Source: Lachnospiraceae bacterium | GTDB taxonomy: Bacteria; Bacillota; Clostridia; Lachnospirales; Lachnospiraceae | NCBI GenBank assembly: GCA_022647575.1 | Contig: JALCKY010000007.1 | Span: 62,001-126,000 of the forward strand | Length of the DNA stretch: 64,000 nucleotides | Direction: 5' to 3' | Shown: piece after piece, positions 1 to 64,000 of the stretch | How positions within the stretch are numbered: position 1 is the stretch's first letter | How the letters are laid out: each line of letters starts with the position of its first letter | Notes under the pieces: model-generated | What the model saw: the letters and a program-made list of their open reading frames with translations, nothing else | The model's database searches: none | Told to the model about the DNA's origin: nothing | Position numbers and translations under genes: made by a program

Positions 1-809
1 AGGAATTCATGGGCGACGACGGGGTTCGTTCCGGAAATGAGAGTCGAGTAGTCGCGGCGCTTATAGAACATGCCCATGTCGATTCCGAGGACATTGGCCA
101 GATAGATCGCGCGGCTCATGCCGCCCTCATCCGGGCTGATCGCCATCAGGTGGCTGCTGTCGACCTGGAGGTCGGGAGCGTAGCGGAGGATGTTCTTGAT
201 GAACTGATAAGTCGGCGAAACCGTCTCAAAGCCGTGGAGCGGAATCGCGTTCATGACGCGGGGATCGTGGGCATCGAAGGTAATGATGTTTTCCACACCC
301 ATGGCGGTGATTTCCTGCAGGGCATCCGCGCAGTCCAGAGACTCACGTCCTGAACGCCTCTGCTGGCGGCCTTCGTAGAGATAGGGCATGATGACGGAAA
401 TCCGTTTGGCCTTGCCGCTGACGGCGGCGATGATCCTCTTCAGGTCCTGGAAATGATCGTCCGGAGACATGGCATTTTCGAAGCCCCCGAGCTTGTAGGT
501 CATGGAATAGTTGCAGACGTCGACCATGACATAGATGTCGTCGCCGCGGACCGATTCGGTCACCATTCCCTTGGCTTCGCCTGAACCGAAACGCGGTACG
601 ACGCTGCCGATGATATACGTGTCGCGGGCATAGCCGTTCTCGTTCTTGACGATTCCGGTCCGGACGCGGTTGCTGCGCCATTCGACGAGATAGTCATTGA
701 CCTTTTTCCCGATTCCCGAAATGCTTTCCAGCGGGATGATCGCCAGGCGGCCGTCCGGCGCCGAAGATAATACAGGAGTGACCTGAGTGTCGGTTGTTGC
801 GGTGTTCAT
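1..809 (-). CDS. prs: Ribose-phosphate pyrophosphokinase, 3' end outside window
   Basis: Makes PRPP from ribose 5-phosphate and ATP in the cytoplasm, feeding nucleotide, histidine and tryptophan synthesis. The minus-strand frame is open from the ATG at 807-809 to the window edge, about 269 residues, so the C-terminus is missing. Visible family features are an RRSGRES segment, an FDAHDPRV segment and the PRPP-binding loop read as AISPDEGGMSRA near residue 230. The N-terminus is longer than in short bacterial Prs, as in some clostridial forms. The start codon overlaps the stop of dnaI in ATGA, which implies translational coupling and a shared transcript. The identification is firm; only the missing end limits it. 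Confidence 0.9.
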   Translation of the reverse strand, partial: MNTATTDTQVTPVLSSAPDGRLAIIPLESISGIGKKVNDYLVEWRSNRVRTGIVKNENGYARDTYIIGSVVPRFGSGEAKGMVTESVRGDDIYVMVDVCNYSMTYKLGGFENAMSPDDHFQDLKRIIAAVSGKAKRISVIMPYLYEGRQQRRSGRESLDCADALQEITAMGVENIITFDAHDPRVMNAIPLHGFETVSPTYQFIKNILRYAPDLQVDSSHLMAISPDEGGMSRAIYLANVLGIDMGMFYKRRDYSTLISGTNPVVAHEF

Positions 810-1798
810 TGTCTGCCTCCCTGGAACTTTTTCTGCAGGCGGATATCTTCGCCCGTCAGCTTTATGATCTCATAGTGGCTGGTAATTCTGGAAAAGACCC
901 TTTCCGAATAATGGTCTGCGAATTCATTGAGGCCAAGGTTCGTGGAGATGATCGTTGAAAGATTCTTCAGGATCCTTTCGTTCACGACGCGGAAAAGCTG
1001 GACGGAAACGAGCGAATTGGTAAGCTCCGTCCCCAGGTCGTCGAGAATGAGAAGATCGCATCCCTCGATCATCTGACCGTAAGTCCCGTCCTCCGGGTGA
1101 CGGCTGAATTCAGCGTCCGCCATGATCCGGAAGAAGTCATGTGCTGAAAAATACAGCGTGGAAAAAGAGCGGTCCAGAGCTTCCTTTGCAATGCAGTGAG
1201 AGAGGAAGGTCTTGCCCACTCCGGTATTGCCGTACAGCAGAAGATTGTTGTCCGGGTTTCCGATTCCCGTCACGAATTTCCGGCCTGCGGCATACGCTTC
1301 ATGCGCTGTTTCACGCGGTGATTTACCGGTCTTTTCATTTATTATACTATCAGAATAGCAGTCAAATGAAAAGTGCGCAAAGTTTTCTTCTTTTAAGATA
1401 TCCCCGAGTTCATACCGGTCATAGAGGATGCGGATTTCCGCCTTCCGGAAACAGACGCATTTTTTACCGCCGGCAAAGCCGGTGTCGCGGCAGATGGGGC
1501 AGTCGTACTGCATTTCCAGATAATCCTCCGGATAGCCGCCGGCCTTCAGAAGCGATTTCTTTTCTTCTGCGATTTTTTCGATTTCCCGGTCAAATGAAGC
1601 CAGGTCGGCGCTGCCGCCGAGAATCTGGGCCTTCGCGCTCTGCGACGCGAGAGTGCCGATACGGTCGCTGAGCTGCTTCATTTCCGGTATCTTTTCATAG
1701 ACTTCGCGGGTGCGTTCCGCAAGTTCCTGCGCGTGGCGCATGCGGATGTGGTCGTAGCTCCGCATGATCTCATCATACTGGGAATTCAAAAGAGCCAT
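806..1798 (-). CDS. dnaI: DnaI/DnaC-type replicative helicase loader ATPase
   Basis: AAA+ ATPase that loads the replicative helicase at origins and restart sites. The 330-residue protein has an N-terminal helical part and a cysteine cluster at residues 100, 103, 114 and 116, probably the zinc site of the helicase-interaction domain. Walker A is GNTGVGKT at 190-197 and Walker B is LLILDD at about 249-254. Length and order match Firmicute DnaI-like proteins. Its ATG overlaps the stop of the DnaD-like gene (TGATG) and its stop overlaps the prs start, so the three form a tightly coupled operon. Some Firmicutes call this gene dnaC; the function is the same. Confidence 0.88.
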   Translation of the reverse strand: MALLNSQYDEIMRSYDHIRMRHAQELAERTREVYEKIPEMKQLSDRIGTLASQSAKAQILGGSADLASFDREIEKIAEEKKSLLKAGGYPEDYLEMQYDCPICRDTGFAGGKKCVCFRKAEIRILYDRYELGDILKEENFAHFSFDCYSDSIINEKTGKSPRETAHEAYAAGRKFVTGIGNPDNNLLLYGNTGVGKTFLSHCIAKEALDRSFSTLYFSAHDFFRIMADAEFSRHPEDGTYGQMIEGCDLLILDDLGTELTNSLVSVQLFRVVNERILKNLSTIISTNLGLNEFADHYSERVFSRITSHYEIIKLTGEDIRLQKKFQGGRQ

Positions 1799-2850
1799 CA
1801 GTCAGTGCCTTTCAGTATTTTTTCCTCGAGGGAATCATAGTCATAGCGGCGCTGCTCGAAATTGTTGAAGGAATTCGGACGTGCCGGCTTTTCGGCCGCG
1901 GTCTTTTCCTGCCCTGACGCAGCGGCTTTCTTTTCATGTTCTTCATCGAGCACGCGGATATCCGGAATGCCCGTAACGCCTTCCTTTTTCCAGCGGGAGA
2001 GAATTCCGTCCGCATAGGAGAAAGAAGCCTTGCCGGATTTCATGACCGTCCGGGAACAGGCCTCGCGGATCACGTCCATCGGAAAACCGAAATCCTCGAT
2101 CCATTTCCGCATGAAAGTGATTTCCGCCTCGACCGGACTCCGGTTCGTGATGCCGAGCGCCTTGAGGATCTCATAGTAATCCCGGTGGTAATTGTTGACG
2201 GAAGCCCGTGCTTCCCGCACGGTGGAAATGCCCTCCGCATGCCAGTTGTAGGCAACCTTCTCGATGTAGCGGAAGACCTTGTGGCCGTTGCTGACGCAGT
2301 ATTCGATCAGGTAGTCGATCAGGTCCGTCGAGAAATGGAGACCGTCGTAGAAATAGAGCAGCTTCTGCATCTCTGTCTTCGTCAGCGGTTTTCCGAGATA
2401 TTTTTCGGTAATGAACAGAAGTTCCTTGATATCTTCATTTCCCTTGAGCTGGGCTGCGCGGTCCATCGTGACTTTGCCGCCGTCCTCTTCATTTGACAGG
2501 AGAGGAACCTGTTCCGACTGAACGACCTGCTTAGGAGAGAGGTCGCTGTTGCAGAAATTCAGGAAAATGATGCCGGTCAGATTTTCGCCGGAGGCGTCCG
2601 TTTCCAGACGCAGGACATTTTCGCCTGCCCAGTAGCGGAGCGCGCGAAGCACGTCCTTTTCCGTGCAGTTCATGCGGTCTGCAATTGCAGACAGGGTCAG
2701 TCCGTCTTCCGTACGGGCTGTTGCCCGGAGAAGATAAAGATAGATTTTTACGAATTCGCCGTTGGCACGCGGCATAAAATTGTCCAGGAACTCATTGGAC
2801 ACAATCGTGGCTTCCCGGGGGAAGCACGTCTGGATTTTCAAATTGTTCAT
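1798..2850 (-). CDS. DnaD-domain replication initiation/restart protein
   Basis: Likely partner of the adjacent DnaI-type loader in primosome assembly. I place the start at the ATG ending at 2850 (MNNLKIQTCF), giving 350 residues; an upstream in-frame start would run into murC and lacks support. Residues 30-80 look like a winged-helix region. Two DnaD-like segments follow, around 150-215 (with YLGKPLTKTEMQKL) and 245-295 (with FSYADGILSRWKKEGV). The C-terminal tail is charged and low in complexity. The stop overlaps the dnaI start. The family is clear; whether it corresponds to Bacillus DnaB or DnaD cannot be settled here. Confidence 0.82.
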   Translation of the reverse strand: MNNLKIQTCFPREATIVSNEFLDNFMPRANGEFVKIYLYLLRATARTEDGLTLSAIADRMNCTEKDVLRALRYWAGENVLRLETDASGENLTGIIFLNFCNSDLSPKQVVQSEQVPLLSNEEDGGKVTMDRAAQLKGNEDIKELLFITEKYLGKPLTKTEMQKLLYFYDGLHFSTDLIDYLIEYCVSNGHKVFRYIEKVAYNWHAEGISTVREARASVNNYHRDYYEILKALGITNRSPVEAEITFMRKWIEDFGFPMDVIREACSRTVMKSGKASFSYADGILSRWKKEGVTGIPDIRVLDEEHEKKAAASGQEKTAAEKPARPNSFNNFEQRRYDYDSLEEKILKGTD

Positions 2851-2983
2851 AAGCTGTCCGCCCCTCAGAATCAATACAGGAAAGAGTATAGCATATCGGA
2901 GGATTTGTGCATCCACAAAGTAATCCACACGCCGGATGGAGGCGTGTGGATGAAGAAAGCATTCATGCTGTGAAAGATGTGGA

Positions 2984-4378
2984 TTAGGTGGACATCTGCT
3001 TTCCGAGAAGCTCATCGCCGACGGTTACGATATCCCCGGCGCCCATGGTTATTAACAGGTCGCCGTCCACACAGTGCGTCAGGACGTAATCCTCAATTTC
3101 GCCGAAGGACGGGAAGTAGACGGCATCTGCGCCGCGCTTTTCAAGTTCCTTCCGGAGATCGTCCGAGGAAATGCCGATCGTGTTCTTCTCCCGTGCGGCA
3201 TAGATATCCGCCAGAATGACATGATCCGCAAGAGACAGGGCATCCGCAAATTCTGAGAAGAGGGCCTTCGTCCTCGTATAGGTGTGCGGCTGGAAAATGA
3301 CCCAGAGCTCACGGTGCGGATAATTCTTCGCTGCTGTCAGGGTTGCCCGGATTTCCGTGGGATGATGTGCATAGTCATCGATGATCGTGACGCCGCCGAT
3401 TTTCCCCTTCAGCTCGAAGCGGCGCTCGGTTCCGTAGAAACTCTGCAGGCCTTCGCGGATGTCTTCGCCGGAAATGCCCATTTTCCGCCCGAGGGCGATG
3501 GAAGCAAGAGCGTTGCTGATGTTGTGGACACCGGGTACATTTAACGTAACGGTCAGGATCGGATGACCCTTCTCCAGGCAGGTAAAGGTGCCGCAGCCTC
3601 TTTCGTCATAGGAAATGTCAGACGGAGTATAGTCGGCTTCCGCATCCGTCATGCTGTAGGTAATGACCTCGCTTTTCAGGTCTTTGATGACTTCCGGATA
3701 TTTCGCGAAGTCGCGGCAGATGATGACGGTTCCGTCATCCGGGACATTCTGCGCAAACCGGTGGAAGGAAGAAGCGATGTCATCAAGATCTTTGAAGAAA
3801 TCGAGATGATCCGCGTCGACATTGAGAATGACGGCAATCTTCGGGTAAAAAGAAAGAAAACTGTTCGTGTATTCGCAGGCTTCCGCGATGAACGTCTGGG
3901 AGTGTCCGACACGAATATTTCCCTTGATGGCGGGAATGATTCCGCCGACGGTGATTGTCGGGTCAAAGCCTGCGGTCATGAGAATGTAAGAGGCCATCGA
4001 AGTCGTGGTCGTCTTGCCATGCGTGCCGGCGACCGCGATCGGGGTCTTATAGTTCTTCATGATCTGCCCGAGCAGTTCCGCGCGGCTGAGCATCGGGATT
4101 CCCTTTGCCCTGGCGGCGGCAAATTCCGGATTGTCCGGATGAATGGCTGCCGTATAGACGACGGCGTCGATGCCGTCGGCAATATTTTCCGCCTGCTGCA
4201 CATAAACGATCTTTGCGCCGAGCTTGACGAGATGGTCGGTCAGCTCCGATTCCTTGGAGTCCGACCCGCTGATATGAAAGCCCTCCTGCATCAGGATTTC
4301 GGCGAGACCGCTCATGCTGATGCCGCCAATGCCGATAAAATGCAGGTGAAGCGGTTTTTTAAAATCAATCTGATACAT
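2984..4378 (-). CDS. murC: UDP-N-acetylmuramate--L-alanine ligase
   Basis: Cytoplasmic Mur ligase that adds L-alanine to UDP-MurNAc, the first amino acid of the peptidoglycan stem. The ATG ending at 4378 is preceded by AAGGAGAG at good spacing, giving 464 residues; the in-frame extension upstream is rejected. The N-terminal Rossmann region reads FIGIGGISMSGLA (residues 15-27), followed by the ATP loop GTHGKTTTTS at 118-127 and the late motif DDYAHHPTEI. Length is normal for MurC. It is transcribed toward the DnaD-like gene with about 130 bp between them, so it may head the same transcript. Confidence 0.95.
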   Translation of the reverse strand: MYQIDFKKPLHLHFIGIGGISMSGLAEILMQEGFHISGSDSKESELTDHLVKLGAKIVYVQQAENIADGIDAVVYTAAIHPDNPEFAAARAKGIPMLSRAELLGQIMKNYKTPIAVAGTHGKTTTTSMASYILMTAGFDPTITVGGIIPAIKGNIRVGHSQTFIAEACEYTNSFLSFYPKIAVILNVDADHLDFFKDLDDIASSFHRFAQNVPDDGTVIICRDFAKYPEVIKDLKSEVITYSMTDAEADYTPSDISYDERGCGTFTCLEKGHPILTVTLNVPGVHNISNALASIALGRKMGISGEDIREGLQSFYGTERRFELKGKIGGVTIIDDYAHHPTEIRATLTAAKNYPHRELWVIFQPHTYTRTKALFSEFADALSLADHVILADIYAAREKNTIGISSDDLRKELEKRGADAVYFPSFGEIEDYVLTHCVDGDLLITMGAGDIVTVGDELLGKQMST

Positions 4379-4493
4379 TTTTCTCTCCTTTTTGCACAGT
4401 TCGCATTCGATTATACGCCGAATCATGTTTTTTGCAAATATCGTCAAAATATACAAAAAAAGCTTTTTTATCAATCCAGATTTGTAATATCTG

Positions 4494-4522
4494 TTCACAC
4501 TTGAAAATTGATGTGCTATAAT
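4494..4522 (+). promoter_or_regulatory. Sigma-A type promoter of glgC
   Basis: TTCACA at 4494-4499 and a perfect TATAAT at 4517-4522 are separated by 17 bp, about 60 bp before the glgC start. This fits a housekeeping promoter for glgC-glgD, divergent from murC. Confidence 0.6.
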
Positions 4523-4582
4523 TTTTAAGAGGGTTACTGTTACTGATTTTATCCTGATTATCGGCGTGAGTGAGGTGAGCTT

Positions 4583-5893
4583 ATGATTAAGAAAGAAATG
4601 ATTGCCATGCTTCTGGCGGGGGGCCAGGGCAGCCGACTCGGAGTTCTGACAGATAATGTAGCAAAACCTGCAGTCTCCTTTGGCGGAAAGTACAGAATCA
4701 TTGATTTCCCTTTAAGCAACTGCATCAATTCAGGAATCGATACCGTCGGTGTACTGACTCAGTATCGGCCGCTGAGGCTGAATACCCATATCGGCATCGG
4801 CATTCCGTGGGATCTGGACAGGAATGTCGGCGGCGTTACGGTACTTCCGCCATATGAAAAGAGTACGAATACGGACTGGTATACCGGAACGGCGAATGCC
4901 ATTTTCCAGAACCTGGAATATATGGAACAGTACAATCCGGATTATGTGCTGATCCTTTCCGGCGACCATATTTATAAAATGGACTATGAAGTCATGCTGG
5001 ATTATCATAAAGCCAGCAAAGCCGATGTCACGATTGCCGTTATGCCGGTTCCGATGGAGGAAGCTCCGCGTTTCGGAATCATCGTTGCCGATGATACCGG
5101 AAAAATCACGGAATTCCAGGAAAAACCGGAACATCCGAAGAGCAATCTGGCATCCATGGGCATTTACATTTTCAGCTGGCCGGTTCTCCGCGATTCCCTG
5201 ATCGCGCTGAAGGACCAGAGCGGCCTTGACTTCGGCATGCATGTCCTTCCATACTGCAGGGAAGGCGGAAAACGTCTCTTTGCATACGAATTCAACGGCT
5301 ACTGGAAAGATGTAGGCACGCTGGGTTCCTACTGGCAGGCCAACATGGAGCTGATCGACGTGATTCCGGAATTCAACCTCTATGAGGAATTCTGGAAGAT
5401 TTATACAAGAGGAGACATTATACCGCCGGATTTCATTTCCAGCAGTGCGGTCGTCGACAAATGCATCCTAGGCGAGGGGACGGAAATCTACGGCGAAGTC
5501 CACAGTTCCGTCATCGGTCCGGGTGTAAGAATCGAGGAGGGCGCCGTCGTGCGCGACTCCATCATCATGCAGGATTCCTTTATCGGAAAGGGCGCCCAGA
5601 TTGACCATGCGGTGATTGCGCAGTCAGTTGCCGTCGGAGACCGCTGCATCGTAGGTTGCGGCGAAGATGCACCGAACGTATATAATAAGAAGGTCTATGC
5701 TTTCGGACTGGTCACGATCGGAGAAAATTCCATTATTCCGGGCGGAGTCCGGATTGGCAGAAATACGGCAATCATCGGTGAGACGGACCTTTCGGACTAT
5801 CCGAACGGAGAGCTTCCTTCCGGCGGAGCAATCATTCACTCCCTGAATCCGGAAGAGGCAGCGGAAAACGAGAGAGAAGGTGAGCAGGCATGA
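4583..5893 (+). CDS. glgC: Glucose-1-phosphate adenylyltransferase, catalytic subunit
   Basis: Makes ADP-glucose from glucose 1-phosphate and ATP, the committed step of bacterial glycogen synthesis. The 436-residue protein opens with the nucleotidyltransferase signature [12 protein letters not shown], followed by [29 protein letters not shown] and the [11 protein letters not shown] region also match the family. A C-terminal left-handed beta-helix region carries the hexapeptide repeats. Length is normal. It overlaps the glgD start by four bases, so the two are coupled; in Firmicutes GlgC and GlgD form a mixed enzyme. Confidence 0.95.
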
Positions 5894-7004
5894 GGGCACT
5901 CGGAATCATTTTAGCGGGCGGAAACAATAACCGCATGCACGAACTTTCCAATAAAAGAGCTATCGCGGCGATGCCGATCGGAGGCTCTTACCGCAGCATC
6001 GATTTTACGCTTTCCAATATGACGAATTCGCATATCCAGAAGGTTGCGGTGCTTACGCAGTACAACGCAAGATCGCTCAACGAGCATCTGAGCTCTTCGA
6101 AATGGTGGGATTTCGGCCGAAAGCAGGGAGGACTGTTCCTGTTCCCGCCGACCATTACCTCGCGGAGCAGCTTCTGGTACCGCGGTACCGCAGATGCCAT
6201 TTATCAGAACCTGACCTGGCTGAAGCAGAGCCACGAGCCGTATGTTGTGATTGCTTCCGGCGACGGCATCTATAAGCTTGACTACAACAAGGTGCTGGAA
6301 TACCACATTTCCAAGAGAGCAGACGTGACCGTTGTCTGCACGGAGTGCCATGACGATGATGTCAGCCGTTTCGGCGTCCTGAAAATGAACGAGGATTTCC
6401 GTATCGAGGAATTCGACGAAAAGCCGATGGTCAGCAAATCCAATGTCATTTCCGCCGGCATCTATGTCATCCGCCGCCGTCAGCTGATTGAACTGATTGA
6501 AAATGCGCCATGGAAGAGCGTTACGATTTCGTCAAGGATATCCTGATCCGCTACAAGGACCTGAAGAGGATCTACGGCTACAAGATCAATACGTACTGGA
6601 GCAATATCTCGACTGTGGAATCCTATTATAAGACCAACATGGATTTCCTGAAACCGGAAGTGCGTGACTATTTCTTCCGTCAGTCGCCGAGCATCTACAG
6701 CAAGATTGACGACAATCCGCCTGCGAAATACAATCCGGGCTGCCAGGTCCGCAACAGTCTGGTTTCATCCGGCTGCATCATCAACGGCACAGTAGAAGAC
6801 TCCGTCATATTCAAGAAAGTCTTCGTCGGCACCAACTGCTACATCAAGAATTCCATCATACTCAACGACGTTTATATCGGCGATAATACCCATATAGAGA
6901 ACTGCATCGTCGAAAGCCGGGACACGATCCGCGCGAACTCCTATCACTGCGGTGAGAATGGCATCAAGATCGTCATTGAGAAGAACGAGAGATACGTCAT
7001 CTAA
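5890..7004 (+). CDS. glgD: GlgD subunit of ADP-glucose pyrophosphorylase, frameshifted
   Basis: Regulatory partner of GlgC in Firmicute glycogen synthesis. The ATG at 5890 overlaps the glgC stop (ATGA). Residues 1 to about 208 are typical GlgD ([29 protein letters not shown]). Near 6508-6512 the frame breaks: the first frame ends in a stop at 6546 after unrelated residues, and the family sequence resumes in another frame with [17 protein letters not shown] and runs to 7004 through a beta-helix C-terminus. One inserted or deleted base would restore a protein of about 370 residues, the normal length. Because the rest is conserved and the gene sits in a core operon, a sequence error or very recent mutation is more likely than old decay. 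Confidence 0.85.
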
Positions 7005-7017
7005 AAGGAGGCTAATC

Positions 7018-7353
7018 ATGAACATTACAGATGTGAGGGTCAGAAAAGTCACCAAAGAGGGGAAAATGAAGGCTGTCGTATCAATCACGATTGATGATGA
7101 ATTTGTCGTACATGACATTAAAGTCATCGAAGGTGAAAAGGGACTCTTTATTGCCATGCCTTCCAGAAAAGCTACGGACGGAGAATACCGGGACATTGCG
7201 CATCCGATCAATTCCAAGACGCGGAGCGAGATTCAGGAAATCATCCTTCAGAAGTATGAAGAGACATTAGCGGCGGAAGAAGCAGAGACAGATGAGCAGC
7301 CGGAAGCTGCAGGACAGTTCCGAAGCAGTTCCGGAAGAGGCTCCGTCAGCTGA
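7018..7353 (+). CDS. spoVG: SpoVG family RNA/DNA-binding regulator
   Basis: Small nucleic-acid-binding protein that affects septation and sporulation in spore formers and global regulation elsewhere. The ATG at 7018 follows AAGGAGG closely and lies 14 bases after glgD. The 111 residues begin [11 protein letters not shown] and contain the signature [10 protein letters not shown] and the helix [15 protein letters not shown]. The acidic C-terminal tail after about residue 90 is variable in this family. An overlapping frame also encodes an Ala/Glu/Pro-rich stretch, so a frameshift in the tail cannot be excluded. Confidence 0.92.
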
Positions 7354-7427
7354 AGCTCCGGGAAGCGGAAGGAATGCCGGAAGGATAAAATTCAGGTCTG
7401 GCTATACATTTGAGATGAGCATACACT

Positions 7428-7476
7428 TAAAAACAGGGCAAAATGCACTATATCTTGTGCTTTTGCCTTGTTTTTT
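7428..7476 (+). terminator. Rho-independent terminator after spoVG
   Basis: An imperfect inverted repeat pairs AAAACAGGGCAAAA..GCAC with GTGC TTTTGCCTTGTTTT and ends in a T run. It closes the glgC-glgD-spoVG transcript. Confidence 0.75.
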
Positions 7477-7576
7477 ACACTAATTTGTCAAAATTATTAC
7501 GAAATATTAAATATTTACTTCCTATCCGTAACATTTGATGATATAATCAGGTGGCTATGAAAGGAAGCAGATATTT

Positions 7577-8860
7577 ATGTTAAAGAAACGACTGGGAGCA
7601 TTTATCCTGACAGCGGCATTGGTGATGACTCTGACGGTTCCGGCATATGCGGACACTCAGGATGATATCGCAAATGCACAGGCAGCGCAGAGCACGGCAC
7701 AGGAAAATCTCGATAATACGAACAGCACGATCAATGAACTGCAGGACCAGAAAGATAGCCTGCAGACGTATCTGTCTCAGCTCAATGCACAGATGACACA
7801 GCTTTCTGACAGTCTTACCGATCTGAACAACCAGATTGACCAGAAGAACACGGAAATCGAAAATACGAAAGCAGCTGTCGTGCGTGCAAAGAATGATGAA
7901 GAGAACCAGTATGCGGATATGGAAACCCGTATCCAGTATATGTACGAAAACGGCAATACCGATCTCCTGAGCACTCTGGTAACATCAGACAGCATTTCTG
8001 ATTTTATCAATCGTGCCGATGAGATCTCTCAGATCAGCCAGTATGACAGAGACTGCCTGAATGAGTATATCGAGACCTGCAGAGAGTATTGAACAGAAAC
8101 AGACCAGCCTGGAAAATGATCAGGCATCGCTGCAGGCCCTTAAGGAAAATGCAGAGCAGAAGAAGCAGGAAGTCGTGGATCTCGCTGCTTCAACGGATGA
8201 AAAAATCTCGGAGTACACGGCGAATATTTCCGATCAGGAACTTCAGGCATCCAACCTTCAGGAACAGATCAGCGAACAGAAGACACTCCTTTCCGATCTG
8301 CAGGCAAAAGCAGCAGCGGAAGAAGCTGCAAGAAAACAGGCCGAAGCAGCAGCGGCGGCAGCGGCAGCCCTGGCAGAACAGAAAGCAGCTGAAGAAGCTG
8401 CAGCAGCGCAGGCTGCAGCAGCGGCTCAAGCTGAGGCTTCGAAAACACCGTATCAGACTCAGCAGCCGCTTCCGCGGCATCATCGGCGGATACTTCATCA
8501 AGTTCTGCATCGACAGCAGCGGCGGTGTCAGACACTTCTTCGTCATCATCGACGTCCGCAGCAGATACAGAAACAACCGGCGGTACTTATCTCGGCACTT
8601 TTATGCTGACAGCCTATTGCCCATGTGCGAAATGCTGCGGCCGTGCCAATGCTCCGACGGCAAGCGGTGTCATGCCTACTCCGAACCATACGATAGCAAT
8701 GGCCGGTGTTCCGTTCGGAACAAAGCTTCTGATCAACGGGACGGTCTATACGGTCGAAGATCTCGGAACGCCATACGGCCATGTCGATATTTTCATGTCT
8801 TCCCACAGCGCCTGCCTTGAATTCGGCGTGCAGTACGCGGAAGTCTACCAGGTAGGATGA
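7577..8860 (+). CDS. Secreted coiled-coil protein with C-terminal 3D domain, two frameshifts
   Basis: Probable cell-wall-acting protein. The ATG at 7577 opens a signal peptide (basic MLKKR, a hydrophobic stretch, cleavage near AYA-DT). A long PcsB/CwlO-like coiled coil rich in Gln, Asn and Asp follows, then Ala/Glu/Gln- and Ser/Ala-rich linkers. The C-terminus is a 3D domain: TAYCPCAKCCG, ASGVMPTPNHTIAM and VEDLGTPYGHVDIF carry the conserved aspartates of this lytic-transglycosylase-like fold. The frame breaks near 8080-8090 (stop at 8092) and returns near 8446-8450 in an A run, so the two shifts compensate. Without them the protein is about 427 residues. Either assembly indels or real inactivation of the middle could explain this. 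Domain calls are strong; continuity is inferred. Confidence 0.75.
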
Positions 8861-8889
8861 TTTTTCATTCATAATCTGCATGTTTTGCC

Positions 8890-8918
8890 TTGACTTTCTC
8901 GGGCAGAATACATATAAT
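8890..8918 (+). promoter_or_regulatory. Promoter of tRNA-Pro
   Basis: TTGACT (8890-8895), a 17-bp spacer and a perfect TATAAT (8913-8918) lie about 40 bp before the tRNA, a strong consensus-type promoter. Confidence 0.7.
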
Positions 8919-8958
8919 TACATTTGCCGCTGACAGAACGAAAGTTCTGAAACGGTAT

Positions 8959-9032
8959 CGATGCGTGGCTCAGCTTGGTAGAGCGCTGCGTTCGGGACGC
9001 AGAGGCCGCTGGTTCGAATCCAGTCGCATCGA
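8959..9032 (+). tRNA. tRNA-Pro (anticodon CGG)
   Basis: A 74-nt cloverleaf. The acceptor arm CGATGCG pairs with CGCATCG, with discriminator A. The anticodon stem CTGCG/CGCAG encloses the loop TTCGGGA with anticodon CGG at 8993-8995, and the T arm has GGTTCGAATCC. CCA is not encoded. The bases from 8991 to the 3' end recur at 36224-36265, so the present 3' half was supplied by the integrated island. Confidence 0.95.
8991..9032 (+). repeat. Island attachment site, tRNA-proximal copy (42-bp direct repeat)
   Basis: The 42 bases from the first base of the anticodon loop to the discriminator base are identical to 36224-36265. The integrase gene starts its 3' end only about 125 bp away, the usual layout for a tyrosine-recombinase element in a tRNA gene. 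Confidence 0.9.
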
Positions 9033-9041
9033 CTCTCGTGG

Positions 9042-9089
9042 GAAATCCTGCAAACCCTTGTAAATACTGGGCTCGCGGGATTTCTTTTT
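9042..9089 (+). terminator. Terminator downstream of tRNA-Pro
   Basis: GAAATCCTGC pairs with GCGGGATTTC (one G-T pair) across a loop of about 23 nt, followed by CTTTTTA. It lies inside the island but probably ends the tRNA transcript. Confidence 0.5.
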
Positions 9090-9139
9090 ATCTGCCGAAT
9101 TAGAAACCATAGGCCACTCCAGTAAAAAATCAAGAAAAA

Positions 9140-9153
9140 AATCTAAAAAACAC
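9140..9153 (+). repeat. Possible integrase arm-type site (left)
   Basis: AATCTAAAAAACAC here is repeated exactly at 36086-36099, with a partial copy at 36074-36085. All copies lie just inside the island ends. This fits arm-type binding sites of a lambda-family integrase, but no binding is shown. Confidence 0.45.
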
Positions 9154-9158
9154 TGATT

Positions 9159-10382
9159 TTAGGCGATTTCCGTGAACTTCGGGAGTTCATTATTCAGGCC
9201 CTTTAATTCGGTTTCGGAACGGTTTTGCTCGATGTGGGTATAAATCTCCAAGGTGACAGAGCAATCCGCATGTCCAAGCCACTGGGCAGTCTTCTTGACG
9301 CCCCAACCGAGCTCATGAAGGATAGAAGCGCAGGAATGACGAAGTTTGTGCAGTGTCAGCTCCGGGCGGCCGTAAGCGATAGCAATCTTCTTGAAGGCTT
9401 TGGAGATGAAATCCGCGTTGAATTTTTCTCCGTCAGATTTCCGGAATACATAATCACCGTCATCGTGCCAGCAGTCGCCATAAAATGTCCTGTTCTCTTC
9501 CTGCTGTCGTTTCATGGCGCTCAGCAGTTCTTCCGTATTGGGAAGGAATTCGCATTCCCTGTTTCCTGCCGGTGTTTTCGTCTCGTCATTCTCGACTTCT
9601 TCATCCATGCGTGTTATCGTGCGGGAAATATGGATTGTCTTGCGGTCAAAATCGACCATATCCCATTTCAGGCCCAGTATCTCGCTGCGGCGGAAGCCAT
9701 AGTAGATGACGATATAAGCCATTGGAAGCAGCTCGGGGTACATTTTCTTGACCAGCATCAGGTAATCGACGATTTCTTTCTTGCTGAGGAGAACAAAAGG
9801 TTTGGAGAAAGATTTGTTCGTCCGTTTTCCGCCGATCTTTTTAATTCCGATCCAATTGACGTTTATCAGCCCATCAATGATGGCATCGCTCATGGCGTCC
9901 TTTAAAAGGACTGCCTGGCTGCGAACGCTTCTCACAGACAGCCCGGATAACGATCCGTCTTTCTGGCTTCGATTCCCATAGCGGAACTGATAATTGAAAT
10001 AATCCTGCCAGTCATTAAATGTGGCGTCAACCAGTTTGATCGGCCGGATATCCCTGAAATAATCGATTGCGTGCTGGAGATAATGGATATATCCCTCATA
10101 AGTTGTACTGCGGATCCCAACACCTTTTTTTCTCTTGACCCAGAAATCCAGATAATCGGTGAGAAGGATGTCCTTATTGATGATTGTCTTTTTCTCCAGG
10201 TAGGAATATTGGTCAATAATATCTGCGAGCTTGTCTTTGGCGGCTTTCCGGTGCCCCTCTACCGGCATACCGAGGGAAACCCATTTGGTTACCCATTTCC
10301 CGGTATTTGGATTCAGATAAGAGAGAACGGCATCGTATACCTGCCCTTTTTTTGTTTTCCGTATATGAAGGCTTCCTGTCAT
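9159..10382 (-). CDS. Site-specific tyrosine integrase of the tRNA-Pro island
   Basis: Recombinase expected to insert and excise the island. I choose the ATG ending at 10382 because GGGAGGT sits at proper spacing; a GTG three codons upstream is possible. The 407 residues have an N-terminal arm-binding region, a SAM-like core-binding domain (about 60-170) and a catalytic domain. The visible catalytic motifs are YYGFRRSEILGLKW (first Arg), LHKLRHSCASIL (His-x-x-Arg) and WLGHADCSVTLEIYTHI (second His and the nucleophilic Tyr). It resembles integrases of Tn916-like and phage elements in Firmicutes. The gene appears intact and overlaps the upstream xis-like gene by one base. Confidence 0.92.
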   Translation of the reverse strand: MTGSLHIRKTKKGQVYDAVLSYLNPNTGKWVTKWVSLGMPVEGHRKAAKDKLADIIDQYSYLEKKTIINKDILLTDYLDFWVKRKKGVGIRSTTYEGYIHYLQHAIDYFRDIRPIKLVDATFNDWQDYFNYQFRYGNRSQKDGSLSGLSVRSVRSQAVLLKDAMSDAIIDGLINVNWIGIKKIGGKRTNKSFSKPFVLLSKKEIVDYLMLVKKMYPELLPMAYIVIYYGFRRSEILGLKWDMVDFDRKTIHISRTITRMDEEVENDETKTPAGNRECEFLPNTEELLSAMKRQQEENRTFYGDCWHDDGDYVFRKSDGEKFNADFISKAFKKIAIAYGRPELTLHKLRHSCASILHELGWGVKKTAQWLGHADCSVTLEIYTHIEQNRSETELKGLNNELPKFTEIA

Positions 10383-10672
10383 TATTCGCACCTCCCATCA
10401 TCGGAAGTGCAATCGTCCATAAATGCCATCAGCTGCTTCTTTGAAATACGCCATTCGCCGCCAAGTCTTTTAGACGGGATAGTACCATCAAGAAGCAATG
10501 TATACATTTTTCCTTTGCAGATATGAAGGAGCTTTCTAGCTTCTTCAGCTGTAAGGATATCAGGGTAGTTGTCACAGAAGCGCTCTGCCGGATATGCCGT
10601 TATGCTGCTGTTGCCTGTATCTTTGGGGGTTTCCCTATTCAATTTTGTTGTTTCTTTCAGTGCGATTGACAT
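10382..10672 (-). CDS. Excisionase-type helix-turn-helix protein
   Basis: Small DNA-binding protein that probably directs the integrase toward excision. The ATG ending at 10672 follows AAGGAGG; it has 96 residues. The C-terminal half has the MerR/Xis-like form ILTAEEARKLLHICKGKMYTLL with GTIPSKRLGGEWRISKKQL. The stop TAA overlaps the integrase start, so the two are co-translated. The N-terminal 35 residues show no recognisable domain. Confidence 0.8.
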   Translation of the reverse strand: MSIALKETTKLNRETPKDTGNSSITAYPAERFCDNYPDILTAEEARKLLHICKGKMYTLLLDGTIPSKRLGGEWRISKKQLMAFMDDCTSDDGRCE

Positions 10673-10747
10673 ATATCCTCCTTTCTCCTCAGATGTCGCA
10701 CGCACTTTTCTGCATGCCGACATTATAGCATGGCGTCAGGACTGTTA

Positions 10748-11008
10748 TCAATCGCATGAGACCGAACTGGTCTCATTTTGGACCAACAGGACTGGTGAGT
10801 CATCATTGCTTAAATAATTTATGACAGCCTGCTTGGAAATGCGGTATTCATTCCCAAGACGTCGGCAGGGAATCTCTCCGGAACGCAGCAGGTGATAAGT
10901 CTTAGGCATGGCGATATTCAGCAGATGAGCCAGATCATGAGCATCCAGAATGTCCGGGTATGATGAGAAACTGCATTTGATTACTTTATTGGTTATATTT
11001 ATACTCAT
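10748..11008 (-). CDS. Second excisionase-like DNA-binding protein
   Basis: 86 residues; the start at 11008 follows CTGGAGGA. It has the same fold as its neighbour: ILDAHDLAHLLNIAMPKTYHLL with GEIPCRRLGNEYRISKQAV. It lies upstream of the other xis-like gene on the same strand, about 75 bp apart. It could be an excision factor or a regulator of the integrase operon. Two such genes in tandem suggest duplication or division of labour. Confidence 0.75.
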   Translation of the reverse strand: MSINITNKVIKCSFSSYPDILDAHDLAHLLNIAMPKTYHLLRSGEIPCRRLGNEYRISKQAVINYLSNDDSPVLLVQNETSSVSCD

Positions 11009-11117
11009 TTTTATCCTCCAGTGTATCTAATAGATTCTTCTCTGAAACAAAATCTTTTTCTTAAGTAATGTATGATAAATACTCTCTCTTAAGTAATATA
11101 TTGTATGCGTGTTCCGT

Positions 11118-11471
11118 TTACGGCTTTTCCGCAGGCGGATGTTCCATATGCAGATGGCTTGTATCCCGTTCTTTTGGCACTTCACAGACATGAAGTTCCG
11201 ATGCCGAGAAACGGCCTTTTTTATTTCTGCGGGGGATAATCCAGACGTAGCCATGCCGGACCAGACGGTCAAGGCAGGAGCGTATGGCTGTAGGCCCGTC
11301 TCTTGTGAGTCTGCAGAGACCTGATATGCTGAATTCCCAACCGGGAGGGAGATTCAGCAGGGTGATAAGCAAACCGCGTTCGTCAAGACCTACAGAGCGG
11401 TTCAGGAGGATATGCGTATCTACGTTGATATATTGACGGCGATCCTCCGTCATATGTTTAATGATCTTCAT
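11118..11471 (-). CDS. Helix-turn-helix protein of mobile-element replication type
   Basis: 117 residues from the ATG ending at 11471, which follows AAGGAGG; an upstream in-frame start is weaker. The segment from LDERGLLITLLNLPPGWEFSI through RDGPTAIRSCLDRLVRHGYV has the winged-helix form found in replication-initiator N-terminal domains and helix-turn-helix proteins of Firmicute conjugative elements. The protein ends soon after this domain with a His/Pro-rich tail, so it may be a shortened form. It is part of the minus-strand module with the 11482-11790 gene, 10 bp away. Function is inferred from fold and place. Confidence 0.6.
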   Translation of the reverse strand: MKIIKHMTEDRRQYINVDTHILLNRSVGLDERGLLITLLNLPPGWEFSISGLCRLTRDGPTAIRSCLDRLVRHGYVWIIPRRNKKGRFSASELHVCEVPKERDTSHLHMEHPPAEKP

Positions 11472-11481
11472 TCCGGCCTCC

Positions 11482-11790
11482 TTATATTCGATTTCTTTTC
11501 TCTTCAAAATATCGAAGAGCATCTTCATAATCTTTATTTGGTTCACTTTTTGCTGCATCCGCCATGTCGCATTCTTTTGTTTTTATTCCTGCCCCGGTTT
11601 CCGAAAAATGCGGAGAAATTCTGCTACTGAGATTCTGGTAGTATTCCACGACGGCATCCTCTACGAACTCTGTGCGGTTTGCATAGCCCAGGGCCGTACA
11701 GTTCCGGATGTATTCCTCAGCCTTTTTGGTGTTGTCCCGTTTACTGGAAAAACGCAGCTGCACACATATTCTGTTTTTATTTGTGTTCAT
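11482..11790 (-). CDS. Small conserved mobile-element protein, possible RHH-type
   Basis: 102 residues from the ATG ending at 11790 behind AAAGGAGG. The N-terminal part (RICVQLRFSSKRDNTKKAEEYIRN, given here only as a family-like pattern of a basic strand and a helix) and TEFVEDAVVEYYQNL suggest a ribbon-helix-helix-type dimeric binder. The C-terminus is acidic and helical. It stands between the winged-helix gene and the repeat cluster at 11.9-12.2 kb, so it could bind those repeats. I do not recognise a named family. Confidence 0.5.
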   Translation of the reverse strand: MNTNKNRICVQLRFSSKRDNTKKAEEYIRNCTALGYANRTEFVEDAVVEYYQNLSSRISPHFSETGAGIKTKECDMADAAKSEPNKDYEDALRYFEEKRNRI

Positions 11791-11896
11791 CCATCCTCCT
11801 TTCAATCCTGTTGTATTTTATTTTTGGCTTCATATATAAGCCGCTACAAATCACGTGAATGCTACATCAGGAGAAAAAAGCCCTATTAAAAAATGA

Positions 11897-12192
11897 GTCG
11901 ACAGGGAAGTCGACCCGGAGAATCAGAAGTAAAAAAGGGAGATACCCGGAGTATCAGAATAAAAAAGGTGATACCCGGAGTATCAAAATGACAGAAAAGT
12001 GATACCCGGAGTATCATGCGCAAAAAAAAGCCGACGTGAAGTCGACCCGAAGTATACTTGAAGTATACCTGAAGTCGACTCAGGAAGGGGTTTCAGGGGC
12101 CACCCTGACAAGATTGCGTTTTGTACATACAAAAGGCGTATCTTGCAAACCGTATTACATTAAAGTCGACATGAGGTCGACGCGGAGTCGAC
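11897..12192. repeat. Cluster of palindromic and iteron-like repeats
   Basis: GATACCCGGAGTATC, an interrupted palindrome, occurs exactly three times at 11941, 11970 and 12001 (spacing 29 and 31 bp). GTCGAC occurs at 11897, 11909, 12041, 12074, 12165, 12176 and 12187, and GTATAC at 12052 and 12063. Several share the spacer CCGGAG or CCGAAG. No gene covers the block convincingly. It lies upstream of the minus-strand winged-helix and RHH-like genes, as an iteron origin or an autoregulatory operator would. Confidence 0.7.
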
Positions 12193-12199
12193 TTCAGAA

Positions 12200-12550
12200 G
12201 TTAATAACCAAATCATGAAGTGGCACAGTACAGTCGTTTTACCTGCCGCTGAAGGATGTTATCTATGTGTTGCTGTGGTCATCTTTCCGGGACTGGCTTA
12301 TCTTTTGCAGGTTCGTCCTGTATGAGTTGGGGCGTTCTACCGGACATTTTGACCGGCTGAACCGTCCGATCGTGAACATGTTCGGCACCCCGAACTATGC
12401 GATGGAAGAGTTGCGGATGGAACTGGGCGCTATTTCACGGAGACGGATCTGAAGATCAATCTGGATGACATGCGGATGCTAAGGACACCGCGGAGCGGAT
12501 TATCGGGAACTATGAACGGAAGTACAAAAGAACAGAAGAGATAGCAAAAC
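12200..12550 (+). pseudogene. Remnant of ArdC-like antirestriction / zincin-like protein
   Basis: The plus strand reads FYLPLKDVIYV near 12230, then in another frame YELGRSTGHFDRLNRPIV and FGTPNYAMEELRMELGA (to about 12432), then in a third frame FTETDLKINLDDMR. Together these match the C-terminal part of ArdC-type proteins, whose zinc motif is HExxHxxGH-like. Here the first His is Tyr and the second Arg, and frames break at least twice. No start is found. It is a decayed gene of the mobile-element backbone. Confidence 0.6.
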
Positions 12551-12593
12551 TGGAACCGAAAATAGAAGAGAGCCTGCCAGGGAGGAGAGAAAA

Positions 12594-13045
12594 ATGCAGA
12601 TAGATATCGAGGTAAGGAAGATCGAGAAAGAAGGAAGCAGCCTGGTCGGATTCGCCAATGTCACATTTGCGTGGAAGTTGCGCGTGAATGGAATCAAGCT
12701 TATGAAGCGGAAGGATGGACAGATGTATCTTTCGAAGATCGTAGGTATTGCCAGCATCACACTGAATAATGCATTTCGGATTAATGACATCATCATTCGG
12801 AAAGATGCAAAGGACAACCAGTTCGTGTCTATGCCCAGCTATAGAACCGGAAAGCAGGACGAAAAGGAAAGGATCTTTATAAGGATCTTTGCTATTCGAT
12901 GAAGAGGAATTTCACGAAGACTCTGAACGAAATGATTATCAATAAGTATAAGGAAGAAGCGGAAAGAAAGACCGAAGAAATGGTGAATGAACTTATAAAG
13001 GACAGACAAAAGGCAAAGGAAACTGAAAAAGCAATGGCAAGATAA
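12594..13045 (+). pseudogene. SpoVG-like protein, frameshifted
   Basis: The ATG at 12594 follows GGGAGGAG. The first frame gives 102 residues with a SpoVG-like pattern (IEVRKIEKEG, ITLNNAFRINDIIIRK, FVSMPSYR). Near 12868 the frame breaks; the continuation in the next frame reads GKDLYKDLCYSMKRNFTKTL and a charged helix ending at 13045, as in the longer SpoVG-like proteins of mobile elements. An expanded loop (WKLRVNGIKLMKRKDGQM) is inserted compared with chromosomal SpoVG. The full reading would be about 150 residues. Confidence 0.6.
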
Positions 13046-13268
13046 CAGGAGACCCGGGAGGCAGAAATTGTCTCTTGGGATTTTTTTATATATAAAAAAA
13101 TGAAACAATGAGGTATAAAAGCTTATAGCAGAAGATTGAGAAGGTAGATCGCCTGCTGTTGAATAGTAAGCTGTTTACCTTTCGTGACTCATCAGGTACA
13201 TTTTGAGCTGCAGAAGGCAGAAGATATCTTCTGTTTTTGAGTAAAACATTTTAAACCTATAAAAAAGG

Positions 13269-13496
13269 ACTATTACGAGAATTATTGCCGGGTCAGCTAT
13301 TATTGAAAGCGTTTTTGCTATACCCGGAATAGGACTTTATATGCTTGAAGGAGTTAATAATAATGACTATCCAGTTGTAAGAAGTACAGTTCTTATTTTG
13401 GTAATTTTTACGGCAATTGCCATGCTGATTACTGATTTGATGTATGCATTTATTGATCCCAGGATAAAAGCACAGTATACAAATGGAAGCAGGTGA
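13269..13496 (+). pseudogene. C-terminal fragment of a DppB/OppB-type permease
   Basis: About 75 codons read as ABC permease C-terminus: IIAGSAIIESVFAIPGIG, a membrane segment, then MYAFIDPRIKAQY and a stop at 13494-13496. It aligns with the end of the intact permease at 23516-24475 (IIENVFSIPGLG, IYAYLDPRIKAQF) but is clearly diverged. No start or upstream part is present, so it marks a second peptide-transport locus that was lost. Confidence 0.75.
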
Positions 13497-13614
13497 AGGA
13501 AATCGGAAAGAAAAACAGTCTGATGAGAATATTCAATGGTTTATCAAACAGATACAGTTGTTTATAAAAGAATTAATTGCATCCAATAACGAGAATAATG
13601 ATGTGATCTTTTGA
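13483..13614 (+). CDS. Small open frame of 43 residues, uncertain
   Basis: Opens with ATG at 13483, overlapping the permease remnant in another frame, and ends at 13614 inside the TTG start of the next gene (TTGA). It is Glu/Asn/Lys-rich with an amphipathic centre (WFIKQIQLFIKELI). No ribosome site is obvious. It may be chance. Confidence 0.25.
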   Translation: MEAGEGNRKEKQSDENIQWFIKQIQLFIKELIASNNENNDVIF

Positions 13615-14054
13615 AAAGAATGATAATGAGAAAGAATACAAGATTACTGAATGCATTAATTGTGATTACTATTTTTGTCGGTGTATCTTTATACTTCGCT
13701 TTTTTCAGTGGGAAAAGTATCATGCTGAAAATTGATACGGAGGGATTGTTGATAACGTGCAGTGGGCAGAAAGACTCTTTGATTAAATATAGCGATATAG
13801 AAGACTATGATCTGATTAATAAGATGGATGCCGGGGAAATGATTTCGGGTGAAAAAGGTGACCGTATCCATTACGGATTATGGAAAAATGATACTTATGG
13901 ATTTTATAAAGCTTATTATGATCCCAAAATTGACGCAGTTATTATCATAAAAACAGATAAAGATATTTATGCGCTCAATTATGATACGAAAGCGACGACG
14001 GAAAGTTTATATAATGAAATGGGCAGAATTATCGCACATTTCACTCAAGGGTGA
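13611..14054 (+). CDS. Small membrane-anchored protein, PH-like
   Basis: Unknown function. 147 residues from TTG at 13611, or 144/142 from the ATGs at 13620/13626; the ribosome site is weak for each. One N-terminal membrane segment (LLNALIVITIFVGVSLYFAF) is followed by a soluble domain of beta strands ending in a helix (TTESLYNEMGRIIAHF), a layout like small bacterial PH-domain proteins. Its stop overlaps the next start (GTGA), so the two are coupled. AT-rich island codon use. Confidence 0.5.
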   Translation: MKRMIMRKNTRLLNALIVITIFVGVSLYFAFFSGKSIMLKIDTEGLLITCSGQKDSLIKYSDIEDYDLINKMDAGEMISGEKGDRIHYGLWKNDTYGFYKAYYDPKIDAVIIIKTDKDIYALNYDTKATTESLYNEMGRIIAHFTQG

Positions 14055-14725
14055 TTAATATGTGGAAACCGATACCGAAAAGTAAACCTTACGATCCTGG
14101 CGATGAAAATTTAGAAATTAATAAAAAGGGAATTCATAAACTTGCTTATTACCGTTATTTTCAGGATTATGAAGAACAGAGAATTCTTGAGAACAGTGGT
14201 AAGATAAGGATAAAAAGGGTATATATCGGGATATATCATAAGTTGGATCAGAGTAACCGCAAGTGGGTTTTAAATAAAATTATGTTTCCTGTATTGGCTT
14301 TGATTTCAGTTGCCATGTTTTCAATTGCGGCGTTACCTGATTCTATCAGCAATAAAGTATGGTATGTAGTAATATTTCGAACAGCTGCGGTTCTTGGATA
14401 TCTTCGGCTCTTGTGGGCACTTTATACATACTGCACATCCAACCGATGCATGACGATGTTTGAATACCATGAGGGTGTTGAAAATTATAAAAAAATTCTG
14501 ATATTTGAAATGTGCTTTGTAGCATGTGTCTTAGTCGGTAGTTGCCTATGCGGTATACTGAATGGACAATTTTTTAGCGCAAGTTCGGGTGGCGCAGAAT
14601 TAGAATATACAGCAAGTATAGTCGCGCTTTTAGTTAGTTATAACTTCGAAATCAAAATGAGATACATTCAGATACAAAATGTTAATAAAAAATCTGAAGA
14701 TGCAATAGTTATTGGATATAAGTGA
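14051..14725 (+). CDS. Hypothetical membrane protein
   Basis: 224 residues from GTG at 14051 (or ATG at 14060), overlapping the stop of the preceding gene. A soluble N-terminus (WKPIPKSKPYDPGDENLE) precedes four predicted membrane segments at about 78-98, 105-125, 150-172 and 178-195. I recognise no family. Coupled with the upstream PH-like protein, it may form a two-protein membrane system, but nothing shows its role. Confidence 0.5.
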   Translation: MINMWKPIPKSKPYDPGDENLEINKKGIHKLAYYRYFQDYEEQRILENSGKIRIKRVYIGIYHKLDQSNRKWVLNKIMFPVLALISVAMFSIAALPDSISNKVWYVVIFRTAAVLGYLRLLWALYTYCTSNRCMTMFEYHEGVENYKKILIFEMCFVACVLVGSCLCGILNGQFFSASSGGAELEYTASIVALLVSYNFEIKMRYIQIQNVNKKSEDAIVIGYK

Positions 14726-14922
14726 ATGACATGTCTTTGATATAAAAATCAGATAAATAAAGATTAAATATTATTTGAAAAGTGAGGCATATAAATCGAT
14801 GCCTTTGAGAAACTTTGGCTCAAAACAAATTGATTTTGAAAATGTTATGTACTGAATCATTGAAAATATTTGCCGCATGACCATTTATGATTTAGTTTAA
14901 TGTTAGAAAGGGAAAAAGAATT

Positions 14923-16194
14923 GTGATGGAACAGACTTCAGGAAAAGAAAGTATATGGAGCAGGAACTTTGTGCTGATTTTGACTGCCAGTTTAATGCTT
15001 TATATAGGTCAGGAAATGATTCAGTCTCTTGTGACAAAATATGCAAACGATTTAGGGGCATCTACTCAGATTATAGGTATTATCGCAGGACTTTATGCTG
15101 CTGCAGCAATGATATTTAAAATTTTTTCTGGACCGACGATAGATACTTTTAATCGAAAAACTGTTGCTGCAATTGCGATGATAGGGCTGGGATTTGTTTT
15201 TGCCGGTTATGGTTTCTCAAATTCTATAATGACAATAATGATATGTCGTTTTTTACAAGGAATGTGCCTCGCATTTACAGCAACATGCTGCCTGACACTT
15301 GCAACTGATGTATTGCCTAAAAGCAAGGTTGGATCTGGAATTGGGATATTTTCTCTTGGGCAGGCTCTCGCGTCAGGAATAGGGCCAGCCATCAGCCTTT
15401 GGATGAAGGATGTAGCAGGATATAGATATACATTTGGTCTAACTTCGGTTATGCTTTTTGCTGCAGGTGCTATTACGTTAATGATGCGAGTAGAACATAA
15501 GAAGACCAAGAAATTTAAAATATCATTACACAATATGTTTGCAAAAGAAGCGATATTGCCTGCTTCAGTTGTGATGTGTCTTGCTTTGGTATTCCCGCTT
15601 ATTAATAGTTATCTTGCGATATACTCTGAACTGCAGGGAGTACCAAGTTCGCAGATTGGTTTGTATTATACTGTATATGCGTGCACACTTCTTTTTACTA
15701 GACCTGTAATAGGGAGGCTAAGTGATAAATACGGAACGGTGAAAGTTGCAATTCCTGCAATCATTTTTTTTGCCTGTTCTTTTATACTTATAAGTTTCGC
15801 AAATACATTACCGATGTTTCTTTTTGCGGGTTTTATTTCAGGTTTTGGGTATGGAGCCTGTATGCCAATTATGCAGGCATTGTCGATGAAATGTGTGCCT
15901 GCTGCCAGGAGAGGTGCAGGAAGTGGAACAAATTATATAGGCTCTGATATAGGCCAAATGCTGGGCCCGGTTTTAGCAGGTACAATCATTACCTGGAATA
16001 CAAATTCAGAACTTGCCGGATATATTTCTCAAGGTGTTTCTGAGACAAATGCAAAGATATATGCAGAATTAGCTGCTTACCAACTCATGTGGAAGCTTAC
16101 ATTAATACCGATTTTAGCAGCAATTATCATTTTATTTATATCAAAAAAACGTATTTCCAGAATAGAAAAAGAGTTTTTGGATAGAAAAGACTGA
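14923..16194 (+). CDS. MFS transporter
   Basis: 12-TM major facilitator, 423 residues from GTG at 14923 or ATG at 14926, behind AAAGGGAAA. The first cytoplasmic loop reads SGPTIDTFNRKTV and the equivalent loop 8-9 reads TRPVIGRLSDKYGTVKV, both typical MFS signatures. It resembles the MFS gene at 18448-19650 throughout, so the two are paralogues. The substrate is unknown. It stands between hypothetical genes and a convergent LysR gene and appears monocistronic. Confidence 0.85.
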   Translation: MMEQTSGKESIWSRNFVLILTASLMLYIGQEMIQSLVTKYANDLGASTQIIGIIAGLYAAAAMIFKIFSGPTIDTFNRKTVAAIAMIGLGFVFAGYGFSNSIMTIMICRFLQGMCLAFTATCCLTLATDVLPKSKVGSGIGIFSLGQALASGIGPAISLWMKDVAGYRYTFGLTSVMLFAAGAITLMMRVEHKKTKKFKISLHNMFAKEAILPASVVMCLALVFPLINSYLAIYSELQGVPSSQIGLYYTVYACTLLFTRPVIGRLSDKYGTVKVAIPAIIFFACSFILISFANTLPMFLFAGFISGFGYGACMPIMQALSMKCVPAARRGAGSGTNYIGSDIGQMLGPVLAGTIITWNTNSELAGYISQGVSETNAKIYAELAAYQLMWKLTLIPILAAIIILFISKKRISRIEKEFLDRKD

Positions 16195-16213
16195 ATATTG
16201 CAATTGAAATAGT

Positions 16214-16251
16214 AGAAGCATGAATCGCTGTATTGATTCATGCTTCTTTCT
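16214..16251. terminator. Terminator between MFS and LysR genes
   Basis: Perfect stem AGAAGCATGAATC / GATTCATGCTTCT with an 8-nt loop, then TTCT. It serves the MFS gene and perhaps, on the other strand, the LysR gene. Confidence 0.8.
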
Positions 16252-16332
16252 GTTATGTAAAAAAGGCATAAAGAAAAAAATAGATGAGATTGAAGTGGTA
16301 TTGTTTGAAATTTATACTTTGTTTATCAGAAA

Positions 16333-17193
16333 TCAATGTTTCTTCATGTATGAAAGAAATTGAGTAACAGCAAGAGAAAGTGTAGGTGAATTGCGATACA
16401 CGATATTAACATGAGTAATAATTTTTGGAAGAATGGGAATAACCGCTACGTCAGCTTGAATAGATGGATGCCTGACCATAAGGGCGATACCCATATGATG
16501 AGCAACCATATCAAATAAATTCGTGCCATAGTTAATAGTATAAGCAATTTTAGGCTGAAAACCAGCATTTTTACACGCGTTCATGACCAAAAAACGCAGC
16601 ATTGGAGCATTGAGAATAATAAATTCTTCATTAGCTAAATCCGTAAGCTGGATTTGTTCGTTTCGGGCTAAAGGATGATCGGTAGGCAGAATTGCACAGA
16701 CCTCATCACACGTATAAGGCAAGCGAACAAAATCATTTGAGATGGATATTTCAGGTGATTCACGTACAATGACAAAATCACATTTATTTTGTAGTAGGTT
16801 AGCCTTTAGATTAGCATCCTGATCTTCAATGATTTTTACGTTAATATGTTTTTCCTTCGAAAAATCTTTAATTGTATTGTAAATATCATAATCGAGTTTT
16901 CCGTAGCTTACTCCAAGAATCAGATTTCGTTCGTGTCGCTGTGTATTTTTACTGTAATGGTATTCTTCATAGGCACGAAGCATTCGGGTGGCAAAAGGAA
17001 GGAAAAGAAGACCATCGTTGCTGATTTCTACGTTTTGCGTTGACCTTACAAAAAGGGAAACACCGAGATCGCTTTCAAGCTTTTGAATATGTCTGGATAA
17101 CTGTGGTTGAGTAATATTGTGCTTTTCTGCGGCAGTAGAATAATTTTTCGTTTCAGTGAGAGTAATGAATTCAAATACATAGTCCAGATTCAT
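16333..17193 (-). CDS. LysR family regulator
   Basis: 286 residues from the ATG ending at 17193, preceded by AGGATGG; a longer start exists but is less well placed. The N-terminal winged helix reads FEFITLTETKNYSTAAEKHNITQPQLSRHIQKLE, shown here only as the usual LysR HTH in two overlapping parts (NYSTAAEKHNITQPQLSRH). A periplasmic-binding-like effector domain fills the rest. It is divergent from the AGE epimerase gene, 41 bp apart, so the shared region should hold its operator and it likely controls 17235-20687. Confidence 0.88.
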   Translation of the reverse strand: MNLDYVFEFITLTETKNYSTAAEKHNITQPQLSRHIQKLESDLGVSLFVRSTQNVEISNDGLLFLPFATRMLRAYEEYHYSKNTQRHERNLILGVSYGKLDYDIYNTIKDFSKEKHINVKIIEDQDANLKANLLQNKCDFVIVRESPEISISNDFVRLPYTCDEVCAILPTDHPLARNEQIQLTDLANEEFIILNAPMLRFLVMNACKNAGFQPKIAYTINYGTNLFDMVAHHMGIALMVRHPSIQADVAVIPILPKIITHVNIVYRNSPTLSLAVTQFLSYMKKH

Positions 17194-17234
17194 GATATAT
17201 ACCATCCTATTTTGAGGAAAAGGAGCTGACAGCA

Positions 17235-18461
17235 ATGCAAACATCAAAAATCGATTTTAATAAAACAAACATCAATCACTCCGTTTTTGCATTGTTAGAT
17301 TACTGGGTCAAGTATACCACAGATGAAGAGCATGGAGGTTTTTATACTGTCAGCAGCGGAAATCGAATCCAAAAGGAAGCAGATCGTTCACTGATTGTGA
17401 CATCACGCTTGCTATACGCATTTTCGGCTGCAGGCAATTTGAAATTAAGCTACAAAAAAGCTGCTGAGCGGGCGTATCGCTATCTTAAAGAAAAATTTCT
17501 GGATATTCAATACGGTGGTGCCTATAAAGAGGTTTCATACAGAGGCGAAGCAACATCAACGGATAAAGAGGTATATTCAATTTCCTTTTTGATATATGCT
17601 CTGGCGGAGTATTTTAAGTTGACTGGTGATAAAGAATGCAGGAATATTGCTTTTCAGCTGTTTCAGAATATTGAGAGTCATGCATGGGATGATGAAGAAA
17701 GTGGCTACTTTGATTTATTTACAAGAGAATGGAAAATGCCTACGCAATGTCGGAGGCGTGGTACTTCTTCTGCCCCTGATTTAAAGACCTTGCGCAGCCA
17801 TATGCATATGCTTGAAGCATGTACGAACTTATATTCCGTATACAAAAATACACAGGTAAAGAATAGGATGATTTGGCTTACCAAACAAATTTGTGAAACT
17901 TTTACCGATGGAGAAACAGGAAAACTATATCAGTTCTTTTCAAGGAATTGGAAGAAGATTGAGGCATATGAAAACTTCGGCGATGAACTTGAAGTGAGTT
18001 GGCAAATTCTGGACTGCACTAATATTCTTGCTAATAAGGCTGGATTAAGAAAAGAAGCCGAAAAAACAGCAGTTATTCTTGCAAATCATACTCTGGAAAA
18101 TGGATTTGACAGAGAATGCGGCGGTATGTATTTGGAAAAGGACCAGCGTGGGACAATTCGGAATAAAGAATGGTGGGCTCAGGCAGAAGCGGTAAATGGC
18201 TATTTAAGTATTTATTTCATAACGAAAGAAGAAAAATATTTACAAGCTGCGTATATGTGTTGGCAGTTTATACGTACCTATTTAATTATGCCGGAAGGAG
18301 ATTGGCGTTGGTGCGTTTCAAGAACAGGAAGTGAAACTCTTCCGGAACCTAAACAAGGCCCACGTAAATGTCCTTATCATAATACGAGAATGTTGCTCCG
18401 CCTAAAAAATGCTGTTGAGAGTATGGAAGAAAGAAAGGATAAGTCAAATGCATCAGGTTGA
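17235..18461 (+). CDS. AGE family (N-acylglucosamine 2-epimerase-like) epimerase/isomerase
   Basis: 408 residues from the ATG at 17235 behind AAAAGGAGCTG. The family folds as an (alpha/alpha)6 barrel and interconverts C2 epimers of free sugars or sugar/ketose pairs (e.g. GlcNAc/ManNAc, cellobiose). Visible family features include DEEHGGFYT near the N-terminus, RLLYAFSAA, HMHMLEACTNLY, DFDRECGGMY-type segments and WWAQAEAVNGY. It begins an operon with an MFS transporter (14-bp overlap) and a zinc dehydrogenase, suggesting uptake, epimerisation and oxidation of a sugar or sugar-like compound. Exact substrate unknown. Confidence 0.85.
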   Translation: MQTSKIDFNKTNINHSVFALLDYWVKYTTDEEHGGFYTVSSGNRIQKEADRSLIVTSRLLYAFSAAGNLKLSYKKAAERAYRYLKEKFLDIQYGGAYKEVSYRGEATSTDKEVYSISFLIYALAEYFKLTGDKECRNIAFQLFQNIESHAWDDEESGYFDLFTREWKMPTQCRRRGTSSAPDLKTLRSHMHMLEACTNLYSVYKNTQVKNRMIWLTKQICETFTDGETGKLYQFFSRNWKKIEAYENFGDELEVSWQILDCTNILANKAGLRKEAEKTAVILANHTLENGFDRECGGMYLEKDQRGTIRNKEWWAQAEAVNGYLSIYFITKEEKYLQAAYMCWQFIRTYLIMPEGDWRWCVSRTGSETLPEPKQGPRKCPYHNTRMLLRLKNAVESMEERKDKSNASG

Positions 18462-19650
18462 AACAGTTACAGCAGATACAAAATCAAATAGCAGGGTATG
18501 GAATAAAACGTTCACAAGTATCTTTTTAACCAATATTGCGATGTATCTTGGACAATGGATTGTAAATACATTGGTATCAAAATATGCAGACTATATGGGC
18601 GCATCGGCTGCAGTGGTTGGAATCGTGTCCAGTTTATTTGCTTTAACGGCATTAGTCTTGAAAATTATTTCAGGACCTGCAATTGATACGTTTAACCGCA
18701 AATATCTTTTGATGGGAGCTTTAGCAATTCTTGGCATTTCTTTTGCAGGAATGGGGCTTTCAACAAGCGTTTCAGGTCTAATGCTATTTCGTCTTATACA
18801 AGGCTGCGGACAAGCGTTTACAGCTACCTGCTGTCTTGCACTTGCAGCAGATGCACTGCCAAGAGAAAAATTCGGTTCTGGCATAGGAATATTTACATTA
18901 GCGCAGGCAGCATGTCAGGCAATCGGTCCTACAGTAGGACTTACACTGGCTGAAAAATTAGGCTATCGCCTTACCTTTTTAATTGCAGCGAGCATAGAAA
19001 TTCTGGCAATCATTTTGGCATTATTTATTAGTATTAAACACACTAAAACAAAAAAGTTTTCAATTTCATGGAACAGTATTTTCGCGGTTGAGGCGCTGCA
19101 GCCTGCAATAATCATTTTCTTACTGGGCATGACATTTTCTGTGATAACTTCTTTTTTAGTCATTTATGCAGGAAAAGAGAATGTTGAGAACATAGGATAC
19201 TTCTTTACAATTTATGCAGGGATGCTCTTGATAACTCGTCCTTTGATAGGAAAACTTTCAGATAAATTCGGTTTTGTAAAAGTTATTCTTCCTGCAATGG
19301 CTGCATTCGCGCTGTCATTTATTGTTATTAGTTTCTCTCGAAATATATGGACGTTTCTCTTGGCGGCATTTGTATCGGCATTTGGATTTGGGGCATGTCA
19401 GCCGGCGATTCAATCAATTTGTATGAAAAGTGTCACAGCTGATCGAAGGGGAGTTGCTAGCAGCACAAATTATATTGGCAATGATTTGGGGAATCTTGTT
19501 GGTCCTATTGTTGCAGGCTTGATTATCGAAATACTTGGCTATGAAGCGATGTGGTGTCTGATGATCATACCGATTGGGATTGCATTTGTTTTAGTGCTTT
19601 TATTCAAAAGTAACTTTAGCTCCATTGAAAAGAAATTCAACAGCAAGTGA
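18448..19650 (+). CDS. MFS transporter (paralogue of 14923-16194)
   Basis: 400 residues from the ATG at 18448 behind AAAGGA, overlapping the epimerase end by 14 bp. 12 membrane segments; loop signatures SGPAIDTFNRKYL and TRPLIGKLSDKFGFVKV match those of the other MFS gene. Operon position with the epimerase and dehydrogenase suggests import of their substrate. An alternative upstream start would lie inside the epimerase gene and lacks support. Confidence 0.85.
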   Translation: MHQVETVTADTKSNSRVWNKTFTSIFLTNIAMYLGQWIVNTLVSKYADYMGASAAVVGIVSSLFALTALVLKIISGPAIDTFNRKYLLMGALAILGISFAGMGLSTSVSGLMLFRLIQGCGQAFTATCCLALAADALPREKFGSGIGIFTLAQAACQAIGPTVGLTLAEKLGYRLTFLIAASIEILAIILALFISIKHTKTKKFSISWNSIFAVEALQPAIIIFLLGMTFSVITSFLVIYAGKENVENIGYFFTIYAGMLLITRPLIGKLSDKFGFVKVILPAMAAFALSFIVISFSRNIWTFLLAAFVSAFGFGACQPAIQSICMKSVTADRRGVASSTNYIGNDLGNLVGPIVAGLIIEILGYEAMWCLMIIPIGIAFVLVLLFKSNFSSIEKKFNSK

Positions 19651-19661
19651 AGGAGAAAATA

Positions 19662-20687
19662 ATGTTACAGGAAGTTATGACGGCACCAAAAAAAATTGAA
19701 TTTAGAGAAATTGCGGATGCTGCTGCTGGATCTGGACAGATTCTGATTAGAGTCATGCGTATTGGAATATGCGGGTCGGATATTCATGTTTATCACGGAA
19801 CTCATCCATTTACATCTTATCCGGTAACACAAGGACATGAAGTTTCAGGAAAGGTTTTGTCTGTAGGAGAAAATGTAACCGGTTTCCAGATTGGTCAAAA
19901 GGTGACTTTTCAGCCACAGGTAGTTTGTGGAAATTGTTATCCTTGTACACATGGAAAATATAATATATGTGAGAATTTGAAAGTTATGGGTTTTCAGACT
20001 ACTGGAGCTGCTTCAGAATTGTTTGCGATTGATGCTGCCAAGGCCATGACGCTACCTGATGATATGAGCTATGATGAGGGTGCTATGATTGAGCCGCTTG
20101 CTGTTGCCGTACATGCTGCAAAGCGATTTCCGAATCTTGATGGAGCGAAGGTTGCTGTTATCGGCGCAGGCCCTATTGGAAATCTTGTCGCTCAAAGTGT
20201 TAAGGGTCTTGGAGCTGAAAAAGTAATGATTACAGATATAAGCAGCTGGAGACTGAATAAAGCTAAAGAATGCGGAGCAGATTATATAGTTAATACATCG
20301 GTGCAGGATTTTGGAGAAGCTATGGTTTCCTGCTTTGGAACGGATAAGGCAGATGTGATTTATGATTGCGCTGGTAATGATATTACCATGGGGCAGGCGA
20401 TAAGGAATGCACGAAAAGGAAGTACGATTATCTTGGTTGCGGTATATGCTGGCATAGCAAAAATTGACCTCGCAATCTTAAATGATCATGAGTTAGACCT
20501 AAATACAACAATGATGTATCTAAGAGAAGACTATGCGGATGCAATACGTCTTGTAAATGAAGAAAAAATTAAATTAAGACCCCTAATTTCAAAACATTTT
20601 GATTTTACGGATTATTTGAAAGCATATGAATTTATTGATGAAAACAGAGAAAAAGCCATGAAAGTAATTATTGATGTTTCGAAATAA
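19662..20687 (+). CDS. Zinc-dependent alcohol/polyol dehydrogenase (MDR family)
   Basis: 341 residues from the ATG at 19662 behind GAAGGAGA. The catalytic zinc region is GICGSDIHVYHG with GHEVSGKV; the structural zinc lobe is CGNCYPCTHGKYNIC; the NAD(P) fold is VIGAGPIGNL. Closest in form to sorbitol or L-threonine dehydrogenase-like MDR proteins. As the last gene of the epimerase-MFS operon it probably oxidises a hydroxyl of the imported sugar or polyol. Substrate not determined. Confidence 0.88.
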   Translation: MLQEVMTAPKKIEFREIADAAAGSGQILIRVMRIGICGSDIHVYHGTHPFTSYPVTQGHEVSGKVLSVGENVTGFQIGQKVTFQPQVVCGNCYPCTHGKYNICENLKVMGFQTTGAASELFAIDAAKAMTLPDDMSYDEGAMIEPLAVAVHAAKRFPNLDGAKVAVIGAGPIGNLVAQSVKGLGAEKVMITDISSWRLNKAKECGADYIVNTSVQDFGEAMVSCFGTDKADVIYDCAGNDITMGQAIRNARKGSTIILVAVYAGIAKIDLAILNDHELDLNTTMMYLREDYADAIRLVNEEKIKLRPLISKHFDFTDYLKAYEFIDENREKAMKVIIDVSK

Positions 20688-20764
20688 ATGCTTTATGCAG
20701 AAATGACATAATACTTTTGAAAACCTCAGTTGATAAAGAAAAAAGTGAATTGTTATAATAGCAT

Positions 20765-21661
20765 TCAGAGAGAAGTTCTTAACTGATTTAGAATAAATTT
20801 CATAAATGAGATGTCCTCAGAATTTAGTTTCTTACTTTTTCTATAAACAAGACTGATTGTAACAGGCACTTCAGGGTATAAGGGAACAATTTTTTGATTT
20901 TTTTGAAGGAAATATAAAGCGGGAATCTTTGGCATTAATGCAATTGTATTTTCTTTAGAAGAAAGAGAAATAATAGACTGTTCGCGTTCAAGCAAGCTGA
21001 TATTTTCCGGATTTATATCATGACCTTTTATAAAATGGGAATACCAGCCATAAGCCAGACTATCTTCAGCTAAAAGAATTTTGTCTTCAGATGCAAGCTG
21101 GCTCAATTCTACAAAAGATCTGTCGGATAAAGGATTTGGTTCAGGTATGACAGCAACAAGATAATCGGTGCAAATCGGGGTACAAATCATATCGGATGCC
21201 ATATGGCCTGGAATGGCTTCCCGGGCCATAAATGCAAAATCTATCTGGCCTGAGAATAACAGCTTTTCAACATCATTTACTTTTTGATCTTTGATGTCTA
21301 AAGAAATTTCGGGATTTTGAGAACGAAAAGCTGAAAAAAGTTGCGTCAGATGATAGGCTGCAAGATTCGGAATTGTTGCAATGAAAATGCGTTTATCCAT
21401 TTTAAGCTCCGACTGAATATGTATCAGACAACTGTTGTAGGAGCTGACGATCTCTGAGGCGTAAGGAATGAGAATTTTTCCATATTGTGTGAGCTCATTA
21501 GTGTGAGAATTAGGTACAAATAAATTTACACCTAACTCGTTTTCCAGGCTTTTTATATGTGCTGATAATGAAGATTGTGATAAGAATAATTGCTCAGAAG
21601 CTTCCGCATAATTGCTGGAAGAAGTCAACACTAAAAATTCTTTCAATAATTCGATTCGCAT
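20765..21661 (-). CDS. LysR family regulator of the ABC operon (probable)
   Basis: 298 residues; the ATG at 21661 is the first codon of a typical LysR HTH (SNYAEASEQLFLSQSSLSAH, residues about 15-34), followed by an effector-binding domain. It is divergent from the solute-binding protein gene at 21806, with 144 bp between, the usual arrangement for LysR control of a neighbouring transport operon. It is convergent with the zinc dehydrogenase. Confidence 0.88.
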   Translation of the reverse strand: MRIELLKEFLVLTSSSNYAEASEQLFLSQSSLSAHIKSLENELGVNLFVPNSHTNELTQYGKILIPYASEIVSSYNSCLIHIQSELKMDKRIFIATIPNLAAYHLTQLFSAFRSQNPEISLDIKDQKVNDVEKLLFSGQIDFAFMAREAIPGHMASDMICTPICTDYLVAVIPEPNPLSDRSFVELSQLASEDKILLAEDSLAYGWYSHFIKGHDINPENISLLEREQSIISLSSKENTIALMPKIPALYFLQKNQKIVPLYPEVPVTISLVYRKSKKLNSEDISFMKFILNQLRTSL

Positions 21662-21805
21662 AATATATCCTCGAAAAAAATCTTTTAAATAACTGTATTT
21701 CTTTTTTTAATAAATGTCAATTCAAGTATTTTATTCTGGTTGCTGCAGCCCAGACCGAAATAGAAAGGTAACTAACAAAAGTCAAAAGGTCGGAGGAAAA
21801 AGGAA

Positions 21806-23455
21806 ATGAAACAAAGAGTTATAGCCATGGTATTGAGTGCAGCCATGATGGTATCTTTATTTACTGGGTGTGGACAGTCTGGAAGTGCTGCCAGTACAGC
21901 GACATCTACAAGTACTGCATCGGTGGCAGGATCAACAGCTGCCGCGACGGTACAATCGACATCTACTGATGCAAGTGATAAATCAGTTACTGTTGGTATT
22001 GATGCGGATCCGGGAAGCCTTGCGCCTTATGTCGTTTCAAGCACAGGGATGCATGAAGTATATCCTACTCTTTACGAATACCTTTTTACAATGAATGAAC
22101 AGGGCGGAGAATTACAGCCGAATGTCGGCGAATCATACGAACAGACGGATGACAATACTTATCGTATTAAGATTTTTGATAATGTATATGATTCAGCAGG
22201 CAATCATATTACATCTGCTGATATTAAATGGGGCTTTGATGCTTATAAGGCAACCGGAAATGATGCAAATTTTGAAAATGTTGACTCAGTTACAGTTATT
22301 GATGACTATACGACGGATTGGAAATTCAAGAATATTGAGCTTGGCTCTCTAGCGACAGTTATGGTCGATTTCCCCATTGTGTCACAGAAAGCTTATGAAG
22401 CAAGTGCTGATCAGATGGTTGAAGATCCTGTAACAACAGGTCCGTATAAAGTTACACAATATGTTTCAGGCTCATCGATTACAATGGAAAAAAGGGATGA
22501 TTATTGGCAGACAGATACAACCAAGATTCCTCAGTCAAGCCAGGCAAATGCAGATAATATTACATTTAAACTGATTGCGGATGCAACACAGATGGCAAAT
22601 GCTTTAAAGTCCGGTGAAATTGATATGGCAAACAGCGTTTCTGCAACCAATATCTCTGATTTTGTGGATGACAGCAATAATGCAAAAGATGGGTATTATG
22701 TACAGCCGATTTTAAGTGCTGCAACCAATATTCTTTTCTTCAACTGCGATTCTTCGAGTCCGGTTAATAATCAGGATTTCCGTCAGGCTATTGCATACGC
22801 TATTGACACACAGGCGATTGTAGACGGTGTTTTAGGCGGTAAAGGAATCGCATGTTCAACAGTAGGCGGTGAATGCTTCCCGGATTTCGTAAAGGCGTGG
22901 GAAGATGAAGATTATTATAAGCAGGATCTTGATAAAGCAAAACAGCTTCTTGCATCTTCCGGTTATGATACATCAAGAGCACTGACGATTATCTGCGAAA
23001 CTGATCCGAATAAGACGCGTGCGTGCGAGATTATTCAGGCATACCTTTCTCAGATAGGTCTTACAGTAAACATTCAGAGTTATGAAACCGCATTGTTTGA
23101 ATCAACCTGCGAAGATGCTTCCGCATGGGACATGTTTATGGGATATCGCGGTGCCGGTGATTACCTTGCAAGTATGTGGCGCTGGACATTTGATGCACGT
23201 ATGCGTGATGGCCATACAGCAAACTTTGCCGTTGATGATCAGCTTCAGTCCCTTCTGGAGACATGCCTTGATCCGGATAAGCACAATGATGACAGCATGA
23301 CGGCTTTCCATGAATATCTGAAAGAAAAATGTTATGCATATGGAATCTGGAATGCATATTCTTATGCTCTTGGCGACAGCAAGGTAACGGGAATTAAATT
23401 CAGTGATGTGCCTTATATTGTACCGAATGCCTGCACCTTTACGTGGAATTCATAA
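21806..23455 (+). CDS. ABC transporter solute-binding lipoprotein, peptide/nickel family
   Basis: 549 residues behind TCGGAGGAAAAAGG. A lipoprotein signal ends in LFTGC with the lipidated Cys at 22, then a Ser/Thr/Ala linker. The rest is family-5 (DppA/OppA-like): VTVGIDADPGSLAPYV, YRIKIFDNVYDSAGNHITSADIKWGFDAYK-like core, and VTTGPYKVTQYVSGSSITM. Anchored outside the membrane, it captures the substrate for the permeases that follow. The family takes peptides, nickel chelates, sugars and other amphipathic compounds, so the ligand is open. Confidence 0.9.
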   Translation: MKQRVIAMVLSAAMMVSLFTGCGQSGSAASTATSTSTASVAGSTAAATVQSTSTDASDKSVTVGIDADPGSLAPYVVSSTGMHEVYPTLYEYLFTMNEQGGELQPNVGESYEQTDDNTYRIKIFDNVYDSAGNHITSADIKWGFDAYKATGNDANFENVDSVTVIDDYTTDWKFKNIELGSLATVMVDFPIVSQKAYEASADQMVEDPVTTGPYKVTQYVSGSSITMEKRDDYWQTDTTKIPQSSQANADNITFKLIADATQMANALKSGEIDMANSVSATNISDFVDDSNNAKDGYYVQPILSAATNILFFNCDSSSPVNNQDFRQAIAYAIDTQAIVDGVLGGKGIACSTVGGECFPDFVKAWEDEDYYKQDLDKAKQLLASSGYDTSRALTIICETDPNKTRACEIIQAYLSQIGLTVNIQSYETALFESTCEDASAWDMFMGYRGAGDYLASMWRWTFDARMRDGHTANFAVDDQLQSLLETCLDPDKHNDDSMTAFHEYLKEKCYAYGIWNAYSYALGDSKVTGIKFSDVPYIVPNACTFTWNS

Positions 23456-23465
23456 GTTACTTACG

Positions 23466-23497
23466 ATCCGTACAGCACAAAGCAGTGCTGTACGGAT
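23466..23497 (+). other. Intercistronic hairpin between binding protein and permease genes
   Basis: ATCCGTACAGCAC pairs perfectly with GTGCTGTACGGAT over a 6-nt loop. It lacks a T run, so it is likely an mRNA-stabilising or attenuating hairpin that raises the binding protein above the permeases. Confidence 0.6.
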
Positions 23498-23515
23498 TGC
23501 CAAGGAGTAGAAGCA

Positions 23516-24475
23516 ATGACAAAATACATTATTAAAAGACTTTTATGGATTATTCCCATAACTCTTGCAGTTGCTGTCATTATCTTTACCATCATGTATT
23601 TTGTGCCGGGTGATATTGCAAAGATAATGCTTGGAAACAATGCATCACAGGCGGCACTTGAAGCGAAAAGGGCTGAATTGGGTCTTGACCAGCCATACAT
23701 CGTTCGGCTCGGCAAATATCTGTATGATGTCTTTCTCCGTTTTGACTTTGGAAAATCGCTGAAAGATGGGACATCAATTACAAAAGCACTACTGTCACGC
23801 TTTCCATATACTTTCCTGCTTGCCATGATTGCAATGATTCTTTCGATAATCATTGGCATTCCTCTTGGAATCGCAGCAGCTCTGCATAATGGGAAATGGC
23901 AGGACAATGTTTCAATGTTTTTCGCATTGCTTGGAGTTTCAATGCCTGGCTTCTGGCTTGGCCTAATGCTGGTCCTTCTGTTTTCGGTCACACTTGGATG
24001 GCTTCCTTCTTCAGGCATAGGCGGATGGCAGTATTTTATTTTGCCGGGCATCACGAATGCCTGTATGGGTATTGCAACACAGGCACGGCAGACACGTTCG
24101 GCAGTACTTGAAGTTGTTCAGGCTGATTATGTTACGACTGCCAGAGCAAAAGGTGTAACAGAAAAAGGAGTCCTTTGGAAACATATTTTTCCGAATACGA
24201 TGATTCCAGTTGTCACTGCTTTGGGAACTGGTTTTGCAGCTCAGATGGGTGGTACGGTCATTATTGAAAATGTATTTTCCATCCCGGGACTCGGACAGTA
24301 TGTGGTGAATGCAATTGGCTATCGTGATTACTATGCGGTACAAGGCGCGGTTATTGTCATTGCGATTACATTCAGTCTTATTATTCTCGCAATCGATATT
24401 ATTTATGCGTATCTGGATCCGAGAATCAAGGCACAGTTTGTTAAGGCAAAGGTGGTGAAGAAGGCCCATGCATAA
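23516..24475 (+). CDS. ABC permease, DppB type
   Basis: 319 residues, ATG at 23516 behind AAGGAG. Six membrane segments; the N-terminal FDFGKSLKDGTSITKALLSRFPYT region is the usual DppB lead-in. The coupling loop RSAVLEVVQADYVTTARAKG contains the EAA motif. C-terminal YLDPRIKAQF is typical. Overlaps the next permease by 8 bp. Confidence 0.92.
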   Translation: MTKYIIKRLLWIIPITLAVAVIIFTIMYFVPGDIAKIMLGNNASQAALEAKRAELGLDQPYIVRLGKYLYDVFLRFDFGKSLKDGTSITKALLSRFPYTFLLAMIAMILSIIIGIPLGIAAALHNGKWQDNVSMFFALLGVSMPGFWLGLMLVLLFSVTLGWLPSSGIGGWQYFILPGITNACMGIATQARQTRSAVLEVVQADYVTTARAKGVTEKGVLWKHIFPNTMIPVVTALGTGFAAQMGGTVIIENVFSIPGLGQYVVNAIGYRDYYAVQGAVIVIAITFSLIILAIDIIYAYLDPRIKAQFVKAKVVKKAHA

Positions 24476-25331
24476 TAAGAAACAGAAGCATAAATCTGCC
24501 GCTTCAGTCGTATGGTCAAGAGTTTGGAATGCACCGGGTGCCCGGTTTGGTATTATCGTATTTGTAATTATGGTGCTTGCAGCTGTTTTTGCACCTCTTC
24601 TTACACCGTATGATTATGCAACTCCTGATTTACTCCATTCATTTGCTCTGCCTTCATTTTCACATATACTCGGGACAGATGAATTAGGACGGGATATGTA
24701 TACACGCATTATCTTCGGAGCAAGATATTCACTGGGAATTGCTTCACTGTCAACGGTTATTGCTCTTTTCATTGGAATGGTTTTTGGCTCTATAGCTGGT
24801 TATTTCGGGGGAATGGCAGATAATATCATTATGCGGATCTTCGATGTAATCCAATCGATTCCGGGCATTCTCCTTTCTATCGTCGTAGCGATTGTCTTGG
24901 GAAATAATGCATTCAATCTGGTGCTCGCACTGGCAGTTGTTGCTATTCCTGGTTACGCAAGGGTTCTAAGAGCACAAATCCTCAGTATCAGGAAGATGGA
25001 ATATATCGAAGCGGCCGTTGCAACGAACTGCAGTGTACCGCGGATACTTATGGGTTATGTCATTCCGAACGCAATGGCACCGCTTATTGTTCAAATGACC
25101 ATGCAGTTTCCGGGACAGATTATTGCAACTTCTTCACTTGCATATATTGGACTGGGCATACAGCCGCCAACCCCTGAATGGGGTGCAATGCTGAATTCAG
25201 CAAAGGAATATATTACAAAAGCACCTCTTACTATATTAATTCCAGGCATTGCGATTATCATTGCGGTTCTGTGTCTCAATATGATTGGCGATGGGATGCG
25301 TGATGCACTAGACCCGAGACTGAAGAAGTAA
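24468..25331 (+). CDS. ABC permease, DppC type
   Basis: 287 residues. The N-terminus has the family's cytoplasmic leader and first helix, then HILGTDELGRDMYTRIIFGAR, the DppC hallmark (given in part). The EAA loop reads RKMEYIEAAVAT, and PEWGAMLN and DALDPRLKK close the protein. Partner of the DppB-type permease, which it overlaps by 8 bp. Confidence 0.92.
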   Translation: MHNKKQKHKSAASVVWSRVWNAPGARFGIIVFVIMVLAAVFAPLLTPYDYATPDLLHSFALPSFSHILGTDELGRDMYTRIIFGARYSLGIASLSTVIALFIGMVFGSIAGYFGGMADNIIMRIFDVIQSIPGILLSIVVAIVLGNNAFNLVLALAVVAIPGYARVLRAQILSIRKMEYIEAAVATNCSVPRILMGYVIPNAMAPLIVQMTMQFPGQIIATSSLAYIGLGIQPPTPEWGAMLNSAKEYITKAPLTILIPGIAIIIAVLCLNMIGDGMRDALDPRLKK

Positions 25332-25345
25332 AAAGGAGCTTTAAG

Positions 25346-26332
25346 ATGGGAAATGCAAACAATGAAACTCCATTTTTAAAGGTCAGAAATCTGACGGTAG
25401 AATATACGTCCGAAGGACAGATTATTCATGCGGTAAACAATGTTTCTTTTCAGTTGGAGAAGGGTAAAACACTGGGCCTTGTAGGAGAGACCGGCGCCGG
25501 GAAAACGACGATTGCGAAATCTATTCTTCGTATACTGCCAAAGTTTTCGGCTTCTGTAGAAGCAGGCGAAATTCAGCTGAACGGAAAAGATCTGCTTACT
25601 TTAAATGAACTTGAGATGCATAGCATCCGCGGACAGGAAATATCGATGATCTTTCAGGATCCTATGACATCGCTGAATCCTGTAATGACGGTCGGAAAAC
25701 AGATTTCGGAAGTGCTTTCTCTGCATGATGACAAGATGACCGCAGCAGAATCAGTCAAGCGAGGAAAAGAGATGCTTGAAATGGTTGGTATTCCCGGAAG
25801 CCGTTATGGTGAATATCCGCATCAATTTTCCGGAGGAATGAAGCAGCGGGTTGTTATTGCAATGGCACTGGCATGCAATCCTCAGCTGCTTCTTGCAGAT
25901 GAGCCTACAACTGCCCTGGATGTTACTATTCAGGCGCAGGTTTTGGAAATGATTAACAATTTGAAGACTAAAATCGGTACTTCTATGATTTTGATTACGC
26001 ATGACCTCGGAGTTGTTGCAGAAATGTGTGATAACGTAGCAGTTGTCTATGCAGGCGAGATAGTTGAAGAAGGCACGTTGGAGGATATTTTTGATCATCC
26101 GCAGCATCCGTATACAGTCGGGCTGTTTAAGGCACTTCCCAATATTAATAAAGATGTTGAGTGGCTGGATCCGATTAAAGGACTTCCTCCGGATCCGACA
26201 AATCTGCCGCATGGTTGCTGTTTCAATCCTCGCTGTCCGTATGCGACAGATGCCTGCAAAGGAGATCATGTTCAATTGAAAGAAATTGCGCCCGGACATT
26301 TTTGCCGCTGCCTGAAAGAAAAGGAGAATTAA
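25346..26332 (+). CDS. ABC ATPase, DppD type
   Basis: 328 residues behind AAAAGGAG. Walker A is GETGAGKTT, Q-loop IFQDPMTSLNP, signature FSGGMKQR, Walker B LLLADEPTTALD. The C-terminal oligopeptide/dipeptide extension has the cysteines CCFNPRCPYATDAC often linked with an Fe-S cluster. It energises the permease pair together with the DppF-type ATPase that begins one base after its stop. Confidence 0.93.
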   Translation: MGNANNETPFLKVRNLTVEYTSEGQIIHAVNNVSFQLEKGKTLGLVGETGAGKTTIAKSILRILPKFSASVEAGEIQLNGKDLLTLNELEMHSIRGQEISMIFQDPMTSLNPVMTVGKQISEVLSLHDDKMTAAESVKRGKEMLEMVGIPGSRYGEYPHQFSGGMKQRVVIAMALACNPQLLLADEPTTALDVTIQAQVLEMINNLKTKIGTSMILITHDLGVVAEMCDNVAVVYAGEIVEEGTLEDIFDHPQHPYTVGLFKALPNINKDVEWLDPIKGLPPDPTNLPHGCCFNPRCPYATDACKGDHVQLKEIAPGHFCRCLKEKEN

Positions 26333-26333
26333 T

Positions 26334-27305
26334 ATGTCTGCATTAATTGAAGTTAAGCACTTAAAGAAATATTTTGATGTTTCTTCCGGTTCACTTCATG
26401 CAGTAGACGATGTCTCGTTTTCAATTCAGGAAGGAAAAACAATGGGGATAGTTGGTGAATCCGGATGCGGAAAATCAACTCTTGGAAGAACGCTGATACA
26501 TTTACTTGAATCAACGGATGGACAGATCTTTTTTCAAGGCAGAGATATCACCAAGGTAAAGAACAGTGAATTAAAGAAACTCAGAGAACAGATGCAGATT
26601 GTTTTTCAGGATCCGTATTCTTCTTTGAATCCTCGCATGACAGTAGAGAATGTAATTCAGGAACCATTAAAACGCTCTAAAAAGTTAAGCAAGGAAGAAT
26701 TGAGCAGTGAAACACAGCGGATTATGGATGTTGTCGGTATTGAAGCAAGACTTCGCCTTGCTTATCCGCATGAATTAGATGGTGGCCGGAGACAGCGCGT
26801 AGGAATAGGACGTGCACTTGCACTTAATCCCAAATTTATTGTCTGTGATGAGCCGGTTTCAGCTCTGGATGTATCAATTCAGGCTCAGGTATTAAATCTT
26901 TTGAAAGAATTGCAGCAGAAATATGGATATACTTTTGTATTTATAACACATAATCTTTCTGTCGTAAAACATATTTCAGATGATATCTGCGTTATGTACT
27001 TGGGACAGCTTGTCGAGACCAGTCCGTCAAAGGAATTGTTTAAGCATCCCATTCATCCATATACAAAGGCATTACTGTCAGCTATTCCTTCTATTGATAT
27101 TCATAATCAGAATAAACGAATTACATTGAAGGGAGAGATAACATCTCCGATCAATCCGGGTGAAGGATGCAGATTTGCAGCACGCTGTCCTTATGTGAAA
27201 GAGGCTTGCCATAAGCATCAGGAACTGAAAGAGATATTGCCAAACCACTTCGTCTCCTGCTGCAGGGCAGAAGAATTAAATGATTTGACGGAGAAGAAGG
27301 CATAA
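26334..27305 (+). CDS. ABC ATPase, DppF type
   Basis: 323 residues behind AAAGGAG. Walker A GESGCGKST, Q-loop VFQDPYSSLNP, Walker B FIVCDEPVSALD. The signature reads LDGGRRQR rather than LSGGQ, a variant common in Firmicute DppF/OppF. The C-terminal Cys motif CRFAARCPYVKEAC is present. Last core transporter gene; the MBL gene starts 2 bp later. Confidence 0.93.
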   Translation: MSALIEVKHLKKYFDVSSGSLHAVDDVSFSIQEGKTMGIVGESGCGKSTLGRTLIHLLESTDGQIFFQGRDITKVKNSELKKLREQMQIVFQDPYSSLNPRMTVENVIQEPLKRSKKLSKEELSSETQRIMDVVGIEARLRLAYPHELDGGRRQRVGIGRALALNPKFIVCDEPVSALDVSIQAQVLNLLKELQQKYGYTFVFITHNLSVVKHISDDICVMYLGQLVETSPSKELFKHPIHPYTKALLSAIPSIDIHNQNKRITLKGEITSPINPGEGCRFAARCPYVKEACHKHQELKEILPNHFVSCCRAEELNDLTEKKA

Positions 27306-27307
27306 GG

Positions 27308-28183
27308 ATGAACGAACTGGATTTCTATTCTCATACAAAAATAAACGAAAATCTATATCAAATAGTAGAAAGCTATGCACCATGCACGGATCCCGGTTTA
27401 GGGAATGGTAGCCGTTTCAATATATATGTTGTAATCGGTATGGATAAAATTGCCGTTATTGATGCAGGACTCGGAGCAGTGGACGGTCTGCGCAAATATA
27501 TAGAAAAGAATCTTCCGATTGAAAACAAACCAATCGAATGTTATTTAACGCATGCACATCCGGATCATGTAGGCGGTTCAATGCTTTTTGAAAGAATATT
27601 CATGCATCCGGGAGAACTGTGGGATCTGGAATGGAATACAAATATAGAACGGCGTTTGAGCGATCTTGAACTTTTCGCGGATTACAGAGAGGATGTTCAG
27701 ACATTCTGCAAAGTGCATTGTGTTCCTCGTCTTACTGAAGAAAGAATTAATCTGATAGAAGATGGAGAAAGGATTGATTTAGGTGAAATTAGCCTGAAAG
27801 TAATTAGAATACCGGGGCATACGCATGGTTCGGTCGGGTATTATAACGAAAAGGAAAATTACATTTTGAGCGGCGACTGTCTTCAGATATTGAATTCATA
27901 CAGCGGTGGAATAGATGCCCTTAAAGAATACTATCTGCAGCTGAACAAATTTATAGAATCAATGCCGGCTGATTTGCAGATCGGAAGTGGGCATGATGCT
28001 TTGATTCATACAATGGATGTACCGAAATGGATGCTGCAGGGGCTTGATGATGTAATTAGCGGAAGAAACCTTGAGAAGGACGTCCCTAGACCTAGCCGAT
28101 TCAAAATGACGCACGATAAGAAAAAAAATATGATGCATTTTGTCGGAGACATTAAAGTTGTATATGATCAGAACTGTATGTAG
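27308..28183 (+). CDS. Metallo-beta-lactamase-fold hydrolase (copy 1)
   Basis: 291 residues, starting 2 bp after the ABC ATPase gene, with AAGGCATAAGG as ribosome site. The metal motif THAHPDHVGG (HxHxDH) is intact, followed by VIRIPGHTHGSVGYY and LSGDCLQ, which supply the later His and Asp ligands, and GSGHDALIHT near the end. No signal peptide, so cytoplasmic. MBL-fold proteins hydrolyse lactones, thioesters, phosphodiesters or other bonds, so the substrate is open. It resembles the copy at 31385-32263 in its opening (NELDFYSHTKINENLY vs NGFDFYSYEKLNSRLY). Confidence 0.85.
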   Translation: MNELDFYSHTKINENLYQIVESYAPCTDPGLGNGSRFNIYVVIGMDKIAVIDAGLGAVDGLRKYIEKNLPIENKPIECYLTHAHPDHVGGSMLFERIFMHPGELWDLEWNTNIERRLSDLELFADYREDVQTFCKVHCVPRLTEERINLIEDGERIDLGEISLKVIRIPGHTHGSVGYYNEKENYILSGDCLQILNSYSGGIDALKEYYLQLNKFIESMPADLQIGSGHDALIHTMDVPKWMLQGLDDVISGRNLEKDVPRPSRFKMTHDKKKNMMHFVGDIKVVYDQNCM

Positions 28184-28194
28184 AAGGAGAAAAA

Positions 28195-29544
28195 ATGGGA
28201 AATCTGAAAGTCGGTGCTTCAAAGAAGTGTATATCTCCAAAAGAGGATATGCTGCCGTCTCCGCAGGCTGTATTGAACGGCGATGCGCAGTATACCTGGG
28301 TACGCAAGGACATCTATGTCAGAGCCATTGCAATTGATAATGGAAAGAAAAAACTGGTTTTTATTGTGACGGAAACAAACAATGCGAATGTGCTGACCAT
28401 ACGTAAAGAAGTAGCGAAAAAGAATAATATTCCGGAAGAAAATGTATTTATGTGCAATAGTCATAACCATTCAGCAACAAATACGCTGGATCTTGATTAT
28501 CACAATACTGACTGGGATCATGACGTACCTGAAGTCGTCTTTAAATACAGCAAATATGTCATGGATCTGGAAATTCAGTGTGCAAATGAAGCTTTTCAAA
28601 ACATGCAGCCTGCCCGTTATGCATATGCCACGGGAAACAGTTATATCAACTGCAATCGTGACGAGGAATTAAATAATGGACGGTGGATATTTGGAAGAAA
28701 TTTTGAACGTCCAAGTGATAAGACATTAGCCATACTGAAATTTGAAGATATGGAAGGACATTTGATTGCAGCATTGATGAATTATGCAGTGCATGCCACC
28801 ATGTGCTTTCGTGTAAAAGATGAAAATGGAAATATGTGTGTTTCAGGTGATCTCGCCGGCGATATATGTGAATTCATGGAGGAAGCATATAGCAAAGACA
28901 ATGCGGTTGTGGCATGGACGATTGCAGCCGCTGGAAATCAGACAGCTATTCTGGAATTCTTTCATGAATATCATCCGGATGGGACATATGTTCCGGATGA
29001 GAGATATAATCATTATTCCGGAACGTATATGTGGAAACTCTGTGAGCATCTTGCACAGAAACAGGGAATGGATGCTTTAAAAATTATGAGCGGCATGACG
29101 AAGACCCATGATGATATGAAAATTGAAGTGGTTGATCGTCAGCTGCAGGTTCCAGGGACAAAGGTTGAGGGATTTGGATTTGAACAGCTTTGTGATGATA
29201 GAAATATCGATGAGAGCAAAATCCATAATGTAGATGATGATAAGATCTATAATCTGCGGCTGAAACTGATTACATTGGATGATATTGCACTATTTGGTGT
29301 CAATTTCGAGTTTATGTGTGAAAGCGGACTCCGAATCAAAGAGAAGTCACCACTTAAGAATCTCATGATTATTACCTGTGCAGATAAGAGCATTGAAGGT
29401 GCACCATATCTTGTCGATAAATGGGGATATGAACATCATACTCCATCCTATTACCGCAATGGCGTAAGAGACGCAATGACTGAAGAGGTTTCTACGGAAG
29501 CATTAATGGAAATGTTTGAAGAAAGACTGCGCAGGGAAGATTGA
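28195..29544 (+). CDS. Neutral/alkaline ceramidase-like protein without signal peptide
   Basis: 449 residues behind AGAAGGAG. The N-terminus MGNLKVGASKKCISPKE and the metal-type motif MCNSHNHSATNT match the neutral ceramidase N-terminal family, in which His residues of a SHTHSGP-like motif bind zinc. AAAGNQT and later GVNFEFMCESG also fit. True ceramidases are secreted and about 650 residues with a C-terminal Ig-like domain; this one is shorter and has no signal peptide, so it acts inside the cell, perhaps as an amidohydrolase on an imported small molecule. Substrate unknown. Confidence 0.75.
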   Translation: MGNLKVGASKKCISPKEDMLPSPQAVLNGDAQYTWVRKDIYVRAIAIDNGKKKLVFIVTETNNANVLTIRKEVAKKNNIPEENVFMCNSHNHSATNTLDLDYHNTDWDHDVPEVVFKYSKYVMDLEIQCANEAFQNMQPARYAYATGNSYINCNRDEELNNGRWIFGRNFERPSDKTLAILKFEDMEGHLIAALMNYAVHATMCFRVKDENGNMCVSGDLAGDICEFMEEAYSKDNAVVAWTIAAAGNQTAILEFFHEYHPDGTYVPDERYNHYSGTYMWKLCEHLAQKQGMDALKIMSGMTKTHDDMKIEVVDRQLQVPGTKVEGFGFEQLCDDRNIDESKIHNVDDDKIYNLRLKLITLDDIALFGVNFEFMCESGLRIKEKSPLKNLMIITCADKSIEGAPYLVDKWGYEHHTPSYYRNGVRDAMTEEVSTEALMEMFEERLRRED

Positions 29545-29560
29545 AAAGAAGGAGGCATAG

Positions 29561-30409
29561 ATGCTCACGAAATTATTTCCAATGGTTCAGATAAAAAAAA
29601 ATATATGGGAAATAGATGAGTTTGATCTTGCAAGTATTTTTCTGATTATTGGCAGTGAGAGAGCTATGATGATTGACTGCGGGATGGGTGTTGGTGATCT
29701 TAAAGGTGCAGTTGAAATGCTTACGGATAAACCGCTTACGGTTGTTATTTCTCACTCCCACCCCGATCACACAGGCAACGCACGTCAATTCAGAGAAATA
29801 TGGATGAATCCAAAAGACAAAAATGATTCGATACCTTTTGAATTGAAAAGAAGAAGGGAAGATACATGGTGTGTTGCCCTGCGCCAGGGAGGTAATTATC
29901 CATACGATATTGATACGGATCTTCGCGAACCGACAGAGCCTGTTCCGGTTATTCATGATTTGACAGATGGTCAGGAGTTCGATTTAGGAGATCGGATTAT
30001 CAGGGCATATGAATGCCCTGGGCATACAAAGGGAGAAATGGTTTTCTTAGATGCTACGGATCGCATGCTTTTTGCAGGGGATGCACTCAATTATAATTTG
30101 CAGCTAAGGCAGGAGCCGATTGAAACAGATGTCCGTTATTTGGAAAAAATCAAGGATATGAAAAATCAGTATGATGGAATCTGGAATGGGCACCATGATT
30201 TCAGACCGCTTGGCGCGCCTCTTGGTGAAGATTGTCTGGACAATGTTATTGATCTTTGTCATCAGCTCCTTGACGGAACATACAGCCCGGTAACGGTAAA
30301 GAGCTTTTGGGGACCGTGGTCTGGCAGACCTGATGTTACAATGATCTGCAAAGGCAAGAATTATCTTGGATGGAATCCTGAATTGATTTACGACAAGGAT
30401 GCAGAATAA
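29561..30409 (+). CDS. Metallo-beta-lactamase-fold hydrolase (copy 2)
   Basis: 282 residues behind AAGGAGG. Metal motif SHSHPDHTGN is intact; AYECPGHTKGEM and LFAGDALNY supply the remaining ligands; WNGHHDFRPLG is the last His region. It differs from copies 1 and 3 in its opening (LTKLFPMVQIKKNIWEID) and its insert around residues 80-125, so it probably has another substrate or step. No signal peptide. Confidence 0.85.
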   Translation: MLTKLFPMVQIKKNIWEIDEFDLASIFLIIGSERAMMIDCGMGVGDLKGAVEMLTDKPLTVVISHSHPDHTGNARQFREIWMNPKDKNDSIPFELKRRREDTWCVALRQGGNYPYDIDTDLREPTEPVPVIHDLTDGQEFDLGDRIIRAYECPGHTKGEMVFLDATDRMLFAGDALNYNLQLRQEPIETDVRYLEKIKDMKNQYDGIWNGHHDFRPLGAPLGEDCLDNVIDLCHQLLDGTYSPVTVKSFWGPWSGRPDVTMICKGKNYLGWNPELIYDKDAE

Positions 30410-30429
30410 AGCAGTTATACGGAGGATAT

Positions 30430-31398
30430 ATGAACAATATACTTCTGAAGCATACAGATTTACTGATCAGCCCACTTGCATTTGGAACTGCACAGTTTGG
30501 CAATAAATATGACAAGCAGCAGTCTTTTCACTTTCTTGATGCCTATGTTGATGCAGGTGGGAATTTAATAGATACGGCCCTTGCTTATTCTTCTTCCATC
30601 AGTGATGAAAGCCGTAGTGAAAAAATTATCGGTGAGTGGATGTCAAAGCTAGGAAATCGAAATCATGTCGTTTTAGCCACAAAAGGGTGCCATCCGCGTT
30701 ACTGGGATGAGAATCTGCCGCGTTTTTCAAAGAAGGATCTATTTAAAGATATAGATCAGAGTCTGAAAAACTTGAAAACGGATTATGTGGATTTATATTG
30801 GATACACAAAGATGACCCGACAAAGCCTGTTGACGAAGTCCTCGATGGAATGAATGAAATCGTTAAGAGCGGGAAAGCCAGATTTATTGGAATTTCCAAT
30901 ATGGCGGCAGATAGAATGGATTTATCATTAAATTACATGAAATCTCATTCGTTTGCACCGATTATTGCAAGTCAGATTCTTTACAGTGTTGCGCAGATTA
31001 ATATGGAAAACCGTTATGATAAACAGGGTGTTGCTATGACACATGAAGAGTATGCCTATTATGAAGAACAGGATCTTACGGTTTTTGCATATGCTTCACA
31101 GGCTCATGGTTTTTTTGCAAAGTATGCATCAGGAGGAGAAGATGCTCTCGCAGATGGTCTAAAATCAGAATATCTGAATGATTATAATGCCGCAATGTGC
31201 TTCAGGCTTCAAAAGATTGCACAGGAAAAAGGGGCTTCAATTACACAAATTGCAATTGCTGCACTGGTTCAGCGAGGGGACTTTTTTACTGTTCCGATTA
31301 TCGGATGTTCAAGTGAGGCACAGCTGAAGGAAACAATAAAGGGTATGGAGATCACTCTGACGCAGGAGGACTTGGATTATATTTATGAACGGGTTTGA
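30430..31398 (+). CDS. Aldo/keto reductase
   Basis: 322 residues behind ACGGAGG. AKR features: FGTAQFGNKYD, GNLIDTALAYSSS (catalytic Asp/Tyr region), VVLATKGCHPRY (Lys) and YVDLYWIHKDDP, then GKARFIGISNM. An NADPH-dependent carbonyl reductase or the reverse dehydrogenase. Overlaps the third MBL gene by 14 bp, hence the same operon. Confidence 0.88.
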   Translation: MNNILLKHTDLLISPLAFGTAQFGNKYDKQQSFHFLDAYVDAGGNLIDTALAYSSSISDESRSEKIIGEWMSKLGNRNHVVLATKGCHPRYWDENLPRFSKKDLFKDIDQSLKNLKTDYVDLYWIHKDDPTKPVDEVLDGMNEIVKSGKARFIGISNMAADRMDLSLNYMKSHSFAPIIASQILYSVAQINMENRYDKQGVAMTHEEYAYYEEQDLTVFAYASQAHGFFAKYASGGEDALADGLKSEYLNDYNAAMCFRLQKIAQEKGASITQIAIAALVQRGDFFTVPIIGCSSEAQLKETIKGMEITLTQEDLDYIYERV

Positions 31399-32263
31399 TT
31401 TTTACTCATATGAAAAACTAAATAGCAGACTATATGTTATTCATGAAAAAATAGGCTGCAATTGCTATAACATATTCGTTGCCACAGGCAGCAGGAAAAG
31501 TGTGGCTTTTGATGCCGGTATGGGATTCACAAGTGATCTTCGAAATTATATAGAAAGAAATATTGCAGTTCATCATCCAATAGAATGCTACTTAACACAT
31601 GGAGACATTGATCATATTGGAAGTGCAGTTTTGTTTGATTCATATTATCTGAATCATCGCGACTATCCGCAATTGAAGTACCATTTGAACCCGGAAAGAC
31701 TTTTTGCAGAAACCGGAAAATTCTGTGGGAATGATCCGAACATTATGTCCTTTATACACGAAAATTATGTCCATAAAGAAGATTTTGAAAAGAATGTCAG
31801 AGACATTAATAATGGGGATACAATCGATCTTGGGAATATGAAATTTGAAGTCTATAAACTTCCTGGACATACTCCCGGGTCATTGGCCTTTTTCAATAGA
31901 GAGGAAAACTATGCAATTGTCGGAGATGCAATATTGACAACAAGCAGTTTTGGGAGATGTAAGGATTATCAGGAAAGTTTTGACGCATACAATTATTTTA
32001 TATCAGTTTTGCCATATGACGTTGTTTTATACAGCGGACACGGAACAAATACAGAAGGCATTTCAAGACTTCTGTATATAAAGCAGGCATTTAAAGAAAT
32101 TATAGAAGGCAGAACGCAGGGCGATGAGCATTTTACGTTAGCGTTTGATTTTTTGCCGAAAGAATTAATGGATCCTGAAGAATTCACTTATGACATGTGG
32201 TGCCATAGAACAGGTACGGCAGTCGTTCCATATAATGCGAATGCATTAAAAAAGGAGAATTAG
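31385..32263 (+). CDS. Metallo-beta-lactamase-fold protein (copy 3), altered metal motif
   Basis: 292 residues; the ATG at 31385 lies inside the end of the reductase gene. Fold motifs are THGDIDHIGS, VYKLPGHTPGSLAFF, IVGDAILTT and YSGHGTNTEG. The first motif is HxDxDH instead of HxHxDH, so the second metal ligand is Asp; this occurs in some MBL subfamilies and could change the metal or reaction. Same N-terminal pattern as copy 1, so these two are likely paralogues by duplication. Confidence 0.83.
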   Translation: MNGFDFYSYEKLNSRLYVIHEKIGCNCYNIFVATGSRKSVAFDAGMGFTSDLRNYIERNIAVHHPIECYLTHGDIDHIGSAVLFDSYYLNHRDYPQLKYHLNPERLFAETGKFCGNDPNIMSFIHENYVHKEDFEKNVRDINNGDTIDLGNMKFEVYKLPGHTPGSLAFFNREENYAIVGDAILTTSSFGRCKDYQESFDAYNYFISVLPYDVVLYSGHGTNTEGISRLLYIKQAFKEIIEGRTQGDEHFTLAFDFLPKELMDPEEFTYDMWCHRTGTAVVPYNANALKKEN

Positions 32264-32264
32264 C

Positions 32265-32921
32265 GTGAGAATGTTTTATGAACTTCCAATGGCAAATTTA
32301 TCGAATGCAGAAATGATAGAGAAAATGCGTATTCGTGAACTTGTTGAATTTGATCGATATTGCTGTGATTATGGCCATAAAGAGGAGGAGAGAAATCTTT
32401 GGTGGGAAGACGGCAAGCTGTTTACAACATGGTTTAATGGCAGTATCAGTGATTATATAGGCAATCCGACAGTTGCACCCAAACCGGCTCCTGCAGATGG
32501 GCCCAGAGAGGCACATGGCCATCGGATTAATAATACGGTCGTTTGGCTGAAAGAGAGCCGTGCCATTGCAGAAATGCTATGCATTCTCAGCTTCCGGAAT
32601 AAACTGGCATGGGAATGGATGGATACGCAGTGCTGGTGCCGCATGCATTATCGTGTGGAAAAAAGAGATGGGGTATGGAAAATATGCTATTTTGAAGGTA
32701 TTTATGAAAAAGATCGAATGGATCCTGTTTTTCAGGACAGCACTTTTAAAATTCCGAGAGAAGAACTTTTTCAGTTCAGACCAATTAATTGGAACATGGC
32801 TGTACGAAGAGGAGTCTTTCTTGGTGGCATGAAAAATTCCGAAAAATGGGCAGGTGCTGATAAACCTGAAACATTGCAGAGGTTATATGAAGAAAGCTCA
32901 AAATGGATAGGACTTGAATAA
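32265..32921 (+). CDS. Possible NTF2/SnoaL-like protein of the island operon
   Basis: 218 residues from GTG at 32265 behind AAAAAGGAGAA (or ATG at 32271). The pattern of an opening helix (AEMIEKMRIRELVEFDRYCCD, seen as helical), long curved strands with HRINNTVVWLK, and WCRMHYRVEKRDGVWKICY resembles the NTF2-like fold used by SnoaL cyclases, dehydratases and some degradative enzymes. This is a fold guess. It is the last gene before the MATE gene and, by spacing, the last gene of the operon. Confidence 0.5.
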   Translation: MRMFYELPMANLSNAEMIEKMRIRELVEFDRYCCDYGHKEEERNLWWEDGKLFTTWFNGSISDYIGNPTVAPKPAPADGPREAHGHRINNTVVWLKESRAIAEMLCILSFRNKLAWEWMDTQCWCRMHYRVEKRDGVWKICYFEGIYEKDRMDPVFQDSTFKIPREELFQFRPINWNMAVRRGVFLGGMKNSEKWAGADKPETLQRLYEESSKWIGLE

Positions 32922-33013
32922 GAAAGATTGGCGAGTAGATGAATGCTAAAATAACGACTGATTTTACAGAGGGAAACATTAGAAAGCAAATGATGAAATT
33001 TGCAGTCCCTCTG

Positions 33014-33021
33014 TTTTTTTC
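33014..33021 (+). repeat. Left 8-bp target site duplication of the IS
   Basis: TTTTTTTC here equals 34537-34544 and both flank the element. 8 bp is the usual ISL3 target duplication. Confidence 0.85.
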
Positions 33022-34536
33022 GAGGCTTCACTACTTTGTGTGGGTAGAAAAGCCATCCGCTAACTAAATAAATTGAAAACCACCTGCATCCGTGGTAATG
33101 TAGAAGTTCCTACACCAAAACATTCCAAGGAGGATGCAAGTGGTCTCTACTTCTACATTATGCAAAAATCTTTTAAATGTCAAGAACATCATGATTGAGG
33201 ATGTAAAACTTTGGACGGACAAAGATACAGTTCGCCATCTCACAATCAATGCTAAGCCATACAAGAAAGATCAAAATCGTTGCCCTATTTGCGGAGCAAA
33301 GTGCCCGGGCTACGACACTGGCCGCATCAGCAGATCTTGGCGAGCCCTTGATTTTGGTGGCGTCATCGTACAGATCGTTGCAGACACCTCGCGCATTGAA
33401 TGTCCGCACCATGGCGTCCATGTCGCCAGTGTGCCTTGGGCTTATCCCGGCTCTCGCTTTACTAAAGAGTTTGAAACCAGTACCGCTTGGCTGGCAACGC
33501 AGCTCAATAAGAGTGCTGTTGCCAAATATATGCGTATCTCATGGGATACCGTCGGCAAAATCATTTCCCGCGTCCGTGAGGACATCGAACCGAATCTTAA
33601 GAGCCGTTTGGATGGGCTAAAGGAAATCGGCATTGATGAGACCAGCTACCGTAAGGGACATAAGTACATCACGGTCGTCGTGAACCATGCGACCAATACC
33701 GTTGTATGGGCACATAAGGGACACGGCAAAGCCATCCTGACGCTATTCATGGAAGAACTGACGAAGGAGCAGCGAGAATCCATCCGGGTCGTCACTGGCG
33801 ACGGTGCAAAATGGATTACATCCTGTGTTGAGAAATATCTGCCGAACTGCATCCGTTGTGTCGATGCCTTTCACGTGGTGGAATGGGCGATGAAAGCACT
33901 CGACAATGTCCGCCGTCAAAGCTGGCATGAAGCAAAATCTGTTGCCGAAAGTTATGGCAAGCGACGGAAAGGCCATCCCAAAGCAGCTGATGAAGAATAT
34001 GCAGCAGCTTCCGCCGCCAGGCAGCGATCTCAGGATATCAAGGGATCAGCTTATGCTTTAGGCAAAGCACCTGAGAACCTTACTACGACGCAGGAAGCCA
34101 AACTGGAAATGATACAGCTTTCGGATAACCGGCTTTACCGCGCGTATAAGCTGAAAGAAATGCTGCGGCTCCTATTGAAGATGACTAATGTGGATACTGC
34201 TGAAGGTGAACTGACACGCTGGGTGAAATGGGCACGGCATTGCCGGATCCCTGAGTTTGTTGAACTGCAACGAAAGATTATGCGGCACAAGGATCATATC
34301 CTCAATACCATCCAGTTGCAGGTAAGCAACGCTAGAATCGAGTCCACAAACAACAAGATTAAGCTGATTATTCGACGCTCGTTTGGCTTCCGGAATATCC
34401 AGAATATGCTCGACATGGTACTGCTCGTTTGCTCCAACTTAAACATCCCACTGCCGAACCGTCCATAATTCCATATAGAATAAGATCGGGCCGATATTTC
34501 AGATTAGTTTTTACCCACACAAGCTAGTGAAGAGCC
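33022..34536 (+). mobile_element. ISL3-family insertion sequence, 1515 bp
   Basis: Imperfect terminal inverted repeats of about 25 bp: the left end begins GAGGCTTCACTACTTTGTG and the right end, read inward, GGCTCTTCACTAGCTTGTG, with 20 of 25 positions equal. One transposase gene fills it. Flanked by the 8-bp duplication TTTTTTTC, so the borders are exact. Length and single gene fit ISL3. Confidence 0.9.
33134..34468 (+). CDS. ISL3 family transposase
   Basis: 444 residues from ATG at 33134; a GTG at 33140 is better spaced from AAGGAGG and may be the true start. The N-terminus has the zinc-finger pattern CPICGAKCPGYD and ECPHHG. The DDE region shows EIGIDETSYRKGHKY (first Asp), VTGDGAKW and CVDAFHVVEWAM (second Asp), and SNARIESTNNKIKLI (Glu). 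The frame is intact, so the element may be active. Confidence 0.92.
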   Translation: MQVVSTSTLCKNLLNVKNIMIEDVKLWTDKDTVRHLTINAKPYKKDQNRCPICGAKCPGYDTGRISRSWRALDFGGVIVQIVADTSRIECPHHGVHVASVPWAYPGSRFTKEFETSTAWLATQLNKSAVAKYMRISWDTVGKIISRVREDIEPNLKSRLDGLKEIGIDETSYRKGHKYITVVVNHATNTVVWAHKGHGKAILTLFMEELTKEQRESIRVVTGDGAKWITSCVEKYLPNCIRCVDAFHVVEWAMKALDNVRRQSWHEAKSVAESYGKRRKGHPKAADEEYAAASAARQRSQDIKGSAYALGKAPENLTTTQEAKLEMIQLSDNRLYRAYKLKEMLRLLLKMTNVDTAEGELTRWVKWARHCRIPEFVELQRKIMRHKDHILNTIQLQVSNARIESTNNKIKLIIRRSFGFRNIQNMLDMVLLVCSNLNIPLPNRP

Positions 34537-34544
34537 TTTTTTTC
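34537..34544 (+). repeat. Right 8-bp target site duplication of the IS
   Basis: TTTTTTTC, identical to 33014-33021. Confidence 0.85.
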
Positions 34545-35823
34545 TAACCTTTTACAGGCAGTTTATAACATGGTTGACATGATTGTTATCGGTCAGTTCG
34601 TAGGAAAAACAGGACTCTCTGCAGTGTCAATCGGAGGTGATGTTCTTAACCTTCTGACGTTTCTTGCCATGGGATTTTCCAATGCCGGCCAAATCATCAT
34701 TGCTCAGCATTTAGGGGCGGGAAGACAGGCAAAAATTGGAAAAATTGTAGCAAACTTATTTACTTTCCTTATTGCGGGCGCTCTTATTATGAGCATCGTA
34801 TGCTTTAATATGAGAAATTCTATCCTTTTATGGATGAATACTCCGGACGAAGTATGGAATTACGCACTTGACTATGTAACGACATGTATCCTGGGTCTTG
34901 TTTTTATCTATGGATATAATGTAGTCAGTGCAGTTCTGAGAGGTATGGGTGATTCCAGGCACCCTTTCATGTTTATAGCGACAGCAGCCATTATAAACCT
35001 TGTTCTTGACCTTGTTTTCGTTATTAATTTCCATATGGCGGTCTTTGGGGTTGCACTGGCAACGGTTATTGGGCAGGGGATAAGTTTTATATGGGGTCTT
35101 GCTTTCCTTATCTGTAAACGTCGGGAAATGGGGCTTTCTATGAGTTTGAACAGCTTTATTCCTGACCGTATTATACTTGGGATGCTTATGAAACTTGGAT
35201 TCCCGATGGCTATAAAATCGGCATCTGTCACTTTCTCGAAATTGTTTGTTGATTCGTGGATAAATTCATATGGCGTTGTTGCATCCAGTGCATCCGGCAT
35301 AGAGAGCAAAATGAATGTTATTAGCAATCTTTTTGCAAATGCAATTAATATGGCATGCAGTACTATGATTGGTCAGAATGTTGGAGCAGAAAAGTATGAC
35401 AGAGTACCTAAGATCATGAAATCGGCATTTGCAATTGTTTTTACGATAGCGCTGATGTTATCTTTTATTGTTATTTTCTTCCCGAAAATGTTATTTGGTA
35501 TATTCACATCTGACAACGAAGTGATAAACGCATGTATGCTGATGATTCCTTTGATTGTTTTGATCTTTATGGGAAGTGCGGTACGTTCGCCAAATAATGG
35601 GCTAATTGATGGAAGCGGGAACTTTAAACTGAATATAGTCGTTGCGTTATTTGATGGAATCATTAATAGAATCGGCTTCGGATTATTATTTGGTCTGGCT
35701 ATGGGAATGGGATGGATTGGATTCCTATATGGTGATGCTGTGGCAGGATTTACACCGTTACTCATTGGTAGCATTTACTATTTTAGTGGAAAATGGCGCA
35801 CAAGGAAGTACATTATTAAATAG

Positions 35824-36223
35824 TAATTGTAATTCGGCTTCTAGTACAAGACATGGTAATAAGCGTAATATATATTAAAATCTTCTGCGATATGGATAAA
35901 ATTCGTTGGTTGCAACATGATTATACTGGCAGGACGATGCTTATAGTCCTCCGATTTTTCAATGATTTCAGATATGGTACTCAGTTCGAGTTCTGGCAGC
36001 ATTTATTTAATTAGAAAGAATTTGCAGAAAAGCGTGTTGACATGATCCGAGGAGGTGAAACGGTGTTTTTGAGAATCTAAAAAATAATCTAAAAAACACC
36101 TGTTTCAATCCGTTACTAAAACGCATACTAAATGAACTTTTCACTTGAAATAATGCTTTGTTTACGCAACATTCGTTACTTCATGTTCTTAAATGTTATC
36201 GATTGTTTGCGGCGTTCCACCCC
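35824..36223. other. Noncoding right end of the island
   Basis: AT-rich with no convincing gene. A ribosome-site-like GAGGAGGTG near 36050 leads to no long frame. It contains the right arm-type repeats and, around 36062-36100, an inverted pair GGTGTTTTT / AAAAAACACC that encloses them. Confidence 0.6.
36074..36099 (+). repeat. Possible integrase arm-type sites (right)
   Basis: AATCTAAAAAAT (36074-36085) and AATCTAAAAAACAC (36086-36099) lie head to tail; the latter equals the left-end site at 9140-9153. Confidence 0.45.
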
Positions 36224-36265
36224 TTCGGGACGCAGAGGCCGCTGGTTCGAATCCAGTCGCATCGA
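36224..36265 (+). repeat. Island attachment site, distal copy (42-bp direct repeat)
   Basis: Identical to tRNA-Pro positions 8991-9032 but without a tRNA 5' half in front, so it is the displaced original 3' end. It sets the island at about 27.2 kb and separates AT-rich island sequence from more GC-rich chromosome. Confidence 0.9.
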
Positions 36266-36406
36266 TTTTTTATTGCAAATAACGGCTTTATCGAGAATTA
36301 AAACTGAAAAACAGGCAGCGGATTTTGACTAACGCTGACTAACACTAAAAATATCGAGGAAAGGAGAACATAGACCTTCTATATGTTTTCCAATGAGGAT
36401 GATCAG

Positions 36407-36437
36407 GGCGTCGCAGAGAGATCTGCGGCGTCTTTTT
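36407..36437 (+). terminator. Terminator-like hairpin (copy A)
   Basis: GGCGTCGCAG pairs with CTGCGGCGTC (two G-U pairs) over a 6-nt loop, then TTTTT. An almost identical hairpin sits at 54784-54816. Confidence 0.7.
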
Positions 36438-36533
36438 AATGTTAAACCTGTTCAGAACAGCAGTTGAATTTGGGAAGTCAGTTTCAGCTTAAATGGTATG
36501 CTTTTGTATACTATGTCACTTAATTCTGCGTAC

Positions 36534-36585
36534 TTGATATACATTACGGCTCTGATATGATAGTCGTACCAAGAGGAAATGGTAC
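36534..36585 (+). promoter_or_regulatory. Promoter and inverted repeat before the radical SAM gene
   Basis: TTGATA (36534-36539), a 16-bp spacer and TATGAT (36556-36561). Just downstream, GTACC-N10-GGTAC (36566-36585) could be an operator or a 5' hairpin next to the ribosome site ACGGAGG. Confidence 0.5.
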
Positions 36586-36598
36586 GGAGGAATATCAG

Positions 36599-37492
36599 AT
36601 GAAACTGCTGATAAGAGATATTGATGCAAGCGGTATTCTTACAAAATCGAATCTCCCGGTTGCAGACTATTCAGTCAATCCCTATGTAGGGTGTGCTCAT
36701 GGATGCAAATACTGCTATGCCTCATTCATGAAACGCTTCGCCAATCACCCGGAGCCCTGGGGTGAATTCGTGGATGTGAAGCATTGGCCGGAAATCAAAA
36801 ATCCAAAACGCTGCGCGGGGAAGGAGCTGTTCATCGGCTCTGTCACAGACCCTTATCAGCCGCTGGAAGAAACCTGCAGGAGGACCAGAAAGCTTCTGGA
36901 AGAGATGCAGGGGTCGGGCTGCAGAATCAGCATTGCCACAAAATCGGATCTCGTGGTGCGTGATCTTGACCTTATCAAAACATTTCCCGGAGCCCGTGTA
37001 TCCTGGAGCATCAATACGCTGGATGAAGGATTCCGCGCTCAGATGGATTGCGCCGTAAGCATCGAAAGACGGATCGCAGCCATGAAAATATTCCATGATG
37101 CCGGTGTACGTACGACCTGCTTCATTTCCCCGATCTTTCCGGGCATCACCGATCCGGAGGAAATCATACGGCGCACGATGGATCAGTGCAATCTGGTGTG
37201 GCTGGAAAACCTGAACCTGCGCGATGCGTACAAGGGCGTGATCATGAACTGGATGAAAGAGAATCATCCGGAACTGCTTACGCTGTATCAGGATATCTAT
37301 GAGAAAAAAGACCGCAGCTTCTGGTCGCAGCTGGATGCTGAAATGCGTGAATTTACAGCGAAAGAAGGCCTTCCTTATGTCCGGGACGATGATTCCATGA
37401 AGCGGCCGTTCTCGGCGCCGCCGGCGGTGGTCAACTACTTCTTCCATGAGGAGATCATTCCATCCGCGAAAAGAAAAATAAAGCACAGTTAA
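36599..37492 (+). CDS. SPL-like radical SAM protein
   Basis: 297 residues from ATG at 36599 behind GGAGG; a longer start is possible but less well supported. The 4Fe-4S/SAM motif is CAHGCKYCYA (Cys-x3-Cys-x2-Cys) after VNPYVGC, as in SplB-like radical SAM proteins. GSVTDPYQPLE and WSINTLDEGFRAQMD further match this family. The protein is cytoplasmic. The family includes DNA photoproduct lyases and many uncharacterised members, and this one has no obvious DNA-repair partner. It is 14 bp upstream of an adenylation-domain gene, so it may modify that pathway's product. Confidence 0.8.
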   Translation: MKLLIRDIDASGILTKSNLPVADYSVNPYVGCAHGCKYCYASFMKRFANHPEPWGEFVDVKHWPEIKNPKRCAGKELFIGSVTDPYQPLEETCRRTRKLLEEMQGSGCRISIATKSDLVVRDLDLIKTFPGARVSWSINTLDEGFRAQMDCAVSIERRIAAMKIFHDAGVRTTCFISPIFPGITDPEEIIRRTMDQCNLVWLENLNLRDAYKGVIMNWMKENHPELLTLYQDIYEKKDRSFWSQLDAEMREFTAKEGLPYVRDDDSMKRPFSAPPAVVNYFFHEEIIPSAKRKIKHS

Positions 37493-37506
37493 AGATCTTA
37501 CAGGAG

Positions 37507-38988
37507 ATGAATATCATGAATCATGTTATTTACGAAATGTTCGAAGATAAAATCCGGGAGAACCCTTCAGCTTCCGCGGTCTATGATGGGAACCGCTTTC
37601 TTACCAGGAAGGGGCTGGATGCACTGGCCGATACCATTGCCCTGCAGATCCCTGCGGGAACAAAACGGGTCGGTATCGTGATGAACCATGGCGTCGAGAT
37701 GATCGCGGCCATCTTTGCCGTCCTGAAATCCGGCGCAGCCTATGTTCCGGCCGAGCCGTTCTTCCCGGACGACCGGATCCGCTTCATGCTGGAGGACAGC
37801 GGAGCCGACGCCGTGATCACCAATACGGAGTATGCCGGCCGTCTGGAAGGTTTCCGGCGGATCATCGTGGATGCCGGACTTCCCGTGTCCGGTGTTCAGA
37901 CGAAAAGCCGTGCCGCGGAAGATGACCTTGCCTATATCCTCTATACTTCGGGTTCCACGGGCGCGCCCAAAGGTGTCTCCGTCATGAACCGGAATGTCTG
38001 CCACTATGTCCGTGCCTTTGAGCACGAATTCCATCCGGATGAAAATGACACCATGCTGCAGTATTCCGTGTGCTCTTTCGACATTTTCGTGGAGGAAGTC
38101 TTCACCACCATCCTGAACGGTGCTGTATTGGCGATTCCTTCCGAGGAAGACAGGAAGAACATCAAAAATCTGATGGCCTTCGTAAAGAAGCATCATGTCA
38201 CGGAAATCAGCGGCTTCCCGTATCTTCTTCTGGAAATGAATCATTTGAAGGAACTCCCTGACAGCCTGCGCCTGCTCATCAGCGGCGGCGATGTGCTGCG
38301 GGCATCCTATGTCGATCATCTGGTGGGCAGGACTGCCGTCTACAATACCTACGGTCCCTCGGAGACCACGGTCTGCGCTTCCTATTTCCGGTGCAGCGGG
38401 ACGAATTTTCTCGCAGACGGCACCTATCCGGTAGGCAGGCCAGTGCTTAACTCCGATATTGTGATCCTGGATGAAAAGTTGAATCCGGTTCCGGACGGCA
38501 GTACGGGAGAGCTGTGCATTACCGGCGGCGGTGTCTCGGCTGGATATACCGGTGACCGTAAAATTGAAAACCGGGCCTTTGTGCACCGGGCCGATGGCAG
38601 CATCATTTACCGGAGCGGAGACCTCGGCTATGTGCTGCCCGACGGCAATCTTGCTTTCCTGCACCGCAGGGACACGCAGGTCATGATCCTCGGCAGGCGC
38701 GTGGAAACGACGGAAGTCGAAAGTGTCCTCTGCAGATGCCCGGAGATTGAGAAGGCAGCGGTAAAGGCTTACACGGATGAACAGCATCTTTCCTATCTGG
38801 TGGCTTATATCGTCACGAAGGAACCGCAGGCGGCACTTTCCACAATCAAGAAGGAGATGGCTCGGTTCCTTCCTGCCTACATGATTCCCGAGTTCTTTAT
38901 CTGGCTGCAGGATCTGCCGCTGAATGCAAACGGAAAGATCGATTCGCGATCACTCCCCATCATCCTGAAGGAGGGATCTGCCGCATGA
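37507..38988 (+). CDS. Stand-alone amino-acid adenylation domain protein
   Basis: 493 residues, start ATG at 37507 (or 37516). An ANL-superfamily enzyme that activates an acid with ATP. Core motifs: LYTSGSTGAPKGVS, CSFDIFVEEVF (with the Asp that normally binds the substrate amino group), YNTYGPSETTVCAS, YRSGDLGYV, and LNANGKIDSRSL with the late Lys. No carrier or condensation domain is attached, so the amino acid must pass to a separate carrier or directly to an amine. It overlaps the GNAT gene by 4 bp (ATGA). The only carrier domain in the window is in the NRPS at 49919-54097. Confidence 0.85.
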   Translation: MNIMNHVIYEMFEDKIRENPSASAVYDGNRFLTRKGLDALADTIALQIPAGTKRVGIVMNHGVEMIAAIFAVLKSGAAYVPAEPFFPDDRIRFMLEDSGADAVITNTEYAGRLEGFRRIIVDAGLPVSGVQTKSRAAEDDLAYILYTSGSTGAPKGVSVMNRNVCHYVRAFEHEFHPDENDTMLQYSVCSFDIFVEEVFTTILNGAVLAIPSEEDRKNIKNLMAFVKKHHVTEISGFPYLLLEMNHLKELPDSLRLLISGGDVLRASYVDHLVGRTAVYNTYGPSETTVCASYFRCSGTNFLADGTYPVGRPVLNSDIVILDEKLNPVPDGSTGELCITGGGVSAGYTGDRKIENRAFVHRADGSIIYRSGDLGYVLPDGNLAFLHRRDTQVMILGRRVETTEVESVLCRCPEIEKAAVKAYTDEQHLSYLVAYIVTKEPQAALSTIKKEMARFLPAYMIPEFFIWLQDLPLNANGKIDSRSLPIILKEGSAA

Positions 38989-39467
38989 AGGAGGAGATAA
39001 GCATCCGGCAGGCAGACGCATCGGAAATGAAAACCCTCATGCAGTGGCGGATGGAGGTCCTCCATGCGGTGTTCGACATCCCGGATAAAGATCCGCTGGC
39101 TGCACTGCGCAAGGCAAACGAAGAGTATTACCACACCGCTTTGGCGGATGGAAGCCATATCGCCTGTTTCGCTGAGCAGAACGGAACAGCCGTCGGCTGC
39201 GGCGGTGTCTGCCTTTTTCGTGAGATGCCCTCGCCCGACAATCCTTGCGGCCGGTGCGCTTACCTGATGAATATCTATACGAGGCCATCCTGCAGGGGCT
39301 CCGGCGTGGGAAGGAAGATTGTCACCTGGCTGGTGGAAAAGGCCAGGGCGAAGGGAATCACGAAGATCTATCTGGAGTCCTCTGACAGTGCAAGAAGTCT
39401 GTATGAAGGGCTTGGATTCATTCCGATGAAGAATTACCTGAAACTGGATGACGGAGGCACCAAATGA
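38985..39467 (+). CDS. GNAT family N-acetyltransferase
   Basis: 160 residues, start overlapping the adenylation gene. The acyl-CoA loop reads PSCRGSGVGRKIV and the C-terminal SARSLYEGLGFIPMKNYLKL is typical. It may acylate the amino group of the adenylation product or a detoxification substrate. Last gene of the radical SAM-adenylation-GNAT operon. Confidence 0.88.
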   Translation: MKEEISIRQADASEMKTLMQWRMEVLHAVFDIPDKDPLAALRKANEEYYHTALADGSHIACFAEQNGTAVGCGGVCLFREMPSPDNPCGRCAYLMNIYTRPSCRGSGVGRKIVTWLVEKARAKGITKIYLESSDSARSLYEGLGFIPMKNYLKLDDGGTK

Positions 39468-39668
39468 GCGGCACGGTGGGACTGCCTCTGTGTTTGCACT
39501 GAATCCGGGCAATCATTACCGGGATATGGTCCTGCGTATGGCAAAGGGATACCGCTGGATTCTGACACATTGAAAGACCGGTTCCATGCGGAAGTCTTAT
39601 TGTTTCTATGGTACGATTTTGATACAATATACGCATAAGAAACCGGACTTAGCAGGGAGAGCGTGAAA

Positions 39669-40037
39669 ATGAAAACAATCATGTCTTATGAACAATATCT
39701 CGTGGATGTAAAAAAAGGAATCGTTACCGATCAGGGAAACTGTCCGGTCACACCGCTTCTTCAGAAACTGCAGGGGAAATGGAAAAGCCAGATTCTGTAT
39801 GAACTGTGCATTCTGAATCCTGCGCGGTTTGGTCAGATCAAAAAAGATCTTCCCGGTATTACCAATACAGTGCTGACGGGTGCTCTGCGGGAGCTGGAGG
39901 AAGACGGGTTCATCAAGCGTGTCCAATTCAATGAAATCCCGCCCCATGTGGAATATTCTTTTACGCAGAAGGGAGAAGACCTGATGCCGATTTTCTATGA
40001 AATCATGAAGTGGGGCTTCAAACATGAGGAAGACTGA
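39669..40037 (+). CDS. HxlR family transcription regulator
   Basis: 122 residues from ATG at 39669 behind GGGAGAG (a GTG at 39663 is also possible). Winged-helix HxlR pattern: CPVTPLLQKLQGKWKSQILYEL, with FGQIKKDLPGITNTVLTGAL as the recognition part (each given in pieces). HxlR proteins often sense electrophiles or redox stress. It overlaps the GNAT-DUF3795 gene by 14 bp and may control it. Confidence 0.88.
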   Translation: MKTIMSYEQYLVDVKKGIVTDQGNCPVTPLLQKLQGKWKSQILYELCILNPARFGQIKKDLPGITNTVLTGALRELEEDGFIKRVQFNEIPPHVEYSFTQKGEDLMPIFYEIMKWGFKHEED

Positions 40038-40872
40038 CAGCACATCGTATCAGATCAAAGAGGTAAAACAAAATAAAAAGAATTATCTTAATCTGCTGCT
40101 TCTTGCTGATGAGCAGGAGGATATGGTAGATCGTTACCTTGAAAGAGGAACGATGTATATCCTGGAGGAAGATGAAAGTGTTCGGGGAGAATGTGTTGTT
40201 ACAGATGAAGGTGATGGAATTCTTGAGGTAAAGAATATAGCAGTATTGCCGGAATTACAGAAATACGGATATGGAAGAAAACTGATATCCTATGTGGAGA
40301 AGACCTATTCCGGACGGAATGATTATCATGTTTTGCGAGTCGGAACCGGGGACAGCCTGCAGACAATACCCTTTTATGAAAAGTGCGGTTTCCGTGAGAC
40401 ATCAAGGATCAGGAACTTTTTCACGGACAATTATGATCATCCTATATTCGAGGCCGGGAAACAACTGACCGACATGGTGGTTCTTGAGAAGAGTCTAGAC
40501 ATGAAAATTTCATTGTGCGGAGATGATTGCTTCAAATGTCCCAGATATCTTGCGAAAAGTGATGAGGAACTTCAAAGAGTTGCTGAACTGTGGTATCGTG
40601 CAGGATATCGGAATCATGTCGTTTCCAATGATGAGATCAGGTGCAGCGGCTGTTATCCGGGAAAGCAATGCGGGTATGGTTTGACAGAATGTACCAATGC
40701 TCATGGAGTTGAGAAATGCAATCAGTGTCCTGAGTTCCAATGTGACAAACTTCGGGAGATGCTCCGAAGATCTGCATGTTCGCAGGAACAGTGCAAAGAA
40801 GTATGCTCCCCGGCAGAATATGCTAAGTTGAAAGCAGCTTTTTTCAATAAAGAGAACAATCTGAGAAAGTAA
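40024..40872 (+). CDS. GNAT acetyltransferase fused to a DUF3795 cysteine-rich domain
   Basis: 282 residues. The first half is a GNAT domain (VLPELQKYGYGRKLISYVE, FYEKCGFRETSRI). From about 160 on it is DUF3795: ISLCGDDCFKCPRY, CSGCYPGKQCGYGL, VEKCNQCPEFQCDKL. This Cys-rich domain probably binds metal; its role is unknown. Both domains also occur alone, so this is a fusion. Co-transcribed with the HxlR gene. Confidence 0.8.
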   Translation: MRKTDSTSYQIKEVKQNKKNYLNLLLLADEQEDMVDRYLERGTMYILEEDESVRGECVVTDEGDGILEVKNIAVLPELQKYGYGRKLISYVEKTYSGRNDYHVLRVGTGDSLQTIPFYEKCGFRETSRIRNFFTDNYDHPIFEAGKQLTDMVVLEKSLDMKISLCGDDCFKCPRYLAKSDEELQRVAELWYRAGYRNHVVSNDEIRCSGCYPGKQCGYGLTECTNAHGVEKCNQCPEFQCDKLREMLRRSACSQEQCKEVCSPAEYAKLKAAFFNKENNLRK

Positions 40873-41283
40873 TTCCAGCTATCAAAAATATGGCGAAAAA
40901 TATGTGTTGACTTATCCTGACACAAGTCGGCGAATGCCATCATGCCACCACTGATACGATTACTAAAGGGTATCCGTACAGGGGATATATGATCGATATT
41001 ATATTGTTTTTCTGCGTCATCCTGAATCTGCCGAATATCGTTATCCTGTTTCAGGCTGTTTTTCATATCACTGAAGTTTATTTCCCCGGCATGCTGATGC
41101 TTGCTTATGTCAGCTTCCTGTGCCCCTATGTCTGCCTGTTTCTTGGAGGCGTTCTGCGGATTATCGGAATTCCCCGATTTTCATTTCCTCAGAAAATATC
41201 TTCAGAAGAGTAATTGTTTACAGCTGGGCAATAATCTGTACATATCAGGCGCATATACTGAATCATACAAGGAGGCCGTGAAA
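40873..41283. other. Mostly intergenic region
   Basis: Apart from a doubtful membrane peptide at 40989-41213, I see no gene or repeat. The ribosome site AAGGAGG near its end serves the small membrane protein at 41284. Confidence 0.5.
40989..41213 (+). CDS. Possible small membrane protein, uncertain
   Basis: 74 residues with two hydrophobic stretches (about 3-25 and 33-60) and a polar tail. Start ATG at 40989 behind AGGGGAT, weak and close. Not recognised; could be chance. Confidence 0.3.
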   Translation: MIDIILFFCVILNLPNIVILFQAVFHITEVYFPGMLMLAYVSFLCPYVCLFLGGVLRIIGIPRFSFPQKISSEE

Positions 41284-41535
41284 ATGAATGAATCATTGCT
41301 GATTGCCATTATCATCATCGCCATCGTCATTCTTGCACCGGTCGTGGGCATCTTCATACGGAAAAGAGATTTCAGGCGTCAGGTGACGGGGAAGAAGCCG
41401 ATCCGGGAAATGAAAGCAGATGAGCATGTCCCGGATACTTCATCGAAGGATGCCTATACGGAAGCAGACCGCCTGAAGGATGAGGCACGGATGTACCGCT
41501 TCCGCGATTCAAACGGCGGGTCTGTCATGCATTAA
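41284..41535 (+). CDS. Small single-pass membrane protein
   Basis: 83 residues from ATG at 41284 behind AAGGAGG. An N-terminal membrane helix (LLIAIIIIAIVILAPVVGIF) is followed by a basic patch (RKRDFRR) and a polar, charged tail, as in N-in/C-cytoplasmic anchored peptides. No known family recognised; a longer upstream start is rejected because that part reads poorly. Confidence 0.55.
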   Translation: MNESLLIAIIIIAIVILAPVVGIFIRKRDFRRQVTGKKPIREMKADEHVPDTSSKDAYTEADRLKDEARMYRFRDSNGGSVMH

Positions 41536-41630
41536 AAGTTTTATCTTCAGAAATCCTGCGTCTTCTTAGGAGAACCCGGAAGAGACCGGTGAAAAAACGA
41601 ATCTTTATCTTCAACAGGAATATTGACAGG

Positions 41631-41665
41631 AAAGAGTCCTTCGCTTTGAAGGGCTCTTTTTTTTG
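41631..41665 (+). terminator. Terminator before the flavodoxin gene
   Basis: AAAGAGTCCTTC pairs with GAAGGGCTCTTT over GCTTT, followed by a T run. Confidence 0.8.
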
Positions 41666-41735
41666 CTTCCGTTATGCCTCATAGAACTTTCAACCTTCTA
41701 TAAGAATTTCTTATCAAAAATGCCGGAAAACAAAA

Positions 41736-41789
41736 TTGATTCGTTTCGCCTCCTCGGGTAAAGTGTTGCCATAAACGAAAAGAGGAGGC
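41736..41789 (+). promoter_or_regulatory. Candidate promoter and SD-pairing repeat of the flavodoxin gene
   Basis: TTGATT (41736-41741), 17 bp, then TAAAGT (41759-41764). GCCTCCTC within the spacer (41748-41755) is the exact complement of the ribosome site GAGGAGGC (41782-41789). With this promoter the repeat acts at DNA level; with an upstream start it could mask the ribosome site. Confidence 0.35.
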
Positions 41790-41797
41790 ATTCAGAG

Positions 41798-42316
41798 ATG
41801 TCAAAGAATCTGATCATTTATTATTCCAGAAGAGGCCAGAATTATGCGGATGGCAGCATCCGGAACCTGCCGGTCGGAAATGTCGAGACTGCGGCGAAGT
41901 ATGTGCAGAAGGCTGTCGGCGGCGATCTTTTTGAAATCGAGCCGGTCTATAACTACTCAGGGGATTACATGACCTGCACGAGGGAGGCAAAGGAAGAACT
42001 GAGATCAAAAGCCAGACCGGAACTTAAGAAATATCTGGATGATATTTCCGCGTATGACAATGTATTCGTCATGGCCCCGTGCTGGTGGGGGACATGCCCG
42101 ATGCCGGTGTTTACGCAGCTTGAAAGACTGGACTTCACGGGGAAGAAGGTATTCCCGTTCATGTCTCATGAAGGAAGCGGTCTCGGAAGCTGTGAGAAGG
42201 ATATCCGGAACAGCTGCAGGGGAGCGGTATTAGGGGCAGGGCTTGAGGTACAGGGGACGGCGACAGCGCGCAGTGAGGAAAAGATTGCTGCGTGGGCCGG
42301 GAAATGTACCGGATGA
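41798..42316 (+). CDS. Flavodoxin
   Basis: 172 residues behind GAGGAGG. The opening IIYYSRRGQNY is the FMN phosphate loop; APCWWGTCPMPVFTQLE is the 90s-loop region; PFMSHEGSGLGS is characteristic of the longer flavodoxins of Firmicutes. Cytoplasmic one- or two-electron carrier or quinone reductase. It starts an operon with a CMD-family gene 13 bp away. Confidence 0.9.
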   Translation: MSKNLIIYYSRRGQNYADGSIRNLPVGNVETAAKYVQKAVGGDLFEIEPVYNYSGDYMTCTREAKEELRSKARPELKKYLDDISAYDNVFVMAPCWWGTCPMPVFTQLERLDFTGKKVFPFMSHEGSGLGSCEKDIRNSCRGAVLGAGLEVQGTATARSEEKIAAWAGKCTG

Positions 42317-42329
42317 GGGGAGAAGGAAA

Positions 42330-43082
42330 ATGTCTGTTTCAGAAAAAGCGGCAGAGTACCATGCCCGTATGTTCCCGGAATACAGGTCTTTTTTCAAAAC
42401 GACGGATCCGGAGTTCATCGAACGGTTCGACAATTTTGCATTTGATGAAGTGATCCGTGAGAGCAGCCTGGATGACAGGACAAGATTCATGGCAATCCTT
42501 GCAGTTCTTGTGGGCTGTCAGGGACTTGATGAGTTCCGTGTCATGCTTCCGGCTGCCCTGAACATGGGAGTCACCCCGGTCGAGGCAAAGGAGATCGTTT
42601 ATCAGGCTGCAGCCTATCTGGGAATCGGCAGGGTCTTCCCGTTCCTGAAAGCAGCCAATGAGGTATTTGAAAAAATCGGCGTGAAGCTTCCGCTTGAAGC
42701 GCAGTCGCAGACGACCATGAAAAACAGGATGGAAAAGGGAGAGCAGATCCAGATAGCTGTCTTTGGAAAAGGGATGAAGGGATTTTCCCATTCCGGGCCC
42801 ACAGAGACAAGACATATCAACCGGTGGCTTACGGACAACTGCTTCGGGGACTATTACACCAGGAGCGGGCTGGACATCAGAGAACGGGAAATGATTACCT
42901 TCTGTTTCCTGTCCGGTCTGGGCGGCTGCGAGGCACAGCTGACAGCGCATGCCAGCGGAAATATGGGCATAGGGAACAGCCGGGAGTTCCTGATCGATGT
43001 GATATCCCAGTGCGTGCCCTACATCGGGTATCCGGGAAGCCTGAATGCGATTGCTGCGGTGAATAAGGCTGCAGGCAGATAG
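42330..43082 (+). CDS. Carboxymuconolactone decarboxylase (CMD) family protein, two domains
   Basis: 250 residues from ATG at 42330 behind AGAAGGAAA; the longer frame overlaps flavodoxin and is not used. Two CMD/AhpD-like halves are visible: RTRFMAILAVLVGCQGLDEF with EAKEIVYQAAAYLGIGR, and REREMITFCFLSGLGGCEAQ with LIDVISQCVPYIGYP. Such proteins act as decarboxylases, peroxidases or unknown enzymes; with flavodoxin and reductases nearby, a redox-stress or quinone role is plausible. Confidence 0.85.
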   Translation: MSVSEKAAEYHARMFPEYRSFFKTTDPEFIERFDNFAFDEVIRESSLDDRTRFMAILAVLVGCQGLDEFRVMLPAALNMGVTPVEAKEIVYQAAAYLGIGRVFPFLKAANEVFEKIGVKLPLEAQSQTTMKNRMEKGEQIQIAVFGKGMKGFSHSGPTETRHINRWLTDNCFGDYYTRSGLDIREREMITFCFLSGLGGCEAQLTAHASGNMGIGNSREFLIDVISQCVPYIGYPGSLNAIAAVNKAAGR

Positions 43083-43088
43083 CAGGAT

Positions 43089-43970
43089 TTATTTGAAAAA
43101 AGATTTGAGGATGTCGGCGAATTCTTCGATATAGTACCCAGAGTTGTCTGCCTTCCAGAAGGCATAGTAGCTCCGTGTCACCTGCTTCTTATTGCGGAAG
43201 AGGGGAATCCTGCGGATGGCGCCGACGTACTGCACCGGCTCGCTGCCGCCTTCCATGGGAAGGAAGGCATTGCCGGAGAGCAGGAGCATCCTGGCATTTT
43301 CTATGGTGTCGGCGAACCGGACGCTTCCGTCAAACCCGAGATCCTTGCGGTAGAAATTCTCCTCTTCGCGTTTCTGGTCCGGCGATGCGACAAGGACGCA
43401 GGTGAGATCCTGAAGATCGCTGATCTCAAGATGCTTTTTCACTGCAAGGGGATTCCGGCTGGAGATCTCGATCCGGCAGGCGGCATCAACCAGATGGAAG
43501 TTGACGTACAGGTCGGACGGATTCCTGCGCAGGTCGTTTAAGGCCAGATCGATCAGACCGTTCCGCAGACCATCATAAAGCTCTTCATGATTGCCGTAGC
43601 TGATCTGGACATCTACCTTCGGATATTTTTCGGAAAATGCAGCCAGTGCCTGCTGGAATTCCAGTCCTCCGTAGCATTTCAGGTATCCGATCTTGATCAC
43701 GGCCCGGTTATCGTGGTCGATGCGGGAAGTTTCCGTGCAGATCCTGTCAAAGTCAGTCAGCAGTTTCTGCGTCTTCTCATAAAAGTATTCCCCGGCCGGT
43801 GTCATGATAAAAGACCGGTTCTGCCTCTTCAGGAGCTGTACGCCCAGGTTCTTTTCCAAAGCCTTGATCTGCTGGGATATGGCCGATTCCGAGATGCAGC
43901 ATTCCTCAGCGGCTTCTGCGAAACTGCCGCACCGGATGACTGCATGGAAATATTTAATCTGTCGGATCAT
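43089..43970 (-). CDS. LysR family regulator
   Basis: 293 residues. HTH reads GSFAEAAEECCISESAISQQ (residues about 16-35), with a LysR effector domain behind. It is divergent from the SDR gene at 44143 and faces the flavodoxin-CMD pair, so it may control both. The intergenic space is 172 bp. Confidence 0.9.
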   Translation of the reverse strand: MIRQIKYFHAVIRCGSFAEAAEECCISESAISQQIKALEKNLGVQLLKRQNRSFIMTPAGEYFYEKTQKLLTDFDRICTETSRIDHDNRAVIKIGYLKCYGGLEFQQALAAFSEKYPKVDVQISYGNHEELYDGLRNGLIDLALNDLRRNPSDLYVNFHLVDAACRIEISSRNPLAVKKHLEISDLQDLTCVLVASPDQKREEENFYRKDLGFDGSVRFADTIENARMLLLSGNAFLPMEGGSEPVQYVGAIRRIPLFRNKKQVTRSYYAFWKADNSGYYIEEFADILKSFFK

Positions 43971-44142
43971 GTATATTTCCTTCCTTCAACGTAAGCATAG
44001 CAGAAAAACGGTCAGGGGTAAACGATAAGTTTATCTTATTGAAAAGGGGCCAAAATCGAATTGCTCCGAAGAGCAGACACAGATAAGATGAAATCGAAAA
44101 GAAAAACAGAGAGGGTAACAGAGAGAATAACTGAAAGGAAGA

Positions 44143-45000
44143 ATGCGCATGCGTAAAAAGGAAGTCATGCTTTTGACAGGTGCCGGACAGATCGGAATGG
44201 CAATCGCCCGCCGTGTCGGATATGGGAAGAAGATTCTGGTCGGAGATAAGAATGAGAAGAATGCAGAAGGAACCGCGGAGATCATGAAGAATGCCGGGTT
44301 TGATGCGGAACCCGTCGGGATGGATCTTTCCTCCAGGGCATCCATTGACTTCATGATAAAAAAAGGACAGGAGTATGGGGAAATCAAATACCTCATCAAT
44401 GCTGCCGGCATGTCGCCGAGCCAGGCGTCCATAGAAGCAATCCTGAAGGTTGATCTGTATGGAAGCGCCGTTCTGATGGAAGAGGTCGGAAAGGTCATCG
44501 CCGAGGGAGGGGCGGGAATCCAGATTTCCAGCCAGTCCGGTTTCAGGATGCCCTCTCTTACCCCGGAGCAGGACCGTGCGCTGGCCATGACCCCGACGGA
44601 AGAACTGCTTTCCCTTGATTTCCTTCGCCCGGAAAATGTGAAGGATACGCTTTACGCCTATCAGCTGTCGAAGCGCGCCAATGAAAAGCGCGTGATGTAT
44701 GAGGCGGTCCGATGGGGCGGAAGAGGAGCACGGATCAATGATATCGCTCCCGGTATCATCGTGACCCCGCTGGCGATTGATGAGTTCAACGGCATACGCG
44801 GTGATTTCTATAAGAACATGTTTGCAAAATGTCCGGCGGGAAGACCGGGTACGGCGGATGAAATGGCAAATATAGCGGAACTCCTGATGTCTGATAAAGG
44901 TGCATTTATTACGGGCTCCACGTTCCTGGCAGACGGAGGGGCAACGGCTTCTTACTATTACGGCCCTTTGCAGCCGGGAAAGAGCGGAGGTGCGTCATGA
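44143..45000 (+). CDS. Short-chain dehydrogenase/reductase
   Basis: 285 residues from ATG at 44143 (or 44149) behind AAAGGAAG. SDR features: LLTGAGQIGMAIARR (cofactor loop TGxxxxxG), LINAAGMSPS, a serine-rich strand IQISSQSG and YQLSKRANE with the catalytic Tyr-x3-Lys; DGG near the end. An insert around 150-170 separates Ser and Tyr more than usual. Overlaps the acetyltransferase gene by 4 bp. Confidence 0.88.
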   Translation: MRMRKKEVMLLTGAGQIGMAIARRVGYGKKILVGDKNEKNAEGTAEIMKNAGFDAEPVGMDLSSRASIDFMIKKGQEYGEIKYLINAAGMSPSQASIEAILKVDLYGSAVLMEEVGKVIAEGGAGIQISSQSGFRMPSLTPEQDRALAMTPTEELLSLDFLRPENVKDTLYAYQLSKRANEKRVMYEAVRWGGRGARINDIAPGIIVTPLAIDEFNGIRGDFYKNMFAKCPAGRPGTADEMANIAELLMSDKGAFITGSTFLADGGATASYYYGPLQPGKSGGAS

Positions 45001-45551
45001 GTATATTTGATGAGCTGCAGGGCGGAAAAGCCTGTGACATCCGGGAGCCGGAATACCAGAAAGAGGTCCACGGTGAGATCAGCCGCTGCGACCATATCTG
45101 CTGGAAGATCCGGCAGACCGATCCTCTGGAAACGGAAACAATCATCGGACTCGAGAAGGAACTGTTCCTCGGCACGCAGGGAGAAGGGACCTTCCTGACG
45201 CCACCCTTCAATATCGACTGCGCAAGTCAGGTCAGGCTCGGAAGCAATGTCTATATCAACCACAATGCAGACATGATGGCCCTCGGCGGCATCGAGATAG
45301 AAGACGGCGTCATGATCGGTCCGGAGTCTGCCATGCTTACCGTGAATTATGAACCGAAGAACATCCGGGTCGTCATGACGAAGAAGATCCGCATTAAAAG
45401 GAATGCGTGGATCGGAGCACGCGTCAGCATCCTCCCTGGGGTCACAATCGGTGAAAACGCAATCATCGGCACAGGCAGTGTCGTGACGAAAGATATTCCG
45501 GATAACAGCATTGCTGTAGGAAATCCGGCGAAGGTGATCCGTGAGATATGA
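44997..45551 (+). CDS. Maltose/galactoside O-acetyltransferase-like protein
   Basis: 184 residues. N-terminal helices followed by a left-handed beta-helix: NVYINHNADMMALGGIEIED, ITIGPESAML-like turns, KRNAWIGARVSILPGVTIGE, GTGSVVTKDIPDNSIAVGNP (each partly quoted). Transfers acetyl from acetyl-CoA to a sugar hydroxyl in this family. Co-transcribed with the SDR and the aldo/keto reductase. Confidence 0.88.
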   Translation: MSIFDELQGGKACDIREPEYQKEVHGEISRCDHICWKIRQTDPLETETIIGLEKELFLGTQGEGTFLTPPFNIDCASQVRLGSNVYINHNADMMALGGIEIEDGVMIGPESAMLTVNYEPKNIRVVMTKKIRIKRNAWIGARVSILPGVTIGENAIIGTGSVVTKDIPDNSIAVGNPAKVIREI

Positions 45552-45575
45552 AATCGAAAAAAGGAGGAACATGAA

Positions 45576-46429
45576 ATGGAACAGACTTATATCACGCTGA
45601 ACAACAATGAGAAAATCCCGCAGTTCGGACTCGGCGTCTATATGATTGCAGGCGATGATGCCGCGAAACAGGCATGCCTTGATGCCCTGAAGAGGGGCTA
45701 CCGCCATATCGACACGGCGCATGCCTACCAGAACGAGCGCGGCGTCGGCGCGGCCGTAAAGGAAAGCGGCATACCCCGTGAGGAGATCTGGATCACCTCC
45801 AAGCTCTGGCCCAGCGAATACGGCGAGGGCAAGACCATGGCCGGAATCGACAGAATGCTCTCCCGACTGGGAACGGATTATATCGATCTTCTTCTGCTGC
45901 ATCAGCAGTTCGGCGATTATCTCGGCGCATGGCGCGACATGGAAAAGGCCGTGGCGGAGGGGAAAGTGCGGAGCATCGGACTTTCCAATTTTGAGTCGGA
46001 ACGTCTGGAGGAAGTGCTTTCGCATCTGAAATCAAGCCGGCCGTGCTCCAGGTGGAGTGCCATCCCTATTACCAGCAGACGGCGCTGAAGAAGCGCGTCG
46101 CAGCTTACGGCACTGCCATCGAGTGCTGGTATCCCATCGGCCATGGGGATCAGGGGCTGATCGGCGAACCGGTCTTTGCGGAACTTGGGAAAAAATACGG
46201 AAAGAGCAACGTCCAGATCATCCTGCGCTGGCATATCCAGGAAGGCAATATCATCTTCCCGAAATCCACGAATCCGGAACATATCCGTGCCAACTTCGAC
46301 ATCTTTGACTTTGCGCTGACGGAGGAGGAAATGAACCGTATACGGGCACTGGACAAGGGCATTCGCTATTTCAACATGAGCCTTTCAGACCAGGAAAAGA
46401 TGCTTGGCGCCTTCAGGCCGGCTGATTAA
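45576..46429 (+). CDS. Aldo/keto reductase, frameshifted
   Basis: ATG at 45576 behind AAAGGAGG. The first part has PQFGLGVYMI, GYRHIDTAHAYQNERGVG (Asp/Tyr), WITSKLWPSEYG (Lys) and YIDLLLLHQQFGDY (His). Near 46025-46040 the frame breaks and the first frame stops at 46088. The sequence resumes as EIKPAVLQVECHPYYQQ in the next frame and ends at 46429 with FPKSTNPEHIRANFDIF. One base restores a normal protein of about 283 residues. As elsewhere in this window, an assembly error is possible. Confidence 0.83.
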
Positions 46430-46718
46430 CAATCAGATTGAAATGACAGCGTCTTTTCTCTTTGTCACCGCAGAAAAGAAAAATCGGTTTTATATGGGAG
46501 TGGATGGTATCCTGTATGTAAATAAACGGCGACAATAAAAATATGCCGAGACAGCGAGGAATGTGAATGGCATATCGGGTAAACAGGCGGCTGAAAAAGG
46601 TGTGATTTGGAAAGTATAGTTATTTGGGTCTGGGAAATACCAAATCTTCCCAGAAATAAGGGAGATGGTTTCCATCCTTTCAAAATAACAGAATAATTTG
46701 AAAGGACAGAAAGCGTTC

Positions 46719-47387
46719 ATGAAAACTGAATATGTTAAAAAATACCTGTTTTTTTTTACGGGTTTATTTGCTATGGCTGTTGGGGTTGCTTTTTCCATTA
46801 AGGCAGATCTTGGTACATCGCCTATCTCAAGCGTACCCTATGTATTAAGTCTTGTTGTGCCGATAACAGTAGGGAAAATCACCATAGCCATGCATTGTAT
46901 ATTTATTCTTTTACAGGTTTTGATTTTAGGAAAGAAGTACCAGCCGGTCCAGCTGATGCAGCTTCCCGTTGCCATTGCCTTTGGATTTATGATTGACTTT
47001 GCAGTATGGCTTTTAGACGGGATACATTACTCTTCCTATCTTATGCAATGGCTCTTTTGTATTGTCGGCATTGTAATGGTTGCAGCAGGTGTCAGTATGG
47101 AGGTTACGGCAAATGTGGTAACTCTGGCAGGTGAGGGACTTGTTTTAGCAGTCTGTAAAGTCGCACCTGTGAAATTCAGCAGCATGAAGGTTTGCTTCGA
47201 CTGCATGTTAGTAGCGATTGCTGTCTTAATCGGTATTTTCACCAGAGGCAAAGTGCTCGGGGTAAGGGAAGGAACAGTTGCGGCGGCGATGTTCGTGGGG
47301 CTGCTTTCCAAACCAATCGGCAGGCCAATGACAAAATTAATGGACAGACTTCTGGGAAGGAGCAGCATACAGCCTGAGGCAGAATAA
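46719..47387 (+). CDS. YczE/YitT-like integral membrane protein
   Basis: 222 residues from ATG at 46719 behind AAAGGACAG. Five to six membrane segments, with AVGVAFSIKADLGTSPISSVPY in the first hairpin (quoted in part) and the late TRGKVLGVREGTVAAAM loop, a pattern of the YczE/DUF6198 family. Function of the family is unclear. Codon use is slightly more AT-rich than the neighbours. Monocistronic, followed by a clear terminator. Confidence 0.8.
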   Translation: MKTEYVKKYLFFFTGLFAMAVGVAFSIKADLGTSPISSVPYVLSLVVPITVGKITIAMHCIFILLQVLILGKKYQPVQLMQLPVAIAFGFMIDFAVWLLDGIHYSSYLMQWLFCIVGIVMVAAGVSMEVTANVVTLAGEGLVLAVCKVAPVKFSSMKVCFDCMLVAIAVLIGIFTRGKVLGVREGTVAAAMFVGLLSKPIGRPMTKLMDRLLGRSSIQPEAE

Positions 47388-47708
47388 AGTGTTTAAAATG
47401 GTGTGCCATTGAATGAATTTAAGACGGCTGTCAAGTTTGACAGCCGCCTTTTACATTTCTTGATATTGTTCAGTATTGCTTTTCCATATATAACGCAATT
47501 TGGGAAAAAACAAATAAGAGTTGATCCTGACCTGTAATAGAATGGGCATAGGACTCAAATCTGCAGTTATTTGATGTTCAGAAATTCTGAGGCTTTCCGG
47601 ATGCTCCGGAAAGTCTTTTTTTGTATGCGTCTTAAGGAAATCTTAAGGTCCTGCATAGTTTATTCTTCATCTTTTTTCGGGTATGATGGTTCCATGAGGA
47701 GGCGGAAA
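47388..47708. other. Intergenic region with terminator
   Basis: Holds the terminator at 47425-47455. The rest includes a GAATTTCC-like hairpin (GGCTTTCCGGA..TCCGGAAAGTC near 47590-47615) followed by a T run, a possible second terminator or attenuator before the response regulator. Confidence 0.5.
47425..47455 (+). terminator. Terminator of the YczE-like gene
   Basis: GGCTGTCAA pairs with TTTGACAGCC, followed by a short T-rich run. Confidence 0.75.
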
Positions 47709-48065
47709 ATGTACAACATCCTGATCTGCGACGATGATCGCGACATCGTCAATGCACTGAGAATTTATCTTTCGGATCCGCAGTATGACATTTTCGAGGC
47801 TTATTCGGGAGAAGAAGCCCTGGAGGTCATGCAGTACGAGAAGATTCAGTTTATCCTGATGGACATCATGATGCCGGAGATGGACGGCATTTCCGTCATG
47901 GTAAAAATACGGGAGAACAGCAATGTCCCGGTCATCCTCCTGACGGCAAAAAGCGAGGACAATGACAAGGTGATGGGACTGACCGCCGGGGCGGACGAAT
48001 GTGTAAAACTTGACGGCGAAAAAGCTTCCCTGACACCGACGTGGATCTGTTCAAGGCCATGCTGA
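47709..48065 (+). pseudogene. Truncated response regulator, receiver domain only
   Basis: ATG at 47709 behind GAGGAGG. The receiver domain is nearly complete: ILICDDDRDIV (acidic pocket), FILMDIMMPEMDG (phosphorylated Asp), VILLTAKSEDND (Thr), then GLTAGADE. The usual Lys-Pro and the DNA-binding domain of this OmpR-type family are missing; unrelated residues (CVKLDGEKASLTPTW) lead to a stop at 48065. No histidine kinase adjoins it. It looks like a 3' deletion. A stand-alone receiver is possible but the loss of the last helix argues against it. Confidence 0.7.
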
Positions 48066-48074
48066 ATTTCAGGA

Positions 48075-49907
48075 TTACCATGACTTGATGATGGTCACGA
48101 CATTCCAGCCGCCTTCGAATGTGTATTTGACGCTGTCCATTGTCTTCTTTACGATATAGATTCCCAGACCTCCGGCCTGGCGCTTTTCCAGCGGAAGCGT
48201 GATATCCGGATCCTTCTTCTGCGTAGGATCATAGCGGACGCCGTTGTCGGCGAAGCGGATGGTTGCGGAACTGCCGGAGACTTCACAGCCGAGGGTCATC
48301 TTGTCAGCGGTGCTGTAATAGACGATGTTGGAAAGCAGCTCGTCGATCGCGACGTCAACCTGTGTCAGGACCTTCTGCGGTGCACCGGCTGCCGTCAGGA
48401 CGCTGTCCACGAACTGCGTGGCGGGTTCGATGGATTCGACGGCGGGCGGATAGGTCATTTTCCTCTGATGGCTGCGATTCTCTTTGATTTCCAGGGCGAG
48501 CATGGTAATGTCGTCAAACTGCGGAGCACTGCCGACAAAGGCGTCGATGTCCTGATAGGCGGCGATAATGCGTTCTTTGACCGGAATGCCGTCGCGGCTG
48601 TTCAGGGACTTGAGAATGCCATCTGTGCCGAAAAGCCGCAGGTCTTTCGTTGTCGCCTCGGTTACGCCGTCCGTATAGACGAAAAGGATGTCACCCGGGT
48701 TCAGCTGCAGTTCATACTCTTTATACTTGGATGTTTCCATGCCGGCCAGCACGAAGCCATGGGGGTCTTTGAACATCTCAAAGGGTTCGCCTTTGCGTTT
48801 GATCATCGGGTTCTCGTGCCCGGCATTGGAGCAGATCATTTTTCCGGTGGAGATTTCCAGGATGCCGAGCCATACGGTCACGAACATTTCGGCGCTGTTA
48901 TTTTCCAGGAGCCGGTAGTTGACCCTTCCCAGGACTTCTTTCGGGGACAGGCCGGATTGGGCAGCATTCTTGAGCAGCGTTTTGGCAATCATCATGAACA
49001 GGGCTGCCGGGACTCCCTTGCCGGAAACGTCCGCGATGACCAGGGCCAGATGGTCGTCATCGACCAGAAAGAAATCATAGAAATCGCCGCCGACTTCCTT
49101 GGCCGGACGCATGGCTGCGTAGATGTCGAATTCTTTTCTGTCCGGGAAAGCCGGGAAGATGCCCGGAAGCATGGACTTCTGGATATTTGTCGCAACGTTC
49201 AGCTCGGCAGCGTTCTTCATGGCGCGCGCGTTCTGCAGGACGGAGGAAATCAGAAGCCAGAACTCGATGAGGAAAATGACGCAGATCGTCGCGTACAGGG
49301 GAAGGAACCAGACAGAGCCCGGAAAAATGCTCAGGGAGTTGGTTACAAGATTGATGACGTAGAAACCGACGACGGAAACCAGGGGCGCCGCGATATAAGC
49401 ATCCATCCTGCCGTTCAGGACTTTGATCATTTCCCTGAATTTCAGGCGGAGTGCCCTCCAGTACAGAATGAAAATGATGGTATAGACGATCAGCTTGACT
49501 CCGATGAAGAAAATCAGGTTCGGCGTCTCATACGGACTTTCTTTGATGAGTCCGAGGCGGCCGGCCAGAAGGGTGTCGGTCGTTCCGCAGAACATGAAGG
49601 TCGACACGTTGGCAATGAGGCAGGACGTCAGTGAAATGAAAAGCTTGGATGACCAGGAGCCCTGATACAGGAACTGGGACACCGCGCAGATGATGGCTGA
49701 AAGTCCCAGGATGCCGAAGAAATCATTGGTCAGGTTGGCGCTGTAAGAAAGGACGGTCAGGACATAGCCGGCCGCGGCTGCGGCTGCCCAGACAGCGGAA
49801 GTAATGATGACATTGTGCTTTCTCGTCAGCGTGACTCCTGTCAGGATGGCGGCAAATACGGATGCAAGAAAAACAGCAAGGCTCCAAAGCAGTATGACGG
49901 TCGACAT
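48075..49907 (-). CDS. Membrane SpoIIE-type PP2C phosphatase with C-terminal HATPase domain
   Basis: 610 residues. The N-terminal 220 residues hold six to seven membrane segments. A PP2C SpoIIE/RsbU domain follows: AKEVGGDFYDFFLVDDDHLALV in part and IADVSGKGVPAALFM (metal aspartates), then DILFVYTDGVTEA. The last 130 residues form an RsbW/SpoIIAB-like ATPase, DVAIDELLSNIVYYS and QAGGLGIYIVKK. Such fusions act in partner-switching control of sigma factors. No STAS anti-anti-sigma gene is beside it. It lies 11 bp downstream of the NRPS gene on the same strand, so they are co-transcribed. Confidence 0.88.
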   Translation of the reverse strand: MSTVILLWSLAVFLASVFAAILTGVTLTRKHNVIITSAVWAAAAAAGYVLTVLSYSANLTNDFFGILGLSAIICAVSQFLYQGSWSSKLFISLTSCLIANVSTFMFCGTTDTLLAGRLGLIKESPYETPNLIFFIGVKLIVYTIIFILYWRALRLKFREMIKVLNGRMDAYIAAPLVSVVGFYVINLVTNSLSIFPGSVWFLPLYATICVIFLIEFWLLISSVLQNARAMKNAAELNVATNIQKSMLPGIFPAFPDRKEFDIYAAMRPAKEVGGDFYDFFLVDDDHLALVIADVSGKGVPAALFMMIAKTLLKNAAQSGLSPKEVLGRVNYRLLENNSAEMFVTVWLGILEISTGKMICSNAGHENPMIKRKGEPFEMFKDPHGFVLAGMETSKYKEYELQLNPGDILFVYTDGVTEATTKDLRLFGTDGILKSLNSRDGIPVKERIIAAYQDIDAFVGSAPQFDDITMLALEIKENRSHQRKMTYPPAVESIEPATQFVDSVLTAAGAPQKVLTQVDVAIDELLSNIVYYSTADKMTLGCEVSGSSATIRFADNGVRYDPTQKKDPDITLPLEKRQAGGLGIYIVKKTMDSVKYTFEGGWNVVTIIKSW

Positions 49908-49918
49908 GTTTTCCCTCC

Positions 49919-52900
49919 TCAGAACATTTCCATATCACGCAGGATGCTGAAATATTGTTTCAGATAAGCTTCCGAAGCAGGCGTCCATTCCTGATGGCAT
50001 TGGTGCAGGACTTCCAGCGTCAGCGAATTGTCGGTATCGGTCATTTTCCAGTGGATGTCGGGACGTTCCATCAAAAGCCCTTCGATGATTTTCTTTCCTT
50101 CTTCGGTCTTCCTGTAGTCCCGGAGCATCTCTTCAAATGCCGCATCGTCCACGGTTCTGACCGGGATGCCCAGGTCATTCAGGGTCCTGAACATTTCCGC
50201 ATACGGAATCTCTTCCGGCGGATATACATGGAAAGCGGTCAGGCCGCATCGGATACCGCACAGTTCGACAATCATGCGGGCTACGTCGTCGACCGGCGAG
50301 AAATTGGCCGCGGAGCGGCAGACGGACTCCGGAGCTGCCCCCATGCGCACGTAGGAAGACATCTGGCGCGTGAAAGCATTGGTCTTCATGTTCATCTGGA
50401 ACTCACCGTCGCGGATACGGCCCTGCAGGTTTCCGACCCTCATGATCGAGGCTTTGAGGCCGCGTCCGGCAGCCGCTTTCAGGATGGAATATTCAGCCAT
50501 GTATTTTGAAAGGATATACTGGTTGCGGATATCCTGTCCGATGTAGAGATCCTGCTCGGTCAGGATGTGTTTTTTACCGTCAGCCGGGAAAGAGCCGCCG
50601 ACGCTGATGGTCGATACCTGACACAGGCGGGCGTTTTTCTCCATACAGAAATCAATCAGCCTTCTGGCGCCTTCCGTATTGGTTTCGGAAAGCGTGCTGT
50701 CGTGCGAGAAATGCGCGACGATGGCAGCCGAATTGATGACCGTGTCGATCTTTTCCGTGAAGGGGGCGGCAAAGATGCCGGGGTTTGACAGATCGCCCTC
50801 GATGACTTCCCATTTTGTCCCGTACAGATCGTCAAAGTCGTTTTCACCGTAATAGAACAGGGCCGTGCGGACTCTTGTTTCAGGCGCGCGTTTTCCGTCC
50901 GAGCGGGCCAGACAGAAAACTTTATTGAACCTGTCCGGATGTTTCATCAGCTCAAGAAGGATGTGCACGCCGAGATATCCGGTTGCTCCGCTCAGAAGAA
51001 CTGTTCCGAGGAATTCTTTTTCCGGAAGGATTTCCGGATGATAGTTCAGTACGGAAGGGATGCCTTCGTAATCCAGGTTTCCAAGTCCGGCTTCGTCATT
51101 TTCCGGAGCCTTGTCTGCAAGCTTTGCTGCAAGGGCGGCGGGAGTCGGCGCTTCGTAAATCATGCGCACATTCAGGCTGCCTTCGCCGAAACGGGTTTCC
51201 AGCTCCATCATCAGCATGACGGTATCGAGCGAAGTGCCGCCCATCTCGAAGAAATTATCAGCGGCGCCGATGCGGTCGCATTTCAGGACAGCCTGCATTT
51301 TTTCGCAGATGAATTTTTCGCTGTCGTTTGATGGCGGCGTATAGTTCTGACTGAATTCGACCGGATAATCCGCAAGGGCACGGAGGTCTGTTTTTCCGCT
51401 GATCGTGTGCGGCATTTCCTCCAGGCGGACAAGCGCGTTCGGGACCATGTAGGGCGGCAGCTGGCCGCGCAGATGTTTTTTCAGATCATCTTCTTTTATT
51501 TCCGCCGATTCTTCCGAGGTATAGAAGCAGACGAGGTATTCGGATTTTCCGGACTTGCGGACAATGCAGGCATCGGAAAGGACGCCCGGATACTGACCGA
51601 CCGCGTTCTCTATTTCAGGAAGCTCGATGCGCAGGCCGCGGAGCTTGATCAGGCGGTCGTTACGTCCCTGGTAGATCAGGCAGCCGTCTTTATCGAGATA
51701 CCCCAGATCTCCCGTATGGTAAATGGAAAGACCGTTAAGAATGCAGAATTTCTTCTCCGTGATTTCCGGAAGGTTTTTGTATCCGAGTCCGACGCCTGCT
51801 CCATAGATGCAGATTTCGCCGGAGGCTCCGTACGGGATCAGCTCGGAATTCCTGTTCAGGATCAGGAGGCCCGTATTCGCGATCGGCCGGCCGATCGAAC
51901 GGTTGTCCCCGTCTTCTGTTATGGTGGCGCCGATGGTCGTTTCCGTTGGCCCGTAGCCGTTGAAAATCCTTGTGCCGTAATTCTTTTTCAGTTCATTTAC
52001 GAAACTGCCGAGCAGGACTTCCCCTGCGGAAAGGACGGCGCGTATGCCGCCGAAGACTTCCGTAAAAGCGGGAAGCTTCAGATAGGAAGCCAGTCTTGAC
52101 GGCGTGCAGTGCAGGATGTCGGCGTGATGAGCGGATATGATTTTCGCCAGGGCAGCAGGATCGGTCAGGGCATTTTCCGGAGTCAGCTCGACGAACATGC
52201 CGTTCATCAGCGGCACGAAAATCTCGTAGAGGGAAATATCGAAGCCGATAGATCCCACGGCGGTTATGCCATGGCAGGGAGCGCTGCCGTCCAGGCCCGT
52301 AATGGCGCGGTTGAACGGATTGCTGTCAGGCAGGACAATGCTGACGATGCCGGTGTGCGGAAGAATGACGCCCTTCGGCTTGCCCGTGCTGCCGGATGTA
52401 TAGATCATATAGGCCGGAGAGCGCGGATCGATGTCCGGCTGCGCTGCCTGCGGTTCGGATCCGGCCAGCTCTTTTATTTCCAGAAAGCCGGCGGGTGCAT
52501 TTTCCACATCGTCCGAGGAAATCAGGAATTTTGCCCCGCTGTCGGAAAGGATATTTTCGATGCGTTCTGTCGGGTACTGGGAATCAATCGGGACAAAGGC
52601 CGCGCCGGTTTTCAGTATACCGAAGATCGTCGGAATCATATAGAGGTTCCGGTGCAGAATGAACGCGACGACATCGCCGCATCTGACGCCGTGACTTTCC
52701 AGTCCGCCGGCAATCCGGTCGGAGAGTTCATCAAGATTGGAAAAAGTGAGGGTTTCATTTCCCGCATAAACGGCCGGCCTGTCGGCATTTTCCCTGACCG
52801 CTTTCCGGAAAATAGAAACAATCGTGTCTTTTTGGCTGAACGGAACAGTCTTTCCTTTTACGGAATAAAGGCGCTCCTTCTCTTTGGCGCCGACAATCGG

Positions 52901-54097
52901 GATTTCCGGGAGAGGCTTTCCGGACAGGCCGTCTTTTATGATGCCGAGGATGCTGTCGATGAAGAAGTGAATGCGTTCCTGATCATAAAAACCGTTATTC
53001 AGGTCAAAGGAGAAGCGGGCAGTGCCGTCAAAGTTGAAAATATTCCAGGTCAGGTGATTGCGCATTTCACCGGCGACGCTTACATCGACGGCGGCGCGGA
53101 CATTTCCCTCAAGCCTGCAGCTGTAATAGTTCAGGACATATTCCGAAAAGCTGTCTTCCGTCAGGTCTTCTTCGCGGCACAGATTCAGGATTTCGTCGAA
53201 ACCGTACTGCTTATGAAGCGCCGCGCTGCGTGCCGATGACTGTGCACTCAGGCACAGACCGGTAAAATCGCGGCAGCCTGAAACATGGACCCGTACGGGA
53301 ATCAGCAGCGTATAGCATCCGAGGGTCTGCCTCTGTGAAATGGTACGGTTCAGTCGCGGCATCAGGATGACGGCATCATTTTTTCCGGCAGCTTTTGCCA
53401 TGTAGAGAGCCAGTGCACCGAGGAAGACATAGGCAGGATTCAGGCCGTTTTCCGCAGAGAATTTTTCAACGGCGGAATTCAGGTCCTGATCCGGCGTATA
53501 GGCATATTCGGTTTTTTCTGCTGAGGATTCCCCCGAAAACAGGGCAGGCCGGAAATCGGCATTTTCAAAATATTCAAGCCAGAAGTCTTTATCATTTTCC
53601 GGTACGGAGTTTTTCTCATCGGTGAAAAATGAAGATTCCGGAAGTTCCTTCCCTTCCAGTGCATCGATGATACGCTGGCAGAAAAGGCTCATGCCGTATC
53701 CGTCAATGATCAGGTGATGGAAACGGGCATAAAGCATGACGCCGCCTCCTGAAACAGGAATCGCTTCGATGCGGTACAGCTCGCCTTCGGCAAACGGAGT
53801 CTTATCCATTCGGCCGGTGTAGACGGAAATGTCATCGGCTGTCATTTCACCCAGGATATTTGTCAGGGAAACCGGTGCGTCATTCAGGTTAAAGGAAGCC
53901 CGACTTCCGTCGGTCTTCAGGGATGCGCGGAAGATGTCGGCGGAAAGCAGGACTTTGTCGGCTGCCTGTCTGACCGCATCTGTCTGAAAGCCGTCGATCT
54001 TCATTTTCACGGAAATGACATTGATCGCGCTGTGCCGGCTGACGATCTCGTTCTGCCAGATTCCCGCCTGCGAAAGGTTTATTGAATATTCAGTCAA
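49919..54097 (-). CDS. Single-module NRPS: condensation, adenylation, carrier, thioester reductase
   Basis: 1392 residues from TTG at 54097, with GGAGG at good spacing. Domains in order: condensation (about 1-420; HHLIIDGYG at 127-135, intact catalytic His-x3-Asp-Gly); adenylation (about 430-920; YTSGSTGKPKG near 562-572, GFDISLYEIF with the amino-binding Asp, FNGYGPTETTIGAT); carrier (about 925-1005; MGGTSLDTVM with the phosphopantetheine Ser near 953); reductase (about 1030-1392; LLSGATGYLGVHILL and YILSKYMAEY). The product should be an acylated amino aldehyde or alcohol released by NAD(P)H. An N-terminal condensation domain without an upstream module suggests an acyl donor from another protein or CoA. 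No phosphopantetheinyl transferase is in the window. Confidence 0.9.
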   Translation of the reverse strand: MTEYSINLSQAGIWQNEIVSRHSAINVISVKMKIDGFQTDAVRQAADKVLLSADIFRASLKTDGSRASFNLNDAPVSLTNILGEMTADDISVYTGRMDKTPFAEGELYRIEAIPVSGGGVMLYARFHHLIIDGYGMSLFCQRIIDALEGKELPESSFFTDEKNSVPENDKDFWLEYFENADFRPALFSGESSAEKTEYAYTPDQDLNSAVEKFSAENGLNPAYVFLGALALYMAKAAGKNDAVILMPRLNRTISQRQTLGCYTLLIPVRVHVSGCRDFTGLCLSAQSSARSAALHKQYGFDEILNLCREEDLTEDSFSEYVLNYYSCRLEGNVRAAVDVSVAGEMRNHLTWNIFNFDGTARFSFDLNNGFYDQERIHFFIDSILGIIKDGLSGKPLPEIPIVGAKEKERLYSVKGKTVPFSQKDTIVSIFRKAVRENADRPAVYAGNETLTFSNLDELSDRIAGGLESHGVRCGDVVAFILHRNLYMIPTIFGILKTGAAFVPIDSQYPTERIENILSDSGAKFLISSDDVENAPAGFLEIKELAGSEPQAAQPDIDPRSPAYMIYTSGSTGKPKGVILPHTGIVSIVLPDSNPFNRAITGLDGSAPCHGITAVGSIGFDISLYEIFVPLMNGMFVELTPENALTDPAALAKIISAHHADILHCTPSRLASYLKLPAFTEVFGGIRAVLSAGEVLLGSFVNELKKNYGTRIFNGYGPTETTIGATITEDGDNRSIGRPIANTGLLILNRNSELIPYGASGEICIYGAGVGLGYKNLPEITEKKFCILNGLSIYHTGDLGYLDKDGCLIYQGRNDRLIKLRGLRIELPEIENAVGQYPGVLSDACIVRKSGKSEYLVCFYTSEESAEIKEDDLKKHLRGQLPPYMVPNALVRLEEMPHTISGKTDLRALADYPVEFSQNYTPPSNDSEKFICEKMQAVLKCDRIGAADNFFEMGGTSLDTVMLMMELETRFGEGSLNVRMIYEAPTPAALAAKLADKAPENDEAGLGNLDYEGIPSVLNYHPEILPEKEFLGTVLLSGATGYLGVHILLELMKHPDRFNKVFCLARSDGKRAPETRVRTALFYYGENDFDDLYGTKWEVIEGDLSNPGIFAAPFTEKIDTVINSAAIVAHFSHDSTLSETNTEGARRLIDFCMEKNARLCQVSTISVGGSFPADGKKHILTEQDLYIGQDIRNQYILSKYMAEYSILKAAAGRGLKASIMRVGNLQGRIRDGEFQMNMKTNAFTRQMSSYVRMGAAPESVCRSAANFSPVDDVARMIVELCGIRCGLTAFHVYPPEEIPYAEMFRTLNDLGIPVRTVDDAAFEEMLRDYRKTEEGKKIIEGLLMERPDIHWKMTDTDNSLTLEVLHQCHQEWTPASEAYLKQYFSILRDMEMF

Positions 54098-54442
54098 AAG
54101 ATAAGCCTCCGTTTCATAGAGGATCCTGATATTATCATAAATAATTTATACCATATTTCATGCATATATGCCATCTTAAAGAGTTTGATGGCTCTGCCAG
54201 AATGTCCGGGCCGTATTCCGAAAAAGTTACGTTTAAAAGGCGAAATGAGTTGAAACAGATGAATTCTGAAGAGGAAAATTCGGGCAAACGCGTAAAGCGG
54301 GCGCAGCTGAAGGATTCTCAGCTTGAACAGGTGCAGGGCAGGCCATGCAGCTGATGCAGATGCTGAGGACAAGACAGATTGACTGTGATAGAATAATCAT
54401 GATCGAATTCACGAAACATACGATTAGAAAGGGACAAATCCG
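54098..54442. other. Regulatory region between NRPS and leader peptide genes
   Basis: Divergent promoters must lie here. On the minus strand TATAAA and TATGAT elements occur 30-60 bp before the NRPS start. On the plus strand it contains the possible leader peptide at 54259-54354. Confidence 0.5.
54259..54354 (+). CDS. Possible GG-leader peptide, probably frameshifted
   Basis: 31 residues, MNSEEENSGKRVKRAQLKDS then QLEQVQGRPCS. The pattern LKDSQLEQVQG resembles bacteriocin leaders of the form LSxxELExVxGG. Skipping base 54340 turns the end into QVQGG followed by a 12-residue acidic core (HAADADAEDKTD) ending at 54382. The ribosome site is weak. It is divergent from the NRPS and about 90 bp before the Nif11-like gene. 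Short and uncertain. Confidence 0.4.
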   Translation: MNSEEENSGKRVKRAQLKDSQLEQVQGRPCS

Positions 54443-54694
54443 ATGAACCAACAGAGCATAAAAAAACTTCTGGCCAACCGGAAACTGGTAGAAAAGTTCA
54501 AAGCATGTTCAGACGTGGAAGAGATTCAAAATCTTGCGAAAGAAAACGGCCTGGAGCTGACACAGGAGGAAACCATTAAAGCACTTGAGTTTTTTAAGGG
54601 GAACGAACTGCAGGATGAAGAACTGAATTCTGTGGCAGGCGGCGGCGGGACCAGTCCTGATGTAGTCATACCAAACCAACCGGACGACTGTTGA
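54443..54694 (+). CDS. Nif11-type leader peptide (RiPP precursor-like)
   Basis: 83 residues from ATG at 54443 behind AAAGGGAC. Residues 1-66 fit the Nif11-type leader: LANRKLVEKFKACSDVEEIQ, LAKENGLELTQEET, ELQDEELNSVAGGGG (given in pieces). The GG motif ends the leader; the remaining core is TSPDVVIPNQPDDC, short, Pro/Asp-rich, with one Cys. No lanthipeptide synthetase, cyclodehydratase or peptidase-transporter is visible nearby, so it is an orphan in this window. The NRPS lies divergently upstream. Confidence 0.8.
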   Translation: MNQQSIKKLLANRKLVEKFKACSDVEEIQNLAKENGLELTQEETIKALEFFKGNELQDEELNSVAGGGGTSPDVVIPNQPDDC

Positions 54695-54783
54695 AATGCT
54701 CATTTAAGAGACAATGCTTTGCAATCATGCACTTGCAGGTTTTTCGAAAAAGAACTCGGATATTTTCCAGTGAAGTTGACCGA

Positions 54784-54816
54784 GGCGTCGCAGAGTGATC
54801 TGCGGCGTCTTTTTTT
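54784..54816 (+). terminator. Terminator-like hairpin (copy B)
   Basis: GGCGTCGCAG / CTGCGGCGTC with a 6-nt loop and eight Ts; nearly identical to 36407-36437. Closes the leader peptide transcript. Confidence 0.75.
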
Positions 54817-54837
54817 GAAAGGTACGGAAATATCATA

Positions 54838-54866
54838 TTGACAAATCTTGATCTGGGGAGTACTGT
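54838..54866 (+). promoter_or_regulatory. Promoter of the permease pair
   Basis: TTGACA (54838-54843), 17 bp, then TACTGT (54861-54866). Downstream are ATTGATTTGAT repeats at 54883-54893 and 54952-54962 and the inverted pair ACATCA-N13-TGATGT (54871-54895), a plausible operator for an ArsR/SmtB-like repressor. Confidence 0.5.
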
Positions 54867-54984
54867 TGTCACATCAGTAGAAATTGATTTGATGTGAAGG
54901 CAGCAGCCATCTTTCCGGATGGCTTTCCTTTTGAAAAAAACATCGAAAAATATTGATTTGATAAAATAAGAGAAGAGGTTTTTT

Positions 54985-55989
54985 ATGGGTGTATGGGATT
55001 TTATTCAGAATCAGGTTCTGGGCCTGAAATGGCTAAATGAAATCATCGGTTCTGCACTTTCTGCTTTAGGCTTGGATATTACCTCCCGTCTGGGCGGGAG
55101 CATACAGTTTTTCCTGTATGACGTGCTGAAGATCACCTTCCTGCTCTGCCTGCTGATCTTTATCATCAGCTACATCCAGAGCTTTTTCCCGCCGGAGCGA
55201 AGCAAGAAGATTCTCGGACGCTTCCACGGGATAGGGGCTAATTCCATTGCGGCACTGCTTGGTACGGTGACGCCGTTCTGCTCCTGTTCCTCCATTCCGC
55301 TTTTTATCGGATTCACCAGTGCGGGACTTCCGGTGGGCGTTACGTTTTCGTTCCTGATCTCTTCGCCTATGGTCGACCTCGGCAGCCTTGTGCTGCTGAT
55401 GAGCATTTTCGGCGCGAAGGTAGCCGTTGTCTATGTCATATTCGGTCTGATCATAGCCGTTGTCGGCGGTACGATTATTGAGAAGCTTCACATGGAGCGC
55501 TATGTGGAGGATTTCATAAAAAATGCCGGCGGAATCGACGTTGAATCTCCGGAACTCACTGTACGCGACCGTCTGGTTTATGCAAAGGATCAGGTTGTCA
55601 GCACCTTCAAGAAGGTTTTCCCGTATATTCTGATCGGTGTCGGCATCGGTGCCGTTATTCATAACTGGATTCCGGAAAGTGTTGTGGAAGCCGTTCTCGG
55701 AGGCAATAATCCGTTCGGCGTCGTGCTGGCTACGCTGATCGGCGTACCGATGTATGCGGATATTTTCGGCACCATTCCCATTGCGGAAGCCCTGCTTGGC
55801 AAAGGCGCACAGCTTGGGACCGTACTGTCCTTCATGATGGCGGTCACGACGCTTTCGCTTCCTTCGCTCATCATGCTCCGGAAGGCTGTCAAACCGAAGC
55901 TGCTGGGACTGTTCATCGCAATCTGCACCGTGGGAATCATTATCGTCGGTTATCTTTTCAATGTGCTTCAGCCGTTCCTTGTAGGATGA
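54985..55989 (+). CDS. UPF0718/YraQ-type permease
   Basis: 334 residues behind AGAGAAGAGG. Eight or so membrane segments. The hallmark TPFCSCSSIPLFIGFTSAG with the Cys-Ser-Cys and a mirrored GVPMYADIFGTIPI half show the two-repeat build of this family. Members are often beside arsenic or metal genes, and here an ACR3 gene follows 64 bp later. Transport of metalloid or thiol conjugates is inferred only. Confidence 0.82.
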   Translation: MGVWDFIQNQVLGLKWLNEIIGSALSALGLDITSRLGGSIQFFLYDVLKITFLLCLLIFIISYIQSFFPPERSKKILGRFHGIGANSIAALLGTVTPFCSCSSIPLFIGFTSAGLPVGVTFSFLISSPMVDLGSLVLLMSIFGAKVAVVYVIFGLIIAVVGGTIIEKLHMERYVEDFIKNAGGIDVESPELTVRDRLVYAKDQVVSTFKKVFPYILIGVGIGAVIHNWIPESVVEAVLGGNNPFGVVLATLIGVPMYADIFGTIPIAEALLGKGAQLGTVLSFMMAVTTLSLPSLIMLRKAVKPKLLGLFIAICTVGIIIVGYLFNVLQPFLVG

Positions 55990-56053
55990 AGCTGTCCGTA
56001 TCAGTGTTCGGCAGAGGTCGAAAATATTCGATATGAAATGATGGGAGGAGAAT

Positions 56054-57118
56054 ATGGCGAAGAGTAAAAATGAAGGAATCAGTTTTTTTCAGAAGTATCT
56101 GTCTGTATGGGTAATTCTCTGCATGGTGATCGGTGTCCTTCTGGGACACTGGTTTCCGGCTGTCGGCACGTTTCTGAATCAGTTTGAGTATTACAAGGTT
56201 TCCATTCCCATGGCCATTCTGATCTGGATCATGATCTATCCGATGATGATGAAGGTCGATTTCAAGAGTGTGCAGAACGTCAGGAAGAATCCCAAGGGAC
56301 TCTACATCACATGGATTACCAACTGGCTCATCAAGCCGTTTACGATGTACGGCATCGCCGTGCTGTTCTTTTTTGTCATCTTCAAGGGTCTGATTGCGCC
56401 GGAACTTGCAACGCAGTATCTGGCCGGGGCGGTGCTGCTCGGCGCGGCGCCCTGCACGGCGATGGTATTCGTCTGGAGCACGCTGACAAAAGGCAACCCG
56501 GCCTATACTGTCGTTCAGGTGGCGACCAACGATCTCATCATCCTGTTTGCATTTGTCCCTATCGTAAAGTTCCTGCTGGGCGTATCCAACGTCAGCGTCC
56601 CTTACAGTACGCTGATTCTCAGCGTCGTGCTTTTTGTGGTGGTGCCTCTGACAGCCGGAATCCTGACACGTGTACTGGTCATCCGGCGGCGCGGTGCTGA
56701 GTATTTTGAAAAGAAATTCGTCCATAAATTCGACAGCGTGACCACGATTGGTCTGCTTCTTACCCTGGTGATGGTATTCATGTTCCAGAGCGAAGTGATC
56801 TTAAAGAATCCGCTTCATATCCTTCTGATTGCAGTGCCGCTGATTCTGCAGACCTATCTGATTTTCTTCATTGCCTATTCTGCCTGCCGCATTCTGAAAC
56901 TGCCTTACGATATCGCGGCTCCTGCCGGCATGATCGGGGCATCGAATTTCTTTGAACTGTCAGTTGCGGTAGCCGTCGCGCTTTTCGGGACGACCAGTCC
57001 GGCAGCCCTTGCCACGACGGTCGGAGTCCTGACGGAAGTACCGGTCATGCTGACGCTCGTGAAGATTGCTAACAGGACGCAGGCCTGGTTCCCTGCCGGA
57101 ACGGAAAAACATGAATGA
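56054..57118 (+). CDS. Arsenite efflux permease of the ACR3 family
   Basis: 354 residues behind GGGAGGAG. Ten membrane segments. GAAPCTAMVFVWS contains the conserved Cys and GASNFFELSVAVA the conserved Glu of ACR3 pumps. Exports arsenite using the proton-motive force. No arsR or arsC is adjacent, unlike typical ars operons; the upstream permease probably shares the transcript. Confidence 0.88.
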   Translation: MAKSKNEGISFFQKYLSVWVILCMVIGVLLGHWFPAVGTFLNQFEYYKVSIPMAILIWIMIYPMMMKVDFKSVQNVRKNPKGLYITWITNWLIKPFTMYGIAVLFFFVIFKGLIAPELATQYLAGAVLLGAAPCTAMVFVWSTLTKGNPAYTVVQVATNDLIILFAFVPIVKFLLGVSNVSVPYSTLILSVVLFVVVPLTAGILTRVLVIRRRGAEYFEKKFVHKFDSVTTIGLLLTLVMVFMFQSEVILKNPLHILLIAVPLILQTYLIFFIAYSACRILKLPYDIAAPAGMIGASNFFELSVAVAVALFGTTSPAALATTVGVLTEVPVMLTLVKIANRTQAWFPAGTEKHE

Positions 57119-57245
57119 TCGAAGAGAGGAATCGCAGAAGAGAGAGGAACTGCGGAAGGAAAAGGAACCCCGGAAGAGAGCAGAATCCCGGAAGATTAAG
57201 GATGAGATCAATCCGGATGCGGTACGAACCGTAAAACGGCTGTAA
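57111..57245 (+). CDS. Short charged open frame, uncertain
   Basis: 44 residues overlapping the last codons of the ACR3 gene in another frame. Almost wholly Glu/Arg/Lys (REESQKREELRKEKEPRKR), so it could form a helix. The ACR3 coding end supplies no clear ribosome site. Doubtful. Confidence 0.25.
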   Translation: MNDRREESQKREELRKEKEPRKRAESRKIKDEINPDAVRTVKRL

Positions 57246-57429
57246 GGCATTGATATGTCATTGACGCAGCGGCAGCACGAAAGAAGGAACGAATATTCAG
57301 TGCTGGACGAAGAACGGAACGTCTGCACAGAAGTGGAAGCTTGGATGAAAGCGAAACCTTCCATTGCCTGCAAAAAACAATATCATAAAAGGAGTAAAGC
57401 GTATAGAATAGGGGCAGGAGGGTACGAAG
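57119..57429. other. Gap before pepF
   Basis: Contains the doubtful charged frame above. A second frame at 57255-57443 runs into pepF and has no homology I recognise. AGGAGGG near 57417 is the ribosome site of pepF. Confidence 0.45.
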
Positions 57430-59106
57430 ATGAAGTTCAGTGAAATGCCTTATGAAAGAGTGGATTTTGAAGAACTGAAGAAAGACTTCGCACAGCTGAC
57501 GGCGGACTTTGACAAGGCCGGAAGCGGGGCGGAGCAGTTCAGGGTACATGAAAGATATTATAAAATCATCAGTCATGCAAAGTCCATGATGACCATCGCG
57601 GACATCCGGCATGACGGAAATACGGCAGACGAATTCTATAAAGCGGAGAAAGATTTCTATGATGCCAATGCACCTGTGCTCCAGAGCCTGGTCGTCGCTT
57701 ATCAGAACAAACTGATGCAGACGGAATTCCGTCCGGAGCTGGAAGCAAGGATCGGAAAAGTCGCCTTCAGGAATATGGAGATTGCCGCAAAGGCAATGGA
57801 CGACAGGCTGATTCCTCTGATGCAGGAAGAAAATGTGCTGGTTACGAAATATGAAGACCTGCTGGCATCGGCAAAGATCGACTGGAACGGGGAAAAGCTG
57901 AACCTGTCTCTGATGAATCCGTATCTCCGCAGCTCAGACCGCGGAATCCGTGCGGAGGCATGGAAAAAATACGCCGCATTTTTTGAAGAAAATGCGGAAG
58001 AACTGGATGACCTGTATGATCAGCTGGTGCATAACAGAACGGCCCAGGCCCGGCAAATGGGCTATGACGATTACCTGACGCTCGGCTATTACCGGATGAA
58101 CCGCAACTGCTACGACAGGAATATGGTGGCAGAGTTCCGGAAACAGGTAAAGCAGGATATTGTCCCGTTTGCCGAAAAAATCGCGGACAGAAGAAGACAG
58201 AGGTTAGGCATCGGAGAATTGTCTTTCATTGATGAGGGTGTGTTCTCAAAGAACGGCAATCCGAAACCGGTCGGTACGCCTCAGCAGATTCTGGAAGCCG
58301 GAAGACAGATGTACAAAGAACTGTCGCCCGAGACGGCAAAGTTCATGAATTTCATGTGCGATAACGAACTGTTCGATGTATTCGGCAGAAAGGATAAGAG
58401 AACAGGCGGGTACATGACTTACATTCCGGATTATAAGTCGCCGTTTATTTTCGCGAATTTCAACGGGACTAGTTCGGACACGGATGTCATCACGCATGAA
58501 TGCGGGCATGCGTTCCAGGGATTCGTCATTGCGGATGATCCGATTCTGGAACATCAGGATATCACGATGGAGACTGCGGAGACGCATTCGATGTCCATGG
58601 AATTTTTCACGGAACCCTGGATGGAGCTGTTCTTCGGAGAGCATGCACAGGAATACAGGGACATGCATTTTGAAGATGCCCTGATCTTTATTCCGTACGG
58701 AACCATGGTGGATGAATTCCAGCACATTGCCTACGAGAATCCGAATCTGACTCCGAAGGAGCGCAATGCCGCGTGGCGCGAGCTGGAACGGGAATATAAA
58801 CCGCATCTGAATTATGAAGGCTGCGATTATCTGCAGGAAGGCGGCTACTGGCAGCATCAGCATCACATCTATTCCTTCCCGCTTTATTACATTGACTACG
58901 TCATCGCCCAGACGGATGCTCTTCAGTATAAGGCATGGATGGACCGGGATTACCGTCAGGCATGGGAAAGCTATCTGAAACTCTGCAGATTATCCGCATC
59001 GGATTTCTTTACAGGCCTTCTTAAGCAGGTCGGGCTGAATAGTCCGTTTGAGGATGGTTGCCTGAAGGATACCGTGTCACGGCTGGAAAAAACGATGAAG
59101 CTATGA
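57430..59106 (+). CDS. pepF: M3 family oligoendopeptidase F
   Basis: 558 residues behind AGGAGGG. Cytoplasmic zinc peptidase that cuts short peptides. The zinc motif HECGH is at residues 356-360 within DVITHECGHAFQGF, with the third ligand Glu in METAETHSMSMEFF about 25 residues later. Late family motifs HHIYSFPLYYIDYVIA are also present. Length is normal for clostridial M3 oligoendopeptidases. Monocistronic, followed by a strong terminator. Confidence 0.92.
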   Translation: MKFSEMPYERVDFEELKKDFAQLTADFDKAGSGAEQFRVHERYYKIISHAKSMMTIADIRHDGNTADEFYKAEKDFYDANAPVLQSLVVAYQNKLMQTEFRPELEARIGKVAFRNMEIAAKAMDDRLIPLMQEENVLVTKYEDLLASAKIDWNGEKLNLSLMNPYLRSSDRGIRAEAWKKYAAFFEENAEELDDLYDQLVHNRTAQARQMGYDDYLTLGYYRMNRNCYDRNMVAEFRKQVKQDIVPFAEKIADRRRQRLGIGELSFIDEGVFSKNGNPKPVGTPQQILEAGRQMYKELSPETAKFMNFMCDNELFDVFGRKDKRTGGYMTYIPDYKSPFIFANFNGTSSDTDVITHECGHAFQGFVIADDPILEHQDITMETAETHSMSMEFFTEPWMELFFGEHAQEYRDMHFEDALIFIPYGTMVDEFQHIAYENPNLTPKERNAAWRELEREYKPHLNYEGCDYLQEGGYWQHQHHIYSFPLYYIDYVIAQTDALQYKAWMDRDYRQAWESYLKLCRLSASDFFTGLLKQVGLNSPFEDGCLKDTVSRLEKTMKL

Positions 59107-59127
59107 TTTAAACAGCAGAGGATTAAG

Positions 59128-59167
59128 AAAGCCCTGAAAGTCAGCAATGTCTTTCAGGGCTTTTTTG
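59128..59167 (+). terminator. Terminator of pepF
   Basis: AAAGCCCTGAAAG pairs with CTTTCAGGGCTTT over a 10-nt loop, then TTT. Confidence 0.85.
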
Positions 59168-59302
59168 TGTGAGCAGAAGATGTCTTACGTTGTAAAAACA
59201 ACATAAAAATTGCGCATTTTGTGATACTTTTTAACAGGAACCAGGATGGATGTCTGAAAAACATCCGCGGAAAATTTATCACACGATAAGGAGGAATTCA
59301 GT

Positions 59303-59491
59303 ATGAAAGCAGCAGTAGATCAGGAACAATGCATCGGATGCGGATTGTGCACGGGAACAGCACCGGCTGTTTTCCGCATGAATGATGACGGAAAGGCAGA
59401 AGCCTATAAAGAACCGGAAGAAAATGAAAAAGAAGCGGTCCAGGAAGCGATTGACGGATGCCCGGTATCTGCAATCTCGTGGGAATCCTGA
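59303..59491 (+). CDS. Single-cluster [4Fe-4S] ferredoxin
   Basis: 62 residues behind AAGGAGGA. Cluster ligands CIGCGLC (10, 13, 16) and the distant CP at 53 form one [4Fe-4S] site. Acidic low-potential electron carrier. It is 22 bp upstream of enolase and probably co-transcribed, a pairing with no obvious pathway link. Confidence 0.9.
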   Translation: MKAAVDQEQCIGCGLCTGTAPAVFRMNDDGKAEAYKEPEENEKEAVQEAIDGCPVSAISWES

Positions 59492-59512
59492 ACCGGAGAC
59501 CGGAAAGGAGAA

Positions 59513-60799
59513 ATGATGAACAGACGGAATATAGCAGAGGTCCACGGAAGAGAGATTCTTGACTCAAGAGGAAATCCGACCGTGGAAGCAGAGGTGATCC
59601 TGGAAGACGGAACGACAGGGACGGGAATGTCTCCGAGCGGTGCGTCTACAGGAGAGTTCGAAGCCCTGGAACTCCGGGACGGAGATGAACGGAGATACGG
59701 CGGAAAAGGAGTCAGCAAGGCAGTTGAAAATATCAGCACGGTAATCGACCGGCAGCTCAAAGGACATGACGCATCGGAGACTTATGAAATCGACCGTCTG
59801 ATGATCGAAGCGGACGGTACGAAGGACAAGTCAAATCTGGGAGCGAACGCGATTCTTGCAGTTTCCATTGCAGGCGTGAGGGCTGCGTCCGCAAGTCTCG
59901 GAATACCGGTATACCGGTTCCTGGGCGGTGTGAACGGAAACCGTCTGCCGGTTCCGATGATGAATATCCTGAACGGAGGCGTGCATGCCTCCAACACAGT
60001 GGATATCCAGGAGTTTATGATCATGCCGGTCGGTGCGCCGAATTTCCGGGAAGGACTGAGACAGTCGGCCGAAGTCTATCATTGTCTCCAGGGAATCCTG
60101 AAGAAGGAAAAGCTTGCCGTGTCCGTCGGCGACGAAGGCGGCTTTGCACCGGACCTGAAGAGTGATGAGGAAGTCATTGAGCATATCCTGAAAGCAGTCC
60201 GTGAAGCGGGATACGAGGCCGGAAAGGATTTCGTTCTTGCACTGGACGCCGCCTCCAGTGAATGGAAAGGTGACGGCAGGGGAAAATACCTGCTTCCGAA
60301 GAGCGGCCGGAAATTCACAGCGGAAGAACTGATCAGTCATTGGGAAGAACTTGCATCGAAGTATCCGATTGTTTCGATTGAAGACGGTCTGGACGAGGAA
60401 GACTGGGACGGCTGGTCAGCTATGACGGAACGTCTCGGAAAGAAACTTCAGCTTGTCGGAGATGATCTTTTTGTGACCAATACGGAGAGGCTTTCCAAAG
60501 GTATCAGCAGGAAATGCGGCAATGCCATTCTGATCAAGCTGAATCAGATCGGTTCGGTTTCCGAGACGATGGACGCCGTCCGGATGGCTCAGCGTGCCGG
60601 TTATCGCACGATTATTTCACACCGTTCCGGTGAGACGGAGGACACCACGATTGCGGACCTTGCCGTAGCGCTGAATGCCGGGCAGATCAAGACCGGTGCT
60701 CCCTGCCGGACAGAGCGGGTAGCCAAATACAACAGGCTTCTGAGAATTGAGGAATCTTTGAAAAGCTCCGGCGTGTATGACGGCAGCCTGTTCAGATGA
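59513..60799 (+). CDS. eno: Enolase
   Basis: 428 residues from ATG at 59513 (or 59516) behind AAAGGAG. Converts 2-phosphoglycerate to phosphoenolpyruvate in glycolysis. The N-terminus [32 protein letters not shown], the catalytic [25 protein letters not shown] and the signature [14 protein letters not shown] with [11 protein letters not shown] are all intact (motifs quoted in parts). Normal length. Confidence 0.96.
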
Positions 60800-60885
60800 C
60801 AGGTTTATGCCGGAACTCCTGAGGAAGCGCGAGAATTCGGAAGAAACTTTGCAGCTGTGCCGGCATGATGAAAAGAGGTACAGGA

Positions 60886-62045
60886 ATGGATAAGAACGGC
60901 AGTTCAGAAGAGAACCGTGAGGCTCTTCTGAAAGAATATGTGACCAGGCTGAGTCAGGGAGAAAGCCTGGCAGCGGTAAGAAAAGATTTTGTTTCAAAAT
61001 TTCAGAGCGTGGATGCATCGGAAATCATGAAGGCGGAGCAGAATCTGATTTCAGGAGGCATGCCGCCTGCCAAGGTGCAGAAGCTCTGCGACGTTCATTC
61101 AGCCTTATTTCACGGCGCTGTGCAGGAAGAGAAGAGTACCGGTGCAGAGATAGCAGGACATCCGGTAAATATCTTTGCTGCCGAAAATGATGCCATTTCC
61201 CGGGAAATCTATGAAGTCAGGGAATGTCTGGCAGCCGGCGCCGGCCGGACAGCTGTATCGGAAAAACTGAAGGCCTTTCGGGCTGCGTCCGTGCATTATG
61301 CTGAAAAAGGGGATCTGATCTATCCTCTTCTGAAAAGCAAATACGGTGTAACCGGCCCGGCGGATGTGATGTGGGCAGTGGATGACGAGATCAGAGTTGA
61401 AACTAAATTTCTGATTGAAGCCGGTGATTTGCTGCCGGACTATCCGGAAAGAATTATTTTACCGATGAGGACTGGATGCGGATCTACTATGAACTTTCTG
61501 CTTATGAGCATACGCTTTCCGGCGGACTGCCTGTCTGGGAGGCGGCTGAACGCAGACGCGAAGAACTGAAGCGAGTCCATGGGCAGGGAACAGCGGGTTC
61601 GGCCAAAGAGGGCGGATCCGCAGCCGGTGCAGAGAATCCGGTATCGCTGGGAAGCGGTCATATGACGCCCGAACAGATTGAATGCGTTCTCAATACGATT
61701 CCGATGGAGCTGACTTTTATTGATGAGAATAACATCAACTGTTTCTTCAATGCGGGGAAGAAAGTATTCAAGCGTCCGGACGAAGCAATCGGCAGGCAAG
61801 TGTTTCTCTGCCATCCTCCGAAATATGCGGCGATGGCCAGACAGATCATCGACGAACTGAAAAGCGGAGTTCAGGACAGCGTGGATATATGGATGACCAA
61901 AGGCGGCGGTCCGCTTCTTGTCCGCTATATGGCGGTCAGAAATCAGGATGGAAAATATGTCGGTACGCTGGAATGCGTTCAGAAGATGAAAGTCGCAAAG
62001 AAATATTTCGCGGAAACAGAAAAAGCGGGAAAGGGGAACTCCTGA
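60886..62045 (+). CDS. DUF438 and PAS domain protein, frameshifted
   Basis: Start ATG at 60886 behind AAAGAGG. The first 190 residues are DUF438 (LKEYVTRLSQGESLAAVRKDF in part, GGMPPAKVQKLCDVHSALFH, FRAASVHYAEKGDLIYPLL). At about 61447-61452, in an A-rich run, the frame breaks; the original frame stops at 61569. The protein resumes as YFTDEDWMRIYYELSAYE, with a flexible linker and a PAS-like domain (LTFIDENNINCFFNAGKKVF, RQVFLCHPPKYAAMA) to 62045. One base restores about 386 residues. Sensor function is inferred from the PAS domain; family members have a hemerythrin-like part. Confidence 0.82.
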
Positions 62046-62059
62046 AAGCTCTAAAAAAA

Positions 62060-62120
62060 GTACTGGTCTTCCGGGTACAGTTCAATCGTACCCCCGGAGG
62101 ACCGGTACCTTCTTTTTTTG
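62060..62120 (+). terminator. Terminator after the DUF438/PAS gene
   Basis: GTACTGGTC..CCGGGTAC pairs with GTACCCCCGG..GACCGGTACC, followed by a T-rich run. Confidence 0.8.
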
Positions 62121-62166
62121 TACTGAGAAATTCCCGTCAGTCATCTGCAGGCGCAGATTTTTTAAG

Positions 62167-62322
62167 TCAGACGTATCCGTATTTTCCGTAGGCGGTTTCC
62201 GGATGTTTATTGATCTTCTGTACCCTGCGTCCGGATTTCCCCGACCATGTTTTCAGACATCCTTCGAGATAGTTGATACCGATCACAGCAGCAAGAATTG
62301 CCAGCGGCTCTAAAATCATCAT
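62167..62322 (-). CDS. Small membrane peptide of 51 residues
   Basis: ATG ending at 62322 behind AAGGAGGAATCC, a strong site. One membrane helix (ILEPLAILAAVIGINYLEG) followed by a basic, polar tail (KTWSGKSGRRVQKINKHPE). No known family recognised. It faces away from the AraC gene. Confidence 0.55.
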   Translation of the reverse strand: MMILEPLAILAAVIGINYLEGCLKTWSGKSGRRVQKINKHPETAYGKYGYV

Positions 62323-62517
62323 ATTGGATTCCTCCTTTTCAAGAATCATTTGCTTTTATTTGAATCTGGGATTATTATAAGCTTGGAAAAGGGACAATAA
62401 TACTCTGTAAACGCCTGAATATGAACTGTAAGCGACTGAATTGGATTAAAAATATTCTAAAAACGCCATTTATATAAAATCAGTTTTTAAAATCTGCTTT
62501 CGGGGAGGAATTCGGAA

Positions 62518-63423
62518 ATGATTCTGCCGGTTGTCAAGCAGCTTGATCTGGATGAGAACCGTCTTGAAAAGGTCAGGGGACTGACGAACGAATATCCTTA
62601 TGCCATGCATGTCACGGACTATGCCAGAATCAGGATCCCCTGGCACTGGCATGAGGCCGTGGAACTGAAATATCAGATGAAGGGCTGTTCCGATGTTGTC
62701 ACGAACCATACGACTTACCGGATCCATGCCGGTGAAGGTCTTTTCCTGAACAGCAATGTTCTTTCCTGTTCATACAGGACAGAAGGGGAAAAGGCATCCG
62801 TTTCAGCGGAGCATATTTTTCATCCGGTTCTTCTGTCCGGACACTTTCACAGTGTTTTTGAAACGCGTTATATCAATCCGATTATCCGGAATCCCCAGAT
62901 TGAAGGCATTGTGATAACGGAAGACATTCCCTACGGAAAAGAAATGCTTAAGAAACTTCTGTGCCTGAACCGTCTTCAGGAAAAGGAGCACGTGGAGATG
63001 GAAACGCGCTGCCTCCTTTCCGAAATCTGGCTTCTTCTTTATCGTGAAATCCAGGAAAACGGAGTCTCCGGCATCCCGGTCGATTCACAGGATAAAGAAC
63101 GGATTTTAAGCATGATGACCTATATCCATCAGCATTACCCGGAAAGCATTACCCTTGAGGGGATTGCCTCTTCTGCCGGGGTCAGCAAGCGGGAATGCCT
63201 CCGATGCTTCAAAAAGAATCTGGACCGGACGCCTTTTGATTATCTTCTTTCTTACCGGCTTCAGCGTGCCTGTGAAATCCTGACCGATACGGATCATCAG
63301 ATTACGGAAGTTGCCCTTGAGACCGGTCTCGGGAACTGCGCACATTTCGGTAAAGTTTTTAAAAATGAATACGGAATGTCACCGGGGAGATACCGCAAAG
63401 AATCTTCTGCCGCAAAAGAATAG
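62518..63423 (+). CDS. AraC family regulator with cupin-type sensor domain
   Basis: 301 residues behind GGGGAGGAATTC. N-terminal cupin-type region (RIPWHWHEAVELKYQMKG, HAGEGLFLNSNVLSC) senses a small molecule. C-terminal double HTH: ITLEGIASSAGVSKRECLRC-like first helix pair and ITEVALETGLGNCAHFGKVF with the family ending YGMSPGRYRK. Target unknown; the downstream nfo gene is on the same strand, 36 bp on. Confidence 0.9.
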   Translation: MILPVVKQLDLDENRLEKVRGLTNEYPYAMHVTDYARIRIPWHWHEAVELKYQMKGCSDVVTNHTTYRIHAGEGLFLNSNVLSCSYRTEGEKASVSAEHIFHPVLLSGHFHSVFETRYINPIIRNPQIEGIVITEDIPYGKEMLKKLLCLNRLQEKEHVEMETRCLLSEIWLLLYREIQENGVSGIPVDSQDKERILSMMTYIHQHYPESITLEGIASSAGVSKRECLRCFKKNLDRTPFDYLLSYRLQRACEILTDTDHQITEVALETGLGNCAHFGKVFKNEYGMSPGRYRKESSAAKE

Positions 63424-63459
63424 ATGTTTTCAGAACAGGCTGGGAAAGGAGCATGCGGA

Positions 63460-64000
63460 ATGTTTGCTGTCGGATGTCATCTGTCAGCTTCAAAAGGTTT
63501 TGTGCATATGGGAGAGGAAGCTCTTTCCCTGAAGGCAGACACGTTTCAGTTCTTTACGAGGAATCCGCGCGGAGGAAATGCGAAAGAAGCGGATCCGGAA
63601 GATGCGGCCGGCCTGCGGGAAATCATGCAGGAGCATTCTTTCCCCGTTCTTCTGGCACACGCTCCCTATACCATGAATCTGTGTTCATCAAATCCGGAAA
63701 TCAGGACTTTCGGGGAAGAAATGATGCGTGACGATCTTGCACGCATGGAAATGCTTCCGGGGAACCTGTATAATTTCCATCCCGGCAGCCATACCGGACA
63801 GGGAACTGAAAAAGGCATAGCGGAAATCACGGACATCCTGAACCGTCTTCTGACCCCGGATATGCATACCACAGTCCTTTTGGAAACCATGGCTGGAAAA
63901 GGGTCGGAAATCGGCGGTCGGTTTGAAGAACTGCGGCAGATTCTGGAAGGAGTCAGACTGCGGGAGCATATCGGCGTCTGTCTCGATACTTGCCATGTGC
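63460..64000 (+). CDS. nfo: Deoxyribonuclease IV (endonuclease IV), 3' end outside window
   Basis: Base-excision repair AP endonuclease with three zinc ions. ATG at 63460 behind GAAAGGAG opens FAVGCHLSASKGFVHMGEEA; FQFFTRNPRGG, LLAHAPYTMNLCS, NFHPGSHTGQG, VLLETMAGKGSEIG and GVCLDTCHV are the classic motifs, all in one frame to the window edge (about 180 of the usual 280 residues). Confidence 0.93.
   Translation, partial: MFAVGCHLSASKGFVHMGEEALSLKADTFQFFTRNPRGGNAKEADPEDAAGLREIMQEHSFPVLLAHAPYTMNLCSSNPEIRTFGEEMMRDDLARMEMLPGNLYNFHPGSHTGQGTEKGIAEITDILNRLLTPDMHTTVLLETMAGKGSEIGGRFEELRQILEGVRLREHIGVCLDTCHV

Follow-up and report, generated by a model that had tools for sequence, protein, structure and literature searches.

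A Putative Catabolic Operon on a Putative tRNA-Associated Integrative Island of a Lachnospiraceae Bacterium and Its Possible Role in the Use of a Sugar-Containing Compound

Introduction

An eleven-gene operon in the genome of a Lachnospiraceae bacterium, probably an inhabitant of the animal gut, encodes an ABC importer, three MBL-fold proteins, a ceramidase homologue (CER), an aldo/keto reductase (AKR) and a SnoaL/NTF2-like protein (SNO). This combination raises the question of which compound would be taken up and broken down, and how such a set could have reached the genome. In this study, we analyzed the window, that is, the whole stretch of 64,000 nucleotides around the operon, together with related loci of other genomes. 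The initial annotation knew of no named pathway with this set, and a literature search over titles and abstract openings agreed: it gave no study of the set, and no publication with CER relatives as its subject was found by title.

Organization of the Operon

An ORF check returned eleven open reading frames on one strand at 21806-32921 behind a divergent LysR gene, exactly as first described (Table 1). The successive gaps are 60, -8, 14, 1, 2, 11, 16, 20, -14, and 1 bp, purine-rich ribosome-binding sites precede most starts, and 144 bp lie between the LysR gene (20765-21661) and the gene of the substrate-binding protein (SBP), so far as organization goes a candidate for co-transcription under LysR control. 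Terminator-like sites between 16100 and 36000 numbered 17, against 13.6 ± 3.9 in shuffled sequences, which is near chance. The eleven-gene operon thus stood as annotated, but the set extends past both of its ends, to an epimerase, an alcohol dehydrogenase (ADH), a MATE exporter and a putative island.

Table 1. Features of the putative island, in order of position in the window.
Feature	Position	Strand	Evidence
att core, 3' part of tRNA-Pro(cgg) 8959-9033, left end	8991..9032	+	exact 42-bp direct repeat
Tyrosine integrase (Phage_integrase)	9159..10391	-	PF00589 3e-23
Small HTH_17 protein, excisionase-like by position only, putative role	10748..11008	-	PF12728 1.8e-8
TMa, small membrane protein, bPH_5-like domain	13623..14054	+	PF10882 1.4e-6; relatives in L010, L034, L081
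TMb, small membrane protein, no Pfam family	14051..14725	+	relatives in L010, L021
MFS transporter a	14923..16194	+	43% identical to MFS b
LysR regulator	16333..17247	-	32% to one of two N. timonensis locus LysRs
AGE, cellobiose-2-epimerase-like	17235..18461	+	PF07221 1.5e-37; 5zhb 4e-61; 33% to N. timonensis gene overlapping CER
MFS transporter b	18409..19650	+	PF07690 4.5e-55
ADH, Zn-dependent medium-chain dehydrogenase	19647..20687	+	64% to N. timonensis operon ADH
Divergent LysR regulator	20765..21661	-	ORF and family annotation
SBP, family-5 substrate-binding protein	21806..23455	+	PF00496 (SBP_bac_5) 1.1e-63; 46% to N. timonensis
ABC permease 1	23516..24475	+	69% to N. timonensis
ABC permease 2	24468..25331	+	60% to N. 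timonensis
ABC ATPase 1	25346..26332	+	67% to N. timonensis
ABC ATPase 2	26334..27305	+	73% to N. timonensis
MBL1, MBL-fold, HAHPDH motif	27308..28183	+	Pfam; 51% to N. timonensis
CER, neutral-ceramidase superfamily; H90, H92, H200, E372, Y405	28195..29544	+	profile, tree; 48% to N. timonensis
MBL2, MBL-fold, HSHPDH motif	29561..30409	+	Pfam; 62% to second cluster, own genome
AKR, aldo/keto reductase	30430..31398	+	PF00248 (Aldo_ket_red) 6.7e-58; 36% to N. timonensis, 34% to G345
MBL3, MBL-fold, HGDIDH (Asp for second His)	31385..32263	+	Pfam Lactamase_B 3.4e-11
SNO, SnoaL/NTF2-like, D35 and H86	32265..32921	+	PF13577 (SnoaL_4) 1.6e-6; 64% to G345
MATE exporter gene, 5' piece	32960..33025	+	tblastn of L033 MATE; end placed at IS repeat
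ISL3-family IS element, transposase 33134-34468	33026..34532	+	inverted repeats; PF01610 2.4e-62
MATE gene remainder, ORF 34570-35823	34533..35823	+	MatE 1.5e-42; L033 MATE residues 26-449, 51%
Second 42-bp core copy, right end	36224..36265	+	exact repeat; G000:C7:98224-98265

The permeases and ATPases were named from their sequences and their 60-73% identity to genes of Neglectibacter timonensis, not from Pfam. A simple hydropathy scan showed no N-terminal stretch above 1.6 in any of the six enzymes (MBL1-3, CER, AKR, and SNO), the highest value being 1.49 in MBL1, which supports the earlier statement that signal peptides are absent from them; the SBP reached 2.00 in the same scan, and its start looks lipoprotein-like by eye. 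Importers of family 5 are also used for peptides, nickel and opines. The best PDB match of the SBP was 5u4o (2.2e-27); AgaA, whose ligand is presumably of the agropine class, matched at 1.6e-24, and the NikA and Opp models scored far below cut-off; as to the ligand, these family-5 matches are unspecific. The AgaA match would suit opine or Amadori-type sugar-amino-acid conjugates as the substrate, compounds that combine an amide, lactam or lactone with a sugar. However, the best match is another SBP, and no deglycase was recognised among the genes as annotated, so we regard such conjugates as an improbable substrate.

Enzymes of the Operon

CER alone matched neutral ceramidase in the PDB at E = 0.0048, and a profile of 25 sequences gave 9.3e-23 for 2zws and 1.6e-18 for 4wgk. 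The N-terminal domain is homologous, and the HxH, His, Glu, and Tyr residues of the ceramidase, which we take to be its Zn site, are aligned and kept in CER; all five (HHHEY) are present in 56 of 59 CERs, that of the window included. A second cluster in the same genome has a CER that lost two of them, and the Zn chemistry is therefore not required in every copy of the set. Degradation of sphingolipids (ceramide) would follow naturally from this homology, yet several differences make it extremely improbable. CER has 449 aa against chains of 646 and 688 residues, the profile matches stop at residue 481 of the 646-residue chain with its last part unmatched, and the hydrophobic N-terminus of the secreted ceramidases is absent. 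Moreover, the window CER is an importer-operon gene, placed in the tree with CERs that have MBL or OPP neighbours, and many CER relatives lie beside amino-sugar genes. Pfam at 1e-3 assigned no family to it, PF04734 included; PF04734 had no match over the whole genome, nor in control genomes, so that its absence is not informative. A structure model built from four sequences (mean pLDDT 40) was too poor to use.

All three MBL proteins matched Lactamase_B (5.2e-15, 9.2e-24, and 3.4e-11 for MBL1 to MBL3). The metal-motif sets are complete in MBL1 (HAHPDH/GHTHG/GDCL/GSGHD) and MBL2 (HSHPDH/GHTKG/GDAL/NGHHD), whereas MBL3 departs from HxHxDH despite its Pfam match. An MBL2 profile found nothing in the PDB at 1e-6.

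With a profile of SNO, PPP2 (1.2e-5) and AGDC1 (0.0018) were matched, and SNO might thus be a gallate-type decarboxylase acting on galloyl or other phenolic-acid sugar esters. In the HMMER alignment the D40-H86 dyad of AGDC1 is kept as D35 and H86; elsewhere in the same genome (L019), a tannase-family gene and a 33% relative of MBL2 occur together. On the other hand, only half of the W35/W61 clamp is kept (W61 corresponds to W56 of SNO, and W35 to D30), and E88 of the potassium site is Ile in SNO and Val in its G345 relative. Alanine mutants of W35 and E88 are reported as inactive (PMC7862292), and we hold this activity to be very improbable. The single-sequence model of SNO (mean pLDDT 35) was also too poor to use, and among 398 genomes of the phylum no SNO relative was found beyond the genome itself.

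Related Loci in Other Genomes

Rearranged versions of much of the gene set were found in N. timonensis, a Lachnospiraceae MAG and the second cluster of the same genome. In N. timonensis, relatives of nine of the eleven operon genes are clustered (locus L083/L035), MBL3 and SNO being the missing ones, with no SNO match in the whole genome; the literature search gave no paper on this locus. Its operon runs SBP-perm-perm-ATP-ATP-AGE-CER-AKR-ADH, and two LysRs, MBL1, MATE, and MBL2 are near; the locus therefore shares importer, CER, AKR, ADH, AGE-family epimerase, MBL1, MBL2, MATE, and two LysRs with the window but differs in gene order. There, the AGE-family gene overlaps CER. The presence of AGE and ADH in this operon ties the epimerase and ADH of the window to the same set, although in the window they form a separate unit upstream, which counts against the sugar-compound reading taken up in the Discussion. 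By sequence alone, the 408-aa AGE resembles cellobiose 2-epimerase over residues 19-389 (4e-61). One 20-kb stretch of G345 holds relatives of the five importer genes, two CERs, AKR, SNO (64%), two MBLs, and MATE, with no AGE or ADH matched in the stretches examined. Such clustering in N. timonensis and G345 indicates that the gene set is more than chance.

At least 28 loci with MBL2 relatives were found, of which 26 were scored, the weak L047 and L048 being left out. Among the matches listed, and with many loci cut by contig ends, OPP permeases occurred in five and CER in three; aldose epimerase, beta-propeller lactonase, and MR/MLE genes were listed in three each (some aldose-epimerase seeds were named by eye). 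MBL2 relatives often stand alone, likewise counting against the sugar-compound reading.

Five of the 26 loci also had a MATE gene among the matches listed. Behind the operon itself, a MATE gene is split by an IS element with inverted repeats at 33026-33050 and 34508-34532, and residues 8-35 of the L033 MATE match 32960-33043 at 57% (tblastn). Together with the MBL fold and the putative mobile island, this would fit a role in detoxifying an antibiotic or xenobiotic that enters the cell, with export by MATE. It is not obvious what the epimerase and ADH would do in such a process, however, and no operon MBL reached the cut-off of a beta-lactamase model; an importer of its own, with a lipoprotein-like SBP, suggests that the cell acquires the compound and does not defend itself against it. 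We therefore assign detoxification a low probability.

CER relatives were present in 29 of 398 genomes of the phylum, the genome itself included, and 32 loci from 26 of the 28 other genomes were compared. Neighbouring families were assigned by BLAST against seed sequences, part of which had been named by eye. On this basis, 20 of the 32 loci had at least one gene of the SIS_2, NagB, AGE, PTS-mannose-family, RpiR, or BadF type no more than 8 kb away, with SIS_2 in 18. By eye, MBL-fold-like ORFs that the seeds did not match were seen at L134, next to CER, and at L128. In the CER tree, a branch with support 100/99 separates 26 of the 59 rows from the rest, and all 23 CERs with MBL or OPP neighbours are among those 26; CERs without such neighbours are mostly beside amino-sugar genes. 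Since MBL2 had led to the genomes that supplied the sequences on the window's side (apart from its own), this agreement is partly a sampling effect. Because of their length, three ORFs above 500 aa and pieces below 370 aa, among them the truncated CER where L041 ends, were left out of the tree; L081, a cut copy, and L091, a near-duplicate, were removed manually, and L158 was labelled manually. The label for amino-sugar context includes loci with NagA alone, and the tree was rooted for display only. Three CERs across the branch (L126, L132, and L142) likewise have MATE genes nearby, so MATE is not specific to this set.

These neighbourhoods raise the possibility that CER is an amino-sugar N-deacylase and that the operon feeds a GlcNAc- or ManNAc-like route, as would the AGE-family genes that overlap CER or are at most 64 bp away from it at five loci, of which one groups with the window in the tree and four fall across the branch. 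By comparison, the window CER had no match to SIS_2, NagA, NagB, or PTS within 8 kb, it is on the opposite side of the tree, and the window epimerase is of the cellobiose type, with about 22-23% identity to the four epimerases of amino-sugar loci. Catabolism of N-acyl amino sugars is thus possible but on the whole unlikely.

The Putative Island

A genomic island integrated at a tRNA is defined by an integrase beside the tRNA and a flanking direct repeat. The operon lies within a putative 27-kb integrative island (8991-36265), which has in common with such islands the integrase by the tRNA, an exact direct repeat and a deviating G+C content (0.398 over 13.6-35.8 kb vs. 0.506 in the flanks). In addition, integrases and other genes follow the same tRNA in relatives, with integrase-like ORFs beside it in G026, G021, and G033. 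The cargo differs, as it is a putative catabolic set with no description found in the literature search. CER was matched in one of 41 same-genus genomes, and there over just 93 residues (E = 7.5e-4, single-sequence search). In G005, neither an integrase within 4.4 kb past the tRNA nor the right flank of the window was found, and the contigs of G004 and G035 end soon after the tRNA. No empty att site was found in relatives, and the two flanks were observed next to each other in none of them. In G006 and G016, the relatives of the gene on the right flank lack the repeat core in the stretches examined, and the insertion history is thus not simple. No conjugation gene was noticed on inspection of the ORF list. 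Taken together, the region looks like a mobile element.

Discussion

The likeliest reading, to which we give about even odds, is that this island was laterally acquired and serves the breakdown of a sugar-containing compound, be it a glycoside, a disaccharide or an acylated or amide-linked sugar. A sugar is suggested because of the cellobiose-2-epimerase-like gene, its N. timonensis relative overlapping CER, and the amino-sugar genes near CER relatives. An importer with cytoplasmic hydrolases and redox enzymes, as initially proposed, remains the best reading; the context points to a sugar compound more than to amides in general, and the guess of an N-acylated or lactone-bearing compound is still compatible.

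If so, the LysR-controlled operon would supply the family-5 importer through which the compound enters intact. In the cytoplasm, CER would use a single Zn to cleave an amide (or ester) bond, and the MBL proteins would hydrolyse esters or lactones arising from sugar oxidation. AKR and the Zn-dependent ADH may change alcohol and carbonyl states, AGE may invert C2 of the sugar, and SNO could act on a carbonyl intermediate by acid-base elimination or isomerisation. The MATE pump, broken here by the IS element, might formerly have exported a by-product.

A bolder proposal, which we consider quite unlikely, is that the CER branch with MBL or OPP neighbours, the MBL2-type proteins and SNO form a new mobile non-glycosidase route that opens plant- or host-derived glycoconjugates by AKR/ADH oxidation, base-catalysed elimination by SNO, and finally hydrolysis of amides and lactones by CER and the MBL proteins; in some Solobacterium MAGs from the gut, the hydrolase families would have expanded into tandem arrays so as to cover a family of related compounds.

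If the sugar-compound reading is true, a bacterial branch within the ceramidase superfamily would have a function assigned to it. As N. timonensis is a named isolate with a rearranged set, the substrate question is directly testable. Such a catabolic set on an apparent integrative island would also be a possible route for gut bacteria to gain the use of a compound.

Organization and Extent of the Gene Set

The eleven-ORF layout proposed at 21806-32921 in the initial annotation was borne out on a single strand with gaps of -14 to +60 bp, as was the divergent LysR gene beside it, and most starts are preceded by Shine-Dalgarno-like stretches. The products are a family-5 SBP, two permeases and two ATPases (these four identified via sequence and Neglectibacter timonensis relatives), three metallo-beta-lactamase-fold proteins (MBL1-3), a neutral-ceramidase-superfamily protein (CER), an aldo/keto reductase (AKR) and a SnoaL_4 protein (SNO). 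Within the operon, a hydropathy scan found strongly hydrophobic N-terminal stretches only in the SBP and permeases, so the enzymes look cytoplasmic.

These boundaries did not hold for the full unit, however, which extends further. The N. timonensis locus (L083 with L035) runs in one direction as SBP, two permeases, two ATPases, a cellobiose-2-epimerase-like gene (AGE), CER, AKR and a Zn-dependent dehydrogenase (ADH), adjoined by two LysRs, MBL1, MATE and MBL2. BLAST identities between window and N. timonensis were 46% (SBP), 69 and 60% (permeases), 67 and 73% (ATPases), 33% (AGE), 48% (CER), 36% (AKR), 64% (ADH), 51% (MBL1), 52% (MBL2), 35% (MATE) and 28 and 32% (LysRs); SNO had no match in that genome. 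Because their relatives lie inside this run, the window AGE and ADH can be tied to the operon. Relatives of TMa and TMb occur in the second cluster of the own genome and at some other MBL or CER loci. An ISL3 element splits the MATE gene 3' of SNO; in relatives, intact MATE genes are found close to MBL2 or CER.

Features of the window around the operon
Feature	Position	Remark
tRNA-Pro gene	8959-9033	
Tyrosine integrase	9159-10391	just inside tRNA-Pro end
Two small membrane proteins (TMa, TMb)	13623-14725	upstream
AGE epimerase	17235-18461	upstream of operon
ADH	19647-20687	upstream of operon
ISL3 inverted repeats	33026-33050 and 34508-34532	
Repeat core	36224-36265	exact copy of 42 bases from tRNA-Pro 3' part

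Besides LysR, MBL2, a further MBL and CER, the second cluster (L010, C2:450000-469000) holds genes for an SBP, permeases, ATPases and proteins resembling TMa and TMb. Its MBL2 is 62% identical to that of the window; its CER, placed with that of L095 in the tree, keeps three of the five Zn-site residues (HVAEY) and has lost the other two. Elsewhere in this genome, at 2016-5926 of L019 (C6), a gene that Pfam places in the tannase family adjoins an MFS/GPH-type transporter, recognised by eye, and a relative of MBL2 at 33% identity.

Putative Island and Insertion Site

The gene set looks to sit on an island, with the tRNA-Pro gene and the core copy at its ends and a small HTH protein accompanying the integrase. 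G+C is 0.398 in 13.6-35.8 kb vs 0.506 in the flanks. With CER as a single query sequence, matches came from 3 of 99 genomes: that of the window itself, one of the same order and, weakly (93 residues, 7.5e-4), one of 41 of the same genus. Other integrase-like ORFs beside the same tRNA-Pro in G026, G021 and G033 (the last flanked by two core copies) suggest that the site is a hotspot for integration. Speaking against a simple insertion, no clean empty site was found in the relatives examined, and the stretches retrieved from G006 and G016 show no core beside their relative of the right-flank gene; G005 has 4.4 kb past the tRNA without an integrase match, but also without the right flank of the window.

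In same-genus L195 (G033:C83), two core copies at this tRNA-Pro bracket a small element, 6458-10866, in which a relaxase-like gene was recognised by eye. In the window, three imperfect 44-nt direct repeats occupy 11913-12016, near the integrase end of the island. The window's GlgD-like (5890-7004) and cell-wall-hydrolase-like (7577-8820) genes, both by eye, are each two ORFs vs one in relative L191, through either frameshift or assembly error.

Distribution of MBL2, SNO and CER

Searching genome contigs with MBL2 returned at least 28 loci, of which at least 26 are close, with E-values of 3e-83 or below. Among the matches listed, 8 of 26 close loci have a herbivore in the record title (roe deer, goat, sheep, horse or 'Lapin', read as rabbit), 8 more bear 'RUG' (rumen genome) names, and one is N. 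timonensis, an isolate. Within a class sample, 3 of 245 genomes, own included, had MBL2 at 1e-30 or better. Neighbours in 26 fetched loci, many cut by contig ends, were family-5 importer (OPP) permeases (5), MATE (5), another MBL (5), CER (3), aldose epimerase (3), beta-propeller lactonase (3) and MR/MLE (3); with so few OPP or CER neighbours, MBL2 is not confined to this gene set.

SNO is rare, occurring in the own genome only across 398 phylum genomes sampled and in one of eight genomes reached through loci (G345, 65%). There it stands with AKR, MATE, CER and MBL, followed ~6.5-8 kb past that MBL by another CER and an importer of the same type; no AGE or ADH relatives matched in the fetched G345 stretches. 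Aligned by HMMER to AGDC1, a non-oxidative gallate-type decarboxylase, SNO keeps D40, H86 and W61 but not W35 and E88, mutants of which are reported to be inactive (PMC7862292). Given these two losses, SNO is likelier a dehydratase, isomerase or elimination enzyme than a gallate-type decarboxylase.

CER matched neutral ceramidase at E=0.0048 as a single sequence and at 9.3e-23 as a 25-row profile. A CER profile matched 29 of 398 phylum genomes, own included. Among 32 loci from 26 of the 28 other genomes, 20 have at least one SIS_2 (18 loci), NagB, AGE, PTS-mannose-family, RpiR or BadF-type gene within 8 kb of CER. None of the 32 held BLAST relatives of the MBL seeds, although L134 and L128 show other MBL-fold-like ORFs by eye. 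The 59-CER tree splits into 26 and 33 rows (support 100/99). On the smaller side, which holds the window CER beside that of N. timonensis, 23 have MBL and/or OPP-permease neighbours (one additionally an epimerase gene) and 3 do not; on the larger, 26 have amino-sugar neighbours (NagA alone sufficing) and 7 do not. All 26 rows of the window's side come from the own genome or genomes found via MBL2, and the match of branch and context is to be read with caution.

Ceramidase-superfamily genes lie within amino-sugar runs at L126, L127, L138, L144, L155 and others, with SIS_2, NagA, NagB, epimerase and PTS in mixtures varying by locus; our literature search found no study of this arrangement. Among Solobacterium MAGs, CER matches numbered 12 in G342 and 12 in G343, some being pieces of one gene; at L084/L085 (C48), G342 has six CER genes arrayed in tandem with several MBL genes, preceded by galactokinase-like and aldose-epimerase-like genes (both by eye).

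Substrate of the Gene Set

From gene context, we infer that the substrate is probably a sugar-containing compound. This reading draws on the cellobiose-2-epimerase match of the window AGE, the AGE-family gene that overlaps CER in N. timonensis, genes of a different AGE subfamily lying no more than 64 bp from CER in four amino-sugar loci, the ADH link, and the lactonase and aldose-epimerase neighbours of some MBL2 relatives.
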